Source: Astropecten irregularis (Eukaryota > Echinodermata > Asteroidea > Paxillosida > Astropectinidae). From it: DNA of 64,000 nucleotides. Position 1 is the first letter of the stretch. The number at the start of each line of letters is the position of its first letter. Position numbers and translations under genes: made by a program. This document shows, in pieces, positions 1 to 64,000 of the stretch. The notes below the pieces were generated by a model, which saw only the letters and a list, made by a program, of their open reading frames with translations, did not search any database and had not been told where the DNA came from. The stretch spans positions 9,116,541 through 9,180,540 of the forward strand of contig OZ020256.1 of assembly GCA_963971285.1 (NCBI GenBank), written 5' to 3'.

Positions 1-1216
1 TGAAAACACTACCCGTAACTTCACCTTTCTCCATAGCTTGGAAACACTTGTTTGTTAGATCATGGAGGATGGTTTCAGTTGAATGCAATGGTCTAAATCC
101 TGATTGACAACTGGGAATCAGACTATTTTCTTCAAGGAAGGTGTATACTTCTGAGTGCACCCATCTCTCTAAAATCTTGGAAACGATTGGCAGTATAGAT
201 ATGGGTCGATAATTACTTGAACTGCATTTGTCTCCTCCCTTGTGAATTGGTGTTACCAGAGCATGTTTCCAGTCTGCAGGATATCTCCCACATCTTATGG
301 AAAGGTTGAAGATATGAGTTAAACATTTAGTAATATATGGAGAGGCTATCTTAACCATTTGAACACTAATACCATCCGGACCTGTAGTTTTCCCAACTGA
401 CATTGACGATATTTGTTTTTGAACGAACTCTTCAGTGATGTCAGGTATTACACATTGGTCATCTATTGAGTTATCGGAGATAGGGACGTAAGAATTGTCC
501 TCTTCTGGTTCGCTTGGAAGGTCCTGATCAGCCAAGCGTTGCCCTATCGTAGAAAAATATTCGTTAAATATATCTGCAATTTCGGTTGAATCGTCAATAT
601 TTTCCCCACTTTCGAAAAGGATAGAGCTAGGAGTGCTTTTCTGTTTCTGTGGAAGAACCTCTTTTAGTTTTTTCCATAGCATGGACGAGTTGCTTTTATT
701 TTGTTCAATGGATGAAGCGAAATATTCACTTTTCTTGGTTCGAATTTCGTTGGTAACTGTGTTCCGCAGCTTTTTGTATTCATCCCAGTGAATTTGAGAG
801 CCTGAGCGTTTGGCTGTCTTGTGCGCGCGATCACGCTGACGCATAAGTTGCAGAATATCCCCATCAAGCCAAGGTAAGGGGGTACCTCGAATACGTTTCG
901 TTTTAATTGGTGCGTGGAAGTTAATAATTCTCATAAATATGGAGTGCCACATACCCCACGATTCATCTACATCGTGACAATTTAGGACACTTTGCCATGG
1001 TGCATTAAGGAAATCTTCTTTTATCGCGTCGCTATCTATATCTTTATAGCATCGAAAATTAATTGAGCGGCCTTTCATTCTAGGAGTTGTCCAATTATGT
1101 GTAGCGTAAACAAGATAGTGATCACTTAGTAGGACTGGAAGGACGCCACATTCGTTAATGAGCTCCGGGTGGGAGCTGAAAATAAGATCGATAGTGGTTC
1201 GAGTGGTTCGAGTGGA
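1..1216 (-). mobile_element. LINE fragment: end of endonuclease plus first half of reverse transcriptase
   Basis: Read on the minus strand, one frame stays open from about 1216 to the window edge (about 400 codons). It starts with the last endonuclease motifs (TTIDLIFSSHPELI, then LLSDHYLVYATHNW). It continues through the linker (FNEYFSTIGQRLADQDLPSE) into the reverse transcriptase: TGPDGISVQMVK, YPADWKHALVTPIHKGGD, NYRPISILPIVSKILER, CQSGFRPLHSTETIL. These are classic LINE motifs of the CR1/Jockey group; the clade is inferred by eye. The RT catalytic half (FADD box) lies beyond position 1. Upstream the frame closes next to a short direct repeat (ggttcgagt twice), so the 5' end is truncated. 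The frame is unbroken here, so it is fairly young. Confidence 0.88.
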
Positions 1217-1260
1217 TTAATAGATTAAAACCGGAAGTACACAATGCAGATATCTCTTTT

Positions 1261-1296
1261 AAGAATAGAGATAAATGTACATGTATCTCTATTCTT
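1261..1296. repeat. Short AT-rich palindrome
   Basis: Thirteen-base arms (aagaatagagata at 1261-1273 and its complement at 1284-1296) flank a ten-base centre containing TGTACA. A second small inverted repeat of the same words follows directly. No target-site duplication was found. It could be the ends of a tiny inverted-repeat element or a simple hairpin. Confidence 0.5.
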
Positions 1297-1338
1297 AATA
1301 GAGATATCTCTATTCCGGGATTAAATATTAACTTTGTA

Positions 1339-1422
1339 GGCCATATTATTTGCGTCGCGATTTGAAGCGCGACCCAAATAATCACACTTTTTGGTGTGTG
1401 TGTGTGTGTGAACGGGCCTTCC
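1339..1422. mobile_element. Decayed copy of the small inverted-repeat element at 29632
   Basis: The stretch gatttgaagcgcgaccca, followed by cactttttggtgtgtg and gaacgggcctt, closely matches the second half of the well-preserved element at 29632-29726. The right end has grown a (TG)n run. The left end is diverged. Two copies in one window support a family of TA-inserting miniature elements. Confidence 0.45.
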
Positions 1423-1789
1423 ATCTATGATTTTACTTGAAAAGGCGCACACACGCACATAGCACATTATAACAATTACGATTATTCCTATGGGGCTAAT
1501 AGTGTGCAACACATAAGAGCAAACTATCAGACAACGCATTCCTCCTACACCGAAGATCCACATCATAAACTCGTTCTTCTTCGGAAACGCACAGTATAGT
1601 CCCCTGCTCGTAAGTCTTCTTGCGTTCCGTCACCCAGCCAACTCTCTATAGGCACTGGAAGAAATTTATGTTAAAGAACTGTACAGCATGCAGAACTTCT
1701 GACCAATCAGGTTACAGATAAAAGAAAAATGACACTCTATTTATTTACAGTATTCTACTAAAACAAAAGCAACACCCAACAATTAATTC

Positions 1790-2267
1790 ACCTGCGACAA
1801 CATCCGACAGCCGGTCCATTACCAAGTAGGGTCCTTCCCATCTGGACATGAGCTTTGGGGGTAATTAGTAAAAAGTAAATTTCTAGTGCCTCGCGGTCTT
1901 CTTTAACTGTTTCCTGGGTTGGTCGTGCGCCACCTGCATCAGTCTGCGCAGGTGTTGTCCATAGTAGATATCGGGCTCACCTCCTGCTCGTGGCGTCTCC
2001 GTGGTCAAATCCACTGGTAGGGTCACCGGCGCACCCAGGATTTTGTCTTGGGGGGGGGGGGGGGCTCAAAGAAAATTTTTCTCCCACAAAACATTTTGTG
2101 ACTCCCCCCCCACTCCTTCAAAGAAAATTTTTCTCCCACAAAACATTTTGTGACTCCCCCCCCCCTTCCTCCTCCTCCTCCTCCTCTCCCTTTCCCCTCC
2201 ACCCCCCCCTTTTTTTTTTTTTCGTTTTTTTTGGGTTTTTTTTCGTTTTTTTTTTCCAGGGACCCTC

Positions 2268-2304
<37 letters not shown>

Positions 2305-2425
2305 CTCAAGCCCCCCGAGCCCCCCCCCCCCCTGGGTGCGCCACTGGGTAGGGTCACTTCCCGGCCAAGCATCAACATGTTCGGGGTTTCGCCAGTGGAT
2401 TCTTGCGGTAGGCCGCCCTGTATGC
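1790..2425 (-). mobile_element. Ty3/Gypsy relic: end of the integrase
   Basis: On the minus strand, words typical of the C-terminal integrase region of Gypsy polyproteins are readable: TGETPNMLMLGREVTLP, then LRRLMQVAHDQPRKQLKK, then PKLMSRWEGPYLVMDRL. It is a fossil fragment. No LTR was recognised at its edges. A hAT-type miniature element (2024-2346) is inserted in it and has duplicated GGTAGGGT. Confidence 0.7.
2024..2346. mobile_element. hAT-type miniature element with low-complexity interior
   Basis: It is flanked by a perfect 8-bp duplication GGTAGGGT (2016-2023 and 2347-2354). The ends are CACCGGCGCACCCAGG and, on the other strand, CAGTGGCGCACCCAGG. Eight-base duplications and CAGTGGCG-like ends are typical of hAT elements. 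The interior is non-coding: two near-identical 50-base blocks (caaagaaaatttttctccca core) each followed by a C run, a CTC microsatellite, T runs and a long G run near 2271-2304. Open frames here are artefacts of base composition. Confidence 0.85.
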
Positions 2426-2436
2426 AAAGGTTATCA

Positions 2437-4130
2437 TCATTTTTCTCTGTGCCAGAAGGCACACAAGGCCAAGACATCATTCCTCCACTGAGTTCGGTCT
2501 GCAGCTGCACAACGTGCTGAGTTCCACGTGCTCCAGCCTGCGCCGTTCCGCTTCACCACCATTCGCCGCCAAGTTGTTTTTGGGCGGCCCCGTTTCCGTC
2601 TTCCTTCAGGTGTCCATCTAAGGGCCACAGCACAGTCATCTCTCCTGTCCTTCCTCAAGACATGGCCAATCCAATTCCATCTCCTTCTCACCTCCTCGCT
2701 GATTTTGTCTGCCCCTGCCATCTCTAGAACTGTTTTATTGGAGACATGTTGCTGCCATCGAATCTTGAAAATTCTCCCCAGGCACTTGGTCTGGAAGATG
2801 TCCAGTTTCTCTTCCTCTCCCTCTGTCAGTTTCCAGGTCTCACACTCGTAGAGTAGGACTGACAAGACCAGGCTCTTGAAGAGCGAAGCTTTGGTCTTTC
2901 CGCTGATGTCGCTGGCTTGCCAGATGTTTGATAGCCGCTTCATCTGTGCACTGGCCAAGGCTACTCTCTTCTTGACATCTTCTGTGCCTCCACCATCCTT
3001 TGTGACATTTGCGCCCAGATAAGTGAAGTTCTCCACCTCCTCCACTTCATTTTCTCCAACCTTCAACTTGTCATCACTCTTGCTGTTGACTTTCATGGCT
3101 TTGCATTTCCGTCCATTCAGCTTTAGCCCAACCTTAGCTGCATTGTCTTCCAGTTTTGCTGTTTTGTGTTGCATGTGATTCATTGCCGAGGACAAAAGGG
3201 CGAGACCATCTGCAAAGTCGAGGTCCTCCAACATAGTTGTGAAGTTCCATCTGATTCTAGTTCTCTCACCCTGTACAGTTTTCCGCATTACCCAGTCGAT
3301 CACCAACAGGAAGAGGAATCCCGACATGCAGCAGCCCTGTTTCACTCTGATAATCACTGGAAACCGGTCTGTTGTTTCATTTTTCCACAATGACGGAGCA
3401 CTGAAAGTCATCGTAAAGGGTCTTGACCATCTGGATCAGTTTCTGTGGGATTCCATATTGACGCATGGTTGTGGTGGTTTTTCCGGTGCATCCCTGTTGA
3501 GCACTTCTTAAAAATGTTCTTTACACCTCTCTAGCCTGGCCTCTTGGCTCTTCATCAGCTCTCCGTTCTTGTTCTTCACTGCTGCTGCTTGTCTGGTGCC
3601 CTGTCTTGTCAGCTGCTTTACTATACTGTACAGTTCTTTCTGTCTTCCATTCTCCGCTGCCTTCTGTGCTCTTTCTGCTTTCTCTGACATCCATCTCCTC
3701 CTGTCCTCTCTCACACTCTTCTTCACCTCCTTGTCCTTCTCCTTGTACTCTTCCTTCAATCTGTTTTTTATTCTCTCTGAGCGGGTACTGTCAATCTTGG
3801 TCTAAATAACTTTCCTCTCTTCAATTAATTTCCAGCTGTTGTCACTGATCCATGGCTTGCTTTTCCCCTTCTTAACGCCGAACACCTCTTCCGCTNNNNN
3901 NNNNNNNNNNNNNNNNNNNNNNNNNNNNNNNNNNNNNNNNNNNNNNNNNNNNNNNNNNNNNNNNNNNNNNNNNNNNNNNNNNNNNNNNNNNNNNNNNNNN
4001 NNNNNNNNNNNNNNNNNNNNNNNNNNNNNNNNNNNNNNNNNNNNNNNNNNNNNNNNNNNNNNNNNNNNNNNNNNNNNNNNNNNNNNNNNNNNNNNACCTC
4101 TTCCGCTGATTTGACATATGCATTCTTCTG
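2437..4130 (-). mobile_element. RTE-like LINE, 3' half, internally deleted
   Basis: From right to left on the minus strand: linker region (KSAEEVFGVKKGKSKPWISD near 4110-3840, then EEYKEKDKEVKKSVREDRRR and KAAENGRQKELYSIVKQLTR near 3750-3600). After that comes the second half of the reverse transcriptase (VIIRVKQGCCMSGFLFLLVI, LDFADGLALLSSAMNHMQHK) and the C-terminal region (FTYLGANVTKDGGGTEDVKK, WNWIGHVLRKDRRDD) up to a stop at 2437. The active-site box reads FADG rather than FADD, so it is probably inactive. The first half of the RT is missing near 3480-3500, where linker and RT words are brought together out of phase. The N gap at 3896-4095 falls inside the linker. RTE assignment is inferred from the C-terminal words. 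Confidence 0.85.
3896..4095. other. Assembly gap of exactly 200 N
   Basis: Bases 3896-4095 are all N. The 12 bases left of the gap (ACCTCTTCCGCT, 3884-3895) are identical to the 12 bases right of it (4096-4107), which suggests the flanking contigs simply overlap. Confidence 0.99.
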
Positions 4131-4766
4131 CTCTTATCGTGCTACGGAATACGCTCCAGCACCCATAATTCGCACTATAAGTGCTTAAAACAGCTCCATA
4201 TAAAGGCTGGAAAACAACCCTTATAATGTAACTTCAGCCTACATCCATTAGCACCTAAATCCCCCTCTCAAGACAGCCTGTCACTATAACACTCTAGTAA
4301 TAAACACTAAATAGGACAATCAGCAGTTATGAAACAAAGTACCGGCATAATAAACCGGCTCTTTAATCTTCACTATGATATACAAAGTGCTTTTTTTGTA
4401 CTACAGTATAAGCATGTTCAAATACAAATATCATTAAATCTATGTCTTATTTCTGTCAACAAGCAAAAACATCAACAAATATGATTAATTGTAAAAAGTG
4501 TCCAACAAAGGTTATATAGACACCAGGTGAAAAGACAACATAATTATGCCATTATGATCTCCTCTTGAGGATATAGGATCGCCCTAGCTGCAACAAAAAC
4601 CAGTAGGCTCCTAAGAAAAATGTATTCTTCCGAGCACGAAGAAGATGAGGCATATAAGGTGGAAATTTATTGAAAAAGACAAGGTTTGATTTCGATTTTT
4701 ATCACAAAATTTGGAAAAAGTCGCGCGACATATCGCTTACTTTTGGACAGCTGCGCGTGTGCGACT
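4131..4766. other. No gene seen
   Basis: Moderately AT-rich sequence without a convincing reading frame. Near 4150-4260 the words agtgctt, cagcaccc and ttagcacct recall the repeat-rich ends of the element at 21796-22080, so a decayed relative may be present; this is weak. Confidence 0.5.
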
Positions 4767-5247
4767 AAGCCCACCGCACACTATACGATCCGACATTCCG
4801 ACTAGGATCCGACTGGTTTTTGGAAGGATCGCAAAGCATTCTGGGAGTCTTAACCGTGATTGTTCCCAGTAGTAGACCCACTCTGATGGCCAGTCGGCAA
4901 AATTCGACTGTCGAATCACGGTTAAGACTCCCAGAATGCTTTGCGATCCTTCCAAAAACCAGTCGGGTCGTAGTCGGATCGTATAGTGTGCGGTGGGCTT
5001 AAAGCCCACCGCACACTATACAATCCGACATTCCGACTAGGACCCGACTGGTTTTTTGAAGGATCGCAAAGCATTCTGGGAGTCTTAACCGTGATTGTTA
5101 CCAGTCGCAGACCCACTCTGATGGCCAGTCAGCAAGATTCGACTGTCGAATCACGGTTAAGACTCGGTTAAGACTCCCTTAATGCTTTGCGATCCTTCCA
5201 AAAACCAGTCGGGTCGTAGTCGGATCGTATAGTGTGCGGTGGGCTTT
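4767..5247. repeat. Two foldback elements in direct tandem
   Basis: Unit 1 (4767-5001) and unit 2 (5002-5247) are each near-perfect inverted repeats with arms of about 95 bases. Each arm starts AAGCCCACCGCACACTATAC and runs through GGATCGCAAAGCATTCTGGG to the central spacer. The units abut with no spacer. Unit 2 has a small internal duplication (ggttaagactc) near 5155-5175. A target-site duplication could not be fixed because the flanks (gcgacta / tagtcgc) are themselves complementary. Short frames here are mirror images and not genes. Confidence 0.9.
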
Positions 5248-5302
5248 AGTCGCTGCGACAAAGTCGCGTATGTGTAAATAGGCCTTATGAAGAGCAGCTC
5301 TG

Positions 5303-6211
5303 GGGTGCGTTCCGCTTGCACGAACATACGCGAACATGTTCACGCCGTTTGCGTTACGCTTGGATTTTGTAGTGGAACGCACACGCAACAAACCGAGAAC
5401 GTGTTGCGTATTGCGTCGATCTTTCATTAAACGTTGTGTGCGTGTTTGGCGAACAGCGCGTTCCTGTTTGAAAACGGTGGTGCACATTGTGCGCCGTGCG
5501 CGTAGTTAGCTGTGGTGGAACCATTGATCTCCATAATACACTGGATAGGACATCGCGCGCCATTTTGTGTAACGCGTGCGTTTGCTCAGGAGGGTTAAGA
5601 AACTTTAAACGCGGGTCGGCGCAGAGACCGTACGCAACACAAACAAATGAAGTTTGGGGGTTGGGGCAATAAATTTGCCATATATTTTGCTGATTTTCGA
5701 GTGGTTTAGAATTAAACTTTTGGTGGAAATACCTTACTATGGATTATAGGATGTGTTATGCGTTTGTGGATGTAGGCCTACGAATGCCGGGTGCACGGAT
5801 GAAACAAAAAGAGGGATTTGATTCCATAAGTAAGCGTTTTAGTCTGCAGAACAATAAGTTTAAGTGTGTGGGAATAATTTTAACTTTATTTGAAAAGAAT
5901 TCTATAATCCTTATTTCATTTGCCTTTTTTTGAACGATCGCAGTAAGTTGTAGTTTGCCGGTAACTTATTTGGCAGTTTGGCGATACATTTTTTTAATTT
6001 GGAGCAAACAAAACTCGTCAACTCAACGATATTGTATTAAGTTAGCCTTATTTTATCTATAAATAACTACTGTGAACTATCATGATGGCATTCATCAGCG
6101 CATGCGCAACCCTCCTAAACGGGACTGCGCGTTTTTACAGGAAGCGCTGTACAAAAGGAATACGCGTGTCCTATCCAGTGTATAATGGAGATCAATGGGT
6201 GGAACGCACCC
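5303..6211. mobile_element. Element O: DNA element with GGGTGCGTTCC ends
   Basis: The terminal repeats are GGGTGCGTTCC (5303) and GGAACGCACCC (ending 6211). It is flanked by the 3-base duplication CTG (5300-5302, 6212-6214). The empty site can be read from another piece of the same host repeat near 18725 (gcagctctggattatgg), which confirms both edges. A related piece lies at 62158-62250. Element V is inserted in it. Confidence 0.82.
5521..6198. mobile_element. Element V: 678-bp inverted-repeat element, 6-bp duplication
   Basis: The ends are CCATTGATCTCCATAATACA at 5521 and its near-perfect complement ending at 6198; the arms run about 33 bases to GGATAGGACA. The flanks carry a perfect 6-base duplication GTGGAA (5515-5520, 6199-6204). 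The interior has no convincing reading frame, so it looks non-autonomous. Its ends are the same as those of the 42-bp mini-element at 7912. Confidence 0.85.
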
Positions 6212-6758
6212 CTGGATTATGGGGCACCCGAAGACAATGAGTTCCAGAGATCAAGTCATTGCAGTGGTGACACGACTTTGTGACATACTTGCTGCGAAGG
6301 GTTTCCGCCTGAGGAAGTGGGTTGGCAACATAGAGCTATATTAAAATTACTTGAGCGCTAGCTCCATTGAGAAAGTGATACCTGCTGGGCGCATCCATGT
6401 TTGTGCACAAACCTATGGAAAGCCCCAAATTGTGAACGTTTTTTGTACGTTCATTTGCATATCTGCGTTGTGTTCTATACTGGGCCCAATTTCTTGGAAT
6501 CCGTTACCGTTAGCAAAAAATCTTCGCTTACGGTAGCAGAATTTGTTTGGTTACGGTAAGCGTATTTCAGGGAAGAGTTTCCTTTTTGGTAACGGTAAGC
6601 AAGGAATTTGTGCAGAATGCATACGACAGCGCGTTAGCAGAAAATGATCACGGTTAGCCAAGAAATTCTTCGCTAACCAAGAGTCTTGCTTACGGATTCC
6701 TTGAAATAGATTTCACGCGTAGCAGTGCACGTACGTAAGCACAAAAATAGGCCGTAAC

Positions 6759-7737
6759 CATAGAGCTATATTAAAATTACTAGAGCGCTAGCTCCGTGTA
6801 GAAAGTGATGCCTGCTGGGCGCATCCATGTTTTTGCACAAACCTATGGAAAGCCCACAATTTTGTACGTTTTTTGTACGTTCATTTGCATACTGCGTTGT
6901 GTTCTATACAAGTGCGTCATCGAAGTCAAATACGCCCGAAATCCGACGCACCCTCGGTAAATGCGCGTTTCATTTAGGACCTTGCGCGCACACGCTCTGC
7001 ACTTCAGTCACGCAATGATTGCATGCGTCACAAAGACGCGTGACCGGTACCGTTCGCGCATACTTGCGCGTTGCATGTAGAGTACACTCTTCGAAAGGCA
7101 TTCCAGTCAAAGTGTTCTTGTTCCACAAACACGCACACAAATTCAAAATGACTGCGCCCAGACGGCTTCAAAACGTCTACTCACGGAGAACGCAGAGCTA
7201 GCGCTCTAGTAATTTTAATATAGGCCGTGTCCGAAATTGTTGTCTAGAGCTATGGTCTAGGTCTAGAGCTACAGCTACGTCTACGGAAGCGCTTTAGCCA
7301 TTGGAATTCGGACGCAGCTTCGGCTACGTATTACGCCCTCAAGTGATATTTTAAGTTAATTTTTCTGACGTCATCGAATTATCGTCTGCTCGATCGTTAC
7401 GGGTCCGCGTTGAGCAAATGTTTGTTTATAACGGGCGATCGACTTCATCAGGATGGATAATGATATGATGAACTCTTTCCAAGAACAGTATTAGTCTGAC
7501 AGTAAAACCAGAACCGAACAATAGCTCATTTTGTGTGTCCGAAAAACTCAGCATGATCGGTCGCCATTTTGTTTGCGCGGATCAAGACAACACTTCTTAC
7601 GGCTAGATTTTGATGACGTTGTAGCCGTAGCTCTAGCTGTAGACAGCATTTCGGACAGCGCTTCAAAATGGCCGCCGTAGACAATAGCCGTAGACCTAGC
7701 TCTAGACAGTCGTTTCGGACACGGCCATAGCTCTATG
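6759..7737. mobile_element. Element E: short relative of A, inserted in D
   Basis: It begins CATAGAGCTATATTAAAATT (6759) and ends with the complement ...ATAGCTCTATG at 7737. The flanks carry an 8-base duplication differing at one base (GCCGTAAC 6751-6758, GCTGTAAC 7738-7745). Its interior (gcgcatccatgtttttgcac; atgcgcgtttcatttaggac; aaaatgactgcgcccagacg) matches the inner ends of A. Element F sits in its right end. Confidence 0.83.
7223..7726. mobile_element. Element F: GGCCGTGTCCG-ended element, innermost layer
   Basis: The ends are GGCCGTGTCCGAAATTG at 7223 and its complement ending CGGACACGGCC at 7726, with the 3-base duplication ATA (7220-7222, 7727-7729). Both ends carry clustered CTAGAGCTA/GTCTAG words (for example gtctagagctatggtctagg), likely subterminal binding sites. 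Length 504 bp, no coding capacity. It interrupts the right terminal repeat of E. Confidence 0.8.
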
Positions 7738-7911
7738 GCTGTAACAGATTCCATGAAATTGGGCCCTGGTGCGTCATCGAAGCCAAATACGCCCGAAATC
7801 CGACGCACCCTCGGTATATGCGCGTTTCATTTAGGACCGTCCTCACACGCTCAGCACTTCAGTCACGCAATGATTGCAAGCGTCATAAAGACGCGCTAGG
7901 TACAGTCAGTC

Positions 7912-7953
7912 CCATTGATCTCCATAATACACATGTATAATGGAGATCAATGG
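7912..7953. mobile_element. Element U: 42-bp palindromic mini-element with 6-bp duplication
   Basis: It consists of two facing ends CCATTGATCTCCATAATACA meeting at ca-tg, with one mismatch in the arms. A perfect 6-base duplication TCAGTC (7906-7911, 7954-7959) flanks it. Same ends and same duplication length as the 678-bp element V, but almost no interior. Confidence 0.82.
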
Positions 7954-8472
7954 TCAGTCCGCAGTGGCAGCGATAATGAGGTGAACGCGCAAAATTTATT
8001 TGCAGCGCGTATCCCGAACTTGGCCGCGAGATTTGCACGTGAATTTCCGAGAGTTGGACGGCTTTTTCCGATCTACACGTTCGAAAATATCGTACATGTG
8101 ACGACCAAGATGGCGCGGTAAGTTTATCGTTCATGTCTTCCAGAAAGTCGACCACAATTTCGTTTTCCTCCATGATTTAAACTCTCTGTTATTTCGAGGT
8201 GGATTTTAAAAAGGTGTTTTACAAAATGTGCCCTGACCCAGGTAGAAAACGAACTTTAAATCTGTTCATGTTTTTGTGAAGAAGAAGATATATGTTGTTA
8301 CGTTTGGCAGCGGTTTTGAATTGTGGCGAGTTTCAGTTTCATTGCTACGAAGTATTAGTGTGCGCGAGATTTCCTCATTTTTGAGAGTGTTCACCATTTT
8401 GTGTGCGTGTGGCCATAGCTTATGCGCACGCATTGACTGTGCGTCACTCGCATTTTGATGCTGTTTATGTTA
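7954..8472. other. Core sequence of element A, no gene assigned
   Basis: A short open stretch near 7979-8120 (words NLAARFAREFPRVGRLFPIY) ends in a GTAAGT-like site and might be an exon relic of an element-borne gene, but nothing recognisable continues from it. Confidence 0.4.
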
Positions 8473-8739
8473 AAATGAAGGTAAGTTTGCGGTGACACCA
8501 TGTAATCTCTTCTGTGAGAGTGTGTGGTTCTGAGAAGAACCGTAGGTATTAACTCGACGTTCCGAACAGTGTGCTCTGTTCGTCCTCAGGAGAATGACTG
8601 GTTGCGTGACTACGATGATGCAGAATATAAGCTGGAAGGATGAATGGATACTCAGTGAGTTAATACCTACGGTTCTTCTCAGAACCACACACTCTCACAG
8701 AAGAGATTACATGGTGTCACCGCAAACTTACCTTCATTT
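8473..8739. mobile_element. Element W: foldback miniature element, TA target
   Basis: The arms are about 85 bases. They start AAATGAAGGTAAGTTTGCGG (8473), contain GTGAGAGTGTGTGGTTCTGA, and are nearly perfectly complementary to 8656-8739. The flanks are TA (8471-8472, 8740-8741), suggesting a Tc1/mariner-like TA duplication. It is non-coding and is inserted in A. Confidence 0.83.
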
Positions 8740-8928
8740 TAGTACATCCACCATGCATAGCTTTAAGTCTTGCTGTTTATGTTGATTTACAAAATAATTA
8801 CATTGGAAACTTGTGATCAGATGCTGATCGAGATGGTTGTGTTTACATGTTATCCAGCATTTTATGAACGGAAAATCATGTCATGACATGTAAATTTTAT
8901 GTAAATTCTGTTATTATCTAGATCTGCA

Positions 8929-9265
8929 TGTAGCGTCAAGATGTTATTGTTTTGATTGTTTAGGTATTATTGTTATTCTGGACATTGTTGTTGTTATTTT
9001 GTTGAGGTTCGCCAGTGATTTAATCAACAGATTATTTCTTGCAGCATTTGTTAGGGCGCCCTCTGTTGACAATGCAAACTTTTGAGAGGTCAAAGTTGAA
9101 ATTCCTCATTGATTCTGATGATCCGTAAACAAATTCCATGTTTCGTGATTTCCCATAAATTAATGTCAAAATTAACAAGGTTATAAGGTCCCAATTTCAA
9201 TCATGTTAGGTCCAACACAATCGGTAAGTTTATTGATTTATTTGAGGTGGGAACTTATGATAAAT
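8929..9265 (+). repeat. 5' LTR copy of element G
   Basis: It matches the first third of the 3' LTR almost base for base (starting TGTAGCGTCAAGATG), with about ten differences, which sets the young age of G. Confidence 0.88.
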
Positions 9266-12200
9266 AAGCCCACCAACATCGATGTCCAAGATAAAGGTAA
9301 TGCCATAGCCGATCCGACAGATGTAGCCAAGCTGGTCCAGGCCATGACGTTGGCCATTAATACGCCAAAGCCAGAGCTGCTCTCCTTCAGTGGTGACCCT
9401 GCAGATTATTAAGGATTTATTCACAATTTTGATGTGAATATTGCCAGCAAAGTTCAAGAAGACAGGGTGAGATTGACTTACCTTATTCAGTTCTGCAAGG
9501 GAAGGGCAAGAGAGAGTATTGAGAATTGTGTGTTGATGGAGGAGAGTGCTGGATATAAGTTAGCGAGGGAAATTCTTCGCGATCAGTTTGGTCAGCCACA
9601 CATCATCACACACTCCCTAATCCGTAAAGTCATCGACAGACAACCAATCAGACCAAATGATGGAGCTGCATTGTGGGAGCTCGCCCGTCAAATGAGAAAA
9701 TGCCAGGTGACCATGTCACAGATTGGGTAGTCAGCAGATATGAACAGTTCTGACAACCTCCTCAAGATACAGCGGTTGTTGCCCATACATCTTCAGTCTG
9801 AGTGGGCAAAACGGGTTCAGACGATGATCCAGTGTTGCATTGAGCCAAGCTTCTCACATATGACAGACTTCATTGAACAGAAGGCGAAGATAGCAAGCAA
9901 CATGTTCGGCCAGAACATAGGGAAGAATGTTCGAGCCGACAAGATGTCACAGCCGAGCTTGAAAGGCAAGCCAGCGAAAGTTACTACTCTGGCCACTCAA
10001 GACTTCAAAGCCGTTGATGAGGCTAATGGAAGCAGTCGTCCTCAACGAGGTAATTACGTGCCAAGATGTCGTTGCTGTTCTCAGTCTCATACATTGAAGG
10101 AATGCAGGGAATTTCAGCAAAGGTCTCATGACGAAAGGCTGAAGTTTGTTCGAGGCAACAAATTATGTGACAACTGCTACCGACCAGGGCACATGGCTAA
10201 AGGGTGCATGCAGAAATCAGCATGTGATGTTAAGGGCTGCACATGGAAGCATCAAACGTTGCTACATCCTCCACGCAGAGATCAAGGCTCAAAGAAGAGC
10301 ATGCCAAGTTTACCAGTTCTACTTCTGCAAACGGGGCCGGGGACACAAATAAGAGTCACACTACAAGTAAGCCAGATGGCGATCAAGGTGGAAGTGTGAA
10401 TGCAACCACAGCTTCTACAAACAGAGTGTGCCTAAGAGTTGTTCCGGTCAGAGTGCAGGGGAAAGAAAAGGAAGTTCAGACTTGGGCACTGTTAGACAGC
10501 GGGAGCGATACGTCACTGTGCGACAGAAAGTTGTTGGAACAACTTGACCTACAAGGTGTGGAGAAGAAAATCACCCTTGCCACAGTTAACAACGAACACA
10601 GCGAGAAGTCCGAAGTCGAAGTGAGCCTCACGGTGAAAGACCTAGAGGGGCGTGAGAGCGTCAACTTACCCAAGGTGTGGACTGTTGCCAAGCTGCCAAT
10701 ATCAGACAACAGCTTCCCCAAACAAGAAGATATCACCATGTGGCCACACCTGAATGGAATAAACTTTCCTAAGATCAATGAACGTCAAGTCATGTTGCTG
10801 ATTGGAGGAGATGTCCCAGACGTTTTCTGGGTTCTGGATGAGAGACGCGGTAAGAGAAAGGAGCCCTACGCTGTCCGGTCTTTGCTTGGATGGACACTGT
10901 TGGGGCCTGTGGCTGAGTCCAAGAAGGAATCAAGATTCACCGTGAATCACATCCTCCATGAAGACAATTTGCTGCAACAGGCAGTGGAGACATTCTGGGA
11001 GACAGATTTTGGCAGCCAGATGATTGATGTTGAAGTAGCTGACTCGGTGGAAGATAAACGAGCGAAGACCATCATGGAAGATACAGTGACAAATGTTGAT
11101 GGTCACTACCAGGTCGGCCTACCGTGGCGCTACCGGAATCCACGTTTGCCAGATAACCGTCCTCTCGTAGAGTCAAGACTACAGTCGTTGAAAAGACGTT
11201 TCCAACGAGATCCCAGCCTGCATGACAAGTATAAGAACACCCTTCATGTCTACATCAAGAAAGGATACGCAAGAGAAATATCTCCTTCAATGTCTTCGGG
11301 TGTCACACCTGAAGCTACCACTTATGAGTAACCGCCAAGAGATGTAGAAACAGCAGTAGTACGACAAGCAGTGTGGTATCTCCCCCACCATCCGGTGTTC
11401 CACCCACAAAAGCCAGACAAGCTTAGAGTAGTGTTTGATTACGCTGCAAAGTACAAGGGGGTGTCACTAAATGACCAGTTGCTGCAGGGGCCAGATTTCA
11501 CGAATAATCTGGTTGGCGTCCTGACGAGGTTTAGAGAGAGACCCATCGCACTGGTGGCCGACGTTGAGGCAATGTTCCACCAGGTTAAGGTGCCTAGCAC
11601 TGACTGTGATGCACTCAGATTTCTCTGGTGGCCCGACGGAGACTACTCCAAGGAACCAACTGACCATCAGATGTTAGTTCACCTATTTGGTGCGACATCA
11701 TCACCCAGCTGTGCTGGATTTTGTCTCAGAAAGACAGCTGACGACAACAGAGAAAACTTCGACGAGAAAACAATCATAAACAGTCCACGAGAATTTCTAT
11801 GTAGACGATTGTCTTGCGTCAGTGACAACAGAAGACGAAGCCATCAGATTATCCAGCCAACTCATCCAGCTGTTAGGCAAGGGAGGCTTCAGATTAACCA
11901 AGTGGGTCTGTAACAGTCGTGATGTAATGGAGACCATCCCCATTGAGGAAAGAGCACCATCAGTTCTGAAGTTAGATTTCGACCACCTTCCAGTGGAACG
12001 CACTCTGGGTGTCAAGTGGGACGTTGAAGCCGATACATTTGGATTTGAAGCTATAGCGAAGTCTAAGCCTGCTACACGAAGAGGTGTATTGTCCGCTGTA
12101 AGCTCATTGTATGATCCTTTGGGATTTCTGGCACCATTCATCCTACCAGCAAAGATTCTTCTTCAAGATGTCTGTCGTCAGGGCCACGGCTGGGATGAAA

Positions 12201-14376
12201 AGATCGAGGAACGTGAAATGATGAGATGGAAGCGCTGGCAAGATGACGATCCAAAGCTGTACAAGTATTACCATCGATAGATGTTTACAAGCAAAGGAAC
12301 CCCACGACGAAGCTGTCTGGCAGCTTCACCATTTTTCTGATGCCTCAGAGCGGGGTTATGCTGCAGTATCGTAGTGGATCCGACCCATCCCAGTGGCGGT
12401 ATGTAGATTCCGCAAACAACCCAGCAGATGACGGTTCACGAGGGTTGACTGCAGACGACATGATTAAAGATCAGCGCTGGTTGCATGGACCAGAGTTCCT
12501 GTGGAAGGAAGAAGAACACTGGCCAATCCCACCAGTTGTTATCAAGGGGCCGTTCCCAGATGTGCTACCTGACACTTTGCAGAGCGATCCTGATGTGAAG
12601 AAGGTAGCCCAGTCTTTCTCTGTGGTAGAGAAGGATAGCATAGATGAGTTTCTTGGCAGATATTCATCTTGGAACAGTACGAAGCGTGGAGTTGCCTGGT
12701 TGCTGAGGTATCGAGATTACCTATATGCCCGTTACAAGAGAAAGCCGGAGTCCACTGATATCAGCACTAAAGGGCTGTCCTTATCAGAGCTGCAGAGAGC
12801 TGAGACACAAATCATCAAGTACACTCAGCAACAGTCTTTCACCAAGGAGATTGCAGCGCTTAAGTCCCACACGGAAGAAAGCGGGAGACCCAACAAGAAG
12901 AGTACAAAGGTTCCAAGTACACTCCACAAATTGAGTCCAATCCTAGTGGATGGTGTTCTGCGTGTGGGTGGCCGTCTTGAAAATGCACCATTGCAGCAAG
13001 ACATCAAGCATCCCATCATCCTGCCTAGTGATCATCAGGTGACCAGACTGCTGATTGAGCATCATCATCTGAAAGTCGGCCATTCCGGTGTCGGCTGGAC
13101 TTCACTCAGAGACAGATTTTGGGTACTGAAGGGAGGATCTGCTGTGAGGCGAGTGATTGGAAAGTGTTTCCAGTGCAAGAAGAGGAACGCACCCGTTTGT
13201 CAACAGCTGATGGCTGAGTTACCAGCAGAAAGAGTCACTCCAGAGAAGCCCCCCTTTACATATGTTGGTGTGGATTACTTCGGTCCACTTTATGTGAAGC
13301 AAGGACGGAGCCATGTCAAAAGATATGGATGCATTTTCACCTGCCTAACTGTGAGAGCTGTACACATAGAAATTGCTCACTCGCTCGACACAGATGCATT
13401 AATCAATGCCCTCCGCCGGTTCATCAGCAGAAAAGGTGTACCTGAGAAGATCGTGACAATGGCACTAACTTCACGGGTGGAGAACGTGAGCTTCGTGAGA
13501 GCATCACAGCCCTGAACGAGTAGAAGATTGCAGATTTTCTTCAGCAGCGAGCAGTTGAATGGCAGTTCAACCCTCCGACCGCAAGTCATATGGGAGGTGT
13601 TTGGGAGCGGATGATCCGTTCCATTCGCAAGATCCTGAAAAATCTTCTTCAAGAGCAAGTGGTGTGTGACGAGGTACTACTCACCGTGATAGCTGAGGTG
13701 GAGTCCATCTTGAATGCGAGACCACTCACCCAACTCAGTTTGGACCCCAGAGATCAGGAGCCGTTGACACCGAACCATCTCCTTCTGATGAGACCGAGTC
13801 CCAATGTTCCACCAGGACTGTTTGTGAAGGCGGATGGTTATGGTCAGCGCAGATGGCGTCAAGCACAATTCCTAGCGGACCAGTTCTGGAAGCGATGGAA
13901 GGCAGAATACCTACCACTTTTACAGCAGCGTCAGAAATGGACCCAGGCGAGGCAAGATCTGGAGGAGGATGATCTGGTGCTGGTTGCTGCTGACGGAGAA
14001 CCCCGTGGGCACTGGCCACTGGGAAGAGTGACACAGGTCTACCAAGACAAGACAGGGCGGGTTCGACAAGTGGAGGTGAGAGTAGGCTACAGGTTCCTTA
14101 AGCGACCCATCGCCAAGCTTTGTTTCCTGGAGAAACCTCACAGCGTATAAGAATCCAATAGCCCAGATCATTAATTTGTGATTGAACTCAAGTAAGCTTT
14201 GCGAATTATGGACAATCAATGACATTGAATCTTGAAATGTATGTGTTTTTTGGATTACCATTATGACATTATATTGCAAGCAGCAAGAGTTTATGTTATC
14301 TCTTGTGTTTTGAAGTTGTTTGCCGCTTAAAGGTGTTGAGAGATGAACAGATTGGGCCTGTTCATGGGGCCGGGTA

Positions 14377-15145
14377 TGTAGCGGCAAGATGTTATTGTTT
14401 TGATTGTTTAACTATTATTGTTATTCTGGACATTGTTGTTGTTATTTTGCTGAGGATCGCCTAAGTGATTTAATCAACAGATCATTTCTTGCAGCATTTG
14501 TTAGGGCGCCTTCTGTTGACAATGCAAACTTTTGAGAGGTCAAAGTTGAAATTCCTCATTGATTCTGATGATCCGTAAATAAATTCCATGTTTCGTGATT
14601 TCCCATAAATTAATGTCAAAATTAACAAGGTTATAAGGTCCCAATTTCAATCATGTTAGGTCCAACACAATCGGTAAGTTTATTGATTTATTTGAGGTGG
14701 GAACTTATGATAAATTCGGGATTTTTGTGGGTAAATCTTGTCTAAAGTTTCATTTAGTTGGTGGTCGGAAAACTTAAGTTATTTTATCAGTGCTTGTGAA
14801 CTGGCGAAGTATATGCTCATGCACACATATTTTTTTCTTTCCACATTTTAGTGATTTATTGGGATTTGTAATTGTTAAGTATTGTGTGTTATGTTTTGTT
14901 ATTTGCATTGAACCACCGTTAACCACCGTTATACACCATTATGCCACACGTATCAGCCACCAGCTTCAGCTTCACCAACTTCACTAATTAATCCAATTAG
15001 GCCTAATAGAACTGATTCCTGAGTCAATCTGTGTGATGTCATATAATAAATGATGCTGCCTCATATTCAATCATTAAGCCAATAGTGTGGTGCGTTCATG
15101 ATGGGACCATTACAGCTTGTGTAGTAGAGTATTTCTAAGGCTACA
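14377..15145 (+). repeat. 3' LTR of element G (769 bp)
   Basis: It starts TGTAGCGGCAAGATG right after the purine tract and ends AAGGCTACA, followed by the duplicated CTGCA. The inverted terminal bases TGTAGC/GCTACA fix both edges. Confidence 0.88.
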
Positions 15146-15412
15146 CTGCATATGGGCCCAGCCTACATTTACTTAAATGAAATGAAATGCAAAATCTCCA
15201 TGAATGTGTTATAGGCCTATACTGGATTCTTCATCATGGTTAACATGGACACATTTTTGACTCAGAAATAAATGTGCCCAAATACAGTATGTCTTGTCTT
15301 ACTTATGCTTGTACTTATATTTATAGGTTGACTTCAAATTGTATTATCCTGCAGATTTCCTGCATTCTGCTTTCTATTGCAGGTCATGGTGACAACCAGC
15401 TATCGAAGTCAT

Positions 15413-15606
15413 TCTGAACTCTACAATATGTCATTGATGATTTTCTGAACTCTACAATATGTCATGGATGATTTTCTGAACTCTACAATATGTCATTGAT
15501 GATTTTCTGAACTCTACAATATGTGAACGATGATTTTGTGAACTCTACATATTTAATGTCCTTGATGATTTTCTGAACTCTAGAACATGACATCGATGAT
15601 TTTCCT
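15413..15606. repeat. Minisatellite of about 31 bp, six copies
   Basis: The unit ctgaactctacaatatgtca plus ttgatgatttt is repeated about six times with small variants. It lies in the core of element A, to the right of G. Confidence 0.85.
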
Positions 15607-16650
15607 CAGTGAAACAATCTGCAAGTGCGAAGTGTGCAAGCCCTGTTCCTCCTTGTAAATGTACACTTTGGACCAACTTCACCTTTGTCTTCATTTGGCC
15701 CTTTTCCTACTGATGACAACTTGCGGCGAAGGCAGACTCAGTGTTTGTAATTCCAACATTTGTTCTGGATGGACTGTACTTTCAGTACTAAGTTGCCATG
15801 GCAGCCAAACTGTTTTATTTGTTGAAGCATTTACTGCCTCAGCTTGCTTGAATGTGCAAATGACTGTGATCATGTGATGTTGATAGGTTGGGATACTACA
15901 TCAAGCAGGGTGTACGTACATAAAGAGGTGAATTAAGCTTACATGAACAAGGGGGTTGAAAATCGAAATGTGCTATTTCGATGAAATCAAGTCCCCAATT
16001 CTTCGTTTACAAAACAGAAAATTGTTTTCAAGATTGTTCTCAAATTATAGGGCATAAAAGAACAATAATGGCAAACATTCAAATCACAGGTGTGAAAAAT
16101 GGTTTGAGAAATGCACCGGAATTAGTTACTTGTTGGTTAAAGGATGGATGTGGTTAAAGGCTGCCCATTTTTATCTTTTCTCCTTTTAAGTGGTATAAAT
16201 AATAGCATTAGGTTGACTTGCAACCCCCAAATCCCCTTCTAGATCCACCACTGTACATAGCTGTCCAAGCAAGGGTGACATGTCTGACCTTGATGTTGAT
16301 AATTAATTGGGGCAAGAGTTAGGGTGGTCAATGAAGGCTGATTTTACATGTGTAACTCATATTGCAGATGGTGGTTAAAATTTTCTTCATACAGGTATAT
16401 GAGGAGGGCAGTAATGTTCTATTGGAATTGTTCATCCTCGGATGATGAACTTCATGTAGTTTTTGTTTTAAACTTACAAACAACTTTTCTTCTTCTTTTT
16501 TTTTTTTTGGAGACGTACATTCATTGCAATTTTGTTATCAACAAAGAACTCGGATATCTCTAAATGAGACCTTCACAGTATCAAATAGGTTTCTGTTCAC
16601 TACAAAAAGTCATTATTTTAACATGAAACTCCGCTGAAATAAAAATAATC
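15607..16650. other. Core of element A, no gene seen
   Basis: AT-rich sequence with only short frames. The last 290 bases of A (16650-16941) match the inner right end of element E (ggcattccagtcaaaatgtt; tgcccagacggcttcaaaac). Confidence 0.5.
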
Positions 16651-18672
16651 AGTGAAATTCGTCAAACTTATGAATATTCATTTCTTGCGCGTACTGCGGC
16701 ACAAACTATGCATACGTAGCAAATAAACCGAGCAGCTTTCGTGTGCACTGCGGACTGACTGAGGTACCGTTCGCTCATACTTGCATATAGAAAACTCTCC
16801 TTGAAAGGCATTCCAGTCAAAATGTTCTTGTTTCACAGACACGAACTCAAATTCAAAATGACTGTGCCCAGACGGCTTCAAAACGGCTATCTCACGGAGA
16901 ACACAGATCTAGCGCTCACGTGATTTTAATATAGCTCTGTGGTTGGCAATGATCGAGAGGTGTTGCAGTCCATACCCGACAGCGAAAGATCGACGTCTAC
17001 GAAGGATCTGGCACTAGACAAGCTACCGGTAGAGCGCACACTTGGTGTGCAGTGGGATGCAGAGTGTGACAGATTCGGGTTCAAGGTGGCACTGAAATCC
17101 AAGCCCATGACCAGAAGAGGAATGTTGTCAGTGGCCAGCTCCCTCTATGACCCACTTGGATTCATAGCTCCATTTATTCTCTTGGCAAAGGTTTTGTTGC
17201 AAGAAATTTGCCGTAAGGGTGCGAGCTGGGATGATGCAGTTCCAGTGGAAGTTGAGCATCGGTGGCAGGAGTGGCTAAAAGACTTACCTAAACTGGAGGC
17301 AGTCAAGATAGACAGGTGTCTTAAACCAAAGGAGTTCGGAGAGGTGACTACTCACCAGCTGCACATCTTTGCAGATGCTTCGGAATGTGCCTATGCAGTA
17401 GTTGCATATTTGCGTTTGGTGAACGCAAGTGGCTCCATTCATTGTGCCTTTGTTTTGGGAAAGGTGAGATTGTGCCCACTCAAGGTAGTGAGCATTCCTC
17501 GGTTGGAGCTGATGGCAGCAGTCCTGGCAGTCAATCTGAGTCAGTTTGTACAAGCTGAGATGAAGATGAAGATTCCTGAGACAGTCTTCTGGACTGATTC
17601 TACGTCCGTCCTGCAGTACATTCGCAGTGAGAGTAAGCGTTTCCATACATTTGTGGCCAATCACGTCTCGAAAATACAATCTGCATCAGAGGTATCACAG
17701 TGGCACTACGTTGACTCTGCATCAAACCCAGCTGATGATGGCTCAAGAGGCATGAAGGCTGAAGAGTTAACTGAGGGTCACCGTTGGTTGATAGGACCAG
17801 GCTTTCTCTGGAAGGGAGAAGACTGTTGGCCGACCTTGCCAACATCGGTGTCCAGGCAGCCTCATGGTATTGATGAGGTATCTACTGATGATCCAGAAGT
17901 GAAGAAGCCGGGTCGTGTTCTCTTTGTAGAGCGTGCAGACATGCTTGATGACCTGATGAGCAGGTACGCGTCTTGGAATCGTCTAAACAGGATAGTTGCA
18001 TGGATACTACGTCTGAAGAGGAACTTGATGGCTCGTTCTGATGTTGTCAAGAATAAGGAGCAAGTGACAGACGCCACTTTGTCTTTGGAGGAACTTGAGA
18101 CTGCTGAGGTTGCGATAGTTGCCTTTGTACAACGACGGGCATTTTCGGGGGTCTTCAAGGTCTTGAGGGCTTCTTGCCAAGGAACTCGTCCTGGCAGGAA
18201 GGGTAATACTGAAGAACTGGGCGCTCTTCGCAAGTTGAACCCCATAATCAAGGATGGAATTCTGCGTGTTGGAGGCAGGCTAAAGAATGCTCCAGTAGAG
18301 TATGATGTAGCCCATCCAGTGATTCTCCCAAACGATCATTATGTCACTGCCTTGTTGATAATACATCGTCATCTCCTGGTGGGCCACACAGGAAGTTGGT
18401 ATGACTTGGTCATCACTTCGTGATAGATTCTGGATTGTGAAGGGTGGTACCACAGTCCGTGGGAAGTGTTTCCATTGTAAGAGGAGAAATGCCAAGCGAG
18501 GCCAGCAGGTGATGGGTGAGCTGCCTACAGTCCGGGTAACCCCAGAGAGACCACCGTTTACGTTTGTAGGGGTTGACTACTTCGAGCCTCTGTATGTCAA
18601 ACAGGGTCGTCGTCATGTCAAGCGTTATGGGTGCTTATTCACTTGTCTGGTAGTAAGAGCTGTCCACATACA

Positions 18673-18890
18673 GGACTTGATCTCTGGAACTCATTGTCTT
18701 CGGGTGCCCCATAATCCAGAGCTGCTCTCCTCAGTGTAAAGGATGCACAACAAGGAGACGAGGTTGCTCCGAAGAGTTGGACAACCATACGGTACACTTG
18801 TGGCTCCTGAGAGAGATCCCCTCCGTTCCACCATAGAAACCTCAGAGCATCGCTATCGCAACGAATGGTGTTTCCTCTCACAACCCTGCA
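18673..18890 (-). mobile_element. BEL/Pao reverse-transcriptase piece in opposite orientation
   Basis: On the minus strand the words [19 protein letters not shown] and [20 protein letters not shown] are readable, the same family as element H. The piece abuts the integrase end of H on the other strand. It supplies the uninterrupted version of the site where element O is inserted in H. Confidence 0.75.
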
Positions 18891-19244
18891 GATTTGCGTC
18901 AAAGCCAACTGGAGGACCCTCCAATTGGCCCCTACTGAGGGCAAAGGAGCAGGGCCAAGCCCCGAATTCCAGGAGGAGTCACCCCTTAGCCTGGCAGCCA
19001 AGGCTTACTGGGCCAGGTGCGAGAGTCGGTGTTGTGCCGCCGATGGGAGTAGCACGACGGTCGCAAAATCACTTGGCAGGTCATACTCCCTGAAAAGATG
19101 AGGCCCACGGTGTTGGGGGAAAACCACGGGGGAACTACTGGAGGTCACTTCGGGATCGCCCATACTTTGGCCAAGGTGAAGGCCAGGTATTACTGGTGGC
19201 GTACGACGGCGGACGTAAGGTCCGCATGTAAGCGATGCAAGACA

Positions 19245-19908
19245 AGATTTTCTTCCAAATTTCGACCAATGGCTGATATACAAATCACTCTTACTGTAGG
19301 AGACGCGCAGATAAATCCATCAGAAAATGCACGAAACCTGGGGGTAATTATGGACAAAGAGTTAACAATGAAATCACATATTAAAAAAGTATGCTCATCA
19401 GCCATGGCAGCTCTTCGGCAAATTGGACAAATTCGCAAATATCTCGACAAATCAAATACTCAAAAACTGGTTCATTCCTTAGTCATATCCCGCCTAGATA
19501 CATGCAACTCTCTTTTAAAAGACCTACCCACAAAGGAAATACAAAAGCTACAAAGAATTCAAAACACTGCAGCAAGGATGGTTGAAGGATCTTCGTACAG
19601 ATCCTTCACTGTCCTTGCCCCAACCCTTTGGAATAGTCTCCCCCTTAGCCTTCGAAACTCCACATCCATCTCCACATTTGGCAATAAACTTAAAACGTAT
19701 TTGTTTTCACAATGATTTTGGTTTTGCACATCTTGTGCTGTGCTGATTTTAGCATGTAGTTCTTGAAATTTAGTTTGCATTATTTTGTTTAGTACATTTC
19801 ATTTTTGTTTCTTTGTAAAGCATATTGAATCTGTAAATTATTATTGACTGTTAAGCGCATAGAGATTTATATAATGCGCTATACAAGCATAAATTTATTA
19901 TTATTATT
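19245..19908 (+). mobile_element. LINE 3' end (CR1/Jockey-like), 5'-truncated
   Basis: It is flanked by a 6-base duplication AAGACA (19239-19244, 19909-19914). It encodes the C-terminal part of the RT protein: NLGVIMDKELTMKSHIKKVC, LVISRLDTCNSLLKDLPTKE, IQKLQRIQNTAARMV, then after an internal loss VLAPTLWNSLPLSLRNSTSI and a stop at 19715. The 3' untranslated region (tgttaagcgcatagagattt ... aatgcgctatacaagc) and the (ATT)n tail are typical of CR1/L2-like LINEs. Confidence 0.88.
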
Positions 19909-20218
19909 AAGACATGCGCAAAGCGCAACTCGCCTCCTAAGGCGAGTCGAGTAGGAAGCCCCATGGAACGGGTGGCGATGGATCTCGTGGGTCCACTCCC
20001 TGAGACGGAACAAGGAAATCGGTGGATATTGGTCGTGGAGGATTACTTCACGAAGTGGATGGAGGCGTACGCCCTGCCGAATGGTCAGGCAACAACTGTT
20101 GCAAGAGCCTTCGTCGATAACTACGTCCGCAGATTTGGTGTTCCGCGAGAACTACACTCGGACCCAGGGCCGAAACTTCATGTCCGATGTCTTTAATGAA
20201 AATGTGTGACATTTTGGG

Positions 20219-20816
20219 GGTCCGTAAAGGCCAGGTCCTACTGCACTTACGGATCAAAAGAGGATATAAAACGTAAAAAAAAAATCTTGTCATCCGTTGG
20301 AAAACGCTATGCATCCGTTGTGTACTCATTGCATACGTGTTTCATATGCGCTATCCGTTGAGCATCCGTTCACTGTGATTTCATCCGCTCAAAAAGTTTT
20401 GAGCTGCACATAACCTTTAGAACGGATGAACTTTCCGCCGTGTACGATGTAAATCTGCGACACATACGAGCAATAAACGTTCTATGTCCTTATCATCCGT
20501 TAAACGTCCGCTGTATCCTCTACGCATACTCTGGACATCCTCGCAACTCACATCCACTACAGAAAGAGGGAGGAAAGATAAGGTGCATGGAACGTATAAA
20601 CATCGTTTAGCACGGAAATAGAAAGGCTGTAAGCGTATGCATCTCGTATATAAAGTATTCATCCGCGCTCCATACTACCCACGTCCGTTCTTTTCCGTTC
20701 TGTTTTCGCAAATTTTCTCGCAAATTTTGTCCATTTCTGGAGCGGATGAAAACGGATGCAGCCACCCCAAAATTTTGCTCGTCTGCTGTGTTTTGTGTCC
20801 ATCTGTCAGTGGGACC
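20219..20816. mobile_element. Non-coding DNA element rich in CATCCGTT words
   Basis: It interrupts the Gypsy integrase relic. Near the ends lie GGTCCTACTG (about 20234) and its partner CAGTGGGACC (20808-20816). The interior carries at least eight ATCCGTT/AACGGAT words in both orientations, as in subterminal binding arrays. Flanking gggtc occurs on both sides and may be a duplication. Exact edges are uncertain. Confidence 0.55.
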
Positions 20817-20929
20817 GGGTCTTAAGACACGTACCGTGGCATACAACCGCAAGTTGATAACCAGAGGGATTGGAACAGGCATTTAGCACTGGCCACCTTT
20901 GCATACAACAAAAATGCAAGTTACAGAAA

Positions 20930-21795
20930 CTACAAACACTATTACGAATCAAGACTTTGGGGAGCGGGGATCGCTGACACCGACACCATGACCACGATGG
21001 GTGAAAGCCTACGGGAAGCTCACCGTCCGACAAGGTCCTTGGCAAACCCCAAAACTACTCTCATCATCGGACATTGGAATGTGAGGACAATGTAAGATTG
21101 CGAGGGAGATGGAGGGGTACCAGCTGGACATCCCTGGGATTAGCGAGTGCAGATGGACAGGAGCAGGCAGGATGATGATGGCTTCGGGACAGACAGTGAT
21201 CTATAGCGGGGACGAAGAACTGCATGAGGGTGGTGTTGCCATCACGATGAGCCAAGAAGCAGTGAAGTCACTCGTGGAATGGACACCCATCAACAAGAGG
21301 ATCATAACAGCAAGATTCTACTCGAGATACAGGAGAGTGACAATAATACAAGTGTACGCACCACACAACGAGAAGGAAGACAGGGAGAAGGAGCAGTTCT
21401 ACCAAGAGCTACAGGAAGCAGTTGATGGTTGCAATAAGAACGACATTATCATCGTTATGGGGGATCTCAATGCTAAGGTTAGAAATGACAACACCGGGTA
21501 CGAAAGGACAATGGGCGTACATGGACTTGGAACACAGAATAACAACGGAGAGGGGTTGTGTGAGTTTGGTCAGCTGTATGGGCTAGTCATCACAGGAACA
21601 GTGTTTCCCCACCAATCGGACATTCATAAAGCAACATGGGTATCAGCAGATGGAAGAGTGAAGAATTAAATTGACCATCTATTGATCAGCGGACAGTGGA
21701 GGTCGTCTGTACAAGACTCTGGAGTACAGAGAGGGGCTGATGCCAATAGTGACCATTACCTAGTAAAGACTCGCATCAAACTATACGTCTCAGCA
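20930..21795 (+). mobile_element. RTE-like LINE, 5' endonuclease part
   Basis: Words of an AP-type endonuclease: LIIGHWNVRTM (21062), MEGYQLDIPGISECRWTGAG (21109), GGVAITMSQEAVKSLVEW, RVTIIQVYAPHNEKEDREKE, IIIVMGDLNAKVRNDNTGYE and, after a stop at 21667, IDHLLISGQWRSSVQDSG and ANSDHYLVKTRIKL. A frameshift lies just after the NVRTM box (about 21090). The copy is cut at 21795. It may belong to the same family as the 3' half at 2437-4130. Confidence 0.85.
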
Positions 21796-22080
21796 CACAT
21801 ACACTCTAAAAAATGAAGTGCTAAAATTCGGGTGCTGATAAAACAAATTTGCGCCTCGCGTGCCGATTATACCTCTTAGCGTGCATCAAGGTTTGAGAAA
21901 CGTCGAGGTGCAGAAAAATAGGTGCTGAAAATAGGTGCTATGCCTGTAATTACACCTTAAGTGTAAACCTGCCTGCTCCAGCACCCTGCTCCTGCATTAG
22001 CACCTAACAACAGTGTACAAGTTATATGACTGCACCAACATGTGTTACATTAGCACCCACGGTGTGGTGTGGCACATGCA
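21796..22080. mobile_element. Probable small element with GTGCT/AGCAC subterminal repeats
   Basis: The left part starts cactctaaaaaatgaagtgc and repeats ggtgct several times. The right part carries cagcaccc and ttagcacct in the opposite sense up to about 22065. The architecture resembles element N (39901-42282). No duplication was identified. Confidence 0.4.
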
Positions 22081-22129
22081 TCCCACACACATGTTCTGAA
22101 TAGACGGTTTACTACGAGGATCGCCAGAA

Positions 22130-22547
22130 TTTCACCGGCGTGGCCAGATTTCCGGGAGTAGCCTCCTGTCGACGGCGGCGAGACTTGCTCGCCTCCTGCC
22201 GGGGATTCATTACCCGGGCGTCTCCTGACCAAGGCGTCGACTGCCAATAGGCCATTCGCTTTTGCAGGTAGCGAATGCGTCTCTCCAGGCACTCGTTTTT
22301 CTCATACAGATCCTGTAGGAGGTCATCCTTATGTTAAGGTCGTTATTTGTCAAGTTTCCGTCTGCTCCTCTGGTGATAGTTGAGGTGATAGTTGTCTCTG
22401 CTCGAACCCTTGCAGAATCACTGCTACATGTGTCCGGTTTTCCAAGTGATTTATCCTTTGCAGTTTCCTCCTTGTCTCTGATGCTGCCCGCCAGAGAGCT
22501 TGTACCTTCCCCAATTGTTTGAGTTGTACACACAAAATAGTTTCCAA
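22130..22547 (-). other. Unassigned reading frames, possibly gag-like
   Basis: Minus-strand frames show a charged, coiled-coil-like stretch (LLQDLYEKNECLERRIRYLQ near 22325-22255) and a basic patch (SKSRRRRQEATPG). It could be the start of a retroelement gag or an unrelated relic; I do not recognise it. Confidence 0.3.
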
Positions 22548-22865
22548 AATGGCCAGGGACGCAACTAAAAGCCCCTACAGAAATCCAAGTGTAAATCCCA
22601 TTCCTTTCCAGACCCGACCGTGAATCTATCCAGCGGCAGTATCAAGCAAAGGTAATCCCTTCGCTGCCACCATTAATGTGACGGGAATCACGTCCGACGT
22701 AAGACGAGGGGCGTGCCGCACGAGACCGAAACCTCAGTGCAACCCACGCAAGGATGCGGCCGGGACGGGGGTCCGTTTGGCTGAAATTTGTATACTGTCT
22801 ACAAAAATGCCCGACACACCGCCGGAGAGGCTCCACGACCAGGTTACTGGACGAACGGGACAGAC

Positions 22866-23160
22866 GATGGGAAAGGGGGTGTACAATTAATGGGAATGAA
22901 TGTAAAAGGGGTCCAGTGAAATGTTATTCTGCTGGTTTAATAACCCACCACCACCACCGAGCGTGGTGGGTGGAACTCTGTATATGTATAACTCTGATGA
23001 CAATTAGCAATAATGGCCTCTCACTTGTAATTAAACTACTCGGCTCCAATAGCCTCTCGTTATAATGCCTTAATTGGCGCTTTCTTTAAGCGCCTGTAAT
23101 TAGCGATATTCCTTCTAGCGCCAGCTACGCGAGCAATCGCCTCCTATCGCTGGTTCAGCG
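22866..23160 (+). repeat. Possible Gypsy 3' LTR start
   Basis: The purine tract gatgggaaaggggg is followed directly by TGTACAATTAATGGGAATG, the usual order of polypurine tract and LTR start. The matching 5' LTR and the 3' edge were not found. Confidence 0.35.
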
Positions 23161-23162
23161 CT

Positions 23163-23570
23163 AGTACTATGTGGGCGGTCAGCCTCTATGCGTCTACGCC
23201 TCTGGTAGACGCTCCCTATGTGCGCTTCCTCTCTGGGCGGTCGCCTCTTGCGTCAACGCCACTTATGCTGCAGCTCTTAGCGCTCGTCCTATGTGGGCGG
23301 TCAGCCTCTATGCGTCTACGCCTCTGGTAGCCGCTCCCTATGTGCGCTTCCTCTCTGGGCGGTCGCCTCTTGCGTCAACGCCACTTATGCTGCAGCTCCT
23401 AGCGCTCGTGCTATGTGGGCGGTCAGCCTCTATGCGTCCACGCCTCTGGTAGACGCTCCCTATGTGCGCTTCCTCTCTGGGCGGTCGCCTCTTGCGTCAA
23501 CGCCACTTATGCTGCAGCTCCTAGCGCTCGTGCTATGTGGGCGGTCGCCTCTATGCGTCTACGCCTCTTA
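23163..23570. repeat. Tandem repeat, 122-bp unit, 3.3 copies
   Basis: Near-identical units start at about 23168, 23290 and 23412, plus a partial fourth. Each unit contains sub-repeats of gggcggtc followed by gcctct and tgcgtc. The period is not a multiple of three, so the open frames across it are not genes. Confidence 0.92.
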
Positions 23571-23576
23571 TAGTTG

Positions 23577-24270
23577 TTGTTGAGGAGGAAAGGGGAGATG
23601 AAAGAAGAAAGGAGGAACAGAAGAAAGGAAGACAGGTATGATGGGGAAAGAAAAATTGAGGTTGGCCGGTTGGTTTGGTTAGTTCTAGGCAAAGAGGTGG
23701 AAGGTAGGCAGATGGAACAGTGGGCAGACAGGCTGAGAAGAGCAAACGGACTTGTGTTAATTGGAAGAGTGGAATGGTAGGGTAATTTGACATACCACCC
23801 GCCTATAAGAGTATTATATATTGCAAAGGAAAGAGACAAAACCAACTTGTGGGCTGTTAAACTATCTTGCACATAGATCAATTGAACAAATCAAAATGCA
23901 TGCAAGAAAACCTTTCAAAGAACAATTTTTTTCCGTTGATAATATGCTGATCCCTAGGATTTTTCCCTTTTTATGGAGGATTCAAAGCATATTTTCCGTG
24001 CGTTATTGTGCAGCACTTCATCAGTCACCTTTTAGCATTTTTGTTGTCCTTTGACCAATCATAGATGCGAGATATAGTTGTTCCTTTTAAATGTTTTATT
24101 CCACATTAGAACTAATTGAAAAACTGTCATCCTGGTTATTTTTTAAAAATTATAAAGAAATGACAGGATCACTTTGGTTCAACTTGTATTTAATCCCCGG
24201 AGGTTGGTGTACTTAACGGTACAATACATGATTGGTAAAGGTCACAGGACAGCACCCATACTTTTGTCTG
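23577..24270. other. No gene seen; purine-rich start
   Basis: A purine-rich stretch (23580-23650) is followed by AT-rich sequence without recognisable coding or element ends. Confidence 0.5.
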
Positions 24271-24279
24271 ATCAAACAT

Positions 24280-24480
24280 GTACATGAAATGATAAACCTC
24301 TGAAAATTTGTGCTTAAACGGACATCTGAGTCACGAGAAAATAGCGAAAACCCGACTAAATAAATATATATGTTTTCTTATAAAACACGAAGAATGGTTT
24401 TGATTTTACCCCGAGATCAAAACTTTTTCGGTCTTTGTTTTACTAATTTCTGGATAAATATGGGCCTACAGCATATTTTT
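24280..24480 (-). repeat. Dispersed repeat, inverted relative of 56620-56790
   Basis: The complement of gttttgattttaccccgaga, cggtctttgttttacta and ggacatctgagtcacgagaa recurs at 56620-56790. A weaker relative may lie near 54480. Confidence 0.65.
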
Positions 24481-24929
24481 CTACCAGCACCATCTTCATA
24501 CATGAGTGACTGAAAGGGGATAACTAAAACAACTCAAGCGAGGGTGTCCATTATGTTTGTTCTAAAAATCGTTCGGACGAACGATCTTTGGAAATGACAC
24601 TAAATCTTGATTTCCTTGAAAAACCCAGCATCTGATGAACCAAGATTTCTCATGATGACTGTTTGCACTGTTTACGAAATGTTGAGTCCATTTTCTGTCT
24701 CAAACTCAATAATTTTGGAGGCCTTGCAAATCTTATACGCTCCCTTTAACTGTTTCTCTTGCAATACTTCAAGCAAATTCTGCAAATTTTGTTCCTCCAA
24801 CTGTCTGACGGAAATCTCTTGGCCTGGGTGCAACTTAGCTCGAACAATTTTGTCCTTTTTTGGGGTTTGTAAGGGATGGTGTAGGAAAAAGGATAATTGG
24901 GAATAGTGCAATTGTTGTAGTCGGGTACC

Positions 24930-25490
24930 AAAAGTTTTCCGAGTACACACAGTGCCGAGTACGGGCCAAGTCCGAGTACAAAGACATCGAGTACATCCCG
25001 AGTACATTTAAAACCAGAACATTACACCATGCGCCCATTCGAGAATGTGACGCGTTTCGGCGTTTGTGTATACATGTGCACAACCTCTGCCCCACATACG
25101 ATCTTTCCTTACCTTGTTGGTTAGAAAATGAAGCATATGATGAACGCGGTCCATAAAAAGGAGGTTGCAATATATTTCGCTGGTATTTTCGCAGTGTTCC
25201 GTAGGAATAGGACGATACAAAATGCGCTGCATAGAGTCGATAATGCAATACATTCATCATTATTTTAATAAGTTTATATTAGTATCGAAAAAAAAAAAAA
25301 ATTAATCCGAATTTTATTTAGAGTACTTGCACCTTGGATCGAGTTTATCGAGAACAATATTTTTCGATTACGGGCCGAGTATTTGGCGTTTTTTTCCCCG
25401 AGTATACTTATGACCAAGTACGGGCCAAGTACTTATTGGTACTCGAGTTGTACTCGAGATCGAGTTCGAGTTCGAGTACGAGTACTATTA
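24930..25490. repeat. CGAGTAC-rich element, decayed
   Basis: Both ends (24940-25010 and 25320-25490) are packed with variants of gagtac/cgagta, with an unrelated middle. It resembles the better preserved hAT element at 30293-30860, but clear ends and duplication were not found. Confidence 0.5.
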
Positions 25491-25807
25491 AGTGCCATTA
25501 TTTAAAGAGTGCACTTTTGAGAGAAGAATGACGTTTTTGTAGGTAGAATGGCGGACGAAGAGCAAAGACGGAGCTGTGGTTTTTGCGATCGGCAGTATCG
25601 ATATTAACGAGATATCGATACATGTATGTGCTTAGCCACGGTTAAGAAGTTTCTGTTTGAAAAATTCAACCTTTTCCACAAAATCCCTTTCATGTTTGCA
25701 AATACGTTTATATCTCGTCACTTCACCCTCAATGACACCGCCAAAATACAGAAAGTGAGCAAGATATTGAAAGGTGTGTTTTCCTGGTCTAAACCTTGGG
25801 TATCCAG

Positions 25808-25952
25808 CCTCCCTTCTTTACCTCCATCTTTCTTTCCCCATCCCTCCCCCCTCCCCTCGACCCCCCCTTTCTTCATTCATCTCCCCCTTTCCTTCTCCCC
25901 CCTCCCCCCCCCCCCCCCACACACACACCCCTATCCCAACCACCATACCACT
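25808..25952. repeat. Polypyrimidine tract with C run and CA microsatellite
   Basis: About 110 bases of almost pure C/T, then a C run and (AC)n. It is low complexity and not coding. Confidence 0.9.
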
Positions 25953-26492
25953 TTCTGGTAGAACTATAAACTATGCCCTCTCCAAAATATAAGCAAAAAC
26001 TAAAATGTCTCTCTTCCTTTACCGTCAAATTGATTATCTTATGGTCAGACGATTGGGTGTTGCCTCTCTTGGCTATACATGTACGATTTTACTCTTCCTT
26101 TACACACACAAACATTGTTGTGTCAATCGCAATACCGGATACATGCAGATGGTACTCAGGACAATAACTGATACGGTAACTCGCCGCGGGGAGATAGCAA
26201 CTCAATTTTTGTTGCAGGTGGCCCTTATACTCTTCCGTACATAGTGTCCACTCACGCATTTTTATGATGACGCGGGCACGTGGCGCACGATTTATTCCTG
26301 AAACACGGAGCTAATAGAATGTTCGAGTTCTTTTGCTTATGATTAGATTTCCAGCTTCCCAGATTTCTAATCATTGGCGGCCGTGTATAATGTTATTATA
26401 CTGAAGCGACCATCCGCAGTTTCTTGTTTTAATCAAAAGAGGGCGCCACAAAGATTATTCAGAAAAAAATCATGCTACAAGTATAAAAAAAA

Positions 26493-27856
26493 ACTAGAGG
26501 TTGTGTCTGTTGAAAACAGAACACATGGCTTTTCCGCATATGATATAGAATATTTTCATTTTAAAGACACATCGCTGTTGTTGTTTGATTCAGCAAATAA
26601 ATGATATCGTCTTCGGGAAATGATTTCTCGTTTTAATCAAAAGAGGGCGTTATTCAAAACCGTGCGCTCGGAAAAGTTAATCCTGCATTACGGGTGCAGC
26701 CAAGTAAATACATGTAGTGGCAAAATGGGTCCGCCGAGCTCATGAATGAAAGTTAAGCACTCAATTTATTTGAAATAAGAGAGTTGTGAGAGCTATGAAA
26801 ATGAAGGATTGAAGAAATATGGCACTGGACCTCCTGTCCGGTGTCTGGGCTTCCGTTTGTGACCATTTTTGATGCAATTGGGTGAGAAAGTGGGTCTATT
26901 TCAGCCGCTTTGCAGAGGGATGTTTTTTTTTTAATGGCTTCTTTGACTGGAGTGATCCGTACCTTGTTTTAGGGGTGGTCAGCTGAGAATGAGTATAACT
27001 CAAAAATTCAACGGTCACCCTACCATAAAATGAAAAGAAAATGAAAGGTTACATGTTCATCATCATTTTTCTGTGCTACTTCAACAGCTGTGGGAGTTCT
27101 GTATATTTTTTTTACGATTTTTGAAGTTTGAGGATTTATCACTGTTGTCCACGGGAGTTTATTTACTTGGGTGCAACCTTACGTACTGGAAACGGTATAA
27201 GTAGGTTGCTGCGCGTGCGCGGTTGTCTGGTCAAAACACGGCTCAAAATCAGCATTTGCGCTGCTTTGCTGGCAACTATGATAAGGAAGTAAATGAAAAA
27301 AACGGCATATATAATCAAGGCAATCAAACATCTGAACGCGCCTTGTAGTTATGTTGTTTAAATCGTATGTTTTATTTAATGACCAATATTTTCACGTACA
27401 GAGCAACCTACATCGAGAGCATTTCGATTAAGATTTGGTGCTGGTATTTAATGATATATAAAAGGAATTACGTGCAAACTTTGGCAAGTGCAAACGACGT
27501 TTTGTATCACGCAATCGGACATGTGCATTGTATGTTACAAACAGTGAATTGCGTACGTAGGCCTACATGTACACTGTACATAGTGTATGGGGAATTGATC
27601 GAGCTTTATGTTGAGTACAACGACCATGTTCACGTAATCTGTGTACAAAGTGAACGGGCTAGTTTGATAATTAAAAAAATCATATCAAATCAAGTTTTGA
27701 CGTCATGATGACGAAAAGTTTCGGGGAACAACTACCCTATACGGACTTCATTCAGACCAAGTTTGGTTAAGATCGGCTGTTTTAAAGTGACCAAAGTGCC
27801 GCGGACAAAAATCTGTGTACAAAGTCTATGGGCCGCAGAACAAACTCAAAAAAAAT
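26493..27856 (+). mobile_element. Helentron-like element alpha-0 (left end and tail)
   Basis: The left end has the family signature ACTAGA, then a small hairpin (tgtctgttgaaaacagaaca), then GGCTTTTCCGC (26493-26540). The tail (27695-27850: gacgtcatgatgacgaaaag, accaagtttggttaagatc, ctgtgtacaaagtctatggg) is shared with the other alpha copies. The next copy begins immediately. The middle (26600-27650) is not recognised and shows no gene. Confidence 0.55.
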
Positions 27857-28430
27857 ACTAGAGTTTATGGCTGTTTGAAACAGCACATAAGGCTTTTCCG
27901 CATATGATATAAATAGCTTGTCAATCAGAATTGTGTCATTAGAAAGACCTTCCCTAACATTGACATTTGGCGAAAGAATCATGATTGTAGCTTTTCTACT
28001 TTTAAATGACAAGCTACTTCCTGTTTGACCGGAAGTAGAGGTCACAGAGGTCAAGTAATGTGTCACAAAGAATTACCTTGCCTAACAATCACTTTTGGTG
28101 AAAGAATCAACCTAATATCTCAAACCGTTGATTTTTTGTTGATTTTTAAAGATTTTGATTATTAAATTCAAATCGCTGGTCACATGACACCTGATGACGT
28201 CATGATGACGTAATTTACGCGGGCACATCTATGCTATATGGACTTTATTTAGACCAAGTTTGGTTAAGATTGATTGTTTTAAAGTGACCAAAGTGGAGCG
28301 TAGAACAATCGTGTACAAATTCTCATAGACTTGAGGAGAAGAAAAAGAAGAAGAAGAAGAAGAAGAAAAAAAAAAAAATCAGAACAAACGCAATACCTTT
28401 TCCGATTAAAATCGAAAAAGCCAAAAAAAA
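27857..28430 (+). mobile_element. Helentron-like element alpha-1, complete with 3' hairpin
   Basis: Left end: ACTAGAGTTTATGG, hairpin GGCTGTTTGAAACAGC, then GGCTTTTCCGC. Next come one full and one partial 128-bp unit (caaagtgatt/ttaggcaagg region 27940-28120), the shared tail, an (AAG)n microsatellite, and a 3' hairpin with arms CTTTTCCG/CGAAAAAG (28396-28422). The hairpin arm complements the subterminal GGCTTTTCCG of the left end. No flanking duplication. This matches non-autonomous Helentron/HINE or pearl-type architecture; the assignment is inference. Confidence 0.65.
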
Positions 28431-28431
28431 G

Positions 28432-28575
28432 AAAATGTGCGCAGATTTGTGGTGTCCGATGCATCGCACGTCATTTTAATGCATGTGCAAAAGGTGCAAA
28501 CCGTGCAAACATCGCCCATCACAAAATATGCGCAGATATTTATGAATTTGTGATGTACGATGTATCAAAAATCAC
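28432..28575. mobile_element. Fragment related to element K
   Basis: The bases gcgcagatttgtggtgtccg through tatttatgaatttgtgatgt match, in reverse orientation, the interior of element K (32250-32410). It lies between two alpha elements. Confidence 0.6.
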
Positions 28576-28589
28576 AAATGTGACACAAA

Positions 28590-29240
28590 TACAATCATGA
28601 TTCTTTCACAAAATATCAATGTTAGGCGAGATCTTTCTTTGTGACACATTACTTGACCTCTGTGACCTATACTTCCGGTCAAACAGGAAGTAGCTCCTCA
28701 TTTAAAAGTGGTAAGAGCTAGGATCATGATTCTTTCACCAAAATTGAATGTTAGGCAAGGTCTTTCTTTGTGACACATTGCTTGACCTCGGTGACCTTTA
28801 CTTCCGGTCAAACCGGAAGTTGCTCCTCATTTAAAAGTGGTAAGAGCTAGGATCATGATTCTTTCACTAAATATCATTGTTAGGCAAGATCTTTCTTCGT
28901 GACACATTGCTTGACCTCTGTGACCTCTACTTCCGGTCAAACCGGAAGTTGCTCCTCATTTAAAAGTGGTAAGAGCTACGATCATGATTCTTTCACTAAA
29001 TATCAATCTTAGGCGAGATCTTTCTTTGTGACACATTGCTTGACCTCTGTGACCTCTACTTCCGGTCAAACCGGAAGTTGCTCCTCATTTAAAAGTGGTA
29101 AGAGCTACAATCATGATTCTTTCGCCAAATGTCAATGTAAGGGAAGGTCTTTCTAATGACACAATTCTGATTGACAAGCAATTTATATATCATATGCGGA
29201 AAAGCCTTATGTGCTGTTTCAAACAGCCATAAACTCTAGT
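28590..29240 (-). mobile_element. Helentron-like element alpha, reverse orientation, about 4.5 repeat units
   Basis: On the minus strand it starts with ACTAGAGTTTATGGCTG at 29240 and mirrors the first 200 bases of alpha-1. It then runs through four to five 128-bp units, each with gatcatgattctttcac, a DR3-like gtgacctctacttcc block and the acttccggtcaaa motif. The 3' hairpin is not present at 28590. Confidence 0.72.
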
Positions 29241-29249
29241 TTAGATTTT

Positions 29250-29396
29250 GATCGCAACTTCAAAACGAGGCACTTCCACGCATGCGCACTATTCAAAATG
29301 TTAACCCATCCATTGTCGAAGACAATACACGGGTTTACACTTCGACGGTTTTGATCGCAACTTCAAAGCGAGGCACTATCACGCATGCGCACTTTT
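29250..29396. repeat. Direct duplication of about 45 bp
   Basis: gatcgcaacttcaaaacgag plus gcactt...cacgcatgcgcact occurs at 29251 and again at about 29352. Just after it (29416-29450) is a right-end fragment of a K-like element (gtgtcatgtgtcatggcgac). Confidence 0.75.
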
Positions 29397-29484
29397 CGGA
29401 ATGTAAACACGTGTATTGCCCAAAAGTGTCATGTGTCATGGCGACCACCGCATTTCGCACTGGGTAGGTACGAAACCACACTAT

Positions 29485-29612
29485 GGGTGCATTCGTTTAG
29501 CTAACACGGGTCAGCCCTTACTGGGAATGGTTGTGCTATACTGCACAAAACAAGCAGAGAATGGGGACGAGGTTGACTGGTGTCGACCCGGGGGAGCTAA
29601 ACGAATGAACCC
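29485..29612. mobile_element. Miniature inverted-repeat element, GGGTGCATTCG ends
   Basis: Left end GGGTGCATTCGTTTAGCT, right end AGCTAAACGAATGAACCC, 128 bp. A right-end copy of the same family is at 61312-61354 (agctaaacgaatgcaccc). Non-coding. Confidence 0.72.
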
Positions 29613-29631
29613 ATGCGTTAGCATTATAATA

Positions 29632-29726
29632 GGCACGTTCTCACACACCAAAAAAGCGCGACTATTTGGTTCGAGATTTGCAGCGCGACCCAAAAAGTAG
29701 CGCTTTTTGGTGTATGAGAACGTGCC
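29632..29726. mobile_element. Miniature inverted-repeat element, 95 bp, TA target
   Basis: The ends GGCACGTTCTCACACACCAA and the near-perfect complement (ttggtgtatgagaacgtgcc) are flanked by TA on both sides. A decayed relative is at 1339-1422. Confidence 0.8.
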
Positions 29727-30292
29727 TAATGTGTACAAAAAAGGAGACAGCACACATTGCACAATACGCGTAGGGTACGTAGGCCTACGTGATTCCGACA
29801 GTTTGCAACGCGTTGGACAATCACAATGCACGGAATTTGTCGACCCTTTTCAGACGCGCATTTAGTCGACCAATAGCGTTCCGCACTTCCGCTAAAAATA
29901 GCACCGGATCTCAGACATTGCAACCATGCAAACGGGTGTGCGTGTGTGTGCGTGCGTGTACACTACGTGTGTGAGACAACGTTTGTCTAACATCCGGGAA
30001 TTTTGTGACGTCATTAGTGCGGAGCGATTATTATTGGCGCATGGCCAACATAAAACATGCCCGAATAAAACATGCAGAGCCAATACGGGCATTTCCCCCA
30101 CTCCCTCCAACATATGCAAAGCTATAAAATAAAGTATCTGCATATTATATTTACCAATAATATTGCTCGACTACAAAGTTTACAAAGTGTACATGAATTT
30201 GCAGTAGTTAATTGCAAGCAGCGTTTGCGCTTTTGTAGTCTATTTTTGAACATTCGATTTTCAGTTATACAGTACAGTGTACGTCAAAATAT
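29727..30292. other. No gene seen
   Basis: Only short frames and a (GT)n-like patch near 29935-29970. No recognisable SLC6 5' exon was found here. Confidence 0.45.
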
Positions 30293-30860
30293 CAGTGTTG
30301 GAGTCGAGTCCTCAAATCCGAGTACAGAGTAGGCCTACTCCGAGTACTTCAGGGTCCGAGTACTGGGGGGGGGGGGTGGTTACGAGTACATTGCTGGCGA
30401 GTCTGAGTCCAGGGTATTTGAGTACGAGTATTTTATTTTAAGGTCGAGTAGGCCTACAGGGCGGAGTCCAAAGTTGAGTCCACATCTGAGTACATGCACC
30501 AACGCACAGTGCCAAAAATGCACTTAGTTTGAAAAAGATGTTTAAAGTTGGGCATGGACGTTGTGTCACTCTTCTCAGAAATTCTTGTTTTACAAACCTT
30601 GCAAATGACACTGCGCTGCTTACTCCATTTGATACTAAACTCCCAATGATCTTCATATTTCCATTGTATAATTTATCGGAAATCACCAACAAATAATTAT
30701 TAAACAGCAAAAAAAATTAATTTGCACTAAATGGTCGAGTACTCCCAGAATTTGAGTACACTAAGTCAACTACGGGCCAAGTACATTTTATTTTCGAGTA
30801 ATTTTAATCAAGTACGGGCCTAGTATTTGCACTTACTCGAGTACGAGTACTCCAAGACTG
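30293..30860. mobile_element. Non-autonomous hAT element with GAGTAC-rich ends
   Basis: It is flanked by a perfect 8-base duplication CAAAATAT (30285-30292, 30861-30868). The ends are CAGTGTTGGAGTCGAG and, on the complement, CAGTCTTGGAGTACTCG. Both ends are filled with variants of gagtac/gagtcc. The 568-bp copy has no coding capacity. Its right edge is 86 bp before the first recognised SLC6 exon. Confidence 0.88.
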
Positions 30861-30946
30861 CAAAATATTGCTTTTTCATGGAAAAAACCAATTATTTAGG
30901 ATTATGCTTTTACATGTGGATTTATACTTTTGTTCAACTTCAACAG

Positions 30947-31133
30947 AAGGTACCCCAAAATTCCTGTACATCCAATGGTGCAGCGGAAGCTATCACTGAT
31001 GGCGGCAAAGAAACAGAAGAGAAGAGGGATAAATGGGGAAGCCAGCTGGACTTCATTTTGTCTTGCATCGGCTTTGCTGTAGGACTTGGCAATGTGTGGC
31101 GATTTCCATACCTGTGCTATGAAAATGGAGGAG
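30947..31133 (+). CDS. SLC6 transporter exon 1 of those seen: N-terminal tail end and TM1
   Basis: SLC6 proteins sit in the plasma membrane and use Na+ and Cl- gradients to import neurotransmitters or amino acids. This exon follows the acceptor ttcaacttcaacag and ends at GAG/gtaggc in phase 1. It encodes a short cytosolic stretch ([13 protein letters not shown]) and TM1, [20 protein letters not shown], then [14 protein letters not shown] is the family's unwound Na+/substrate site. The glycine in AVGLGN (aspartate in monoamine transporters) marks an amino-acid-type member. By eye, the later exons are nearest to glycine/proline transporters. No start codon or N-terminal exon was found; the reading frame is open upstream but reads into repeat-like sequence. 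The intron that follows is 19 kb and full of transposons. Confidence 0.93.
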
Positions 31134-31841
31134 GTAGGCTAAAATCTTTATAACTGCTTACACTTCTGTTACTACATTTCTACAAAGGTCCATTAATGCC
31201 ACCAATATTAACATGTATAATTATATTGAGACAAGTATAATAATGTGTTGAAAAACTATATTTAGAAACAGGAAGTCTACATTTAGTTCAGCCGAAAAAA
31301 GTGAAGTGCCTGTTAAAAAAGTGAAGTTTATATTTAAAACTATTTTTCGGAAGTATATATTTACAGTACGTTGAGTCGTCATTACGAGATAATTAGAACT
31401 AACAGTAGGGCCTGTTATGTTAAGTCGTAATTGCGAAATAATTACTTGATGATTATACAAAAGAGCCGCATCATCTTTGAGTAATCCCCCATGTAGTGTT
31501 TCTCGTGTTGTTGCATTGTTAATGTTGCGGTATCTTAAATAATCCTTGGAGTTGGTATTGGTATGTGAGTGATTTCATTTCACGGTTTCTGACGGCTAAA
31601 CGAACAAAGTTAATTGACTATTATAATATAGGGTTTCCCGGTCATTTTCGGCAAATGAGCGGACAATTTAAACGCTGCTTCATTCCATTCCGCGTGAAAC
31701 TTCAAGGCACCTCCAAATAGTCATTCGATTTCATTTTATGTGCAGGCGATTAAATAGAATCGCCTTTCAATTAAAAATTCTATTCGAACAGCATTAAAAT
31801 TCGCAACGGCTTTTAATGTTGTTAACACTGTATTACCTCAT
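31134..31841. other. Start of large SLC6 intron, no feature recognised
   Basis: AT-rich intron sequence. No coding or element signature stands out before the repeat at 31842. Confidence 0.5.
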
Positions 31842-32776
31842 CCCGGGCCCGGCCTACCAAAGGCCGTGGGTCCCAACAGCCCCGACACGGTCACCCAATT
31901 CCTCGTATCCATGGAACCTCTGCTCCACAGAGAGGAACAGATATACAATAATAATAACAGTCGATATTCTGCAGGTTTTTATTTTATCTGTATGTTTAAC
32001 TAAAAACATAAACCCTAACCCTATAACCCCAAGCATAGCCCAAACCTTAACACTAACCCTGTCCCTAACCATATAAGTTGATATAACACTAGCCCTAACC
32101 CTATAACCCTAGCCCTAACCCTAGCGTGGTTTCGTATCCAGTTCAAAATGCGGTGGGCGCTATGACACATGACACAATGGGGCGCGCATTACATTACTCA
32201 CAGTGTGAAATTAACTATGTATATCATGCGCAAGACGGCAAAGGGTGGCGCAGGAGGAACATCGAACATCAGAAATATCTTCGCACGTGATGTTTATGTG
32301 ATTGTCATACATCACAAATTCACAAATATCTGCAGCTTCGTTATGCAATGTTTGCACGTGCATTATAATGACGTATAACAATACATCGTGCAACACAAAT
32401 CTGCAAATAGTGGCATGATTTTTTCTGATTTTTTCAGCACCGTCAGCTGCCGCGAACAGCGCAATAACGGTATGCAGTTAGTGGTTGTTATTCACCCTTA
32501 ATGTCATGTGTCATGGCGGCCACAAAAATGCGTAGGCCTTAAGGAACCCTAACCCGGACCCTAACCCTAACACTATATGGCATAATATTGTTATGATCAG
32601 CGCTGAAAAAAATGCGCATAAGCCTATGGGATTTTTGTTGGAAAAAGTCTGAAAAACTAAAAACTGAAGGGCCCGATCACGCCATATGCAACTGATTAAT
32701 TAATGAAAAATAAACAACAGTAAAAACCAGTGGTTCAGTAATTTATGTATAGGCATGTACCTATGTTCACGCCTAA
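31842..32776. repeat. Repeat family Y, copy 1, with degenerate CCCTAA tracts
   Basis: It starts cccgggcccggcctaccaaa and includes cagccccgacacggtcaccc, two blocks of degenerate CCCTAA (32010-32130, 32545-32575), and ends gaagggcccgatcac ... ggttcagtaattt. A second copy (46188-46290 plus 49551-49882) in the same intron shares all of these blocks. Element K is inserted between the two CCCTAA blocks in this copy. The element type is unknown. Confidence 0.75.
32153..32524. mobile_element. Element K: inverted-repeat element with 8-bp duplication
   Basis: The ends are GTGGGCGCTATGACACATGA and the complement side tcatgtgtcatggcggccac. A perfect 8-base duplication AAAATGCG (32145-32152, 32525-32532) flanks it. 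Copy 2 of the host repeat lacks it. Fragments of the family occur at 28432-28575 and 29416-29450. Non-coding; hAT- or Mutator-like by duplication length. Confidence 0.82.
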
Positions 32777-32932
32777 ACATGCAGCCTGAAATAACTCAAT
32801 TTGTTACGCAGCGTCAACAGACTGACGTTCACGAAATAAAAACTATTTGGTTCCCTCGACCGAAATTATTTAAAAACAAAGGCTATAAAGGGCTAGGGAC
32901 TCTATTCGTACTACAGACATAAATAACTCGAT

Positions 32933-33153
32933 GGGCCTTTACTAAATAAGGCTTGAGGCTAGGCTTGGGATTTATTTTGCCACTACCATTTTGTGTCCTA
33001 AGTGAAATGAAGGGCTTGAAATACATGGCGAAGCTGGAGCTTTTCTTCAGCTTCATCATGTGGCACAATCCCTTCGTTTCATTTTGTGGGCTTCAAATGG
33101 CGGTAGGGAAATAAGTCCCAAGCCTAGCCTCAAGCCAAATTTCGTAAAGGCCC
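32933..33153. mobile_element. Foldback miniature element, GGGCCTTTAC ends
   Basis: The arms are about 80 bases: GGGCCTTTACTAAATAAGGC with gaggctaggcttggga on the left, and their complement ending GTAAAGGCCC on the right. 221 bp, non-coding. The duplication was not resolved. Confidence 0.78.
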
Positions 33154-33767
33154 TATGATTCGTACCTAGACGACTCGAGCGCCTGACCGCGAGCGCCCTC
33201 TCTTGGTGAATACTAGAGAGTCAAAAGTCTCCCATACTGGGTGAGTCCACAAGAAGACGGAGATTGGCGATGTTTTTAAAAATAAAATAATGACACTCAA
33301 AAGTTCAGTAAAGCATAATCTAACAAGCACTCTCTCCTGCTTATTAGAAATAAAGGAGAATGGAACAAATTGTTCATTCCTAGGAGGACTTATGTCTACT
33401 TTAATAAAGCTATTCATTGTTCAAGTTGTCCATGGAATATATACATGTACATGTACTTGACAAACAAATTATATAAAGTAATCTTACTACCCTTTGCTAC
33501 TTACTCATATGTTTAGATTCAGTCAAGCCCTGTGTTCGTTTTCCATTAAAACGTATGATATCACTTTTATTTTGATCTATATTCAATATTGTATTGCTGT
33601 GATCTCCACATACATTAGAATGAAACAAGAACAGAAAAACAGACAGACAACCCGACTGGGAGATAAAATAGAATAAAATAAAATTAATTCATAAAAAGGA
33701 AAGATTATCTAGGTGTACAGTGTACGCCGTGACTTGAAAACTAGGAAATTTGACAGAGTAAAAAAAA
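33154..33767. other. Intron sequence, no feature recognised
   Basis: AT-rich, with a short tacatgtacatgt run near 33440. Confidence 0.45.
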
Positions 33768-35042
33768 ACCTAGATATTGTGTCTGTTAAACACAGAACAC
33801 ATGGCTTTTCCGTTTCATAATATATAAAATTGTCCAAACATTATACACACAAAAACATTTGATTAAGATATTAAGCTTTATAATTTTGAAGAGTGCACCT
33901 TTAATCTGAAGTCACTTGACTTGATCACGTTTGTGTCACAGGAAAAGACCTTGCCTAACATTTACTTTTGGCGAAAGAATCATGATCCTAGCTCTTACCA
34001 CTTTTGAATAAAGAACCTCTTCCTGTTTGACCGGAAGTAGAGGTCACGGAGGTCAAGCAATGTGCCACAAAGAATGACGTTGCCTAACATTGAGTTTTGG
34101 TGAAAGAATCATGATCACAGCTCTTAACACTTTTAAATGAGGAGCTACTTCCTATTTGACCGGAATTAGAGGTCACAGAGGTCAAGTTATGTGTCACATT
34201 GAAATACCTTGCCTAACATTCACTTTTGGTGAAAGAATCATGATCCTAGCTCTTAATACTTTTAAATGAGGAGGTACTTCCTGTTTGACCGGAAGTAGAG
34301 GTCACAGAGGTCAAGCAATGTGTCACAAATGAAAGACCTTGCCTAACATTGACTTTTGGTGAACGAATCATGATCATAGCTCTTACTACTTTTAAATGAG
34401 GAGCTACTTCCTGTTTGACCGGAAGTAGAGGTCACACAGTTCAAGCAATGTGTGACAAATGAAAGATCTTGCTTAACATTGACTTTTGGTGAAAGAATCA
34501 TGATCATAGCTCTTTCCACTTTTAAATGAGGAGCTACTTCCTGTTTGACCGGAAGTAGAGGTCAAAGAGGTCAAGTAATGTGTCACAATGAAAGCCCCTG
34601 CCTTACATTGACCTTTGGTGACAGAATCATGATCATAGCTCTTACCACTTTTAAATGAGGAGCTACTTCATGTTTGACCGGAAGTAGATAAATAATCATA
34701 AGAAATCAGGGAATGACGTCATGATGACGTCATTGCAAATTTTCGATATAACACTTCCCGATTTAGATACATACCAAGTTTCAACTCAATCGGACTTAGG
34801 GTTCGTTCATAAATGATGTATGAAGTTTTCCCCTTTAAGACACTGTCACGTGACACCTGATGACGTTATGATGACGAAAAGTTTCGGCGCACATTAACCC
34901 TATAAGGACTTTGTTTTGACCAAGTTTGGTTAAAATCGGCAGTTTAAAAAGTGACAAAAGTGCCACCGAGAATGCACATGTGCAAAGTCTATAGGAATTC
35001 CAACGACAAGAAGAAGAAAGTAAAAGAAAAATCAGAACAAAA
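33768..35042 (+). mobile_element. Helentron-like element alpha-2 with six tandem 128-bp units
   Basis: The left end (cctagatattg, hairpin around tgtctgttaaacacagaaca, GGCTTTTCCG) is followed by units starting near 33960, 34088, 34216, 34347, 34476 and 34605. Each unit has ttttggtgaaagaatcatga, ttttaaatgaggagctactt, cctgtttgaccggaagtaga, ggtcacagaggtcaag. Then come the shared tail and an AAG-rich stretch. It has no hairpin of its own; the next left end starts at once. Confidence 0.72.
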
Positions 35043-36018
35043 ACTAGACATCTTTGGCTGTTGCAAACAGCACATAGGGCTTTTCCGCATATGATATTAT
35101 AAATTGAACTCCAAATATAAACTGTTATACAAAGAAAGGAATCCCATAATGGACAAGTTGAAAAAAGAATCATGATCCTAGATCTAACCACTTTGGAATG
35201 AGGAGCTACTTTCTGTTTGACCGGAAGTAGAGGTCACAGAGGTCAAGCATTGTGTCACAAAGAAAGACCTTGCCTAACATTCACTTTTGATGAAGGAATC
35301 ATGATCCTAGCTCTTACCACTTTTAAATGAGAAGCTACTTCCGGTTTGACCGGAAGTAGAGGTTATAGAGGTCAAGTAATGTGTCACAATGAAAGCCCCT
35401 GCCTTACATTGACCTTTGGTGACAGAATCATGATCATAGCTCTTACCACTTTTAAATGAGGAGCTACTTCCTGTTTGACCGGAAGTAGAGGTCACAGGGG
35501 TAAACCTATGTATCACAAAGAAAGACCTTGCCTAACATTCACTTTTGGTGAAAGAATCATGATCCTAGCTCTTACCACCTTTAAATGAGGAGCTACTTCT
35601 TGTTTGACCTGAAGTAGAGGTCACAGAGGTCAATCAGTGTGTCACAAAGAAAGACCCTGCCTTACAATCACTTTTGGTGAAAGAATCAACTTAATATCTC
35701 AAACCGTTGATTTTTGAAGATTTTGATTATTAAATTCAAATCGCTGGTCACATGACACCTGATGACGTCATCATGGCGAAAAGTTCCGGGAGACAACTAT
35801 CCTATATGGACTTCCTTCAGACCAAGTTTGGTTATTAAGATTGGCAGTTTCAAAGTTACCAAAGTATGGGTATAGAAAACCCCTGTGTAAAGTCTATCGG
35901 ATTTTGGCAGAAGAAGAAGAAGAGGAGGAAGAAGGAAAAAAAAAACAGAACAAAAACAAAGGCTTTTCGCTTCCGCGAAAAAGCCAACAATACCTTTTCC
36001 GTTGAACACGGAAAAGCC
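35043..36018 (+). mobile_element. Helentron-like element alpha-3 ending in two hairpins
   Basis: Left end ACTAGACATCTTTGG with hairpin GGCTGTTGCAAACAGC and GGCTTTTCCGC. About four units (35160-35680), tail with tgatgacgtcatcatggcga, (AAG)n, then two successive hairpins: 35961-35985 (arms GGCTTTTCGC / GCGAAAAAGCC) and 35992-36018 (arms CTTTTCCG / CGGAAAAG), followed by AATAATAA. The two stacked 3' ends suggest repeated end-on insertion. Confidence 0.72.
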
Positions 36019-36354
36019 AATAATAAAATCATGGAGACAGGCTATTCAACGAAGTCCCATTCCCGAACCACTCGGCCATATGAAATGTATTAACGGCGTC
36101 ATGGAATCTAGCAGTGAAGTGATTGTCAATGCCCTATTCACCTAATATCACTCAAGCGTGAATAAAGACAGTCTAAATGCTCACACATAACCCGTAATAC
36201 GACAAACGACATTCGGTATTAAATCTCCCGGACTTTGATTAGGTGATTCCAAAACATGGCAATTAAAGTGCAGCGACTTCAGGGCCTGATTTTACACTGT
36301 ATTACCCCATCCCGTTCGTTCCCGTTCTCAATCACTACCTTCGCTACTTTGCAA

Positions 36355-36477
36355 TGAACAATCAGGCATTGAAGCTTATGACGCAGCTGGAAAGGCAAGT
36401 CTTCTGATGGATTGTTTCCAGTCTATTTATCTGCCTGACCATGATGTATCTGATGCTGATCTGCCAGTTCTCCATCC
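36355..36477 (+). mobile_element. LINE fragment, left of the Gypsy insertion
   Basis: The frame reads EAYDAAGKASLLMDCFQSIY and LPDHDVSDADLPVLHP, the region just before the RT in Jockey/CR1-like LINEs. It is probably the upstream part of the LINE that resumes at 44529. Confidence 0.55.
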
Positions 36478-36540
36478 TGTAAACTTAGACATCCTGTCAA
36501 CATGTCAATAATATAGTTTGTAACAAACACAAACATTACA

Positions 36541-37691
36541 TAGTCTTGTCCAAGACGTTGATTATGCGCTAGTCCGTCCAAACAATAAATTACCCGACCC
36601 ACGTGAACAAAGTGGACCATTCCACAAACAATTACCCACCCCACGTGAACAAAGTGGACCATTCCACCGCCCTACGAAATATCAACGTCTTGTTGGTTTA
36701 CTCTGGTGTCACGTGACAAAGACTGAGCGTGACCTCTGTGGGCAAAAATTGCATATTCATTGAGGTCAACAACGGGGTGCAATGCGCTGTTTTGGTCAGC
36801 GTCCAATCCACGCACGTGGTATGGCGTGATACCGTGTGCATATCACGTAATGACGGTCGTTTGAAACTCAGCCGCAACCGTTATTGCCATGGAGCAATAA
36901 CAACAGATAGCTCCATGGTCATTACCAAAGCCATGGCTTAATTATACTTCGATCAACTGTCATGCGGCACAAAACGATTTCGAGAAATTGTAGGATATGA
37001 ATAAGCCGTATTTTACAGCTTTTTGGGTTATCCTCGGGCTTTTGTTATTCGTTATTTATTGTGTATTTCATGTGTACAGTACTTTTGTATGTTGCCAAAA
37101 TAAATGAATGAATGAAGGGATGAATGAAATAATTTCACTGAATTATGATACCATGGAGTCTGTTCCCGGGCTCCATGAAGACACGGAATGATTTCGAGGG
37201 GCACGGTTAGTAAATTTATTCCATTCCCATGTTGTCTTAGAGCCTTGTTGTTCTCCGGAAAACTCTCGAATCCCCGATATTTGTGTTGCAAAATCCAAGG
37301 CCTCCAAATTCAATACGATCCGTCAGCAGCCATGGTACGATATCAATGTAGGCCTACATGTACGGCACATGTAATTTACAAGTACTGTAAATACACGTGT
37401 GTATGCGTACTGTATATAATGCTTGCGACGTCGTTGAGGTACTAGACTTCATCCCCATGCAAATTTTCTAAATATATTAATGCAAATAAGGCTACGTCAT
37501 GATGCACCGACTTCGCGGGGGGTTATTGCCCGGAATTTTCCGGGCAGTTTGGAGTAAATGGACAAGACGGTATTACAGGCTTGTGTGTGTGGCGTAGACG
37601 TTATCTCGGGTCGTTTGTTGTGTTAACACGTACACGTACGTGCGATCTGTTGGCCAGGTACAACTACGTAATACCGTCTTGAACAAGACTA
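36541..37691. mobile_element. Element L: 1.15-kb inverted-repeat element, 8-bp duplication
   Basis: The ends are TAGTCTTGTCCAAGACG and, on the complement, TAGTCTTGTTCAAGACG. A perfect 8-base duplication ACATTACA (36533-36540, 37692-37699), which is the last 8 bases of the J LTR, flanks it. A 13-base inverted pair (aagacggtattac at 37563 and its partner at 37672) lies in the right part. No transposase; hAT-like by duplication length. Confidence 0.8.
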
Positions 37692-39900
37692 ACATTACAT
37701 GGTGTCAGAGTGGATTAAAACCCCAAATAAGAGTGCACAATGGAAGGATTGAAACCCCCAGTGCCTTGAGACTAGATAGCACCAATTTAGCAGAGGAATG
37801 GCGGAGATGGCGACAACGTTTTGAGCTGTATATGACCGCCAGTGGCATGGAAAAGAAGGCAGCCAGAGTACAGAGTAGCTGCTTACTACATGTAATAGGT
37901 GAGGATGCTCTTTAGATATACAATACCTTCTCATTTAGTGAACAAGAGAACAACGAAAGTCTGGAGACACTGCTGAAAAAGTTCACTGAACACTTTGAGC
38001 CACAGAAAAATGTCACATATGAACGACATATGTTTAATACACGAATACAGAATGCAGATGAACCAGTAGACCAGTCCATAACAGATCTCCGACTCAAAGC
38101 AAAAAAGTGTGAATTTGGGCCCTTGTGTGATAGTCTCATTAAAGACAGAATAGTGGTTGGAATCACTAGTGATGCAGTCAGAGGAAGACTTCTGCGCATT
38201 GGAGACCTAACACTCGACAAAGCAATTGAAGTATGTCATGCAGCAGAAGCATCTAGCAAACAGCTAGACAGCATAAAGCCCAATGTGAATGAAAACAAAG
38301 ATCTGCACGCTATGAGAGCATCCAAACAACAGCCACAACACCAGACAAAGAGAGAAATCAAAGACTGTATGCATTGTGGCCGAAATCATGCACCAAGAAA
38401 CTGTCCTTCCTATGGCAAAGAATGTAAGAAGTGTGGAAAACAAAACCACTTCGCAAACAAATGTTTCAGTGATTCTGCAGCGAAGAGTGCATCCAGCAGA
38501 CATGGCAAACGGCCTTAATCTCGAAAAGTGCATGATGTACATGAAGAATCAGACAGTGACTCATCCGAAACTGAGTTCTACATGGATGCAGTCCATACAA
38601 ATGGGACAGAATGGTCAGTAAACCTCAAGCTTCAAGGAAGTGAAAAAGAGAAAACTGTCACGTTCAAGCTTGACACAGGAGCACAGTGCAACGCAATACC
38701 AGCTGACATCCACAAAAAATGTGCACCAAAGTGAGCAAATCAAAGGCAAAGCTCGTATCATACTCTGGACATACCATCAAAACCAGTGGCAAATGTACCA
38801 TGGTGTGTGAACACAAGAAGAAATACCATGCGTTGGAGTTCCAAGTCATTGACGAGAATGTCAAACCGGTGTTGGGACTTTGAGCGTGTGAACAGCTACG
38901 CCTGATAAAACGTGTAGAGACAATGGAAAACAACTGTCCATAAATTGTGGAGAAATACGCAGATGTATTTGAAGGCCTTGGAAAACTTGCGGGTGAGCAC
39001 CACATAAAGCTGAAACCAGATGCACAGCCAGTTGTACACCCGCCAAGAAAAGTTCCTGTTGCAATAAGACCGAAGGTACATCAGGAACTAGACAGAATGG
39101 AAAAACTTGGTGTCATAGTCAAGGTAGAAGAGCCATGCCCATGGGTGAGCAGTATGGTCACAGTAGTCAAACCAGAAAAAGACAAAATCAGAATCTGCCT
39201 TGATCCAAAGCACCTCAATGATGCAATACAGAGGGAACAATACCCAATGAAAACCATAGAGGAGGTAGTAACAAACCTTCCTCAAGCAAAGGTATTCAGC
39301 ACCTTAGATGCCAGCAGTGGGTATTGGCAGATGCAACTTGACGACGCAAGTTCCAAGTTGTGTACCTTCAACAGTCCGTTCGGAAGGTACCGCTACACCA
39401 GACTACCCTTCGGTATCAAGTCAGCACCTAAAACATTTCAGAGAGTAATGACGCAGATGTTTGATGACATCGAAGGAACTGAGGTCATCATGGACGACAT
39501 CCTAGTGTGGGGTGTTGATCAGAAACAACATGATGAACGCCTTGAGAGAGTGCTGAAGCGAGCTCGAGAACAAAACTTGAAGCTGATCCCAAAGAAATGT
39601 AAGTTTGGTGTGAGTGAAGTGAAATACATTGGCCACACACTCACAGCTACTGGACTGAAACCAGATGAGAAAAAAGTCAGAGCAGTGCAAGAAATGCACA
39701 AGCCACACAATAAGAAAGAGCTACAGCAATTTCTCGGAATGGTGAACTACCTTGGAAAGTTCGTGCCGCAGTTAAGCAACGTCACAAAGCCCTTGATACA
39801 ACTTCTAGAGAAAAATGCAGAATGGCAGTGGCACACAGAGCATGACCACAGCTTTTAAAAAATGCAGCGCCTAGTAACAGAAGCACCTGTGTTGCAGTAC

Positions 39901-42282
39901 TCTCTTAATGTAAAAGAGTGAAAAACCACTCTAAAAGAGTGAAAAACCACTCTAAAAGAGTGAAATAACCACTCTTACAAGGAGCCATATGGCGGACAAC
40001 TCTTTTAAGAGTGAAAAAAAGAGTGGTCATAATTCACTCCTAAAAAGAGTGAAATTTCACCTTTTAAAGAGTGACATAAACCACTCTTTAAAAAGAGTGA
40101 AAGAGTGACTATCACTCTAAAAAGAGTGACAAAAAGAGTGACAAGAGTGCTTTGTAAAAAACACTCTTTCAAGGAGTGAACTTGAAAAGAGTGAAATTTG
40201 TACTTAGTGAAGACTATATACTCTCGGTGAGCATGTCAAATGTAACACTGTCAAATTAATTGCAATGCTGCAGCTGTTGAAAGACGAAACGATTCAAGTT
40301 TCAACATGAATGACAACCTAAAAACAATACATATCGACTTCAAGTAAAAGTTATTGTACAAGACTACTCAAATAAATTAAACAGAATACAATTTCAAATC
40401 ATGATAAAAGTATTTTATTCTCCAAAAAAGATTATAAAAAGTACTCCAAGGGAAAATCCTATGCAAACATAAACATTTTAAATTCATCAATTATTTCATC
40501 TTATTGTCTTAAATTTCGAGACAAAATTAAGAGTCACTCTGGTCATCCTAATTGACTTTTGAAAGTTGAAAAATTCATTACTTAATTTAATATTTCATCT
40601 CATTGTCTTAAATTTCGAGGTCACACTCTTGTCACCCTAATTGATTTGTGAAAGTATTTGTTCTGTTGTTTTGTTGCGACTGTACAGCAGGGGTGTGACT
40701 GGAGGTATAGGCCTACTAACTGCAAAATCCACGAAATAATCGGCAGAAGGTTTGAGGGTTGTCAAAAGCCCAAGAGCAACACAAGCCCGATGGTTAATAT
40801 TCTCATGTGCAGCTGCACAAAGACATTCCTCACTATTCAATTGTTCAAAATTATCTTGTATAAATTTAAGCCTCAGGGATTCCAGATTTCAAAAGAGATT
40901 GTCTTAAAAGTTCTGAAATGAGGAGAAACACAACTTGATACAAAAGTGAAATTAGTGAAAATTCTGACCCCAAAATCTCTGAAATCAAGAGAGTTCTTAA
41001 CACTGAAAGAAGCCTGAAATCAGGGGCCAATTTCATGGCGCTGCTAAGCACAAAAAAGCTTACCCCTCAATTTGGATCATGTCTCCTACCATTTTCGAGT
41101 ACAGTTCTCTGACAGTTCTCATTATTAAAACTCCTAGTTTGTATATGATGTCCTCAGAAAAGTTGAAGTAGGTTTGCAGCGGCTTTGCCAAATGTACATG
41201 TACACCACAATATGTAGTGAACCTTGAAGAGGCGGTCAAAAGCCTCAAGAAGAGAACCTCCTACAGAGATGGTCATACTCATAGCATCCGTGATGATGAA
41301 GTACTCACTGTCCATATCACCGAGGGCCAGTATGAAGGGTTGGGTGTAGGTTGCCTCCTTCGTTGTTGCGAACTGCTCAACATCTGTCCCATCAGCCTTG
41401 TAATGTATGGGGAAACCAAAAATAATAAAGATTATTAGGCCTATTATTAACAAATTTGCTTACAATGTTTATCATAATCATGCCAAGTGCTTAATTCGTG
41501 CAATTGTATATTTATATGCACTTGTAATAGTGTTATTTACTCTATTCTTCGTGACTATTATAGGCCCTGTGGCTGCCAAATCCCGTATATGGCGAAGCTA
41601 GGCAGGCCCGACTCTTGTGTGTTCTGCACTACAGCTGCCTACGCTACGCCGGTATACAGGCCGAACGTTAGGCCTAACGTTAGACCAAGCCTACCGTTAC
41701 GTACGAGTACGACGATCGAGCAGCCTACAATTTACAAAATATAGGCATAATGACACGAATAACTACATTATAACAAACTTACGTACGGAAAGCAATCGCT
41801 AAATCCACTAACAAAAAGTTGCATGTACCTTGACATTTCTGCTGGATTTTTTTCAACCGTTGCAACCTCAAACACCGGGCCAAGCCTCTTCCAAACGTTG
41901 TCCATTCTCAGTTGCAGTACGCATATACGTTAACGTGTGTGCCGCAGCTGTCGCCTACGCCGTACAAAAACAATGGCGGCCGTTGAAACTTTTTCAGATC
42001 ATGAGCGCGTACGTAATATGCAAAGTAGTACTGACTACGAAAACGTTTGTGATTGGCTGCTAGTGGTAAACAAAAATCACTCTTAAAAGAGTGACTACCG
42101 AAACACTCCACGTTAAGAGTGGTATATACGAGCGCTCCATAAAGAGTGATTCAACTTTTAAGACGAAACTCAAACCGGGTGTGTTTTTTCCACTCGACTA
42201 AGAGTGAAGTTCACTTTTAAAAGAGTGAATTCAATATCACTCTGCAGACGGAGTGAGTTTTTCACTCTTTTACATTAAGAGA
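39901..42282. mobile_element. Element N: 2.4-kb DNA transposon with GAGTG subterminal arrays
   Basis: The terminal repeats TCTCTTAATGTAAAAGAGTG (39901) and its exact complement (ending 42282) are inserted in element J. The flanks are GTAC on both sides, so the duplication is GTAC, or TA if the ends start one base further out. About 270 bases at the left and 220 at the right are packed with GAGTG/CACTC words in both orientations. The interior carries a decayed gene-like sequence on the minus strand (see 41090-41905). Confidence 0.88.
41090..41905 (-). pseudogene. Decayed gene inside element N; not identified
   Basis: Minus strand. A first block begins with ATG at 41905 and reads MDNVWKRLGPVFEVATVEKN then PAEMS, ending at a GTACAT site (41829). 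A second block (41396-41219) reads TDVEQFATTKEATYTQPFIL, ALGDMDSEYFIITDAMSMTI and LLEAFDRLFKVHYI. After a frameshift near 41205 it continues KPLQTYFNFSEDIIYKLG. The order 'PF.L.LG ... AFD.LFKV.Y ... LQ.FFNF.ED..Y' recalls the C-terminal end of uncharacterised proteins that I remember as common in cnidarian and fish genomes; that memory is unchecked. The splice phases of the two blocks as drawn do not match, so an exon may be missing or the copy has decayed. Confidence 0.5.
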
Positions 42283-44528
42283 GTACTTTGATGTGACAAA
42301 ACCAGTCACAGTGAGCGTAGACGCATCAAGCACGGGTGTGGGTGCCGTTCTGTTACAGGAGGGACATCCTGTAGCATTCGCATCGAAAGCTTTCACAGAA
42401 ACACAAACCAGATACGCGCAGATAGAAAAGGAAATAGCAGCAGTGGTGTTTGGTTGTGAGAGGTTCCACCAGTATCTGTACGGCAAAGATTTTGTGATAG
42501 AGAATGATCACAAACCATTAGAGGCGATCATGAAAAAGTCACTCGCCTCAGCACCTTCACGACTGCAGAGAATGCTGCTAAACCTACAAAAATACAGCTT
42601 CACCTTGACATACAAGAAAGGAAAAGAACTGTATATCGCCGATGCATTGAGCAGAAATCATCTGTCTGACATAGACACAGACTACGAGATACCGGTGTAC
42701 ATGGTGTCATGTTTGCCAATGTCTAAAGAGAGACTTCATGAACTGAAACATGAAACAGCCACAGACAAAACTCTCTCCAAACTCAAGAAAGTTGTTCAGA
42801 ATGGATGGCCAAACAACAAATCTGAACTCGATCCTGAAGTGAAGCCATTTTGGGATTACAGAGATGAAATCCTTGTAGAAGAAGAGCTGGTGTTCAAAAA
42901 TGATCGTGTCATAATACCAGCAAGCTTAAGAAAGAAGATGTTGGCCAAGCTGCATCAGAGCCATCAAGGAGTAGAGAAGACCAAACGTCTTGCGAGAGAC
43001 ATAATGTTTTGGCCTGGCATGACATCACAGATAGCTGAGACTGTAAGCAGGTGTCCAACCTGTCTCACCCACAAGAAGCAAAACCAGAAAGAGCCGATGA
43101 TTGGTCACCAGATTCCAACAAGGCCATGGCAGAAAGTTGGGACAGATCTGTTTAAATTTGACTCCCATCAGTACCTGATAATAGTTGACTATTATTCGGG
43201 TTATTTTGAGATCAACAAGCTGACCAGTTCCAAGAGTGCATCAGTGATCACATACTTCAAACAACAGTTCGCGAGACATGGAATACCCAGTGAAGTATTA
43301 TCTGACAATGGCCCGCAATATGCTTCTGCAGAGTTCAAAGCATTCAGCAAATCGTATGGTTTCGATCACACTACATCATCACCGAAGTACCCTCAGTCCA
43401 ATGGGAAAGCAGAAAAGGCAGTCCAGATCGCAAAGAACTTACTCAAGAAAGCCAAGGAAGATGGCCAGTATCCCCATCTCGCGCTACTGGACTATCGCAA
43501 TACGCCTCGCGATGGTCTCCCCTCCCCAGTTCAACTCCTCATGGGTCGCCGAACAACGACACAGCTGCCTACATCCGAAAAACTCCTCAAACCCAAGACA
43601 CACCCAGGAATCACCAAGACGCTGAAACACAAGCAAACTGTACAGAAACAGTACTATGACAGAGGAACAAAACCGCTCAAACCCCTGAAGCCTGGAGCCA
43701 ATGTCCGTATCAGAAACAACTCATCATGGAAAACAGCCACAGTAGTCGGACAACATGAGAAGCCTCGATCATACATTGTGGAGAGCGATGGACAACACTA
43801 CCGACGAAATCGCAGAGACTTGCTCAAGACTCCTGAAACTCTCAAGACTCATGAGCGTCGCACACCGAATGCACATCCCGACCAGAAGACACAAGGCCGC
43901 TATCCCAAACGCACTCATAAACCAGTCATTAAACTTGATTTGTGATTATACACAAAGGGCAGAATAATCCCTGTATAGTCACTTTAGTGACAGGGTAGTC
44001 CACCTCTGTTCACTCAAGCAAAGTTCCATTTTTTAAGTATATTTTGTTGTTGTTGTTTTTTCGAAAAACAAAGAAGCAGAAGAAATGCTTTCGTTAACTT
44101 GTTTATTTGTCACTTAAAAAAAAAAAAAAAGTTAATTCTTGACAGGCTTTACACAAACCACATTTGCCGGATTGGATTATCATGCTGGGTGCAATTGGAC
44201 TTGCTAAAAAGGATTTGTGCCTCACAGAAACTCTTTCATAAGAACTAATGAACTGATTGGATCAGAAACCTGGACACTTTTAAGAATTGATACTCACAGG
44301 ACACAGAACTCTGGAACTCTTTGATAATTCATACTTTGTGTTTATTTTGCTTTTCTTCAAAAAAGGGGAGATGTAATGAATGAGCTATAAAGTATATAGC
44401 GCCATCTATCGGCAGTAGCCTGCATGACCTGACCTGACCTGAATAAACCAAGACCAGCCATCTTGAATGACATGAAGCTATGTGTCAACATGTCAATAAT
44501 ATAGTTTGTAACAAATACAAACATTACA

Positions 44529-46187
44529 GAAGGCAGCTAAAATCGCTCCTATTCATAAATCAGGAAACAAGCAATTTGTTAATAACTATAGACCAATTTC
44601 TCTTCTTCCCCAGGTTTCAAAGGTATTTGAAAAGATCCTTTGTGAGAAGATAGTTAGTCATGTCCAACCAGCCGTAGCCGAGCAGCAGCATGGTTTTGTC
44701 TCTGGCAGAGATTGTTCCACTAATCTTACATCATTGTTGCAGGAGGCATACCATGCTGTTGATTGTCGAGAGCAGTTGGATGTGGTCTATACTGATTTCT
44801 CCAAGGCCTTTGATCGTGTCAATCATAACTTATTACTGTATAAACTATCACCTTATAATATTCATCCTAGTGTCTTGCAGTTATTGTGTAATGATTTAAA
44901 TTGTAGAATGCATAGAGTTGTTCTTGACGGTCACTATTCCAATTGGAATGCTGTTCCCTCTGGAGTCCCCCAGAGCTCCATATTGGGTCCTTTGCTTTTT
45001 TCATTGTTTGTTAACGATATTCCTGAATGCCTGAGTAATAATTGTTTGTTGTTTGCTGATGATCTAAAGATTTTTAGGAAGGTTAATTCTCCAGCTGATG
45101 CTTCCTTGTTACAGGATGACCTGGGCAGACTTGTGTCCTGGTCTTCAACTTGGCGTCTCTCTCTCAATAGTAATAAATGTAGTGTCTTGTCTATCTCACT
45201 TAAGAAGAAACCCATCAACTTTGAGTACACATTAGGTAATGATGTTCTTAAACGTGTTGCAGTACAAAAAGATCTTGGAATTTTTATTGACAGTAAACTA
45301 ACCTTTGTACCCCATGTCGACCCAATCATTAAGAAAGCTAATCGTATGTGTGGTTTATTATGGAGGAATTTACGTACTATTTATTGTTCGATTATTAGGC
45401 CCCATATTGTACAGTGATTTTTAATTCTATTTCAATGTATCAAGCAAGAAGGATAGAAAGAGTGCAGAAACGCTACCTTTTATTCATTCATAGAATGCTA
45501 AATGGCTATGTCAATTTCAATGACCTTGATTATCTTGATTTATGTGCACTTTATAGACTCCCCACTATTGAAAATAGAAGACTTGTATTTTCTTATATAA
45601 GCATTTTCATAATAATTTCTCCAACACAGATGCAAACCCTTACTGTTTATATGCTCCTGTGCGGCGGACAAGGCATGCCAACGAACACATCTTCCACATC
45701 CCACGTAGCCGAGTTGAAGTGACGAAGCGTGGCTTTATTTCCAGGATTTCATCCACTTACAACAGGCTACATGGGATGTGTGATGTGTTCGGTGCACCTT
45801 CTGTCAGTTCATTTCGTCGCCAGGTGCTTCGAGCTATCTCATTTATTATCTTGTGCAGTATTTCTAATTTATATAGATTGTATATACAGATATAAGTATT
45901 TATATATGTATTTATTGTTTGTTTTTGTTTATTTAATTATTTATTATTGCATTCATTTTTTTATATTATTATTTATTTATCTGTTTGTTATTTATTTCTT
46001 TATTTATTTATTTAACTACATTTATTTATTTATTTATTTGTTCGTATCTGTGCTTCATTACTTTTTTAATGTAATATTTAAATTTGTTGTTTTGTTTATA
46101 ATTTTGCTTGTTTACCTCTCACTGTAATTGGCGGTTACTCTGCTGTTGGATGAGATGAATAAATAAATAAATAAATAAATAAATAAA
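44529..46187 (+). mobile_element. LINE (Jockey/CR1-like), reverse transcriptase to 3' tail
   Basis: The frame from 44530 reads KAAKIAPIHKSGNKQFVNNY, RPISLLPQVSKVFEKILCEK, QLDVVYTDFSKAFDRVNHNL, SGVPQSSILGPLLFSLFVND and the catalytic box NNCLLFADDLKIFRKVN, to a stop at 45417. The C-terminal region continues in two other frames (QARRIERVQKRYLLFIHRML near 45430; EHIFHIPRSRVEVTKRGFIS near 45680), so at least two frameshifts are present. The 3' end is T-rich and closes with (AAAT)n at 46160-46187. Its 5' part is cut by Gypsy element J. Confidence 0.9.
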
Positions 46188-46292
46188 TCCCGGCCCCGGC
46201 CCGCCAAAGGCCGCGGTCCCAATAGCCCCGACACGGTCACCCAATTCCTCATATCTTCTGCTCCACAGAGAGGATGATACAATACAATAATA

Positions 46293-49200
46293 ACTAGACA
46301 TTTAAGTGTTCGTGGACGAACACGGAGCTGTTCCGACTTATTTGATTAGCTTTATAAGTTCCAATGACGTCATGATGACGTCACGGTCATTTACAAACCA
46401 GCGTGCATCTAAAGTTTCTAACAAAGCTTTTGTGAAAAGAATCATTACCATAGCTTTTGTCCTTCTCAAGATATGCTGCAAACATAAATTATGCCTTTTG
46501 ATGACGTCATAATGACGTCACAGTTAATTTCACAACAGCATGCAAATCTACAGGGTCTAACAAAGCTTTTACAAAAAGAACCAATACCGTAGCACTTACC
46601 GTTCTCGAGATATACTGCTATAAACCAAAAATTACCTTTTTTAATGACGTCATGATGACGTCACTGTAAATTGCGGGGCAGCATGCACAACAACATGATG
46701 TAACAAAGCTTTTACAAAAAGAATCATTACCGTAGCACTTTCCGTTCTTGAGATATGCTGCTAATAATAAAATCAGCATTTTTGATGACGTCATGATGAC
46801 GTCATGGTCATTTCCATAATTTATCAAACTAACCATGAACTGACTAAATAATCAAAAGAAATAAGCATGTAAACTTGGGTCAGAAAGTGAGCCTCATAAC
46901 ACATCCTCTAGACGATGAACTTTACAGTACTTTCAACATCTTACTACATGTGCTTTCATGCCCTTGAATGCTAACACATCTTGTTACCGTGGCAACAGTG
47001 CATGGTCATGCACTTGCTGGCCTACCTCTTACATAACAGCACATTCCTCAGACTCTGATCATTTGAGATAAACAATCCCAGCTGCAAATGGGGTTAACTG
47101 TATACAGTAATACAATACATGTACATGTACATGTACACACTACACACACATAATAGGCCTATGCTCTGACGTAGGGCTTAAAAACAGCCAATTTTATGAC
47201 GTCATGATGACGTCACGGCCATTTTCGTGGCAGCATGCACAACTACAGGATGTAACAAAGCTTTTGGAAAAAGAATTATTTTCATAGCATTTTGGGTTCT
47301 CGAGATACGCTGCTAACAAAATTGACTAATTAAATATGCAAATGAGCTGTCACGTGCCTAATTAATGAAGAATTTTTACAACTCAGTGCCAGTATGATCC
47401 TTAGCTTATAAGCTTTCATATGATACCTCATCTAAGCTGATCAGAAGAAGCTAAGAAGAAATAAGCTGTTAACAAGCTTAGAGGGTGATAAAGAATAATA
47501 ATAATAATAACTAGACATTTAAGTGTTCGTGAACGAACACGGAGCTGTTCCGACTTATTTAATCAGCTCTAAAAGCTCCGATGACGTCATGGTCATTTAC
47601 AAAGCAGCATGCATCTGCAGTTTCTAACAAAGCTTTTGTGAAAAGAATCATTACCATAGCTTTTGTCATTCTCAAGATATGCTGCAATCATAAATTATGC
47701 CTTTTGATGACGTCATAATGACGTCACAGTTAATTTCACAACAGCATGCAAATCTACAGGGTCTAACAAAGCTTTTACAAAAAGAACCAATACCGCAGCA
47801 CTTACCGTTCTCGAGATATACTGCTATAAATCCAAAAATTACCTTTTTTGATGACGTCATGATGACGTCACTGTAAATTTAGGGGCAGCATGCACAACTA
47901 CATGATGTAACAAAGCTTTTACAAAAAGAATCATTACCGTAGCACTTACCGTTCTCCAGATATGCTCCTAATAATAAAATCAGCATTTTTGATGACGTCA
48001 TGATGACGTCACGGTAAATTTCTTGGCAGCATGCACAACTACATTATGCTACTAAGCCTTTGCAAAAAGAATCATATTCATAGCCTTTGTCGTTCTCAAG
48101 ATATGCTGCTAACAAAATTGACTAATTAAATATGCAAATGAGCTGTCACGTGCCTAATTAATGAGGAATTTTTACAACTGAGTGCCAGTATGATCCTTAG
48201 CTTATAAGCTTTCATATGATACCTCATCTAAGCTGATCAGAAGAAGCTAAGAAGAGATAAGCTGTTAACAAGCTTAGAGGGTGATAAAGAATAATAATAA
48301 TAACTAGACATTTAAGTGTTCGTGGACGAACACAGAGCTGTTCCGACTTATTAGGTCAGCTTTATAAGCTCCGATGACGTCATGGTGACGTCACTGTCAT
48401 TTCCGAAGCAGCATGCATATCTAGAGGATCTAACAAAGCTTTTGCAAAAAGAATCATTACCATAGCATTTTTCGTTCTCGAGATATGCTGCAAACATTAA
48501 AATCAGCTTTTTTGATGACGTCATGATGACGTCACGCTAAATTTCGTGGCAGCATGCACAACTACAGGATATTACGAAGCTTTTGCAAAAAGAATCATTA
48601 CCATATCATTTGTCCTTCTCGAGATATGCTGCAAACAAAATTCAGCCTTTTCATGACGTCATGATGACGTCACGGTCAATTTCATGGAACGGAGACCTCC
48701 TCTAACAGTTTCGGCCGGATGCAGCCTTTGTCACTTGTCACAATTTAAGTTAAAATGCTTGGTGGCGCTATAACTGTGCTTCTATCGACCCCGATCTACC
48801 TGTACCTTCGTATCTCAAGCCAAGGTCACGAGACGTCACACAAAGCGGGAGTTTATTCATTCTTTTTTAGGTATAAGGCCTAAAATGGGTTTTTTTTTAC
48901 AATCAGTTTTTAATGTTTCACGTAGCAATTCCATCAGTAACTCCAATCTCAATGTCACATTCTCCGACAAATGATTTTTTAGTAAATTTTTGAATTAACC
49001 GTAGAAAAAAAATCAACAAATTACTTATCTTTAAATAAGAAGCACAAATTTCGATTTCGATGACGTCATGATGACTTCATGATGACGTCACGGTCATTTT
49101 CGTGGCAGCATGCACAACTACATGATATAACCAAGCTTTTGCAAAAAAAATCATGTCCGTAGCATTTGTCGTTCTCGAGATATGCTGCGAACAAAGTTTA

Positions 49201-49550
49201 CTAATTAAATATTCAAATGACTGTAACTTGGCTAATTAATTAAGAATTTGTACAACTCTCTTCCAGAATGATCCTTAGCTTATAAGCTTTCAGAAGATAC
49301 CTCATCTAAGCTGATCGGAAGAAGCTTATAAGAGATAAACAGTAAACAAAATCTGGACGATAAAGAATAATAATAGTGAAAAATTCGAACGAAAACAATA
49401 CCTGTTCCGACATCGGCAATGTCGGAACAGCTAATAATAATAAAAATCTAAGCAAAAACTAAACCTGTTCCGACATCCGAAATGTCGGAACAGCTAAAAA
49501 TCTAAGCAAAAACTAAACCTGTTCCGACATCCGAAATGTCGGAACAGCTA
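46293..49550 (+). mobile_element. Helentron-like concatemer beta: three elements head to tail
   Basis: Three left ends (46293, 47510, 48303) each read ACTAGACATTTAAGTGTTCG, then form a hairpin with GACGAACAC, then AGCTGTTCCGAC. Each element holds tandem units of about 143 bp (tgacgtcatgatgacgtcac, ggcagcatgcacaactac, taacaaagcttttgcaaaaa, gttctcgagatatgctgc). Each ends with the same tail (gactaattaaatatgcaaat ... aagcttagagggtgataaag) and AATAATAA. Only the last carries the 3' hairpin, and that three times (49402-49433, 49464-49495, 49519-49550; arms CTGTTCCGACAT / ATGTCGGAACAG). The hairpin arm complements the left-end AGCTGTTCCGAC. No flanking duplication. Helitron/Helentron-like (HINE or pearl-type) is the best fit; no Rep/helicase is present. 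Confidence 0.75.
46361..49090. promoter_or_regulatory. Array of paired CRE-type palindromes inside the beta units
   Basis: TGACGTCATGATGACGTCA or close variants occur at about 46364, 46502, 46644, 46785, 47197, 47709, 47850, 47991, 48373, 48511, 48654 and 49060, with a single TGACGTCA near 47580. This gives about 25 perfect TGACGTCA octamers in 2.7 kb. TGACGTCA is the consensus CREB/ATF site. Whether any is used is unknown; the arrangement is a property of the repeat unit. Confidence 0.5.
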
Positions 49551-49882
49551 ATAACAGTCGATATTCTAAAGGTTTTTAATTTGTCTGTATGTTTACCCCA
49601 ACCCTAACCCTAACTCTAGCCCTAACGCTATAACCCTATAACCCTAAGCCTAACCCGGACCCCAACCCTAAACATTACCCTATTATGGCATAATTGTTAT
49701 GGTCAGCGCTGAAAAAATGCGCATAAGCCTATGGTGTTTTTGTTAAAAAAAAAAAACAATAATAAAAACTGAAGGGCCCGATCACTCCATATGGAACTGA
49801 TTAATCAATGAAAAATAAACAATTGTAAAAACCAGCGGTTCAGTAATTGATGTGTCATGTACGCGTTTGTTCACGCCTACAT

Positions 49883-50166
49883 CAACAGAATGACATTGGA
49901 AAGTAGGAGAACGAAATAGTATCTCGAGGGAACTGTTTTTCACCTCTATAGGCCTATATCTTTTTTTTTCTGCCCGCCCCTTTAGGGCTTCGTGCCTACG
50001 TGATGAACTGAGATATGAAGTATAAGTTTGCGTTTTCACTTTATTCTTATAAAGAAATATAAAGTATGGCAAATCTTAATTGTAATGAATATAAACGAAA
50101 TGAAAAATCGGGCTTCCAAGTATTTATGACTAATGCCAATGTGCGGACACCTTCTGCAATTTTCAG
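49883..50166. other. End of large SLC6 intron
   Basis: AT-rich; ends with the acceptor cttctgcaattttcag directly before the next exon. Confidence 0.6.
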
Positions 50167-50298
50167 GTGCATTTCTTGTTCCTTACGTCATCATGCTGTT
50201 CGTCGCTGGTATGCCATTGTTCTACCTGGAGCTGGCATTGGGGCAGTTTCCAAGCTTGGGACCTGTGGCTGTGTGGAAGATCAGTCCAATTTTTACAG
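50167..50298 (+). CDS. SLC6 transporter exon 2: end of TM1 loop and TM2
   Basis: Acceptor cttctgcaattttcag, donor acag/gtaaat; enters and leaves in phase 1. With the last base of the previous exon it encodes [33 protein letters not shown] and [19 protein letters not shown] completes the family signature that begins at [14 protein letters not shown]2 is the hydrophobic run from FLVPY to [11 protein letters not shown] is the conserved segment after it. Confidence 0.95.
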
Positions 50299-50699
50299 GT
50301 AAATACATGAAAAGGTAAAACAACAAATTTGGATCTGGTGGTATACTGCAAACCTTGATTTTCATGTTCGATAACTCAAATTCTCGATAGAATAGAAGCT
50401 TAGCAATCGTTTGAGCATTTTGGATCCTCACAGCCACCATTGTCTAATAGGTGCTAGGGGTGGGGGGGGGGGGGGGGGTGCTGTCTGACCCACTTTGATC
50501 TTTGACTTCGACTACAAAAGAGGGCATATTGATATCAATTGTAATGTATAAGAAGGTCATATGAATATGAATCAGAATCACGTCGGTGAAGGGCAAACCT
50601 AATGTGCATATTATCTATCGCCTGACCAAACTCATTTTGATATTCGTTATTAATTGCGGTTTCCGCCGCAATATTGGATTCGATTCATCCCGCTGACGT
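50299..50699. other. SLC6 intron, no element recognised
   Basis: Contains a G run (50460-50478). The stretch gtcggtgaagggcaaacc near 50583 resembles the body of the SINE that follows. Confidence 0.45.
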
Positions 50700-50880
50700 C
50701 AGTTAGCTCAGTGGCCTAGCGGTATGGAATCTGCACTAGTAAGCAGCAGGTTGTGGGTTCGAATCCCTGAGCCAGCGCATGATTTTGTCATGTGCACTCA
50801 ACAAGCACTGAGTACGAGTGCTCATCCACGCCGGTAAAGGGCAAGCCCGACCACAAATCCTTGATATTCAATCAGAATCA
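50700..50880 (+). mobile_element. tRNA-derived SINE
   Basis: An A-box-like TTAGCTCAGTGGCCTAGCGG (50703-50722) and a perfect B-box GGTTCGAATCC (50756-50766) lie at tRNA spacing. The flanks do not pair as an acceptor stem and the T-stem is imperfect, so this is a SINE head and not a tRNA gene. The body runs through ccacgccggtaaagggcaag to about 50880. Confidence 0.7.
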
Positions 50881-52125
50881 GCTTAACCAAGAAGATAGGA
50901 AAGGGGAATTGATAATTAAATTATCAACAGTTATGGTTAGTTCCTCCAGTTACATAAATGACCAAAGTGACAACAGGTTTTTCATACAGGTACAGTGTAG
51001 TTTACTATTTTTTGTTTTTATATCATGCAAGACACTGCAAGCGATTGATCGTGTGTTACACATTAGAATCGAGCGTGCGCAGTTTCATTATAAAAAAATC
51101 ATACCGGTGCGATTTTGGTTGCGCTTGCTTCCTGTATGGACACGCCACATAATACTTTTATATAGGCCTATATATTTTGCTTAGCGTATTTTACGGGGAG
51201 TTTCCTTTCTAACCACGGTAAGCAAGGATTTTCTGCAGAATGCACATAATTATAGCAGCGCGTTAGCAGAAAAAAAAGGTTAGCCTAGAAATTCTTCGCT
51301 AACCAAACGTATTCCGGATTCCATGAAGTAGATTCCACGTGTAGCAGTGCCCATATAAGCACAACAAAATAGGCCGTAACGGATTCAATGAAATTGGGCC
51401 CTTGGCAATATGACTTTGGGATTGGGCCCAAAAATCCAAAGATCCTCCAAAGTCAAATACATCAATATACAGCAAAAACGATCAACATCAAATTTTAAAA
51501 CTATACAAAACTAGATCACAGATAATTATCTGTTTAGCAGTTTGTATCACTAGTTAGGGTACTATCGCTCTTTAGTGTAGGCTTGGAGACGATTTGTGGT
51601 CAGATGGAGATAATTTTCCAAAAGAAAATTTGAAGTTGGTAAAGGTTAGGGAGGTGGTAAAGGTGCCGTGGCCGGTAAAATATTTATCAAAAAGTGTTTT
51701 TTTTTTTTTAGGGGGGATGATTCATTAATGGCCGGTTTTAAGAAAATAATTTGCAATTTGCTGGCCATCGAGACCCCACGTTAAAAAAATATTTCGCTGG
51801 CAAAGCCCTCAAATCCCTTTTTATTTTTTTATCTAAACTGGATGTATACATGTACATCACTTTAGTTGTTGTACGTCGGCTCATGTACGCAAGCACTTGA
51901 TGGGGGTTTGACCAATGAAATTTCTCAATCTAATGCCATTGGTATATAAACAATTATTTTGAGAATATCTTTATGTAATTCTTTCATAGAATACTTCCCT
52001 TTAATCTGTATCTTTACACTGGTATACAATCGACACACCCCTTTCGTAGACTACTCGTTTTCACTCCCGATTCCTCCCAATAACATCTTAATTATTTCTA
52101 CACAAATGATCTGACCTCTCATCAG
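50881..52125. other. SLC6 intron with a fragment of the D family
   Basis: Apart from the fragment at 51176-51411, no coding or element ends are seen. The intron ends at the acceptor gatctgacctctcatcag. Confidence 0.5.
51176..51411. mobile_element. Partial second copy of element D
   Basis: gagtttcctttctaaccacg, gcgcgttagcagaaaa, gcctagaaattcttcgctaa and the right end aaattgggccc match element D (6540-6758 plus 7746-7765). It shows ccgtaacggattcaatgaaa uninterrupted where E is inserted in the other copy. Confidence 0.75.
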
Positions 52126-52348
52126 GTGTTGGTATTGGTATGGTCATCATAGCCGCCTTTGTCGCTATATATTACAACATCATCATCGCCTGGGCTATCT
52201 ATTACATGATCAGCTCATGTACAACTGGGCCGCTACCCTGGGCAAGCTGTGATAATGACTGGAATACTCCCAACTGCTTCAATGAGAGCATGAACTACAC
52301 ACAAGAGGAGACAATGAACCTCACCAGGCCTAGTGATGAATTCTGGCA
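52126..52348 (+). CDS. SLC6 transporter exon 3: TM3 and large extracellular loop
   Basis: Acceptor gatctgacctctcatcag; donor ggca/gtaagt; enters phase 1, leaves phase 2. It encodes GVGIGMVIIAAFVAIYYNII and IAWAIYYMISSC (TM3). The big extracellular loop follows, with the conserved cysteine pair in CDNDWNTPNC and three N-glycosylation sequons: NES, NYT and NLT. The YYNIIIAWAIYY run is the usual TM3 signature; IYYN contains the substrate-site tyrosine. Confidence 0.95.
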
Positions 52349-55047
52349 GTAAGTTCAAATGCTTTAACCATTGTCACTAGCTGCTTGGACACTGTTATAA
52401 ATGTGATACGTGGGAAACAATATCAGGATCAGGACACTGACTAGTCAATGGGCCTGTTTGTTTAACGCACATGAACCCAGATTTGGGGATCTACGTCATA
52501 TGCAGGGTACGCAAATATGGGATCCTGATCAGTATAATCCGTGATCCTGTGCATTATTAAACGGGCCCTTTGTGACGTAGAACCACCCCTGGGTCCCTTC
52601 TCTTCACCTTCTCCATCCCCCTCCCATTTTCCTCTTCTTTTTCCATCCCTTTTCCCCTCTTTTCCCCTTTTCCCCCCTCGGCCCTTTTATCGGGGCACTC
52701 TGCCCCCATTGGCTACGCTCCTGGAATAGAGGAGTAGGGGGAGGTGTTGTAGCAAGGAAGCGGAAGAGAAATGCCCAAATGCTGTTCATCGTCATGGACG
52801 CACTTAAAATGTATAATTAGAGGTGGGGCCACACAAACCCATAACTGGAGGCATACAAGGCAGAAAGATAAGGACCATTAATGGTAAGAAACCAAAACAG
52901 AAATATTCACAAAATTTACGTATAACTTACAGGGTAAGATGGTGGCGGTAGAAACATACCGTTAAAATGTTTTCCGCCTGAAATGGTGTATTCATCCAGA
53001 AACTAGTAAAACAACGACCGAAAATCTTTTTGATCTTTTAAAAGATCAAAAATAAAAGAAAGAAGACTTTTTCACCGTTTTCTCAAAAAGTGGGCACCGT
53101 ATGGGACCGACATTTTTACAGATGACTGTTACTGTATCTGTCTTTACATTTTTGCCCATGAATCTGTATTTCTTTGATAAAAGCCAAAGTATGATATTAC
53201 CTTTAACCATGGTCAAGCGGTGTTTATATTTTCATTGTAATTCTGACTCTCGATGACCTGGCTGAGAGGAAATGTAAATGTTTGGCCTTTTGCAAGTCCA
53301 ACGGAGAGAAGTGCTTTTCGTGGTTATAGGTAAGCAATAAATCGCGTGTGGGCGATCGTGACATATTGTGTGCATGCACGTGTGGTTGGAAGAGGCAAAG
53401 GGTCCACCGAAGAGATGCGGACTAAAATATGAAAAGTACCTTCACGGAGAAATGGATGGAGATCAAGCCAAAGAAAAGGCCAATATGAAGACCCTCTAGA
53501 TGTGGTTAATTTTTGGCTCGACTTCGTCTATGTCCTTAGAATATTTGGGGTGTTAGAAACTGAAGACTTGGGCGGAAATCCCGGGGGGGGGACAGGGGGG
53601 ACACGTCCCCCCATGATTTTGGAAGTGGGGGACATAATGTCGATTGTCCCCTCCATGTTTTAACCCTTTACCATGAGCAACTTTTTTGTCGATTGCGCAC
53701 TGACTGCTTGCTCATTCCCATGAGCGAATTTTGTGAACAGTCGTGTTTGCCATGCGACTCAAATCGACGACGTGCAGTTGAGATGCCCCTGCATGGCCGG
53801 CCCGCATGCATACACGTAACGTTTACTGCACTGCAATCGACTTTAACCGCATACAGTCTGAATACGTATACATTTTTGTATATATAAATCTGGTTAGGCA
53901 TCTCCCGTTCGAATCGATCAATTTAAAACCGTTTTTTTTCCATAGAGCACCATGCTCAAATCCATCGATTTTGCACTGACTCATGACGGATTTAATCTCG
54001 TTCGTCGTCGGAGTTTCGCGAAACTTCTTCAGTTATTCTTCACATGATACTGCGTTTCGAATGAGGTTGCTTTATTCAAACTATATTTCCGAAGAATTCT
54101 CGTACATCCATAACAAAACACAAGGTGCCATATTTGGAAATATTAAGGTACATTTATATTTATTATTTGTCATCTGTCATTACGTTTGTAATGAATGTAA
54201 AGTTCTCATGATTTTTCTGTGGAAGTACAGAATTTGAGTACAATAGAGTACAGTATAGAGGTCTACCTAGGCCCATATTAAAATACAGTGTCTTCAATTA
54301 AAAACTTAACTGGTTCACCCAAGTATTGTCTTCAGCTGAAGCAAAACATTTGCATTTTCTTCATTCAAAATATGTTTCTCATTTTGAGGTTTACATTTTT
54401 TGCTTCACCATAGACATATTTCTAAATTCAAATCTGCGACCTCGCAGGATTTTTCTAAGATCGAAAATGTTTTGTGTCGTTGTTTTACTCATTTCTTGAT
54501 AAAGTACACCATTTCAGGCAGAACAATTGCTAAACTTTCGCAGAACTTTCGCTAAACAAGTCTGAGGAAAAAGTGGCCGGGAATTGCCTTATAATGCACC
54601 ACAGAGCATATAGAATCAAAATGTTCCCGGGGCCCTTAAGCGGGCCCCGAAACCCACGCCGTAACTTTACTTGCCTTAAAAAGTCATAGGTTTGCGAGCG
54701 ACCAGAGCATACTGGTTGGAACATCCAGGTATCATGCTCTTTTCAGACCAAAAATGTACTCACACAAGAGTGTCACATGGTGTTACCAAAAAGCCTATTA
54801 TGTACTTCTACCATGCATAGCCTCATATCTAAGTTTTATTTTTCAAAGTTGGAGAACACTCGTGATTGGCACACCTACCACACATGCGAGCGTATGCTAG
54901 GCCATAGGCATGGCACTGTATACTGAAAGTTACTTTCTTATGAAGTGTAAATTGATGTCTCCCCCATGATCGAGGAGGGATTTCCGCCCATGACTGAAGA
55001 TATTGTGATTTACCGTACAAGTGGTTTCATGTTACTTTTTCCCGTAG
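52349..55047. other. SLC6 intron, no element with clear ends
   Basis: Holds a polypyrimidine tract (52590-52685), a repeat near 52918-53060 resembling 55925-56010 (gtagaaacatac, cgcctgaaat), and G/C runs near 53581-53650. No gene seen. Confidence 0.5.
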
Positions 55048-55180
55048 TCGTAAAGTGCATCAATTGACGGATGGGATTCATGACATGGGTAGCATACGGC
55101 TGGAGCTACTGGGCTGCTTGGCCATAGCCTGGGTGATTGTATACTTGTGTCTCTGCAAGGGTATTAAGTCATCTGGTAAG
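55048..55180 (+). CDS. SLC6 transporter exon 4: TM4
   Basis: Acceptor ttactttttcccgtag; donor gtaag/gtaaga; enters phase 2, leaves phase 0. It encodes [20 protein letters not shown] and [20 protein letters not shown], then KSSGK. The loop before TM4 ([10 protein letters not shown]) and the motif KGIKSSGK after it match the family closely. Confidence 0.95.
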
Positions 55181-55444
55181 GTAAGACTGATGATGGAGTT
55201 AAGGAGAGAAATAAGAAAACGAAGACAAAACTGTATGGTTTTAGAACATTGTACCACAAAGAAAGTAAATTAGGGGATGGATTACCATTGTGACAGCAAG
55301 TTATGTGGGCTTTGCAGAATAGTTATAAAACTAAATACATGTACATGTATATATTTCGTCATTAATTTGCATACAGCGAATTCGTGTCCTACCTATATAG
55401 GACTAATTTTGCGTTAAATTCTCAATATTTTTGATATTTTCCAG

Positions 55445-55579
55445 GTGGTGTATTTCACAGCCTTATTTCCCTATGTTGTTCTCATCATACTTCTTGTGAG
55501 AGGTGCGACATTGGAGGGGGCTGGTGTAGGAGTTGAGTTCTATATCAAACCTGATTTTGAAAAGCTCAAAGATGCTAAG
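55445..55579 (+). CDS. SLC6 transporter exon 5: TM5
   Basis: Acceptor gatattttccag; donor aag/gtaaag; 45 codons, phase 0 at both ends. It encodes [20 protein letters not shown] then [29 protein letters not shown] is the most conserved signature of the family. The intron before it is only 264 bp. Confidence 0.96.
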
Positions 55580-56880
55580 GTAAAGTGCGTATGCAAAACA
55601 TTTTATAGACATTGAAAGCTGGACAAAGAAAATTTACAAGAGCATGATTTTAACCTCCGACCTCCTGTACTGGCGCTTCAACATTCGAGCTACCCCGACA
55701 AACGACAAAATCAGTCTTGGATCAAGACTACCCCAATATTGGCGATAATTTTCTTTGTTCTATTGCCAATCAGAAGTCATTCAACTACATGGTACAGTTT
55801 GCAATGGAGATCACTTGTAAGCAGCCAAGAAGTGTCAATTTGTGACTGTCAGTTCAGTGATAAGGGTAACCTTCATCTTTGACCCCCGGCCCCCACTGAC
55901 CATGACCCATGAACATCTGTTCACAGATTTACGTATAAATTTCAGGGTATGAAGATGGCGCTGGTAGAAACATACTGTTGAATTATTTCTGCCTGAAATG
56001 CTCGGCCTTAATATGGCAAAAGGTTGTATTTCGAAAAATCATGTTTCGAGAAAATCGGCTATGAATATTCTGTCTAGTACCACTTTTTTCTGGCCAATTC
56101 AATTCAGGGAAAAAGTTGCTGAAATTAATATTTATAACATACAGAAGGTATATTTTAAGTTTCACCCATTTTCTATGATTTTTTTTTATGATTAGAGGCA
56201 TTTTAAAGTCGATACTCCCTTTTGACTGCACAATCAACGTTGACCATCTCAACACATTTTTGGCAAAAGGGTGTATGTCAAGTTAGCATTGCTCATAATT
56301 AGTCATATAGAATGCATTGTCTTGGCAAAAGGGTGTAAATCTAGTTACACAAACTCCCTGCCAATGATCTGCAGGGCAAAAGGGTGTATATTGTGTTACA
56401 CAATTCATATTGCATGTTTCTGTTTTAGGAAACATATGTATCTGAAGTTACGGTGAATGGCCTTAATGAGATATCACATTCTAGCTTTAAAACGATGCAT
56501 CGTACGAACTTGAGATTTCGCCCAATGGAAAAAGCGCCCTCACTTTACCCAAAACAGTTTTAATCTCAAAAATGGTGTTAATTGAGTTACACCCTTTTGC
56601 CATCACAAGGTCGTGCTGTATTTTTCCAGAAATTGGTAAAACAAAGACTGAAAACAGTTTTGATCTCGGGGTAACCATATTCTTATGTTTTATAAGCAAA
56701 ATTTAGTCGGTTTTATACGCTATTTTCTCTTGACTCAGATGTCCGATTGAGCACAGATTTTCACAGGTTTATCATTATTTTCAGTAAATGTACCTCAAGG
56801 AAAAAGCACTGCTGACTTTCAAGCACAAGAGTCTTACCGGGTTAAAGTGTCTTTCTTCTACTCTTTATAATTATGCATAG
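55580..56880. repeat. SLC6 intron with GGCAAAAGGGTGTA repeats and a dispersed repeat
   Basis: Words ggcaaaagggtgtatgtcaa, ggcaaaagggtgtaaatcta and ggcaaaagggtgtatattgt occur at about 56263, 56325 and 56379, a variant at 56017, and the complement ttacacccttttgcc near 56586. This looks like a small element with repeated ends. 56620-56790 is the forward copy of the repeat seen inverted at 24280-24480. Confidence 0.55.
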
Positions 56881-56984
56881 CCATGGAAGGATGCTGCTAA
56901 CCAGATCTTCTATTCCCTGGGAATCTCCTTTGGATCTTTGACAGCAATGGCCAGCTACAATAGGTTCCACAACAACTGCCAAAG
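56881..56984 (+). CDS. SLC6 transporter exon 6: TM6
   Basis: Acceptor ataattatgcatag; donor caaag/gtaata; enters phase 0, leaves phase 2. It encodes [20 protein letters not shown] and [14 protein letters not shown]. This is TM6, the second unwound substrate/Na+ segment (SLGISFGSL), followed by SYNRFHNN. The position that is tryptophan in the glycine transporter GlyT2, as I recall it (AAWGGL), is phenylalanine here, as I recall for the proline transporter. Confidence 0.95.
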
Positions 56985-57639
56985 GTAATAGTAAATTCTT
57001 AAGTTCAAATTTCTAACAGGAACAGAGAAACAGAGTCAATGCCTCTAGAATACATTATTATACCAAAATATCCTATGTCCTATTGAGATGATCTCATCAA
57101 GCAAATGTTGAATCAGGCAAAATATCTATAAATTATTTTCTATAAGGGTGTGCATACGTGACCTCCATGTGACCATCTCTTTGATAACTGAATTTATGGG
57201 AAAGTGAGAGAATTGAAATTGTTTAGATTTTGGTTCTTAAACAAGAATCGCATTAATTTTGTGTTCACAACAGTGGTCCATTTGACGGTCCTCCTATCCT
57301 AGCATGGCTTTGTCAAAAAGGGGTAGTCCCTATTTGCATATTGGATTCAAAATAGTATGGGTATCTACCTCCGAAGGTGTCTTTCCCTCATAGTAACGCA
57401 AGAAAGTTGCACGTTTCTGCTTAATCTTGTGATTGTTTGAATTTTTGAACGGTTGACATGGGGGAGGTTTCGGGTTTCTATATACCACTGCTCTGGTCTT
57501 GACATACTTTCAGAGCATATTGAGCAAAGCAATGAACCAATAGTGTAGCATAACTATTGCAATCTACTGCTAGGCCCGTATGGGCCTACACTCCAGTGGA
57601 GTGGAGTGGAGTGGAGTGGTGTGTTTGTGTATAGATCAT
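56985..57639. other. SLC6 intron, no element recognised before the LINE
   Basis: A short GGAGT microsatellite lies at 57594-57620. Confidence 0.5.
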
Positions 57640-58636
57640 AAGAAATCTGGTAAGGTTGATCATGGACTTATCACTTTATCAAATTGTGTTTCTGATGTTA
57701 AATGTTGGATGTCCCATAACATGCTTCTTTTTAAGGATGACAAAACTGAATTTTTTGTTGCTGCCAGCCCAAAATTATCATACCTTTATTGTCGGGTATA
57801 TTTCAATCAATATTGGTAGCACTATAAAATTAAAGCTTCGGTATCTGTTAGAAATCGATAGGGTTGAGTTTGACAGTGCCATGACTATGTCACATCAAAT
57901 TTCTGCCATATAAGTAGGCTATGCAGGGCAGTCAATTTTCACCTCTGGAATCTTTCTCGCGTCAGACCATACATTGATACAAATACCTGCCACCATGCCA
58001 TCCGCACTTTGGTCACATCACGTTTTGATTATGCTAACTCACTCTTACATAGTTCATCGAGCGCAGATATCAAACGCCTTCAAAGGCTTCAAAACAGAGC
58101 AGCAAAACTCATCTTCATGGCAAGGAAATCTGACCAAGGATCACCTCTTATCAGTCAACTTCACTGGCTTCCAGTTCCTAAACGAATTGAATTCAAAATT
58201 CTCATGATTGTTTTTAAATGTTTTCCAACAACGCACCATCATATATGACTGAACTAATTAGCCCTTATAGCCGCCGTCACACTGGCCGATAATAAGTTCC
58301 ACTAATAAACTTCTCAACATTCCAGTCACGCATCTCCATTCATCAGACAAAGGCTTTTATGCTGCTGCACCCAGACTCTGGAATAATCTCCAATTTCACA
58401 CCCGTCACCTTATCTCTAACTCAAATCAAGAGATCTTTAAAATCACATTTATTTTAGCATTCCTGTCTTATTACTTGTTTTGTATTTTGAACTTGATAAG
58501 ACGTAGTTTAAGTTATGATAGTTTACTTTAAGTCTCTTCCTGTAAAGCACTCTGTTACCCATTGTGTCTGAGCGCTAGGCCTATACGTGCATACATGCCT
58601 TGATTATTATTGACCAAACCAAACCAAACCAAACCA
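57640..58636 (+). mobile_element. LINE 3' end inserted against the acceptor of SLC6 exon 7
   Basis: Fragments of a LINE C-terminal region in shifting frames: CWMSHNMLLFKDDKTEFFVA (57700), RLCRAVNFHLWNLSRVRPYI and SADIKRLQRLQNRAAKLIFM then LHWLPVPKRIEFKIL (58050-58210). A 3' untranslated region and a (CCAAA)n tail at 58613-58634 follow. At least two frameshifts; the 5' part is missing. The tail ends only a few bases before the splice acceptor at 58640-58641. Confidence 0.82.
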
Positions 58637-58641
58637 TACAG

Positions 58642-58766
58642 GGATGCCTTGATTGTGTCTCTCGTCAACTGTGGCACCAGCATACTTGCAGGATTTGTGG
58701 TGTTCTCTACCCTTGGTTTCATGGCAGTTACCAGCAATAGAGACGTTGAGGATGTTGTTGCAAGTG
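58642..58766 (+). CDS. SLC6 transporter exon 7: TM7
   Basis: The acceptor accaaaccatacag is unusually poor in pyrimidines because a LINE tail lies next to it. Donor agtg/gtatgt; enters phase 2, leaves phase 1. It encodes DALIVSLVNCGTSILAGFVV and FSTLGFMAVTSNRDVEDVVA. NCGTSILAGFVVFS..GFMA is the TM7 signature and contains the conserved Cl-/Na+ site residues N and S. Confidence 0.94.
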
Positions 58767-59157
58767 GTATGTATATTTTCTTGTCTGCCTGTATTTCAAA
58801 TAGTATACATGTACACTATGCCTTGTACAGTAAAATGGTGGATGGAAATAAATGGCATTTTATGAAAGTGAGGTTGACAAAAACACTTTGATCATTTTTT
58901 TTACGTTTTAGTGAGTATTATATTAGGATCACATTTACCAGTTTGACATTCTGAATTCAACAGCAATTGAGGTGTAAGGTTTTGAATTAGTCAAACATAA
59001 CTACAACACAGTAAAATCAAAGCATTAAAAACAAGAGGTCATTATTCTTAGTGGCGGGATAAAAACATTATTTTTCTTAAAGATAAATGCTATTTCCTAG
59101 CAAATAATGGCACGAGATGATATGATGTGCATCATTATATATCCCATTTGTCTTCAG
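58767..59157. other. SLC6 intron, 391 bp
   Basis: AT-rich, no element seen; ends with acceptor cccatttgtcttcag. Confidence 0.6.
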
Positions 59158-59273
59158 GAGTGGGGTTGGCATTCATTGTGTACCCAGAGGCTTTAACTAA
59201 ACTGCAGCCAGTACCGCAGGTTTGGTCATTCCTGTTCTTCTTCATGCTACTCACCCTAGGTCTGGACAGTATG
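59158..59273 (+). CDS. SLC6 transporter exon 8: EL4 and TM8
   Basis: Acceptor cccatttgtcttcag; donor agtatg/gtgcgt; enters phase 1, leaves phase 0. It encodes [20 protein letters not shown] and [27 protein letters not shown] and LLTLGLDS are the EL4 and TM8 signatures; LGLDS holds the Na2-site aspartate/serine pair. The expected next exon (starting F-x-x-V/L-E-T/G) was not found before 64000, so the following intron is over 4.7 kb or the exon is diverged. Confidence 0.95.
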
Positions 59274-61365
59274 GTGCGTATTATATTATACATTCTATTT
59301 ACTGCCTCCTATACATACTTGATAGTTACAACTGTACCAAAAACACAATTGTGTAGTATTAGAGCAAACTTGGTCGGAATCCAAAGCCGATTGAGACCTC
59401 GTTTACACTGATTCCATCTAATCTGCATAAACTGATTATACCTTCTCCCTGCGATAAATCCCCGTTTATCCACGATTAGCCTCTGTTTCCTAAAGCCTGC
59501 CGCACACGAAGGCCAAGTGTTTACGCCAAAGTTCATTCGTGTGAACCTTGACGTACGCACTTGTCGCTCGTGTGCGGTGAAAAAAGCCCAAGATTTCAGC
59601 GCCAGTGGCGCCGTGGCAAATATCTAACGTGTTTGTTAATTTTGGTCATTCGTGACAAAAGTTGTACCGTGTGCATAGTCTGGTTCCCTGCCCGCGTGCC
59701 CCCCCATTTGAGATTTGGGTTGGTGAAAAAAAATACAATATACATTATTGTAGTGCCCCCCCCCAACAATTGCTTGTGCCCCCCTTGTGCCCCCCCAGAC
59801 TCAAAAGTCTGGTGACGCCACTGCCTGACTTAAGTGGGGCACTAGGGTGTCATGGCCGCTGTTTTACGTGCCGCGTACCGCATAAATTTTAACGAAATAA
59901 TTCTTCATAGGGAGAGAATAGATCATGAAAGGTGCGATCCCTTAGCATAATGTACGGACGGGGAACTTTACTCAAGAGATAGATGTGATAGGAATGGTAT
60001 TTTGTTCGTAATTGAGCTAATAAATGAACAAATCGAGTCGCCAAGGCGGTGCTATTTCTGCGGAGATCAAGGTATAGTGATATAGCTCCGCAGCGCAGTA
60101 CATACATTTACTTGATGATGTACTAGGCCTAACACGTATTAATTATGCTTGCGGAACTTTTTTTCGTCATGAAAGTAGGCCTATCCAAAATCATCATTAT
60201 AAAATATAGTCGGTACGTCTTTCAAGAACACAAGACTTAGAGAGTTTGTGAGGTGGCCAGCGGTCGCAGACACGTAAATATCCAAAGGGGATATTATCAA
60301 AATAATTGCAAGATTTCCAGACGTAACTTCACTGGTTTGATTGACAGCGCACAGTAGGCCTACATACAACCGTATTTCGCACCTTCAAAACATATGTTGT
60401 AAATAGTAAGAATTGACCATAACAAAATGTACAATTTGTTGTGGATGACAAAAGTATTTTCACACAAATAAATGCCGACCATGATGATGAAACCCTTGTC
60501 AGGGATCATGTAGTCCACACGTATTTCCAGTAAGTTTATAACTCCGTTCACAAAAATCACAAGTTCACTAACAACACAAGCCAAAACATTACGCACTGCA
60601 TGTACTGTATACTGCATTATGTTTACATTGTACAGTGTTTACGTGTACATTATACAGTGCGCACACAGAGTCGTCCCGTCCATTCAAATAGTAGCTAGGT
60701 CAAGTTCATGAAACAATTTGCATAATTTGATACAAATTTAAAACAATTTGATACACAAGAAAGTACTCACGGCGTGCATGTACTGTATATAATGAGAGGT
60801 TGAAATAATTGTCAACAAACAGACTCCTGTCGGGATGTTTTCACTTACACAAATTGGTGATTATTATAGAAGGTTAGCATAATGATAATGAATATTGTCA
60901 ACAATATTTACTAGCTGACAGCATAAATAAATAATCTGAATTATGTGTGCAACAAGTGCACATAAAATTATTTATCAGAGAGAAGTACAAATTTGTTCCA
61001 GTGTAAAGCTTATTTAGATGAAACGTGCAAAAAAAATCAGTAAAAACAAGCAGCTAGGAAAACGGTAATGGTAATTAATAATTGATTGCGCCGACCGTGT
61101 AGTCTTGGCAACGATTGTTGACGTTAGACTTTCACACATGCGCAACAGAAATATTTTCACCAACAAACCTAAGTGGGGTATTAAGATAAGTGGGGTACTA
61201 AGTTGTTTCGTGAATACGTCCTTAAGCGCCCGACTTAAGTTAGCGGGGTGCTTGGATTTTAAGTGCATAACTTAAGTACCCCACTAAGTAAGTTTCGTGA
61301 ATACCGGCCCTGGTGTCGATGTCGACCCGGGGAAGCTAAACGAATGCACCCTATAGAAAAACCAG
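59274..61365. other. SLC6 downstream intron or intergenic, no gene seen
   Basis: Contains a possible hAT-like copy (59604-59822) and, near 61160-61310, an element end ttcgtgaataccggccc with repeated taagtggggta words. A right-end fragment at 61312-61354 belongs to the family of 29485-29612. Confidence 0.45.
59604..59822. mobile_element. Possible hAT-like miniature element
   Basis: It starts CAGTGGCGCCGTGG and ends GGTGACGCCACTG, with C-rich low-complexity sequence inside, recalling the element at 2024-2346. No 8-base duplication was found, so the edges may belong to two different copies. Confidence 0.35.
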
Positions 61366-62154
61366 GGGCCGATTTCACGAAACTCGTCTTATTTTAGGAT
61401 CGATCTTTCGACTTAGGACGAGTCCTAGCTGTAAGATCGATCTTAGTTATGACGCGTCCTAGGATCGATTTCACCAAACGCATCTTAGCCAAGATCAGTC
61501 CGTCATGCTGATAAATAAATTGAAATTTATTGGACGAGGATGGCCTTTCCAAATACAAAGGCTGCACCATGTTTACTTGATTCAATTGGAGCGAGTGCAT
61601 GCAACAGCCGTAGTTTTATGCTTGCGGTATGCGCGCGCAGCATGAATGAAGTACGTTAACTCAAGATGGCTGATTTGTTGTTGTTGCGGCGAAAAGGTTT
61701 TCGTCTACTGAAATACCGTACTCACATATGGATGACGAGGTCAAATTCATATGCCAATCTTGAAATAATCCCTGTTAAACAATAGACCTATATCCTCTAC
61801 GTTTTCTTCGTCATTTTAAACTATCGAGTGGATATTTCTCCGGTCACGGAATATTAACTCGCCTATAGGCTAGGCCTACCTCCGGCTCCCCGCCCGCCGA
61901 GTCGCTATCACTCAGCAATAGAAGCGTAAGCGCCATTGTTGCTATTCAGTATTTAATATGTAGGCCTGCGTGTTCGTGCAGATAAGACGACCCTTAGACC
62001 CGTCCTAAGTTAAGACGAGTTCAGCCACGTTGCTATGGAAGTTGAGATGCATTGAACGCGTCTTAACTTTGGTGAAATCGATCCTAGGACGCGTCCTGAC
62101 ATAGGAGGAGTTACTCTTCCTAAGACGCGTCTTAGCGTTTCGTGAAATCGGCCC
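61366..62154. mobile_element. Element M: 789-bp inverted-repeat element, CAG duplication
   Basis: The ends are GGGCCGATTTCACGAAACTC (61366) and tttcgtgaaatcggccc (ending 62154), with 3-base duplication CAG (61363-61365, 62155-62157). Subterminal regions repeat variants of gacgcgtcctaggatcgat in both orientations. No coding capacity. It landed at the edge of an element O relative. Confidence 0.8.
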
Positions 62155-62157
62155 CAG

Positions 62158-62250
62158 GGATGCATTCCGCTTGCGCGAACATACGCGAACATGTTCGCGC
62201 CGTTTGCGTTACGCTTGGATTCTGTAGTGGAACGCACACGCAATAAACCC
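62158..62250. mobile_element. Fragment of an element O relative
   Basis: gcgaacatacgcgaacatgt, cgtttgcgttacgcttggat and agtggaacgcacacgcaa match the left part of element O (5303-5395) closely. The copy stops after about 95 bases. Confidence 0.75.
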
Positions 62251-62254
62251 ATAG

Positions 62255-63065
62255 ATATCAAAAGAATAAATAACTAGATCGGACGCGCGTTCACACGCGC
62301 CATTCACTGTGCACAAACTTTTTGTGTTCTCCATGGACGCGCTGAAAAGTCACGTGAATGAGGCGACGCGCAAAGGATAACTGCTGAATGTGAGAAGGAA
62401 ACATAGGCCGATCACCAAAATCAGCGTGTAAAATGCCCTCTGTTTTATAAAAACCAAAAAGAAAACACTGTTTTATATGAACCAAAGAAAACACTCAAGG
62501 CTGTTGTAAACTCATTTTGTTGTAAAAAGAACACAGTTTAATCTTCAAAGAATATTCCTGACCTTCCCACGAACTTTCGAAGCATACGATGATATTATTG
62601 CGTTCTATCATAATATATACTTTCTTGGGAGATAGCAATGTTCTTCAAAAATGCCCTGTGCATAATTACTCTCTTTTCCACGACAAACTAATCGTCCTAG
62701 TGCGAGCTACTGCAAGAATTACGGAAACATTTTATTCTGCCCAACAAGCCGAAAATTACCGCGACAAAACTACAGTGAGACGGTTGAGTAATACGATGGG
62801 CATGCACAACAAATTATTATATAAAATTTTGAGGAGGGCGGAATTTATTTACGAATGGGCTCTCTCAGCATTATCTTCTGCATGAAAATACATTGACTGA
62901 TGCTTCAGGAAATAGTAACCGTAGAAATTACGCAAAATCTAGAAGTTTACCCGAGGGGGATTTGGCCTCAACTATGCACCCACTCCATGAACCCTGGGGT
63001 TGATAATACAATTCTTGGAAGATTTAGAGGGTTACTCGACCTATAAACATTGCTTACTGCTGTTC
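62255..63065. other. No gene seen
   Basis: AT-rich sequence with only short, composition-driven frames. Confidence 0.5.
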
Positions 63066-63356
63066 TCATTGACCTTTGAATAGAACCAGCTTACAATACA
63101 GTCTTCTTATCTTTTGACCTTGAAGTTCCTCGGTAGTTTTCTTGCAGACGTCAAATGACCCAATTTGCGGATATTGTCCGGCAACTTGGCGTATCAGGGT
63201 GATGCCATGACCATCTTCGCCCGTGGATGCGTCGAAAGCATGGTCAGTAGACAGGAACACACCACTTCCGATCAATTCCCCCATTGTGCAGCCTTCCATT
63301 GTAGCAAGTAGCCCGGACATCGGGGATGGATAGTTGTTACTACCGAAACACGCTCT
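63066..63356 (-). CDS. Possible last exon of an unidentified gene
   Basis: An acceptor-like ggcaatataattgcag (minus strand) precedes an open frame of 96 codons. It reads RACFGSNNYPSPMSGLLATM, EGCTMGELIGSGVFLSTDHA, FDASTGEDGHGITLIRQVAG, QYPQIGSFDVCKKTTEELQG and QKIRRLYCKLVLFKGQ to a stop at 63066. The composition looks like a globular soluble domain, with no membrane segment or repeat. I do not recognise the family. It points away from the SLC6 gene and is not transposon-like. Confidence 0.4.
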   Translation of the reverse strand, partial: RACFGSNNYPSPMSGLLATMEGCTMGELIGSGVFLSTDHAFDASTGEDGHGITLIRQVAGQYPQIGSFDVCKKTTEELQGQKIRRLYCKLVLFKGQ

Positions 63357-63501
63357 CTGCAATTATATTGCCTCCATATTTGATGAACTATAGGTACAGG
63401 TCAGACGGGGAAGGTGCAAGGACATCGTTGTTTGGTGCCGCCCAAGTGCCTCCATGCATTTCGCACACTTGACATAATTAAACAGCTTCTTGACAACATA
63501 C

Positions 63502-63689
63502 CCAGTAATATGATGTAGGCAACCACATTACAGCTGAATTGGCTGAGAACTTTAGGCACAGATGGGATGGTGGTACATGTAGGATGAGTGGAATGTGGAG
63601 GAGTGAGGAGCTCGGTGTCATCTTGTACGGTCGCATTGGTGTTTGAAGACGCACAGAAATGACATTTCAGGAGCTGTCGATATGCACGT
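63502..63689 (-). CDS. Weak candidate exon upstream of the unidentified frame
   Basis: Acceptor-like ttttttaacttgcag and donor-like g/gtatgt bound an open frame with words YRQLLKCHFCASSNTNATVQ and VVAYIILL. Its exit phase does not fit the frame at 63066-63356, so if both are real they are not directly spliced. Confidence 0.2.
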
Positions 63690-64000
63690 CTGCAAGTTAA
63701 AAAAGTTATAAAGTTATACAAAGTTCAGCAGACCCATGGCACATTTCACGGCACACTTCCAAATACAGTTAATCTTCCTTGACATGGTAAAGAAAAATAA
63801 GAAATATACTAATAGGTTATAGACCTAATCATAGGTGTGTTTTCAGGAGTGGATTCTGCTACTTTCCTCAAGGTAGCCCTTCAAGCAATGCAGCATTCTC
63901 CACACGCAGCTGTTGCATTAATCCCCATTGGTGTCGCATCCTAACCACATCGCGTGCTTGAAACTATCTTCTACGAAAATACGGTCCGAAAAGGTAAATT
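63690..64000. other. Window edge, no assigned feature
   Basis: A minus-strand stretch near 63960-63850 reads MRHQWGLMQQLRVENAALLE, which could be a coiled-coil exon of the same unidentified gene; the support is weak. Confidence 0.25.

Follow-up and report, generated by a model that had tools for sequence, protein, structure and literature searches.

The closest described relatives of the elements reported here are non-autonomous Helentrons of the HINE/DINE-1 type. In the HINEs of mites, subterminal inverted repeats (subTIRs) of 12-15 nt lie at distances of about 2-4 nt (5' side) and about 38-60 nt (3' side) from the termini, the subTIRs are themselves palindromic, and a palindrome is found about 8-35 nt from the 3' end (PMC4067079). 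These elements use T-rich targets, modification of the target is not evident and the number of flanking Ts is variable (PMC4067079). Helitron2-type elements of Fusarium carry the 3' subTIR 20-40 nt from the end, and self-insertion has been proposed as the origin of multiple 5' termini in Fusarium Helitrons (PMC5148889). Arrays ascribed to aberrant rolling-circle copying are said to combine many 5' ends with a single 3' end (PMC12628747, citing Xiong et al. 2016), and truncated, tandemized and mutually inserted Helitron parts are known from the oyster (PMC12628747). Dimers of Drosophila transposons have been explained mainly by a preference for certain insertion sites (McGurk and Barbash, via PMC12628747), and the reference list of PMC4067079 contains the title of a study in which a Helitron-like element from Lepidoptera disrupts (GAAA)n microsatellites.

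Here, we describe an array at 46293-49550 in a 64-kb stretch of the Astropecten irregularis genome (contig OZ020256.1; the window in what follows), in which three non-autonomous Helentron-type elements (HINEs) probably sit one inside the other. Elements of this kind are known, and the apparent nesting is unusually easy to read.

Ends, hairpins and polarity of the array

Three near-identical ends lie at 46293, 47510 and 48303, with an (AAT)n tract before each. A search for TAACTAGACATTTAAGTGTTCG with up to three mismatches gave three matches in the window (46291, 47508 and 48301; 0.00 expected by chance), all of them perfect and each after (AAT)n, in agreement with the left ends named in the preliminary description of this DNA. 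This 22-mer is the 3'-terminal sequence of the elements in the orientation derived below, and its occurrences in the window are limited to the three element ends. The first end is preceded by genomic AATAATAA, the other two by GATAAAG(AAT)n. Three stacked hairpins with a stem of 12 bp and a loop of 5 nt are found at 49402-49430, 49465-49493 and 49519-49547. As single-stranded DNA they fold with -14.9, -14.2 and -14.2 kcal/mol (z -8.57, -10.07 and -10.39), and for each of the three none of 200 shuffles was as stable. At the internal junctions (47510 and 48303) the hairpin is absent; as had been noticed before, it is lacking from the first two units and present three times after the last (49402-49547), and the array has three ends of the one kind for three hairpins. 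CTGTTCCGAC, searched with up to one mismatch, has nine matches against a mean of 2.72 expected by chance. All nine are perfect and within the array, one behind each of the three left ends and two in each of the three hairpins. A perfect 12-nt match, AGCTGTTCCGAC, on the 3' side of all three units is complementary to the outer hairpin arm, as was claimed earlier for the left-end sequence, and forms a subterminal inverted repeat pair with the hairpin arms.

The polarity given earlier, with 3' hairpins and left ends, has to be reversed when set against the HINE layout of PMC4067079. On the minus strand the order is a palindromic 5' hairpin AGCTGTTCCGACAT, a short A+T-rich segment containing the (ATT)n microsatellite, tandem repeats, the 3' subTIR GTCGGAACAGCT, the palindrome GTGTTCGTCCACGAACAC and CTAG/TT. 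Since the HINE layout fits this minus-strand reading, the hairpins are taken as 5' ends and the former left ends as 3' termini. The palindromic subTIR hairpin is located 0-3 nt from the 5' terminus, as in HINEs, the distance being ambiguous because of a TAA overlap of the flanks. The 3' subTIR GTCGGAACAGCT lies 32-34 nt from the 3' terminus, slightly less than the approximate distance in mite HINEs and within the 20-40 nt of Fusarium Helitron2-type elements. The palindrome GTGTTCGTCCACGAACAC, 12-14 nt from the 3' end, has the position expected of a HINE palindrome and folds weakly (z -2.44, -1.87 and -2.14).

All three elements, which we call A, B and C, are on the minus strand and contain tandem repeats of 141-144 bp. 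The outer element A (46292-47510) has its 3' terminus CTAG/TT at 46292-46297, the palindrome at 46306-46323 and the 3' subTIR at 46326-46337; its body of tandem repeats holds a unique filler (about 46820-47180) and is interrupted at the (AAT)n tract (GATAAAG plus (AAT)n, 47494-47510), where B begins. The middle element B (47509-48303) consists of a 3' terminus, a 3' subTIR and a body without filler between the tandem repeats, and runs up to the start of C in a GATAAAG and (AAT)n tract of its own (48290-48303). The inner element C (48302-49432) is uninterrupted, with 3' terminus, body, GATAAAG, (AAT)3 and hairpin 1 (49402-49430) as its 5' end. Its own filler (about 48687-49055) differs from that of A; both are about 370 bp long. 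A and B break exactly at the (AAT)n that C has unbroken, and after each break follows the 3' end of another element. Past C's hairpin the order is TAATAATAATAAAAATCT with hairpin 2, TAAAAATCT with hairpin 3 and then genomic TAATAACAG. The 5' module at 49432-49494, made of an (AAT)n remnant, an A-rich segment and hairpin 2 (49465-49493), probably belongs to B, and the module at 49495-49549, with an A-rich segment and hairpin 3 (49519-49547) as the outermost 5' end, probably to A; both are again on the minus strand.

On structure, the elements fit non-autonomous Helentrons of the HINE/DINE-1 type, and the Helentron-like ends claimed earlier are borne out by the subTIR pair, the palindromic hairpin, the 3' palindrome and the TT target. 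An autonomous element encoding Rep and helicase, which the preliminary description suggested looking for, was not found among the 17 listed window ORFs of at least 150 aa, none of which has a Pfam match to either protein. Eleven of the 17 match Pfam (reverse transcriptase, RNase H, integrase, Pao peptidase, aspartyl protease, DUF5641, DUF6451 and endonuclease) and are read as retroelements; the endonuclease at 21085-21669 could, by its domain alone, also be of the kind carried by Helentrons. Exact-pattern scans gave no copies in viral contigs for the hairpin, 3'-end and repeat patterns and none in prokaryote contigs for the hairpin pattern, and they say little because exact patterns were run against collections of non-animal genomes. 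Since neither Rep or helicase nor further copies were found, membership in the HINEs is a structural assignment; that no solo copy and no autonomous partner were seen also weighs against the nesting account given below. Rfam gave no match at gathering score over 26000-50500.

Several retroelement pieces lie elsewhere in the window. BEL/Pao-type pieces at 9731-14150 and 16930-18423 carry Peptidase_A17, DUF5641 and an integrase zinc-binding domain. A Gypsy-type pol is split into RVT_1 (38944-39858) and RNase H plus integrase (42257-43945) by an insertion of about 2.4 kb (39911-42275) with related inverted ends rich in AAAGAGTGA/TCACTCTTT.

The host intron and its empty site

The array and a paralogous empty site lie inside one intron, about 19 kb long, of an SLC6-type transporter gene. 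Its exon at 31004-31135 matches positions 1-37 of Pfam SNF, and the one that starts at 50169 matches positions 38-82. Together with the retroelements, this gene points to animal DNA. The empty site (31840-32073, plus strand), which has the target tract AATAATAATAA at 31947-31957, was found by self-comparison of the window; it joins both flanks of the array and differs by one 3-nt unit. On the plus strand the left genomic flank (46187-46293) ends in AATAATAA and aligns to 31840-31954, and the right flank (49549-49670) begins with TAATAACAG and aligns to 31952-32073. Against this one empty site the flanks overlap by TAA, and a duplication and a variation of the tract both fit. Of the check proposed earlier, an empty site without duplication, the empty site has thus been found, and the shared TAA at the join suits either explanation. 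The empty site also carries other small gaps near the insertion point.

It is possible to read the element as AGCTG...CTAGTT, and then neither the empty site nor the join in a second family (see below) needs a target duplication. At the first site a duplication of TAA, or a tract that changed by one unit, is possible as well. A fixed 3-bp duplication is disfavoured, because the join in the second family has two extra bases. On the minus strand all three 3' ends read CTAG/TTATT, a T-rich target with the TT dinucleotide of HINEs.

The empty locus and the filled one remain similar at 32545-32775 and 49646-49879 (83%, with a gap of about 400 bp in step). Since it extends past the insertion site, the host sequence is itself duplicated or a dispersed repeat.

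The palindrome TGACGTCA, the CRE/ATF-type site, occurs 33 times in the window, where a first-order Markov model expects a mean of 0.95 per 64 kb. Twenty-five of these sites lie inside the nested elements (46294-49548) and five of the other eight in sequence of the second family. The element repeats would spread such sites across the SLC6 intron.

Probable nested insertion and its rivals

As we picture the nesting, A would have entered a genomic (ATT)n tract ((AAT)n on the plus strand), B would have entered the (ATT)n tract that A itself carries, 54 nt in from the 5' end of A, and C the corresponding tract of B, 63 nt in from the 5' end of B, each presumably moved by a Helentron Rep-helicase supplied in trans. 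Every newcomer would separate the 5' hairpin of its host from the body of its host, and the hairpins would therefore stack in mirrored order. The pairing would be last in, first out, with hairpin 1 from C, hairpin 2 from B and hairpin 3 from A. We infer this order of insertion and the preference for the tract. The earlier suggestion of repeated insertion at an existing 3' end came near the mark, the likely target being (AAT)n inside the element, by the hairpin end. Whole elements that landed next to an existing end should have left a hairpin between units; none is there, and we reject this reading.

The units are not copies of one unit: in the module alignments A and B are close and C differs. 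Body modules agree at 144/147 positions for A-B, 122/143 for A-C and 121/143 for B-C (8 gap columns in each of the latter two), and hairpin modules at 53/53 for 2-3 and 46/52 for both 1-2 and 1-3 (2 gap columns each). With the pairing given above, the divergence of the bodies parallels that of the hairpins, with 98% identity in the body and 100% in the hairpin for the close pair and 85% and 88% for the distant ones. This agreement supports the pairing and is not proof of it, because with three units chance alone would put the odd hairpin beside the odd body in one case out of three. A, B and C cannot be told apart by their 3'-end modules (65, 66 and 65 of 72). The tract comprises 10 of the 1129 bases of C, and both internal breaks fall in it. 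Post hoc, this has a probability of 8e-5 if insertion is uniform and of 0.009 if insertion is confined to A/T runs of at least 8, which make up 103 bases, and so a preference for A/T-rich targets weakens the argument from the site. The repeats of A and of B also contain a 9-nt TAATAATAA tract, which the insertions left unused.

A second family, with 129-bp repeats and the subTIR GGCTTTTCCG, is built in the same way and occupies about 26492-36018. The loose pattern AACTAGANNT is uninformative by itself (73 matches, a mean of 64.4 expected), and to count as a 3' end a CTAGA had to stand at a distance of about 34 nt from an exact GGCTTTTCCG; a match to GGCTTTTCCG with one mismatch, at 3476, was left out. 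There are five such ends in the window (26494, 27858, 33770, 35044 and, on the other strand, about 29238), three of which pair with a hairpin. At 33768-36018 two 3' ends (33770 and 35044) are followed by two hairpins, the same geometry as in the first family. The outer element (33768-35043, minus strand) has a 3' terminus and a body of 129-bp repeats and is interrupted at 35043. The inner element (35042-35985, minus strand) is complete, with its 3' terminus at 35042-35047, 129-bp repeats and the 5' hairpin at 35961-35985. The 5' hairpin module that follows on the same strand (35986-36018, hairpin 35993-36018) is likely that of the outer element. Joined around the inner element, the outer halves align with the copy at 28300-28422 at 78/93 positions, with 34 gap columns, 26 of which form one block in a GAA-rich tract, and with two extra bases at the join. 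The 3' palindromes of this family fold weakly (z -2.40 and -1.10). A third copy with both ends lies at 27856-28422 on the minus strand (3' end 27858, hairpin 28397-28422), and a body fragment without either end (27698-27857) adjoins it at 27858. The end at 26494 has no paired hairpin, and a copy in opposite orientation (28585-29240) has a CTAG 3' end, stops inside the 129-bp repeats (about 28590) and has no 5' hairpin. These incomplete copies tell us that ends do get lost, and they lend the nesting model no support.

The preliminary description had offered a rolling-circle concatemer or read-through past an end, in which a single transposition would produce several units joined together. Bypassed termination is reported to give tandem Helitron arrays (PMC4067079, PMC12628747), but the published arrays have many 5' ends and a single 3' end (PMC12628747), while the array here has three of each. 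Unit C, moreover, is of a different subfamily from A and B, and neither a multimer nor a truncated array predicts equal counts of both ends in mirrored order. The 3'-5' junction that such a history should leave, a hairpin and then a CTAGA end within 40 nt, has no match for the first family on either strand; one loose match for the second family, at 39786, is inside a reverse transcriptase (retroelement) ORF. With no 3'-5' junctions and equal numbers of both ends we reject this explanation as very improbable. The main rival is unequal recombination or slippage between (AAT)n tracts after one insertion, with the body duplicated between the flanking and internal tracts and the hairpin separately between the internal tract and the right flank. 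All junctions do lie in (AAT)n, and hairpin modules 2 and 3 lie side by side and are identical over 53 nt, which simple tandem duplication would produce as well. This history would nevertheless need two unconnected series of events that arrive at three and three by coincidence, the parallel divergence of bodies and hairpins speaks against it, and the two-and-two case of the second family breaks in a different, A-rich sequence. We regard recombination as unlikely.

PIF/Harbinger elements make 3-bp TWA duplications, and MITEs of this type have terminal inverted repeats at both ends. A cut-and-paste MITE of such a kind, with a 3-bp TAA target duplication and nested likewise, would account for the TAA that both flanks share against the empty site, but an (AAT)n tract can vary by three by itself. 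The termini here are not mutual inverted repeats (CTAGACATTT differs from the complement of GGAACAGC), the inverted repeat is placed asymmetrically, at 32-34 nt from the terminus on one side, and the join in the second family has two extra bases and not three. For want of a terminal inverted repeat we set the MITE aside, and the chance that it is correct seems slight indeed.

Comparison with known elements

The three elements resemble the HINE/DINE-1-like elements of PMC4067079 in their 12-nt subTIRs, in a 5' subTIR that is palindromic as in mite HINEs and in a separate 3' palindrome, and further in a core of microsatellite and tandem repeats, a T-rich target, the lack of coding sequence and perhaps also the absence of a clear target duplication. 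They differ in that the 3' subTIR lies 32-34 nt from the terminus, compared with about 38-60 in mites, in the CTAG end, which the paper gives for the proto-Helentron of Phytophthora, and in that several copies are probably nested. Canonical Helitrons have a 5' TC, a 3' CTRR with a hairpin about 11 nt upstream, and insert between A and T. The 3' CTAG with its palindrome 12-14 nt upstream agrees with this, but the 5' end is (TT)AGCTG and not TC, and the subTIRs are long. Cg_HINE of the Pacific oyster (PMC7492417) follows the same plan of a left flank with subTIR, a complementary inverted repeat, a microsatellite, satellite-like tandem repeats, a right flank with subTIR and palindrome, and TT targets. 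Its microsatellites have mostly 4-nt units (GTCY-like in several) in place of (ATT)n, a comparison drawn from the description. The sea urchin Tsp and bivalve pearl elements are cited as DINE-1-like in PMC4067079 and are likened here by that citation.

In the titles and abstract openings of the literature searched, which took in few subscription papers, the mirrored geometry was not found, and we do not claim its absence from print. One might speculate, with considerable reserve, that the elements carry their own landing pad, in the microsatellite next to the 5' end, for regular self-insertion and that this is a general source of elements with multiple 5' termini in fungi and plants. If this were true, self-nesting would stack 5' ends into composite elements with several origins, and such composites could then transpose as the stretch bounded by the outermost 5' end and the first 3' end. 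Histories of self-insertion and of rolling-circle concatemers are easily confused, and if the pattern is general, end counts and mirror order would make a simple sequence test between the two.

The Fusarium FoHeli elements share with our array short, stacked 5' termini; there the first 31-85 nt are repeated, which has been put down to self-insertion (PMC5148889). FoHeli elements have several 5' termini and a single 3' terminus, whereas here the numbers are equal and the order is mirrored. The nested intermediate postulated by the FoHeli authors seems to have survived in the array, where both sets of ends are still in place and in mirrored order, and apparently did so in two families within 16 kb.
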